Part shown: positions 1-22,515 of the stretch, one piece after another
Position numbering within the stretch: the first letter of the stretch is position 1
How the letters are laid out: each line of letters starts with the position of its first letter
DNA from: a virus
IMG/VR virus record: IMGVR_UViG_3300023278_003141
Span: 1 to 22,515 of that record
Reading direction: 5' to 3' (one strand)
Length of the DNA: 22,515 nucleotides
Program-made: the position numbers and the translations under genes
Notes under the pieces: model-generated
What the model was told of the DNA's origin: nothing
Database searches by the model: none
The model's input: only the letters and a program-made list of their open reading frames with translations

Positions 1-431
1 GCTCAAAAGCTTTTTCTTATTTCAGCGTCATAACAAAAAATTGGTTTATACATCAAGTAAAGAAGCGCGGCAAAAAGAATCGACTGGAAGTAGACATTAA
101 TGAGATGCCAAGAGAGCAAGAATTAAAGCATGTATCTATAGAAAATCCATATCAAGAAAATCGAGAGCATGATGAATTTTTTATATTTTTAAGACAAGAG
201 ATAGACTCTTGGGAACACAAAAATATGAAAGAAAATGAAGAAAAGGTTCTAAATGCAGTTAAAATATTGTTTGAAAGCTCTTCTGATATAGAAATTTTCA
301 ATAAGAAAGCTATTTACCTATATCTAAGAGAGATAACTGGCTTGAATACAAAGCAGGTTGTTAACAACCTAAATAAAATGAGAGTCAAATACAAAGTTTT
401 TAAAAAGAAGTGGGAGATGGGAGACTTATGA
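1..431 (+). CDS. Late-transcription sigma factor, T4 gp55-like (5' end outside the window)
   Basis: The reading frame is open from base 3 to the stop at 429-431, with no stop upstream, so this is the C-terminal ~142 residues of a longer protein. The visible N-terminal segment reads AFSYFSVITKNWFIHQVKK and aligns by eye with the T4 gp55 stretch around HAYITQACFNAFVQRIKK: an aromatic/Y core, a spaced F, then a lysine pair. That part of gp55 is its sigma region 2-like core, which binds host RNA polymerase and melts late promoters. A charged linker follows, then a C-terminal helical block (about the last 60 residues, containing NKKAIYLYLREITGLNTKQV) that looks like a helix-turn-helix. An ATG at 105 exists, but it lies inside the continuous frame, after the sigma-like motif, so it is not the likely start. 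The gp55 identity rests on recalled sequence similarity. Another small phage sigma-like protein is the main alternative. Confidence 0.62.
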   Translation, partial: SKAFSYFSVITKNWFIHQVKKRGKKNRLEVDINEMPREQELKHVSIENPYQENREHDEFFIFLRQEIDSWEHKNMKENEEKVLNAVKILFESSSDIEIFNKKAIYLYLREITGLNTKQVVNNLNKMRVKYKVFKKKWEMGDL

Positions 432-727
432 AAAACCTCGATCATTATCTAAAAGATGCTATAGATAATATAAAAGAAGATCGTGAAGTTACACGAGAAC
501 TTCTAGATGATGTCATGAGGTACCTCTCAAAGTCAGAAGAACACCATCGTTCAGTTGGTCCTGTGGCTGCAAAATATGTTGAAACGTTACAGCGCTCAAA
601 CGAACAGTTAGTTAAGGTCTCTACGATTATCCAAAAACAACAACAAGGAGAGACTGGATTGTCAGATGATGACAAAGCAGATATCTTTGACATGCTTCAG
701 GGAAAAGACGCGGATGAGCAACAGTAG
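428..727 (+). CDS. Small charged helical protein coupled to the sigma gene, function unknown
   Basis: The gene encodes 99 residues starting at ATG 428. This start overlaps the upstream stop as ATGA, and a GGGAG at 419-423 sits just before it. A GTG at 410 in the same frame would add six residues but overlap the sigma gene further, so I prefer 428. The protein is hydrophilic and almost entirely helical by appearance, with a conserved-looking core (VGPVAAKYVETLQRSNEQLV) that could form a coiled coil. Its tail is acidic with a small hydrophobic cluster (DKADIFDML). I do not recognise the family with certainty. Two ideas fit: a gp33-like late-transcription co-activator, suggested by the sigma neighbour and acidic-hydrophobic tail, or a small packaging/terminase-type helper. 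Neither is shown by a diagnostic motif. Confidence 0.75.
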   Translation: MKNLDHYLKDAIDNIKEDREVTRELLDDVMRYLSKSEEHHRSVGPVAAKYVETLQRSNEQLVKVSTIIQKQQQGETGLSDDDKADIFDMLQGKDADEQQ

Positions 728-1328
728 CTGGAAACCAAATATTTTTGAGCTGAATCCTCACTCAAAAGATTCTATGGGCGAATATGATAGAGCCGCTGAT
801 GCTGATGGGATAGATCCGCTATATAAGGTTAGGGTTGCTATTAATGGATTTTATGAAGAAAAAAATAAATTAAAAAAAGAATCATCATGGAAAGCTATAT
901 GCTTACATTCTCATGTTCAATATTTTGATGATTTAAAGTCATATTCATTGGCTTCTGTTTTTAATAAAGAAGATGTGGGGGTAATTGTCGTTATAGCTAG
1001 AATTCCTGAACTTGATTCTATTATTCCATTTCCAGACATAGCTGGAGAATCACAGAACTTATCGGATCTATCAGCCAAACACCTCACCATGCACAGAAAA
1101 TTTACAAAAAGAATTGAAAGCCAAAAAGACATATCAACAATACCTTCTCCTGGTGACATCATTGAGGTCGACTTCGAGGGCGGTTCGCATTTAACTGGGA
1201 TTCCAATTTATTTGGGTATTTATGAAAGAGGTATCGGGATTATCCCAGATGGAAACAGCAGTGTTGATTCTGGAAAAGATGCTTTCTCTAGCAACGGCAA
1301 CGTCAATACATTAGATGGAGTATCTTAA
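714..1328 (+). CDS. Probable baseplate hub component with an OB-fold-like core
   Basis: The gene encodes 204 residues from ATG 714, overlapping the end of the previous gene by 14 bases. An AGGGAA at 699-704 gives a plausible ribosome site. An upstream in-frame ATG at 666 would add 16 residues deep inside the neighbouring gene and is less likely. The middle of the protein is rich in beta strands: VGVIVVIARIPELDSIIPFP at about residues 82-101, followed by a linker and then PSPGDIIEVDFEGG with a downstream IYLGIY. A proline-glycine-D-I-hydrophobic-V turn leading into a strand and an 'xYLG' strand is a pattern I associate with OB-fold hub and hub-associated proteins of contractile tails. No lysozyme catalytic signature is visible. 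Position directly before a spike-like gene supports a hub role. The assignment is inferred from fold pattern and context, not firm homology. Confidence 0.5.
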   Translation: MSNSSWKPNIFELNPHSKDSMGEYDRAADADGIDPLYKVRVAINGFYEEKNKLKKESSWKAICLHSHVQYFDDLKSYSLASVFNKEDVGVIVVIARIPELDSIIPFPDIAGESQNLSDLSAKHLTMHRKFTKRIESQKDISTIPSPGDIIEVDFEGGSHLTGIPIYLGIYERGIGIIPDGNSSVDSGKDAFSSNGNVNTLDGVS

Positions 1329-1330
1329 GA

Positions 1331-2221
1331 ATGGGCCTGACAAACAAAAGCAAACCTTCAGTAGACAGAAGAGAGACAGACGAGCAGAAAGCTGCATTAG
1401 AAGCTTCTGAATTTGGTTCTGGAATAGGTCTTAATAATGATCCTAGCTTTGAAAACCTTGTTGTCTTTGATCAAGCTCGCCGTGAAAAAGTACTTTCAAA
1501 TGACGATTCTTATATTGTCCTTGGCGGAGACAGGATAGCCAGTAAAGCCAGTGGTTATGGTGGTAAAGGTCACACCGGCGCACACATGATCGATTTAGTG
1601 GTTGGTAGAAATGATAGCTTAAAGGGTAATCCTGTATTCGCCCATGACGCTGCAAGGGTATATATTTCTCAAAAAACTGATGTTGATCGATCTTTTGGGT
1701 TGGTCGCGGGTACAGTAAAAAATCCAAAAGCTCGCTCTTCTGTAGCAATTAAAGCAGATGGAGTTAGGATCGTAGCTCGCGAGGGAATTAAGCTTGTAAC
1801 TATGGGAAAGGGTACTTTGAATTCTCACGGAAATAAGCTTCAGACTTATACTGGTATTGATCTGATCGCGGGAAATGATGATAGTGAAATGGAGCCGATT
1901 GCCCTTGCCGATACGACGGCTGAAGCAATGATGGCCATAATAGAATTAATAGAAAATCTCAGCAACATGTGTGAAAGCTTTTGGACTGAACAAGTTAAGT
2001 ATAATATTCAGATAGCGTCCCATGTGCATGTGGCGCCCTTTGGTCCAACAACACCAGCGCCAAATCTTGTGACAACCGGAATACAGGCCACAATAAAGGA
2101 TGTTGCAAAATCGGTGGCCCCAATGTATCTTCATCGGGTAAACTGCACACAAACTAAAGTTAATTACTGCAAGCCATACGCACAAAAATTTATTGGAAGC
2201 AGATATAATTACAGCAACTAG
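1331..2221 (+). CDS. Probable baseplate central-spike / hub structural protein
   Basis: The gene encodes 296 residues and starts two bases after the previous stop, with GGAG at 1317-1320 as ribosome site. The N-terminus (about residues 1-35) is charged and looks disordered. The middle contains short beta repeats such as SSVAIKADGVRIVAREGIKL at about residues 136-155, alternating hydrophobic residues with turns, as in the beta-prism or beta-helix part of phage tail spikes. Helical segments follow (AEAMMAIIELIENLSNM), then an HVH motif in HVHVAPFGPTTPAPNL near residues 232-247. HxH followed by GPT-x-P occurs in several tail spike and hub proteins, where the histidines can bind a metal at the tip. 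The position upstream of gp25 and gp6 fits the T4 hub/spike (gp5) slot, although no lysozyme domain is present. Spike identity is inferred from motifs and context. Confidence 0.58.
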   Translation: MGLTNKSKPSVDRRETDEQKAALEASEFGSGIGLNNDPSFENLVVFDQARREKVLSNDDSYIVLGGDRIASKASGYGGKGHTGAHMIDLVVGRNDSLKGNPVFAHDAARVYISQKTDVDRSFGLVAGTVKNPKARSSVAIKADGVRIVAREGIKLVTMGKGTLNSHGNKLQTYTGIDLIAGNDDSEMEPIALADTTAEAMMAIIELIENLSNMCESFWTEQVKYNIQIASHVHVAPFGPTTPAPNLVTTGIQATIKDVAKSVAPMYLHRVNCTQTKVNYCKPYAQKFIGSRYNYSN

Positions 2222-2229
2222 GTATAAAA
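2220..2229 (+). promoter_or_regulatory. Ribosome-binding site of the cysteine-rich giant gene, fused to the upstream stop
   Basis: The bases AGGTATAAAA run from the stop codon of the spike gene directly into the ATG at 2230. The AGG is the only Shine-Dalgarno-like element, so translation probably depends partly on coupling with the upstream gene. The same GGTATAAAAA string precedes the gp25 start at 9896. Confidence 0.5.
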
Positions 2230-5200
2230 ATGGCATTTGATAATCTTAGAAATGTAGAACCATTCATAAAATTAGTAAAAAATCTACTTCAAGAAATTGA
2301 AGGTATAGCTCTTCATGATGAACATAATGTTTCGGTTGCTAACGAAGAGTTGCCAATTAATGATGTGACGGAAGATGGAACACCCTATACGGCTTTAATT
2401 CCGGCGGCTACTAATCTCTGGACAGCGGAAGCACAAGGAGGCATTCCAGAAGTCTGGGCCTCTAAAAATGAATACTTTTTTTCATTGGTTTCTGAGCATG
2501 AGATACCATATCCATATCATACAGTAGCTGCCGAAAACGCCGGCGCGTTAGCTACGGGATTTTCTCTTTCTGGCGAGACAATATGTGATGCGCCAGAGGG
2601 AACATTGCCTATCGGAGAAAGAGCAAGACCATGGCTGGATGTCGGAAAGATAAAAAATGAAATGGATGCTAGCTCACCCTCCGGCGAATCAGGCGTTGCT
2701 CTAAATAAAAATGATGCCGCGGCAAGAATAGAGTTTTTGAGTCAAATATTGAAAATGTGTATCCTTTTACACGAAGGAGACTTCGATCAAGAAAATGCAT
2801 ACATGTTTCCAGCAAACCAAGATTTTAACAATAACGACATAAACACTAGTCCTTCAAAAGTAAGTAATAAAGTTTCACAATATTATTCAGGAGATCCAGC
2901 GGAGCTTCAAGGTATTGGCGTTGCAGCAACTGGTTTTTTAAGCAGTCATGGTAATGCAAGATTTAAATTTACTTCCCAACATAAAGACGGGCATCAAAAA
3001 GAATTAAATATAGATTCTTTTGCCGGATATCCTTCCCTGTTCGGCAGTGCACAACTTATATATGACCAGTTAACAACAGTTAATGACAACCTAGGTAAGT
3101 GGTCTCCAAAAACAGTTTACAATAGTTTAGATGAGCATGCCGGCCCAAATGTGGTTGATGTAGGTAGTCACCCTTCTTCTCTTAATCCTATCGATAGGGG
3201 ATTTTCTGCGATAGGGACATACGGCCCAGATGCAGCGCTCGCACACATTAGGGAAATAAGTATAGATCATGCAGAAGAATATGCAGATATAGGAGTTTAT
3301 AGTTCTGTAGTGTTGGCAGCATTAGAGGCAGCCCCCATTTTTAAGGGTCTGGATCTCGAAGATTTTGATACTACAGGCTATGAGATTGGCGAATCCAAAG
3401 CAATCATAACTCCTGGCTTGAGATGGAATGAATGGGAATGTGTAGCAAGTCTAGAAGGGTTTTTATTTTGGTCAAAAGAGTTAATAGAGCTTTTGACAAC
3501 ATATTACTCTGAATTCGCTCCAGCCCTTAAGGGACTGCCAGTTTTCTATGGCGGCCAAAGTTCGATAATTTATCCAAAACAAGATAGCCCAGTCGACACT
3601 CAAGAACAGATTGAGCTCGAATCAATTCTCGCTGGATACGATGATATTTCTATATTCGATATTCAAACTATGAGCGAAGAAGTGTTTAGGGACACCCTCA
3701 AAGTTACAGAAGATGTTAAAAGGTGGTGGTGTGATCTTTTAAGCATGACAGGCGTAGTGGAATTAGATTGCACAACGCTCACGGCAGAAGACCTTGCGCC
3801 AGAGTCCGCATTTTCCGCTGACATAGCAAAATGTGATCCAGAGCTAGAAGCCGCCGCAGAAGAGGAGTGTGCCACTTGCATACCAGATCCTAACGCTTTC
3901 GTTGTCGACTGGACTACGCTAAATGATGGTGCTTATTTTTTAAATGAGAAAACTTGTGAATATTCTGTTGTAGTAAGGACTAGCGAAGAAAATCCATATA
4001 ATAGTATAGGTGATTTATACTTGGCAGATGAAGTGGTAATCGGCGCACAAAGATTATTAAATGCATACATGAAGGCAGATACTCTAACATACACTGACTC
4101 CAATGGCAATGTATTTGAAGAATCCACAAGTAATGTGATATTTTCAGATGCACTAATTCAGTCTTATTTGGGTTTCTCTATCAAGTCAGAAGAGTTTCCT
4201 CATATACCTTCTGGTGGAATTTATGCCTCTACATCCCCCCTTATAAAAGGAAGAGTTTTAGTAGTTATACCCGCAATTTTATTTAATAAAATACCACAAA
4301 ACTTGGATTCTGTAAGGTCAATTGAGCCTCCGAAAACTGGCGCGGTTGTAAGGTTATTCACTAAAGATATAAACTTTATGGTTAAACAAATTGCCGGCGC
4401 CATGAGGTATTATGCAATAAATTATGCTTCATGGGTATTGTTGGAAAGGCAAGACTCTGGAGAAGACTATGGAGAGTTAAATTTAAATGTTCAGGCAGAA
4501 AATCTTGAATTATTTGCAAAAGATATTGAGATATACTTACAAAGCTTTGGGTATACCTTTAGAAGGGCAGAATATTTAGAAATTGGTTTTAACGAAAATT
4601 TAGATCAAATAGAATACATGTTGGTTAATGAGCCAGGCTGCCCACCTTTGCCGTTGATGGTCGACAGGCTGTCAGATGCAGAAAATATACTATATTCTTT
4701 TAGTGGTCGATGGTTTAACAGGAGATCTTTGGCGTATATACAAAGAATTCCCGATATACATAACGATGTTTCTGCTCGCGAGCCTTTGTCGTGGAATGAT
4801 TTTATTTTAAAATATACAGTGGATTTAAAAAATACAACTGAACTCAGTGAGGGCCTACCAGACAGCGCTCTTTATTGCTTGGCAGAGTCTCTTGTTGGTC
4901 CATTTGATGATTTATTAAAAGAAATATCTTTGGATGTTTTAGATCTGCCACAAGCATACGCTGACAAGATTAACAAAATGCTTTGCAGTGGCGACAAGTA
5001 CGACCGTCCAGACATCGAAATGGGAGATTGGGCAGCAATGTCCGAGAGGGCAGCCCTGCTCGCTTCAGAAGAATTCTTCGCCGGCGATGCAATGGTTGAT
5101 GATCTTCCACAGATTATAGCTGCGCTTGCCAGCGGAGGAGACGTTAAGGCTCTCTGGAAAGAGGTTTTTAACAAGTATGATTGGTGTGGGTGGCTAGCAT

Positions 5201-8200
5201 TAATAGATATGTTGTTAGGCTGTTTACTTAAAGGAGTGCCGGCCGCAGATGGTATAGCGATAATGGTGGAAGCTGCCCTTCGGGCCCTTCCTGATGATGG
5301 ACTACAGAGGCTATTTATAGGTCTAACACCAGAACAGCAGAATCAAATAGCAGCACAGGTTTCCGAGTCACTGGGGATAATTGCAGCCACTCCTCCATGG
5401 GAAAAAGAGTATGCAACTGGAACAAGCTACAGTACAGGTGGTACCAAAGAAAGTACCCCGACCATAACAGAAATATCAATCGAAAATGGTAAAAATCTTT
5501 GGAACCCCAATAATCAGCCAACTTCAGACTGGAACCCACAAGATACATCAGATGTCTATAATTATAGATCGACCCTCGATAGTGGTGATGAACATTACTT
5601 GTCCTCTATAGAAGGTCAGCAAGAAATGACATCTCTTTATCCATTTTTAGGGCCAGACCCTTTCGCACAATCAGGAATGGGAACGATTGCTACAGGCCTT
5701 CAAGATGTTGGCGAAGTAATAGTTAGTGCCTACAAGGATGCGATTCTAGGCACCATTGATACTGACGCGCTTTTGGGTCTATTAAATACACTACCAGGTG
5801 CTGAAATTCTTAGGACGACAATTTCTGCCGTAGACTGCGCAATACCTCCACTTTACGATCCGCCTTTGGATTCTTTTTTTAAAGATGTCGAAATGGATTT
5901 CTGCCGCGGCAACATATGTTTCGCTTCTTGTTTGCCGAAACTTCAAGGATTTAATATACCATCAAACTTGAAAGATATTTTGATGGAAGCGCTCCTTGAG
6001 GTGATCGAAAAACTAGTAGTTCAGGCTCTAATTAAGATAGTTTATACTATCATAAAAATGCTTCTGGATGCGCTCTGTAAGGCCCTTGGTGCCATTGGTG
6101 CCGCCGTTGAAGGCGCTATCACTGGAGATTTTCACGAGGCGTTTAAGGATGTATTCTGTAGTGAAGACATGTCCGATAAAGATATCGACGAGGCCGCAGT
6201 TGGCATGATTGCTGCCTTGAATGGTTGCGATCCAGAAATTTTGAGAGCAGTGGCTTCGGAGTTTGTATCTGATTTAACGCTAATTCTCACAGATCAAGAG
6301 CTTGTAGACCTTCTCAATGGAGATGCTGGTCCGACAACACTTGGCAAGATTGTGGAAATTGCAAAACTAATATATCCAGATACTTTTGGAACGTGTGATG
6401 GGTTCTCAAATGTAGAGGCTGCATCTCTAACGTTTTCCACTATTGGAAAAGTAGTTCCATCTAAATACAAAAATATAACACAGCCAACGTGTGGCCCGCT
6501 ATTGCCGTCTCTGTGTGAACCTTCTGCTTTACAAGAGTGGGAAGATTTGCAATGCTCTTTGCTACAGGAAAATAAAAGTTTAAGTTTGGAACAATGCACT
6601 GAGCAGTTAGATAACTTAAGATCAAGAATAAAACAAGACATATCCCAGTTGGCTCGTGTTGCCCATGAGGGGTTCATTGACATACCGGATATTATATCTG
6701 ATTCTGCTTATGGAGATCCTTGTGATGTAAGTAGTATTTTGCCATCTTCTGACCCTTCAACGAATGCGTTAATAGGTGAAATAACAAGCGGAATGTTTAA
6801 GACACTTAATTTACAACACACTCATGACATGACCAGCAACCAAGGTATTTTTAGTAGGGGTGGCATATTCAATATGATACTTAGCAATAAAAGGGGGAGA
6901 GGATTTGAGTCACATATGAAACAAGTTATGGACGAAAGAAAAAACCTTTTTCCGGAAAGAGTAGCTGGATATCTACAGGATTCTTATTTTAAAACGGGAG
7001 ACATGATATCAGATTCTTTTTCCACCTCTGAAGAGGAATCAAACCGCCCAAGCGTTTGGGGAGTTGATTATCCTAGAAAATTTAGGGTGTGTGATGTTGA
7101 TGTCTCTACAGAAAAGCTAGAAGAATACTCTTATTCAAGCCTGCAAAAACCTTTGTCTGCTTTACCGGGATATTTTGAGTATACTGGCTTCGGACAATCT
7201 GCGGAAATAGAGCAGGAGAACTTTTTAGAAGTATCAAAAAATCCAGATCTGACACTTAAATATGAAGACTACTTCGATGACGATAAAGATAGATACAAGT
7301 TTGATATGGAATATCACAACTTTCAAATAGTAGATGGAAAATCTGTGCTAAATGATTACTATAAGGTTAGAATTCATGAAACAGCTGAAACAACGGGTGA
7401 CGGAGATTTCGGTTCTTGGGTAGGTATTTCTGGTGAGCAATTGATGGAGTCAGAGGTGGCTTCATTAATATCGGAAGCAGAACAAGGCACAATAAATCTT
7501 AATATAGATGAATACCTTTCTGATAAAAAATCCCCCAAGAATTCTATATATGCTAAATATATTATGGAAGTAATTTCTGAATTGGAAGGGGATAAATCTT
7601 CTACAAACTTAAATGACTTCTTTGATGGCTTTTATGGACAATACGATGAAATATTTGAAAAATATTTAAGGCTATTTTCAAGTCGACTTGCTGATGATTC
7701 GAATCCTGCATTTGCCCATGGATTCCCAACGAGCTACGATTTATCCGAGCTTGATGAAGATGAAGAATATGATCCGTCCGCCGACTTCCCAGTGCCAGCA
7801 AAAGTATATTTAGATCAGACTTATAAAAACATATATACTGGAGAAAGCCAACCAATCCCCCCAGAGTCATATGGCGGCACCGCGGATAATCCTGCTTGGT
7901 TTATAACCCCTCCTGTTTTGGGTGGTGTTGCTGGGGTTCTTCAAGCTTTCGTTCCTTCCGAAGTTGGTTGCAAGCCAAGAAGATCTCCTACATGTGATTT
8001 CGAACAGCTTTCAGAATTATTTGATGAATACTATGATAAATTAAAAGATGATCCAAGATTGCAGCAAAATCCATCATGTGCCTCCGAGCCTCCATGGAGC
8101 AAAATATTAGATCGTTCAGCGCAAGCGGGAACGGAAACACTCATAAGGGCAATTATCAGAATATATTCTGTTGAAGCTATTATATCTGGCTTGCCGTCCT

Positions 8201-9882
8201 TTGCAGTCTTCGAGGGGAAAGTTCCAGAAGTCTTTGATGAATCTTTGATAGATTACATAATTGACATGATAGAGGAAGGCTTGTTGGAACAAAAAACAGG
8301 TTTCTTCTTGAGAAACTTATTTACAGATCCTAACTCATTTTACTTTTCCTTTATGGAGCAAATAGTTCAAAGCTACGGCCGACGTGTTGATCTTGGGGAG
8401 ATAGTGCCAAGCGAGGCAGAACAGCAAGCCGTTAATAGAATAAATCAATTGCAAGACAAATGGACTAAATCTATTGGACCAATGTTGGCAAAGAACGCTT
8501 GGCCCGGTTCTATGGCCGCAGGAATAATGGCGGCAGTGGCCAGTCCGTTTGGAGATTTGGCATCGGCAGCTGGAGCTTTGCTTGGCGAGAGTGTTGCTAC
8601 CGCTGGGAAGCTAAAGGAGAAATGGTGGTATTCTTTTGTTGGCAACGATCAAGCCTTGGAAGACACAAGAATACTTATGCGTAGGTATGTAAAAGATGAA
8701 CTTAGGTATATTTTAGAAGGACTAAAAGAAGATTTACGTCCACCAATTTCAGACTTACATAATGTATTTTTAGTTAATAGCGATTTCATGATAGGCTCCC
8801 TCGATTCAGGCGGGCCATTGGATGTGGCTAGTGTGGTTGACGGCATTGTTGATACTGAAAAGTTTGATGCTGCTGTTGGAGACTTTGCTGGAAATGGTGT
8901 CGACGATGTTCCGTTTGTTTTAGAGAGGTATGTGAAAATAATAGATAAGCCTTTGGAGACTATCGCGCAAGATTTTGGTGGCACTGGATTTGGAGCACTA
9001 TCAGCAGATTCTATTTTATCACAGAATTTGTCCGATGCGCAAAAAAATATATTAGAAAGAAATGACATACCTGCGCTGCAAGACTTTATAAACTTTGATG
9101 ATTTTAAAAATTATATTTTAGACAGTCCGGAAATATTCACAGAAGGTTCCAGTCTTTCAAATTACTTTGAAAGTTTAGAATTTGGGATAAGAATTTCTAA
9201 AATTTCTCACGCAATGACGGAGGAAGAAAAGACAGAGAATCCTGATGCAATTGACGAGTATTCAATGCTGCAAGACAAAATTAAAGGTGGAACTGCTGAT
9301 GCGGTTCTTAAAAATAAAGCATTTAATCTTGGTAATCACATTTTAATTCCTATGTGTTGGACATCTAAAACTAGTGATAATTTGGAAAACAATTCTATAA
9401 CAGATATAGCTAATAATTTAGATGGGTATTTTAACGCGGAGCTAGATTGTTTGGTTGCGGATCTAATAGAAAGCCCTAGATACAAATTGTTGTTCGATTA
9501 TGCAATTTCAATGAAGAGAATGGTTTCCCTTCTTACTATTTATACTATGAAGTCATATATTCCTTCTGTTGGCTCGAAAGAGTATGATGATTGGAGTAAG
9601 GATGGCGGAAAATTTATCTGGTTTAACTCTGGATTTAAATATTGGGATCGTCAATCACACTTTGAAAGATCTAAAAGGCTATCTAGAAACATGTTTATGT
9701 CTTACTACAATTCGCAACAATTTGATTGGTCACCTGGAGATACGGGCAAAGATAAGTCAACTTTTGGTTTTGATATTAACATTGGTATCCCGTTCAACCT
9801 TTTCTGGTGGATATCCAGAATGCAAAGGTTCCAAGCCCTCGATTCAGAAGGGAATCCTTGTGCCCTGAAAGAAGAAGATTAA
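2230..9882 (+). CDS. Giant (2550 residue) cysteine-rich putative virion protein, family not recognised
   Basis: A single uninterrupted frame lies between the spike-like gene and gp25, so a virion or baseplate-associated role is inferred from position only. I recognise no enzymatic domain. By hand I count 34 cysteines, including CATC near residues 546-549 and CRGNICFASC near residues 1225-1234; neighbouring structural genes are nearly cysteine-free. Three stretches are hydrophobic or small-residue rich and could be buried helices or membrane-active: about residues 978-1020, 1255-1297 (LVVQALIKIVYTIIKMLLDA) and 2089-2135 (Ala/Gly-rich, SMAAGIMAAVASPFGDLASA). A very acidic linker (ELDEDEEYDPSAD) sits near residue 1840. 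The protein starts with an amphipathic helix (VEPFIKLVKNLLQEIEG) and ends in a charged KEED tail. Alternatives are a tape-measure or ejected protein, or a baseplate scaffold. As a tape measure it would imply an exceptionally long tail. The reading frame is certain; the function is open. Confidence 0.75.
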   Translation: MAFDNLRNVEPFIKLVKNLLQEIEGIALHDEHNVSVANEELPINDVTEDGTPYTALIPAATNLWTAEAQGGIPEVWASKNEYFFSLVSEHEIPYPYHTVAAENAGALATGFSLSGETICDAPEGTLPIGERARPWLDVGKIKNEMDASSPSGESGVALNKNDAAARIEFLSQILKMCILLHEGDFDQENAYMFPANQDFNNNDINTSPSKVSNKVSQYYSGDPAELQGIGVAATGFLSSHGNARFKFTSQHKDGHQKELNIDSFAGYPSLFGSAQLIYDQLTTVNDNLGKWSPKTVYNSLDEHAGPNVVDVGSHPSSLNPIDRGFSAIGTYGPDAALAHIREISIDHAEEYADIGVYSSVVLAALEAAPIFKGLDLEDFDTTGYEIGESKAIITPGLRWNEWECVASLEGFLFWSKELIELLTTYYSEFAPALKGLPVFYGGQSSIIYPKQDSPVDTQEQIELESILAGYDDISIFDIQTMSEEVFRDTLKVTEDVKRWWCDLLSMTGVVELDCTTLTAEDLAPESAFSADIAKCDPELEAAAEEECATCIPDPNAFVVDWTTLNDGAYFLNEKTCEYSVVVRTSEENPYNSIGDLYLADEVVIGAQRLLNAYMKADTLTYTDSNGNVFEESTSNVIFSDALIQSYLGFSIKSEEFPHIPSGGIYASTSPLIKGRVLVVIPAILFNKIPQNLDSVRSIEPPKTGAVVRLFTKDINFMVKQIAGAMRYYAINYASWVLLERQDSGEDYGELNLNVQAENLELFAKDIEIYLQSFGYTFRRAEYLEIGFNENLDQIEYMLVNEPGCPPLPLMVDRLSDAENILYSFSGRWFNRRSLAYIQRIPDIHNDVSAREPLSWNDFILKYTVDLKNTTELSEGLPDSALYCLAESLVGPFDDLLKEISLDVLDLPQAYADKINKMLCSGDKYDRPDIEMGDWAAMSERAALLASEEFFAGDAMVDDLPQIIAALASGGDVKALWKEVFNKYDWCGWLALIDMLLGCLLKGVPAADGIAIMVEAALRALPDDGLQRLFIGLTPEQQNQIAAQVSESLGIIAATPPWEKEYATGTSYSTGGTKESTPTITEISIENGKNLWNPNNQPTSDWNPQDTSDVYNYRSTLDSGDEHYLSSIEGQQEMTSLYPFLGPDPFAQSGMGTIATGLQDVGEVIVSAYKDAILGTIDTDALLGLLNTLPGAEILRTTISAVDCAIPPLYDPPLDSFFKDVEMDFCRGNICFASCLPKLQGFNIPSNLKDILMEALLEVIEKLVVQALIKIVYTIIKMLLDALCKALGAIGAAVEGAITGDFHEAFKDVFCSEDMSDKDIDEAAVGMIAALNGCDPEILRAVASEFVSDLTLILTDQELVDLLNGDAGPTTLGKIVEIAKLIYPDTFGTCDGFSNVEAASLTFSTIGKVVPSKYKNITQPTCGPLLPSLCEPSALQEWEDLQCSLLQENKSLSLEQCTEQLDNLRSRIKQDISQLARVAHEGFIDIPDIISDSAYGDPCDVSSILPSSDPSTNALIGEITSGMFKTLNLQHTHDMTSNQGIFSRGGIFNMILSNKRGRGFESHMKQVMDERKNLFPERVAGYLQDSYFKTGDMISDSFSTSEEESNRPSVWGVDYPRKFRVCDVDVSTEKLEEYSYSSLQKPLSALPGYFEYTGFGQSAEIEQENFLEVSKNPDLTLKYEDYFDDDKDRYKFDMEYHNFQIVDGKSVLNDYYKVRIHETAETTGDGDFGSWVGISGEQLMESEVASLISEAEQGTINLNIDEYLSDKKSPKNSIYAKYIMEVISELEGDKSSTNLNDFFDGFYGQYDEIFEKYLRLFSSRLADDSNPAFAHGFPTSYDLSELDEDEEYDPSADFPVPAKVYLDQTYKNIYTGESQPIPPESYGGTADNPAWFITPPVLGGVAGVLQAFVPSEVGCKPRRSPTCDFEQLSELFDEYYDKLKDDPRLQQNPSCASEPPWSKILDRSAQAGTETLIRAIIRIYSVEAIISGLPSFAVFEGKVPEVFDESLIDYIIDMIEEGLLEQKTGFFLRNLFTDPNSFYFSFMEQIVQSYGRRVDLGEIVPSEAEQQAVNRINQLQDKWTKSIGPMLAKNAWPGSMAAGIMAAVASPFGDLASAAGALLGESVATAGKLKEKWWYSFVGNDQALEDTRILMRRYVKDELRYILEGLKEDLRPPISDLHNVFLVNSDFMIGSLDSGGPLDVASVVDGIVDTEKFDAAVGDFAGNGVDDVPFVLERYVKIIDKPLETIAQDFGGTGFGALSADSILSQNLSDAQKNILERNDIPALQDFINFDDFKNYILDSPEIFTEGSSLSNYFESLEFGIRISKISHAMTEEEKTENPDAIDEYSMLQDKIKGGTADAVLKNKAFNLGNHILIPMCWTSKTSDNLENNSITDIANNLDGYFNAELDCLVADLIESPRYKLLFDYAISMKRMVSLLTIYTMKSYIPSVGSKEYDDWSKDGGKFIWFNSGFKYWDRQSHFERSKRLSRNMFMSYYNSQQFDWSPGDTGKDKSTFGFDINIGIPFNLFWWISRMQRFQALDSEGNPCALKEED

Positions 9883-9895
9883 GGAGGTATAAAAA
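9881..9895 (+). promoter_or_regulatory. Strong Shine-Dalgarno before gp25
   Basis: AAGGAGG at 9881-9887, overlapping the upstream stop, lies eight bases before ATG 9896. It is the closest match to the consensus ribosome-binding sequence of any start in the window, suggesting that gp25 is translated independently and efficiently rather than only by read-through from the 7.6-kb gene before it. Confidence 0.75.
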
Positions 9896-10432
9896 ATGAA
9901 AGGAATTAGCGCAGCGCTTCCATTAAGTACCGATGGTGTTGATGGGCCCTATACTTTAAATAAAAACATTTTAGAGGTCGCCAGACAAAACTTAAAAGTT
10001 TTATTTTTTACTAATCCTGGAGAAAGAGTATTTAATTCTAAATTTGGGGTGGGATTGAGAAGAAATTTATTTGAAAATAATACTTTATCACTACAAACAA
10101 GCATTATATCTCGCATAAGAAGTCAGGTTGGCTCATACCTACCATATATCGATATACTTGAAATTAATATTATTTCTCCACTAACAAACCCCAATATGGA
10201 TGAAAATTCTATATCATTAATTTTTACTTATTCAGTGAATACCACAAAAAATTCAGAAACTTTGTTTTTAGATTTGGGCGGTAAAGGTGGCCTATCAATA
10301 GCAGCTCCGCAACAATTACAAAATAAATTTGGTAATTTTATTTCTGGTGCTCCCAGCTCTGGTCGGACAGCCAATGGCGGTTTTGTACCTTGGGATCCAG
10401 GTAAATTTTCAGTAATAAATGTTCCTTATTAA
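9896..10432 (+). CDS. Baseplate wedge protein, GPW/gp25 family
   Basis: The gene encodes 178 residues. The family core is clear: an N-terminal region that sets up a helix (NILEVARQNLKVLFFTNPGE), then RVFNSKFGVGLRRNLFE at about residues 46-62, followed by a helix and LPYIDILEINI. The TNPGER-x-x-N-x-x-FG-x-GL-R-x-LFE pattern is diagnostic for the GPW/gp25 family, whose T4 member gp25 forms the inner wedge with gp6 and gp53 and helps start sheath polymerisation. T4 gp25 is 132 residues. Here an extra C-terminal tail of about 45 residues, rich in Gly, Ser, Ala and Gln, extends past the last core strand (TLFLDLGG). It is followed, after a 50-base gap, by gp6, the known partner. Family assignment is firm; the tail's role is unknown. 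Confidence 0.94.
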   Translation: MKGISAALPLSTDGVDGPYTLNKNILEVARQNLKVLFFTNPGERVFNSKFGVGLRRNLFENNTLSLQTSIISRIRSQVGSYLPYIDILEINIISPLTNPNMDENSISLIFTYSVNTTKNSETLFLDLGGKGGLSIAAPQQLQNKFGNFISGAPSSGRTANGGFVPWDPGKFSVINVPY

Positions 10433-10482
10433 AATTAAACAAAAAGAACTAATTATAAGTTATAAGGGACGGAAACAATTTA
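10433..10482 (+). promoter_or_regulatory. Only sizeable intergenic gap (gp25-gp6), AT-rich leader with ribosome site
   Basis: This 50-base gap is the longest non-coding stretch in the window. It is very AT-rich and holds AATTATAAGTTATAAGGG near 10451-10468. The TATAAG elements resemble T4-type late promoter -10 boxes (TATAAATA) only partly. AAGGGACGGA at 10464-10473 is the probable ribosome site for the ATG at 10483. No stable hairpin with a U-tract is visible, so I do not call a terminator. A weak internal promoter is possible but unproven. Confidence 0.35.
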
Positions 10483-12285
10483 ATGGCAAATAAAAAGACA
10501 TCATTCAATTATACAAGTCGAGATTTTGATACCATCAAGACAGATTTGGTAAAGTATGCACAAAGATACTATCCGGATATTTATAAAGATTTTGGTGATG
10601 CATCTTTTGGTTCTCTTATGCTTGATTCTGTCGCCTATGTCGGAGATGTCTTATCTTTCTATTTGGATTACCAAGCGAACGAAAGCTTTCTAGAAACAGC
10701 TACAGAGTACGATAATGTACTGAAAATAGGCAATAACGTAGGCTATAATAATCCTGCCGATGGTACAGTAGGTTCTGTCGGAGAACTTGATCTTTTCGCA
10801 ATCGTTCCAGCAAATGACACTGGTTTAGGTCCTGCCACCGAGTATATGCCTGTATTGGAAGCCGGCGCTGTTATTACTTCAAATGGGGGAACTTCTTTTA
10901 CTTTAGAAGAGGATGCTCGCTTTGATTATTCTAAAAATCAAGTTGTTGTTGCTAAAGTAAATGATTCTACTGGTGTGCCAACTCACTATGCAATAAAAAC
11001 TACAGGCACTGTAGTTTCTGGCATCATAAGAGAAGAAAGCATATCTGTTGGAAGTTTTGAAAAATTTAAAAAAGTAAAACTAGGAAGCAACGCCATTTCA
11101 GAAGTTATAAGTGTTTTTGATGATTCTGGAAATGAATATTTTCAAGTAGATTATCTGTCCCAGAATGTGCTATATAAAGATGTTGCTAACAGGGGTACCG
11201 ATAAAGACAATGCTCCCTCAATACTAAAACCATTTATAGCATCTAGAAGATTCGTTATAGAAAAATCATCGAACTCAACGCATTTAGTTTTTGGATATGG
11301 CTCCGAGTCAGAACTAACATCTTCTTCCGTTGCAGACCCTTCTTCAATCGCCTTACAGAGGCATGCAAAAAAATATGTATCGGATGAGGCCATAGACCCT
11401 TCGAAGTTCTTATCTACTGATAAGTTTGGCATCGGCCCATCAGATACAACTCTGACAGTAAAATATAGAATTAATAATTCCAATACTGTAAATGTATCAA
11501 CAAATTCTTTGGTAAATATTTCACAAAAAAATGTTTCTTTTGCTGACAGAACAGCATTAATAGATAGCAAGGCTTCCGAGGTTACTAATTCTATTGAAGT
11601 TAATAATCCTAATCCAATAGTTGGTTCGGTATCACTACCAGACACTACAGAACTAAAAAGAAGAATGATTGATTCTTTTGCGGCGCAAAACAGAGCAGTT
11701 ACTGGACAGGACATAGAGTCTGCTGCGTACTCTATGTCTAACAAGTTTGGCTCCATAAAAAGGTGCAAGGTTGTCAGGGATTCAAGTTCTTTGAGAAGAA
11801 ACCTAAATCTTTATGTATTATCAGAAGGTACTGACGGAAAACTTTCTACTGCATCTCAATCTTTAAAAGAAAATTTAAAAGTATGGCTAGGCAAGGGTCG
11901 CATGATTGGAGACACCATCGACATATTAGATGGTAAAATAGTTAATATTGGAATAGAGTTTACTATAGTAGCAGACTCATCGATGAACAATTATGAAGTT
12001 CTTAGTGACGCACTTTCAACCTTGAAAAATGAATTTTCTGTACCACTATATATGGGAGAACCTTTATATATAACTGACATATATAATATTCTTAATAAAA
12101 ATGTGTCCGGAGTAGTTGATACAAAATCAGTTAAAGTTTCTTTAAAATCAGGCAACAGTTATTCGGGCGTATCTTTTGATTTAGAGTCCGCAACATCTGC
12201 TGATGGCCGATTCATAGAAGTGCCACAAAATGTTGCTTTAGAAGTTAAGTTTACAAACTCGGATATCAAAGGGATGGTTGAGTAA
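10483..12285 (+). CDS. Baseplate wedge subunit, T4 gp6-like (Baseplate_J-type)
   Basis: The gene encodes 600 residues, near the 660 of T4 gp6. The N-terminus holds the typical entry motif, NYTSRDFDTIKTDLVKYAQR at residues 8-27, then the DFGDASFGSLMLDSVAYVGD block and DYQANESFLETATEYDNV. This pattern is shared by T4-like gp6 proteins. The second half has FAAQNRAVTGQDIESAAYSM at about residues 399-418, the conserved core where the J-like domain begins, followed by alternating helix/strand units up to the C-terminus. gp6 forms the ring of dimers that links baseplate wedges around the hub and partners with gp25 and gp53, so the gp25-gp6 neighbourhood strongly supports the call. The stop overlaps the next start as TAATG at 12283-12287, indicating translational coupling. 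Confidence 0.93.
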   Translation: MANKKTSFNYTSRDFDTIKTDLVKYAQRYYPDIYKDFGDASFGSLMLDSVAYVGDVLSFYLDYQANESFLETATEYDNVLKIGNNVGYNNPADGTVGSVGELDLFAIVPANDTGLGPATEYMPVLEAGAVITSNGGTSFTLEEDARFDYSKNQVVVAKVNDSTGVPTHYAIKTTGTVVSGIIREESISVGSFEKFKKVKLGSNAISEVISVFDDSGNEYFQVDYLSQNVLYKDVANRGTDKDNAPSILKPFIASRRFVIEKSSNSTHLVFGYGSESELTSSSVADPSSIALQRHAKKYVSDEAIDPSKFLSTDKFGIGPSDTTLTVKYRINNSNTVNVSTNSLVNISQKNVSFADRTALIDSKASEVTNSIEVNNPNPIVGSVSLPDTTELKRRMIDSFAAQNRAVTGQDIESAAYSMSNKFGSIKRCKVVRDSSSLRRNLNLYVLSEGTDGKLSTASQSLKENLKVWLGKGRMIGDTIDILDGKIVNIGIEFTIVADSSMNNYEVLSDALSTLKNEFSVPLYMGEPLYITDIYNILNKNVSGVVDTKSVKVSLKSGNSYSGVSFDLESATSADGRFIEVPQNVALEVKFTNSDIKGMVE

Positions 12286-13943
12286 TGGGCATTAAAAAAT
12301 TTACTGCAATAGCAGACGCTACAATCACAAATGCTTTCAAGCCTGATTTGGCAACCAGAGGCACCGGCGCTAACACGGGGCTTGCAGATTCTTTGGAAGT
12401 ATTTTCTATATATAATCAGGTAAGCGGAAACGTGTCTGGATCTTCACAAGAGTTATCTAGAGTGTTGCTTAAGTTTCCAGTTACGACGACGGACGACTCT
12501 ACTAATTCAATACAGGCGCAAAGAACTGCTGGCAAGATACCAAGTAGTGGAAGTGTTAATTTTTTCCTCCGTCTTTATAATGTTAAACACCACGCTACTC
12601 TTCCAAGAAATGCAAAATATAATATTTTCGCTGTGTCATCTTCTTGGGAAGAAGGCACAGGAATTGACCTAGATACTTATGAAGATATCACCAGAGATGC
12701 AGAGGGCACAAACTGGATTTTTAAATCAAGTGGTTCAACTTGGCTTAGTCCCGGTGGCGACTACCACACTGGTACGTCGGGCTCTAACTATTTGAGCGCC
12801 GATACAAATAATATTGGTGTAATGTACAGTCAAACTTTGGAACTAGGTCCAGAAAATATTGAGATTGACATTTCTGAACTGGTTGAGCAATGGGTAGCAG
12901 GAATTAAAAATAATTATGGAGTAGGGGTTTTCCTTACTGGTACCCAAGAAGCATACTATTCTTCTTCTACCGGCGCAGACCTTCCTTCGTGGAATGGCGG
13001 CGTTAAGCATCACCCTACTGGTGCACTAAAGTCTTTCTTTACTAAAAAGTTTTCATCACGAAGTTCTGAATACTTTTTTGGCCGGCCAGTAATTGAGGCT
13101 CGATGGGACTCAACTGAAAAAGATGATAGAAATAATTTTTATTTTAGCAGTTCATTGGCCACATCAGCAGAAAATTTAAACACTCTTTATTTGTACAATT
13201 ACTTCAGGGGCGCTCTCCGTAACATTCCTAGCATAGGAGAAGGAAATATATACGTTAGTGTATTTTCGGGATCTACGGAAAACACTGAACCAACAGGATC
13301 CGCCCTTGTTTTGGTAACAGATGGCACACATGTCACATCTGTTAACACTAGAGTGGTTACAGGCGGCTATGTATCTACGGGAGTATACACTGCTAGTTTT
13401 GCTTTGACAGCTGGAAGCACTCCAGTGTCTTCTGCTTTCGACGTATGGTTTAGTGGAAGCGGCGATATTGAGTCTCTTGGGTATACAGCGGAGGAAGGTG
13501 TGCAAATGCAAACTGGATCTTTTGCTCCAAAAAGTATAGAAAATACTAACATAGCTCCAGCAACAACATTTGCTAGCAATATAGTGAACTTGAGATCGAT
13601 TTATTCCAGAAGAGAGGCAGCTCGATTTAGAGTATATACTCGTCAAAAAAATTGGAATCCATCAATATATTCAAAAGCAACGGTTGCAACCGAGCCTTAT
13701 GTTATAGAAAGTGGGTCATATAGAGTGTATAGGGTCATTGATGACCTAGAGGTGATTCCACACGGAACAGGTAGCAATAGGCATACAGAAATGTCTTTTG
13801 ACGCATCCGGAAGTTATTTTGATTTTGATATAGACATGTTACAAGCCGGCTATTCTTATGCAATAAAATTAGCTTTCTACAACGGCTCAGTGGGGGGATG
13901 GGTTGAACAACCGGAGACATTTAAATTTAGGGTAGAAGAATAA
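12285..13943 (+). CDS. DNRLRE-like (CBM-like) beta-rich virion protein after gp6
   Basis: The gene encodes 552 residues, coupled to gp6 by TAATG. The N-terminal half matches the DNRLRE/CBM96-type layout: an opening ATITNAFKPDLATRGTG (cf. the 'd-t-y-i' strand followed by a nested small-residue loop), SRVLLKFPV at about residues 59-67, FFLRLYNVKHH near 89-99, and SSSWEEGTGIDLDTYEDITR near 117-136, ending with TNW. These domains usually bind polysaccharide or decorate surfaces. The C-terminal half is beta-rich with Ser/Gly/Thr repeats and finishes in strands GYSYAIKLAFYNG and FKFRVEE, like a fibronectin-type sandwich. I see no cysteine in it. In T4 this slot holds gp7; no gp7 similarity is visible. 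A peripheral baseplate or fibre-attachment role is inferred. The domain call rests on pattern memory. Confidence 0.65.
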   Translation: MGIKKFTAIADATITNAFKPDLATRGTGANTGLADSLEVFSIYNQVSGNVSGSSQELSRVLLKFPVTTTDDSTNSIQAQRTAGKIPSSGSVNFFLRLYNVKHHATLPRNAKYNIFAVSSSWEEGTGIDLDTYEDITRDAEGTNWIFKSSGSTWLSPGGDYHTGTSGSNYLSADTNNIGVMYSQTLELGPENIEIDISELVEQWVAGIKNNYGVGVFLTGTQEAYYSSSTGADLPSWNGGVKHHPTGALKSFFTKKFSSRSSEYFFGRPVIEARWDSTEKDDRNNFYFSSSLATSAENLNTLYLYNYFRGALRNIPSIGEGNIYVSVFSGSTENTEPTGSALVLVTDGTHVTSVNTRVVTGGYVSTGVYTASFALTAGSTPVSSAFDVWFSGSGDIESLGYTAEEGVQMQTGSFAPKSIENTNIAPATTFASNIVNLRSIYSRREAARFRVYTRQKNWNPSIYSKATVATEPYVIESGSYRVYRVIDDLEVIPHGTGSNRHTEMSFDASGSYFDFDIDMLQAGYSYAIKLAFYNGSVGGWVEQPETFKFRVEE

Positions 13944-16900
13944 TGGCAATTCGTGATTTATTTAAGGGCGACGTCGCCACTTCTAAAGCCGCGCCAACTA
14001 AAGCGGAAACAGTTGATAGTATATTTGGCGCCGAACAAGGCACAAATGTGGAATCTGCCGAAAATGTCGCAGAAAAGATAAAACAAAAAGATAGGTTTGT
14101 CCCTGATGTTGATTTTTCTACGGCCTCTAACTTTGCTAGGTTTGGATCGGCTGAAGAATATTACAGAAGCTCAATTAAAAGAGTTTATCAGCAATATCCA
14201 TATGATGGCTCTGAAGCTGAAAAAAACAAATTTAGAAATCAATCAACTTTTTTAGATCTTTATGTATTAGATAAGTTGTATCCCTCTTCCACCGGTTACG
14301 CAGTTTTTGCTCCGTCTGGGTGGGGAGATCAGGGATCTACTGTTGGTGGTTGGGGCTCTCCATCCTCTAATGAGTTTATTGCTATCAAGGGTGGCCCACA
14401 TACATCATCTGGGGGCTTGATTGGGGAAGACCTGTATAAAGCCTTTGATGAGCCTATAAACAGGACTAGTCCCAATTCTAACACATATGATGAATCAATA
14501 TATGATTCTGCTGGTGTTTTGAGTGGCGACAGGGTTGGCTCTAACGAGTCTAATCTTAAATTTGATCTGTCCAAGGGAGTTTCTACGGAGTTTTGGCTCA
14601 AGAAAGGAGATTGGATAACCAGTCTGACCGAAAAAGAGGTCATATTTGATTTATGGAACGGAAAAGCCTCATCGAGCGCCGATTACGGCCGCTTATTAGT
14701 TTTTGTTTCTGGCACCGGCGTCGAGACACTTGGCGCAAATCCTTTCAGGGTTCACCTAGCTTCTGGTAGCGAATATTGGGACATGTCTTTTGGCGGCTCT
14801 ACTCACACAACATCATCACTTTCAAATGCTTGGAAGCATGTTGCGTTTACATTCTTGTCAAGCTCTGAAGATTCAGAACTGCAAGCAAAATTTTATATAG
14901 ATGGAGATCTTCAGTCTACAACTGGAACAACTCATATAGTTAATTTTGGAGAAATAACTGGTTCACTGATCGGTTATCTTGGAGCACTACAAACTACTCC
15001 TTCTGGAAATTTATATCACGGAAAGAGTATGACTGGCGACGGAAAGCTTTCCGGCTCTATCGATGAATTTAGATATTGGAAATCAAAAAGAACATCAGAA
15101 AATATTGGCCAAAATTGGTTTACTCAAGTCGGCGGTGGTACCAATGAAGATGTAGCAAATGCAGAGCTTGGCGTATACTTTAAGTTTAATGAAGGTATCG
15201 TAGGTGCGACCACTAGTGATTCTGTGGTTCTGGATTACTCTGGTAGGATCTCTAATGGAGACTGGACTGGATACTCTTCGGCATCAAGAAATACAGGCTC
15301 TGCTATTGTATCTGCTAGTGCAGCGGTAGAAGAATTTGAAGATCCAATAATATACTCTACTCACTCTGATGTTGATTCTTTGCTAACAAGAATGATAGCA
15401 TCTGGCGCTGCTTGGGACAACCAAAACAATTCACGATTCGCTTACAATCTGCCTTCATATATTTTAGAAGAAGACGAAGAATCATCAAAAGATGTCTTAT
15501 ATTTGACTCAAATAATGTCAAGCTACCTAGATGATCTTCATTTACAAATTGATCAACTATCAAATATTTCTCACAATAATTATTTTTCAAGCGGCTCAAG
15601 GGGTCTTCCGTTTGTCGACAAGCTACTGACCTCTAAAGGTTTCGTGGCTCCAGATATGTTTGGCGATGCTGAAATACTAAACATTATTGGCAACAGAGAC
15701 GAAGATCGTAATTTTGAGTTAGAATTATATGAAGTAAAAAATAAAATTTATCAAAATGTATATAACAACTTAAGTTATATTTTAAAATCAAAAGGTACCG
15801 AAAAGTCATTTAGGAACTTGATCCGCTGTTTTGGTGTCGATGAAGACCTAATAAAGATCAATCTATATTCTGATAATGGCACAACTACATTAAAGAATAA
15901 TTATAGGTTAAAATCTACAAAGAAAAGATACGTTAATTTTAATACTCCCACCAATAATACGGCATCTGTATATCAGCAATCATCCAGCGCGGATTCGAAC
16001 ACCACAGATGTGACATACATATCAGGTTCAGATGAATTACAGTATTTGGCGAACACAGCTGAAATTGAAGTAGTATTTCCCAAGCAGTTCCCGACAGATC
16101 ATAATGCTTATGTTGGTACATCTTTTCAGAGTTCTTCAATCTTCGGACACCACACGGCCTCAAACCAGCCAAATGCTTTTGAGTGGCCACCTTCTGGTGT
16201 TGATTTTAACTTTGAGTTGTATGCAATTAGACCAACTACCGACGATTCAGATGCATATTTTGTAATAAAAGACCGGGCCGGAAACTTTACATTATCAAGT
16301 AGTTTATACAATAATGTATATGAAGACGAAAGATGGAATTTTGCAGTTAGAGTTAAAAATGATAAGTTCCCTATAGGTGGGCTTGTTACTGGATCTTCCG
16401 GATCAGCCAGTGGACATAATGTTGTTACGCTGGAGTTCTATGGAGTTAATGTAGTATCTGATATTGTAAAAAATGAATTCCTTCTTACAGCGTCATCTCT
16501 TGATAAAAGATACTTGACCGGTCACCGCCGTTATTATGTGGGAGCAAATAGAACAAACTTCAGCGGCGCCGTAGTTCATAACTCGGACGTTAAGGTGTCT
16601 TCTTTGAGGCACTGGGGAAGCTATTTAGAAGATTCTGATATAAGGGAGCATGCAATAAATGCTGAATCTTATGGTGCACCAAATCCATATAAAAGCTCAT
16701 ACCAGCTTCAGGGAGTGTTGTCTTCCTCTAATGTACCGCAGATTGACACACTAGCTCTTAACTGGGATTATTCTGAAGTAACTTCTTCAAATGATAGTGG
16801 AGAGTTTACGGTAGAGGACTTCTCTTCCGGCTCCCTTACCGCCGGCAGGAGATATCCTGGAACCTTTGGCGCCATCGTTGGAAACTTATATTCTGGCCGA

Positions 16901-19900
16901 GGGATAGGTTTTGTGCCAAGCAGCACATCTTCAGTCAGCACAGAATATATTTCTAATGCAAAACATCAATTGCCAGAATCTATAAGCGGCGAAGATATGA
17001 TTAGTGTGTTGCAGAATGATGATGTAACATTTGGAAAAGATGGTCGACCAGTCGATCACTATATAACGTTTGAAAAAAGCCTATATCAGACAATATCAGA
17101 AGAAATGATGAACATGTTTGGATCAATCGTAGAGTTTAATAATTTGATAGGCAATCCTGTTAACAGATATAGGCAGGATTATAAAGAGTTAGGAAAGTTA
17201 AGGCAACTATTTTTTGAGCAAGTTCAAAACACGCCAGATGTAGATAAGTTTATTTCTTATTATATATGGTTAGACTCGGCAATGTCGCAGATGATTCAGC
17301 AGCTCATACCTTTATCCTCTAATGCGTCTGGTGACATTCTTAATGTAATAGAAAGTCATGTACTTGAAAGAAACAAATATCGTTCAAAATTCCCAATGCT
17401 CGAAAACAAAGAGTCGACTGAGGTAAGCATCAGGGGTCATCATGAGATGAACTATTCTTGGAAAAACGGCCACGCGCCACTTCCTGAAACTGCTGCTACT
17501 GCAACTTGGACATTTACGGATAAGCCAAACGAAGCCACCACGATAACGTTGACTGATGTACAAGGGACATCAGTTGTGTTCGAAGTTGATAATAACGGCG
17601 ACGGCGGCGCAGGATCCAACACAGAGATGGATCCGGCTACTAACAATGCGGCAGGAATGTCAGCTATACTTATTAGCAAGGTAAATGCTTCGGCTCTTAA
17701 AATTACCGCAACAACTGGCGGAGGTTCAACAGGAGAAGTTCTCCTAACTCAAGATATCAAAGGAGAGGCTGGCAACACAACCATAGCACTTAGCAGTTAT
17801 AGTAATTGGAACGCCAATACGTCAGCCACTTTCCCGACAAAATTCACAGGTGGTTCAACCCCTGAAAACGAGAATGCATTTTGGTGGAAAGAAAGAGCAG
17901 AAGTTACACACCTAGCGCTGTCTCAGAGCAGGCCTTTTGTTAATGATCGAAGAGAAGAGCTTAGGGAAGTTATTATTAGTAAAATTTCTGGAACGGCTCC
18001 AACCTTTAAGCACAATCCTGCATATAGTAGTTCGCTATATAACGTTCGAACAATGCCGGGATTATACAGTATATCTGGAGATGTGCAGAAACTATACACA
18101 TCTGGAGACAACCCAAACCAAAATGATAAAAGACATTACTACAGAGAATTAATAAAGTTCAGTGAGACAACCGGCCTGATCCTTGAGAGCGTTGAGGATG
18201 AAGTTTACATAACTGATGATATAGATACGCCAAAAGCCTTGCAAAAAATTAGAAAAAGATTTAAAGCCGGCGGAGAGTTTAAGCAAAATCTTGCACCTTT
18301 TACAATAATGAGTTCTTCGACGCCATCTCGTGGCTATAATGCAAATCTATATAGTAATTTTAAATCAAATGTAGATATAACAAATAATCACTTGGACACT
18401 ACATTTGGAAATGAAATTTCTATGCAGAGCCCATTCACAGAGAAGTTTGTAGGCGGCTCTTTCCATAGGCATGCCGACTTAAACCAATCTGCGTCTGCAA
18501 AAACATTAACTGGTCATGACGGCGGTTTAGATTCTACAGTGGAAAGAATAGAAGCATATGACATGACTCTTGCTTCTGATAAAATAACTATCGCCCATCG
18601 CGATGTTAACAAGCCAAGATCCTCATACTTCAGAGAGGAGGTCGCAAAAAGGCCAGTCAATATCAGAAACATTAAGTTGACAACAGGTTCGGGCCCGAAT
18701 CCAGCAGTGACACAATATGTTTCAGGAACCCTACAGTCAACACTAGGAAACTTTAGTAATATTCATGAAGTAGTTCAAACTTCAGATCGTTCAACGAACA
18801 ATAGTTCATATGTTAAGGCTGGCGGTTTTGGCAGTTCATCGGCTATATCTCATTTATTCTCTGACGTCGTTGACTTCGAAAAGCCAAGTAGACGTCGCAC
18901 TGGCCATGTCTTTGTTGAAAGATTTTCAGCACCAGGAGGCCCAGAGACAGCGGGAGACAACCTAGGCGGCGCCGGATTAGACTTTGAATCTGCACAATTT
19001 TCTCCATATAATGATATGAATACTCGGAACAGCACAGTCCGTACAGCACTTAAAACTTTGCTACAAGAAAAAGCAGAACAGTTTGGAATAAGATCTGGCT
19101 CGTCAGTAAGAGGGGTAGACTATAATACGCTACCAAGTTATCATGACGTTAATAGAAATGCCATAACGAGATGGGTGTACATCAATCCAACTGATACGGC
19201 AGCTACAGCATCATCTTTCGACAACTACTATGTTCAGCATGAAATTCCAAGAAGCGATCTTCAATATTCTTGGATAACATCTTCTTATTTGTCCACACAT
19301 GTTTTTGATCATGCACCGGCCGATGGTAAAATTTCAAGCTCTGCTGTTACATCTCTGGGAGCACCAGTGGGCGTCGTTCCGGCAATTACATTTACAAGCG
19401 CCAGTAGCATAAACACTGCCAGCTTTATAGTTGACTTTGTTGGTCTCAATACTCTGATCCACGAGCCCTTTACTTCCTCTACGGGAAGGAGGGGGTATCC
19501 AACCTCTCAAGCGCTGAATTCTTATAGAAATACTACGCTTCATTTTCCTCCCACTGGAGGCCTCAGAATCGGCTCTCATAGTCCTGTAGCTACAGATGGA
19601 AATGAAGTATTAAATGCGTTATTGCTGCACCGAAACGGACCCTACAGTTATCCATCGTGGAAACAGTTAAGGAACGATGAGAACCCAATTGTGAGATACT
19701 GGAAAAAGAATAGCACAATAGCGCTAAATCCAGATGGAGAAGAGACAAACATTACTGTTGTTGCGTCAAGTGCGGCAGGAGATGGATATACTATAGTCAC
19801 TAAAGATAAATATGGTGGGTTGCGTACCTTTACGGAACCAGCCGTTATGTCTAGAAACCATCCATTAACAATAAACCTAGGAATAAAAAATGGCTCTTCT

Positions 19901-22515
19901 GACGTCGCCACTAGTATAAAAAGCTCTTTCTCTAATGATTTAGATTACTTTGGAAACAATTCACTAAATAACGCGTTAGCATTGCCAGAAACTCAAGCGA
20001 CGTCTTATGATTCGATCAAAAGCCTATACCTAGAAGGGGGCCTAGCGAACGCAGCGTCTCCCGTTAATACATTTATAAATTTAACTTATACGCAAAATGT
20101 CTGGCCAAAACCAGAACATGCATTCCAGAACAGAACAAGAGAGAGAAATAATTATGAAAACAATTTCTGGCGCAAAGTCCGTACAGACAGAGACTCTTTA
20201 GGTGATAGAAAATATGTTTCAAATGGCGCCTTAAGTGGTGCTTATAGTGCTTGGGCAATGGATGCAGACAATGACTTCTCAACAGATATAACGGGAACGA
20301 CAGCAGGAATATTGCAGAACAATAAAACACACATGTTCCAGAAAGATGTCAATGGCTCAACCACCGCCGCATCTGCAACTGAAATAACGGCTTCTATACT
20401 TTTCCACAGGAAGCATGGTTTGGCATCCACGGGTTCAGTGAGAAAGCTAGCAGGACTTCAAGTGGTGGAGACTGGCTCAACAAATCTTGCAACAGCAACA
20501 GAGCCTCTTGGCGATATACAACTTGGTGGCGGAAATGCTGTATGGGAAGTTGATTCCGGAGCCGGCTTCTATAGCGATGACGGAACTTTCAATCTTTCCC
20601 CCTCTTCACCTTGGTATGACGACTACTCGGAATTCTCTGATGACTTGAGGGCAAGCAATAAGGATATGTCAATAATACCAGAATTTAGAATAAGTGAGCA
20701 CATAAAAAAATATATGAATGTTCATAATGGAAACTTCTTGGCAGATAATGAGTCTTCCTTATCAATATTCGGATCTCCGTCTGGCTCTTCTCTTCCGCAG
20801 AATAGTTCTGAAACAGATTTTTATGATGTATACGCGAATTCAGATTTTATGAAACACTTTGCGACAATAAGAAAAGATCATGAAGGATTTGCCGATGCAT
20901 CAGAAATAACATTAACGTGTGAAGCGTTAACTAAATTTGTTCCTTATGATGGCTTTTATCCTTCCGAACTTCTTGTCGACTTATACAATACATTCTCAAG
21001 TTCATATGGCAACTTTGTTCAATATGATGGCGCCACTTCCAACCTTGCAGCAGGCCTCAATGCAAAAATAAGACCATTTATTGCACCTATGTTCGCACCA
21101 GGAATATGGTGTAACACGATTAAATCAGGTATTGCAGTTGACTATCCGGTATATACAGGATCCTATGTCGTGCATAGTCCGCTATTAAGCCCATCAGGTA
21201 AGACAACTTATAAGTTGTTGTCGACATCATCTCTTCAGTCTCTGGATGGATTCGATCTTAGAGTTCCTTTCGATGCACTAGTCCAGCCAGAAAAATATTT
21301 AACAAATATGACTCTTGTTGATATGGAGGCAAGCTTTAGCTCTTCTGCTAATATAACTGCTTCGTGGACTGGTGAAGGTAGCATGCTTTATAAGATGCGA
21401 GCACACAATGCTTTGTCCTCTATGATTGAGTTTTTCTTGCAGGGAGAAGGCAACAAGGGAGACTTGACAACAATTAAGTCTTTGCCAGAAGATCAATTTC
21501 AGCCATTTGTCTCTGGCACAACTTATGCCATGAGGGTTAAGTTGAGAAAAAGCTACAATAAACCTAGACAGGAAGGCTCATCATTTACAAGAGGGTTTAC
21601 TCTGCCACAGGATACAGCCGCAGATGTCAACGGTGGCCTAGAAGAAACAATTACCATTTGTAGTCGCCCATCTTCTTTTGGTCCACCCGTTGCCGGCCGT
21701 AAAAATATTTCATTCGCCTCTGGTACAACAAAGGCTAGCTACCCAAAAACACTCGATAGTTTAACAGGTATTAATCCAGCGTTTACTCCGCCCTATTACG
21801 ATGGAGAATGTTGGTGCGATATTACATATACACACGCTAGCAGTACGCAGCCGACACTTAAAGATATACAGAGAGATGCTGATCTGACTCATTTCAGGTT
21901 TGATCCAGTTGTTTGGAATGGTGGCAGCAATTATCAGCCATACGGCAAAGCCAACATAAATCATTATGCAATGCAGCTTACGTCATCTGTGGATGTTTTG
22001 GGTCGAATAAGCGAAAAATCAGTCGAATATGATGCTTTGGGTAATCCAATCACAGTCAAAGATGACGAAACTCAAACTTCTGATGTTTGGGTAATCCAGC
22101 CCAAATTTGAAACACCAATATTGAATATTCAAGGTGCACCGATGACCATTCCAACAAATGGTTCGGCATCGGCAACTCGTAGTATCTGGAGTCAGTTTGG
22201 TAGAATTCCAACTGGTTCAGAGGGAATTTTCTTGGAAGTAGTGGATATCAATGAAAGCTGGCTAAATAATAGGGCAGACAAATTTGAAAACCAAGACTCA
22301 GGGTTTGCTGACAGCGATAGTTTTGGAGCCAGAGATTTCTCTAACCTATATACGCTTTATGGTTCAGGAAGCAAGGTAGAGTCTTTGTCTGATATGGTTG
22401 GCTTCCAGTCTCCTTCAAAAAATCTTGGCCAATTGGCAGACCTTAGAACAGTTAAAGAGGCTATCGTAGCGATACCGTTCTTGGAGGCCGATGGAAAAAG
22501 AAGCTTCTTTGATGT
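13943..22515 (+). CDS. Giant LamG-containing baseplate/adhesin-like protein (3' end outside the window)
   Basis: I translated this frame from ATG 13943 (TAATG overlap with the previous stop) to the right edge and met no stop: at least 2857 residues. Its N-terminal segment (about residues 70-105) has a helix with FARFGSAEEYYRSSIKRVYQ. A LamG/concanavalin-like domain spans about residues 205-395, with STEFWLKK, SNAWKHVAFTF, AKFYIDGDL and SGSIDEFRYWK in the expected order. Near residues 605-645 is NLSYILKSKGTEKSFRNLI with RCFGVDEDL, a helical motif I associate with wedge or tail-I-type virion proteins. A second LamG-like region lies at about 700-910 (RWNFAVRV, RRYYVGANRTNFSG, SSLRHWGSYLEDSDI). 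A discrete beta domain occupies about 1187-1303. The rest, up to the edge, is Ser/Thr/Gly-rich beta structure of unknown family. The location after gp6 suits a gp7-like wedge fused to host-binding modules. Confidence 0.8.
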   Translation, partial: MAIRDLFKGDVATSKAAPTKAETVDSIFGAEQGTNVESAENVAEKIKQKDRFVPDVDFSTASNFARFGSAEEYYRSSIKRVYQQYPYDGSEAEKNKFRNQSTFLDLYVLDKLYPSSTGYAVFAPSGWGDQGSTVGGWGSPSSNEFIAIKGGPHTSSGGLIGEDLYKAFDEPINRTSPNSNTYDESIYDSAGVLSGDRVGSNESNLKFDLSKGVSTEFWLKKGDWITSLTEKEVIFDLWNGKASSSADYGRLLVFVSGTGVETLGANPFRVHLASGSEYWDMSFGGSTHTTSSLSNAWKHVAFTFLSSSEDSELQAKFYIDGDLQSTTGTTHIVNFGEITGSLIGYLGALQTTPSGNLYHGKSMTGDGKLSGSIDEFRYWKSKRTSENIGQNWFTQVGGGTNEDVANAELGVYFKFNEGIVGATTSDSVVLDYSGRISNGDWTGYSSASRNTGSAIVSASAAVEEFEDPIIYSTHSDVDSLLTRMIASGAAWDNQNNSRFAYNLPSYILEEDEESSKDVLYLTQIMSSYLDDLHLQIDQLSNISHNNYFSSGSRGLPFVDKLLTSKGFVAPDMFGDAEILNIIGNRDEDRNFELELYEVKNKIYQNVYNNLSYILKSKGTEKSFRNLIRCFGVDEDLIKINLYSDNGTTTLKNNYRLKSTKKRYVNFNTPTNNTASVYQQSSSADSNTTDVTYISGSDELQYLANTAEIEVVFPKQFPTDHNAYVGTSFQSSSIFGHHTASNQPNAFEWPPSGVDFNFELYAIRPTTDDSDAYFVIKDRAGNFTLSSSLYNNVYEDERWNFAVRVKNDKFPIGGLVTGSSGSASGHNVVTLEFYGVNVVSDIVKNEFLLTASSLDKRYLTGHRRYYVGANRTNFSGAVVHNSDVKVSSLRHWGSYLEDSDIREHAINAESYGAPNPYKSSYQLQGVLSSSNVPQIDTLALNWDYSEVTSSNDSGEFTVEDFSSGSLTAGRRYPGTFGAIVGNLYSGRGIGFVPSSTSSVSTEYISNAKHQLPESISGEDMISVLQNDDVTFGKDGRPVDHYITFEKSLYQTISEEMMNMFGSIVEFNNLIGNPVNRYRQDYKELGKLRQLFFEQVQNTPDVDKFISYYIWLDSAMSQMIQQLIPLSSNASGDILNVIESHVLERNKYRSKFPMLENKESTEVSIRGHHEMNYSWKNGHAPLPETAATATWTFTDKPNEATTITLTDVQGTSVVFEVDNNGDGGAGSNTEMDPATNNAAGMSAILISKVNASALKITATTGGGSTGEVLLTQDIKGEAGNTTIALSSYSNWNANTSATFPTKFTGGSTPENENAFWWKERAEVTHLALSQSRPFVNDRREELREVIISKISGTAPTFKHNPAYSSSLYNVRTMPGLYSISGDVQKLYTSGDNPNQNDKRHYYRELIKFSETTGLILESVEDEVYITDDIDTPKALQKIRKRFKAGGEFKQNLAPFTIMSSSTPSRGYNANLYSNFKSNVDITNNHLDTTFGNEISMQSPFTEKFVGGSFHRHADLNQSASAKTLTGHDGGLDSTVERIEAYDMTLASDKITIAHRDVNKPRSSYFREEVAKRPVNIRNIKLTTGSGPNPAVTQYVSGTLQSTLGNFSNIHEVVQTSDRSTNNSSYVKAGGFGSSSAISHLFSDVVDFEKPSRRRTGHVFVERFSAPGGPETAGDNLGGAGLDFESAQFSPYNDMNTRNSTVRTALKTLLQEKAEQFGIRSGSSVRGVDYNTLPSYHDVNRNAITRWVYINPTDTAATASSFDNYYVQHEIPRSDLQYSWITSSYLSTHVFDHAPADGKISSSAVTSLGAPVGVVPAITFTSASSINTASFIVDFVGLNTLIHEPFTSSTGRRGYPTSQALNSYRNTTLHFPPTGGLRIGSHSPVATDGNEVLNALLLHRNGPYSYPSWKQLRNDENPIVRYWKKNSTIALNPDGEETNITVVASSAAGDGYTIVTKDKYGGLRTFTEPAVMSRNHPLTINLGIKNGSSDVATSIKSSFSNDLDYFGNNSLNNALALPETQATSYDSIKSLYLEGGLANAASPVNTFINLTYTQNVWPKPEHAFQNRTRERNNYENNFWRKVRTDRDSLGDRKYVSNGALSGAYSAWAMDADNDFSTDITGTTAGILQNNKTHMFQKDVNGSTTAASATEITASILFHRKHGLASTGSVRKLAGLQVVETGSTNLATATEPLGDIQLGGGNAVWEVDSGAGFYSDDGTFNLSPSSPWYDDYSEFSDDLRASNKDMSIIPEFRISEHIKKYMNVHNGNFLADNESSLSIFGSPSGSSLPQNSSETDFYDVYANSDFMKHFATIRKDHEGFADASEITLTCEALTKFVPYDGFYPSELLVDLYNTFSSSYGNFVQYDGATSNLAAGLNAKIRPFIAPMFAPGIWCNTIKSGIAVDYPVYTGSYVVHSPLLSPSGKTTYKLLSTSSLQSLDGFDLRVPFDALVQPEKYLTNMTLVDMEASFSSSANITASWTGEGSMLYKMRAHNALSSMIEFFLQGEGNKGDLTTIKSLPEDQFQPFVSGTTYAMRVKLRKSYNKPRQEGSSFTRGFTLPQDTAADVNGGLEETITICSRPSSFGPPVAGRKNISFASGTTKASYPKTLDSLTGINPAFTPPYYDGECWCDITYTHASSTQPTLKDIQRDADLTHFRFDPVVWNGGSNYQPYGKANINHYAMQLTSSVDVLGRISEKSVEYDALGNPITVKDDETQTSDVWVIQPKFETPILNIQGAPMTIPTNGSASATRSIWSQFGRIPTGSEGIFLEVVDINESWLNNRADKFENQDSGFADSDSFGARDFSNLYTLYGSGSKVESLSDMVGFQSPSKNLGQLADLRTVKEAIVAIPFLEADGKRSFFD

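Follow-up and report, generated by a model that had tools for sequence, protein, structure and literature searches.

Conserved cysteines in a giant protein encoded among baseplate genes of an uncultured virus suggest disulfide bonding in a contractile phage tail

The results of this work suggest, from sequence comparison, that cysteines conserved amid a changing sequence mark a phage particle held together by disulfide bonds. The protein concerned is the product of a giant gene in an uncultured virus (IMG/VR record IMGVR_UViG_3300023278_003141, positions 1-22,515; this whole stretch of 22.5 kb is called the window), and its feature beyond chance is the conservation of 19 cysteine positions, which a reading of the single sequence could not show. 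The account we favour, with reasonable though far from full confidence, is that the giant is a clade-specific protein of a contractile-tail baseplate, and that it would be oxidised after lysis into mostly intrachain disulfides stapling, or locking, that baseplate.

The genes on which this placement depends are:
3..431 (+), a late-sigma-like protein cut to its C-terminal part, whose complete counterpart in the sister contig L002 matches phrog_234, late sigma transcription factor
666..1328 (+), a 220-residue protein, in a slot that holds a protein of 350-680 residues in relatives
1331..2221 (+), a spike-like protein of 296 residues, read as a spike by eye and found directly 5′ of the giant in relatives too
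2230..9882 (+), the giant, 2550 residues with 34 cysteines, lying between spike and gp25 and member of a family absent from the catalogues
9896..10432 (+), baseplate wedge gp25 (PF04965, E = 8e-10; phrog_261, E = 1e-14)
10483..12285 (+), baseplate wedge gp6 (phrog_10646, E = 8e-19; also PHROG 219), with 30-52% identity to relatives
12285..13943 (+), a DNRLRE-like protein of 552 residues and no cysteine
13943..22513 (+), a second giant of at least 2857 residues, with 6 cysteines and a laminin-G-like domain (PF13385, E = 1e-6), running off the end of the window

The ORFs 5′ of the giant also include a gene of 105 residues, beside those of the late-sigma-like, 220-residue and spike-like proteins. 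A preliminary description of this DNA, made without database searches, had set the giant inside a baseplate operon, and the downstream matches of gp25 to PF04965 and of gp6 to the wedge PHROGs 10646 and 219 bear it out. Where contigs suffice, the order across the clade is sigma, small gene, OB/hydrolase gene, spike, giant, gp25, gp6, DNRLRE and second giant, and throughout the related clade the giant's slot, from the spike-like gene to gp25, holds an ORF of ~1300-3200 residues. The spike-like protein matched no Pfam or PHROG family. The second giant is probably a wedge or adhesin protein, its place being comparable to that of P-SSM2 gp7. In the relatives L007, L014, L017, L019, L020 and L022 the pre-spike protein carries, by eye, C-terminal motifs like those of peptidoglycan hydrolases (HLHFE/HLHFGV, HVHI), and such a domain seems absent from the 220-residue protein of the window. 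In L002, positions 2088-6714, 5′ of the sigma gene, encode a phosphoheptose isomerase-like protein, an aminotransferase and two nucleotide-sugar epimerases.

Relatives of the giant were gathered with gp6, and then the giant itself, as bait in IMG/VR, which returned more than 200 loci; the giant's patterns led to 361 stretches confirmed as related, and the best 80 of the 361 were kept. A profile search recovered 138 ORFs of the family, and phmmer, HMM and hhalign establish its homology across the clade. These relatives, more than 100 in number, are contigs of uncultured viruses throughout, with no phage isolate among them, apart from one MAG fragment, a short contig filed under a Flavobacteriales bin and too weak for host assignment. 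No psbA, a sign of a cyanobacterial host, was found in 16 larger contigs of the clade. Searched by tblastn, neither 50,697 phage records nor plasmids gave a meaningful match to the giant, the sole phage match being a tape-measure protein at E = 4.

The giant likewise matched nothing in Pfam and PHROGs, in agreement with the earlier view that its family could not be placed, and four relatives matched no PHROG. A lone match of one relative to CCDC28 (E = 0.0018) was taken as chance. Profiles of the family found nothing among PDB sequences, and Foldseek found nothing in the PDB at E <= 0.001 for two regions modelled with AF2, region A (mean pLDDT 65, pTM 0.61, a moderate model) and region B (residues 1500-2550, pTM 0.82). 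Such a match, if strong and to a known family of tape-measure or baseplate proteins, could have overturned the preliminary description; none appeared in Pfam, PHROGs and PDB folds. No fold match points to a baseplate function, and the placement in the baseplate comes from gene order. In BFVD region B matched A0A516M7H3 (E = 2.6e-28, TM 0.62) and A0A1B1IUZ9 (E = 4e-5), two viral proteins without a name which, judging by these models, are probably members of the giant's family.

Similarity to the relatives begins at about residue 532 of the window's protein. The preceding part may be described as follows:
2230..3819 (+), N-terminal extension, residues 1-530, present in the window and in its 93%-identical sister L002, with 5 of the 34 cysteines and none of the conserved set

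A phmmer search with residues 1-528 matched L002 only, with which an alignment of five sequences agrees. The giants of L107, L088, L167 and L171 have N-terminal extensions of their own, of 200-380 residues, with no detectable similarity to residues 1-530 of the window, and the N-terminus appears to be a variable module. Giants of the A9 type (~2000 residues, same slot) share ~290 columns with the N-terminal core at a profile-comparison probability of 99%, and nothing with the C-terminal half by the same comparison. The A7 proteins of ~350-430 residues, which occupy this slot in more distant phages, were considered as homologues and dismissed, as hhalign found none. In L089 (8699-11929 and 11863-16809), L150 (9485-14629 and 14581-15639) and also L238 the giant is read as two ORFs, which could reflect a frameshift, a gene that is truly split or an error of sequencing.

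A recount of the ORF at 2230-9882 gave 2550 residues and exactly 34 cysteines, as first reported. This content, 1.33% (34/2550), is ordinary in absolute terms, as T4 has 0.9% and the disulfide-rich phage Milano 1.4% (Sonani et al. 2024, PMC10811340), and is high only against the operon neighbours, so that the epithet ‘cysteine-rich’ does not hold in absolute terms. The second giant has 6 cysteines in 2857 residues, low as had been noted though not the ‘about 7’ of the hand count; the DNRLRE-like protein has indeed none in its 552 residues, gp25 none and gp6 one. Over relatives the median content is 1.14% for the giant versus 0.0-0.6% for gp25, gp6, DNRLRE, spike and second giant, a comparison that leaves out the sigma and 220-residue genes. 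The clustering of cysteines, remarked on earlier, is to be given up as evidence: neither the spacing of all 34 nor the named clusters depart from what random placement would give (P 0.2-0.7). Two of the three cysteines in CRGNICFASC (1230 and 1234) are present in none of the 78 relatives.

What does set the cysteines apart is their persistence. The window's protein and 78 relatives were aligned (79 sequences), with a median identity of ~22% to the window and of ~38% between pairs. Conservation of 90% or more is reached by 76 of the 2021 columns in all, but by 19 of the 29 cysteines in the region that the sequences share (hypergeometric P ~1e-21, assuming independent columns). The 19 are residues 535, 547, 550, 576, 804, 883, 919, 986, 998, 1203, 1225, 1283, 1310, 1429, 1498, 1914, 1950, 2407 and 2544. 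When the N-terminal half is aligned by itself (68 sequences), ten of its 12 invariant columns are cysteine. Among the conserved positions are:
3832..3957 (+), N-terminal block C535, C547, C550 and C576 (C-x11-C-x2-C-x25-C), part of the family core
7969..8079 (+), C1914 to C1950, kept in 76/78 and 78/78 relatives, inside AF2 region B
9448..9450 (+), C2407, kept in 77/78
9859..9861 (+), C2544, kept in 72 of 76 occupied positions

Within the N-terminal block C550 and C576 are found in all 78 relatives, and C535 and C547 in 73 of 78. The second giant, over ~2800 residues, has just two well-conserved cysteine columns, the neighbouring virion genes have few or none, and a hub-like protein of the large relative G001 has a few. 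Near-invariance in a family only ~22% identical to the window supports the view that the cysteines matter; and, 19 being an odd number, at least one core thiol would be left unpaired or joined to a subunit next to it.

Covariation says nothing about the partners of most core cysteines, because these are invariant. Partners can be sought among those that vary, and three features carry the argument:
6520..6669 (+), predicted helical hairpin, residues 1431-1480, carrying C1442-C1456; relatives have 1438-1460, one helical turn further from the loop
4876..4878 (+), C883, lost with C1310 in L231 and L171
6157..6159 (+), C1310, covarying partner of C883

Cysteines stand at both 1442 and 1456 in 33 sequences and at both 1438 and 1460 in another 31, and no sequence has both pairs; one more has a cysteine at 1460, and its other one adjoins a gap in the alignment by position 1438. 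With the hairpin cysteine columns left out of tree building, 1442 changes 10 times, 1456 changes 10 times and the two change jointly 10 times, the whole hairpin trait accounting for 12 changes. AF2 places helices at fragment residues 907-925 and 929-956, that is 1431-1449 and 1453-1480 of the window's protein (local pLDDT ~80), with the inner pair adjoining the loop and the outer pair one turn off on both helices, and this modelled geometry is the one required of a disulfide bridging the antiparallel helices of a hairpin. As for 883 and 1310, both losses within the 79-sequence set are joint, in two unrelated lineages. By covariation, then, the cysteines of the hairpin and of 883/1310 behave as bonded pairs would. 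Cysteines at 960 and 1275 appear together in 56 of 60 cases, and 1203 and 1429 were lost together once, the covariation coming in either case from one or two tree events. Over distant members the topology read from covariation is ambiguous, with few events, and pair calls are uncertain for the most divergent ones. The preliminary description would have been refuted by a prediction of scattered, buried and unpaired cysteines, and the facultative ones do not vary independently of one another.

The larger contigs of the clade (G001-G016, n = 16, of which G001 has 195 kb) show what else the tail is made of. A sheath is present in 12 of the 16, i.e., the tail is contractile, and in one of them the genes next to it include:
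L267 11365-14013 = G001 171365-174013, (-) in L267, candidate tape-measure protein of 883 residues, adjoining sheath and tube
L267 5389-9744 = G001 165389-169744, (-) in L267, hub-like protein of 1452 residues and 15 cysteines, after the tape measure

The 883-residue protein, with a coiled-coil-like start (by eye), eight hydrophobic segments, no cysteine and homologues in 12 of the 16 contigs, is the probable tape measure of the clade. In the hub-like protein positions 1139 and 1435 are cysteine in 12 of the 17 aligned rows of relatives. The sheath of G001 has 0.27% cysteine, and its tube-like protein and tape measure 0%; with these three almost without the residue, the cysteine chemistry is concentrated in one protein. 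Glutaredoxin-like genes scored over the cut-off in 10 of the 16 contigs and thioredoxin-like genes in 8. A search of the same contigs for the sulfhydryl oxidase Erv1/Alr gave no match, which is uninformative as the control gave none either.

The sequence of events that we envisage is the following. The giant would be a structural baseplate protein of one clade of uncultured T4-like myoviruses, translated from a late baseplate operon beside the spike, gp25 and gp6 genes, the gene order being observed. It would presumably fold and be assembled with free thiols in the reducing cytoplasm, and would be oxidised after lysis, when disulfides, mostly intrachain, may form among its conserved cysteines and staple the mainly helical chain. 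From covariation, one staple would cross the hairpin 1431-1480, as C1442-C1456 here and as C1438-C1460 elsewhere, and a second is probably C883-C1310. Any cysteine left over could be free or linked to an adjacent subunit, in the way that the Milano baseplate is cross-linked. The likely role of the whole would be a covalent lock that keeps the baseplate stable outside the cell until infection, comparable to the baseplates of Milano and Pam3, for which functional disulfides have a precedent. A bolder version, in which a widespread clade gathers the redox chemistry of its virion in this one protein and ~10 disulfides and at least one interchain cysteine form a lock set by oxidation, reduced and movable during assembly, fixed outside, and reduced again at the host surface to allow contraction, is speculative and on balance improbable.

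Metal binding was one of the two functions first proposed for the cysteines, together with disulfides formed after release. Their importance is upheld by near-invariance; between the two functions, paired gain and loss favours the disulfide. Most of the conserved cysteines, e.g., C535/C547/C550/C576, could bind a zinc ribbon or an iron-sulfur cluster serving folding or assembly, as in hubs like lambda gpL. The spacing C-x11-C-x2-C-x25-C resembles a four-cysteine site, the set is near-invariant, and a phage hub with a four-cysteine iron-sulfur cluster has a precedent in roseophage R4C (PMC10276861). Against this, variation of the facultative cysteines goes by twos and not by fours, with a swap of one turn on both arms of the hairpin, and since they behave as two-residue units disulfides are the better reading for them. 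Moreover, the conserved set has a single CX2C, no metal-binding family was matched, and C535 is replaced in three relatives that keep the other three cysteines of the block, whilst in five relatives C547 seems lost but may only be shifted by one residue in the alignment. The N-terminal block, to judge from its residues, could still be a metal site, and as an account of most of the conserved cysteines we regard metal binding as a serious but unlikely rival to disulfide stapling.

Less likely still, the giant could be made late and act in the cytoplasm or be injected, as a chaperone, scaffold or enzyme whose cysteines have intracellular roles, rather than being a lasting component of the baseplate. 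It matched no structural family, and the glutaredoxin- and thioredoxin-like genes counted above would fit such roles; yet redox genes are an unspecific feature that large phages commonly have, the position between spike and gp25 is constant, and covariation of the disulfide type is unexpected in a cytosolic protein. Cysteine is generally a slow-changing residue and its content here is ordinary, so that one might ascribe the conservation to slow turnover of buried hydrophobic thiols and the pairing to a lineage artefact. This we think very improbable, given a mean column identity of 0.67 for cysteine versus 0.28 for tryptophan and 0.32 for proline, and given that the hairpin pair switches jointly ~10 times on a tree that ignores it. 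A phage has one tape measure, a long helical protein with hydrophobic segments whose gene adjoins those of sheath and tube. The giant is very long, varies widely in length and has two short hydrophobic stretches, all of which, with its sole phage match (E = 4), would suit a tape measure; this reading was rejected as the least credible of all, because the giant sits in the gp25/gp6 cluster and a separate tape-measure candidate lies by the sheath and tube of G001, with its homologues in 12 of 16 contigs.

If the disulfide account is true, the giant virion proteins gain a family so far uncatalogued, present in hundreds of contigs from the environment and in no phage isolate searched, and locking of the baseplate by disulfides would extend beyond a single Agrobacterium phage and a single freshwater cyanophage. 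The hairpin staple, with its two alternative positions, would be a natural case of disulfide bonding readable from sequence evolution, and it gives a testable prediction on the setting of phage tails after lysis.

Among known systems, the wedge of T4 (gp25/gp6/gp7) shares with the giant's operon homologues of gp25 and gp6, and gp7 of cyanophage P-SSM2 (record 75005-90592) is a precedent for a giant wedge gene. The giant, however, matches no gp25, gp6 or gp7 family at the sensitivity used, and P-SSM2 has no giant before gp25. Lambda gpL and the hub of roseophage R4C (PMC10276861) likewise have conserved cysteines in a tail-tip protein, but there four cysteines serve one metal cluster, whereas the giant has ~19 dispersed ones and paired variation of further cysteines. 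Cyanophage Pam3 is credited with a redox-dependent baseplate mechanism (Yang et al. 2023 PNAS, as described in PMC11598953), and the phage is described as minimal, its baseplate as simple; the clade studied here differs in its giants of more than 2000 residues and in the lack of psbA in the 16 contigs. A further likeness is to Agrobacterium phage Milano, set beside the giant by description, the tblastn search of the phage collection having matched no record. Milano has a contractile tail and baseplate proteins with intra- and interchain disulfides, their cysteines being conserved in its clade (PMC10811340). Both cases have conserved cysteines in a protein of a contractile-tail phage, the baseplate location here coming from gene order alone. 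Cysteines occur throughout the Milano tail, sheath included, and make up 2.1% of structural residues (PMC10811340), whereas here sheath, tube and tape measure are almost free of them and the conserved set is concentrated in the giant.
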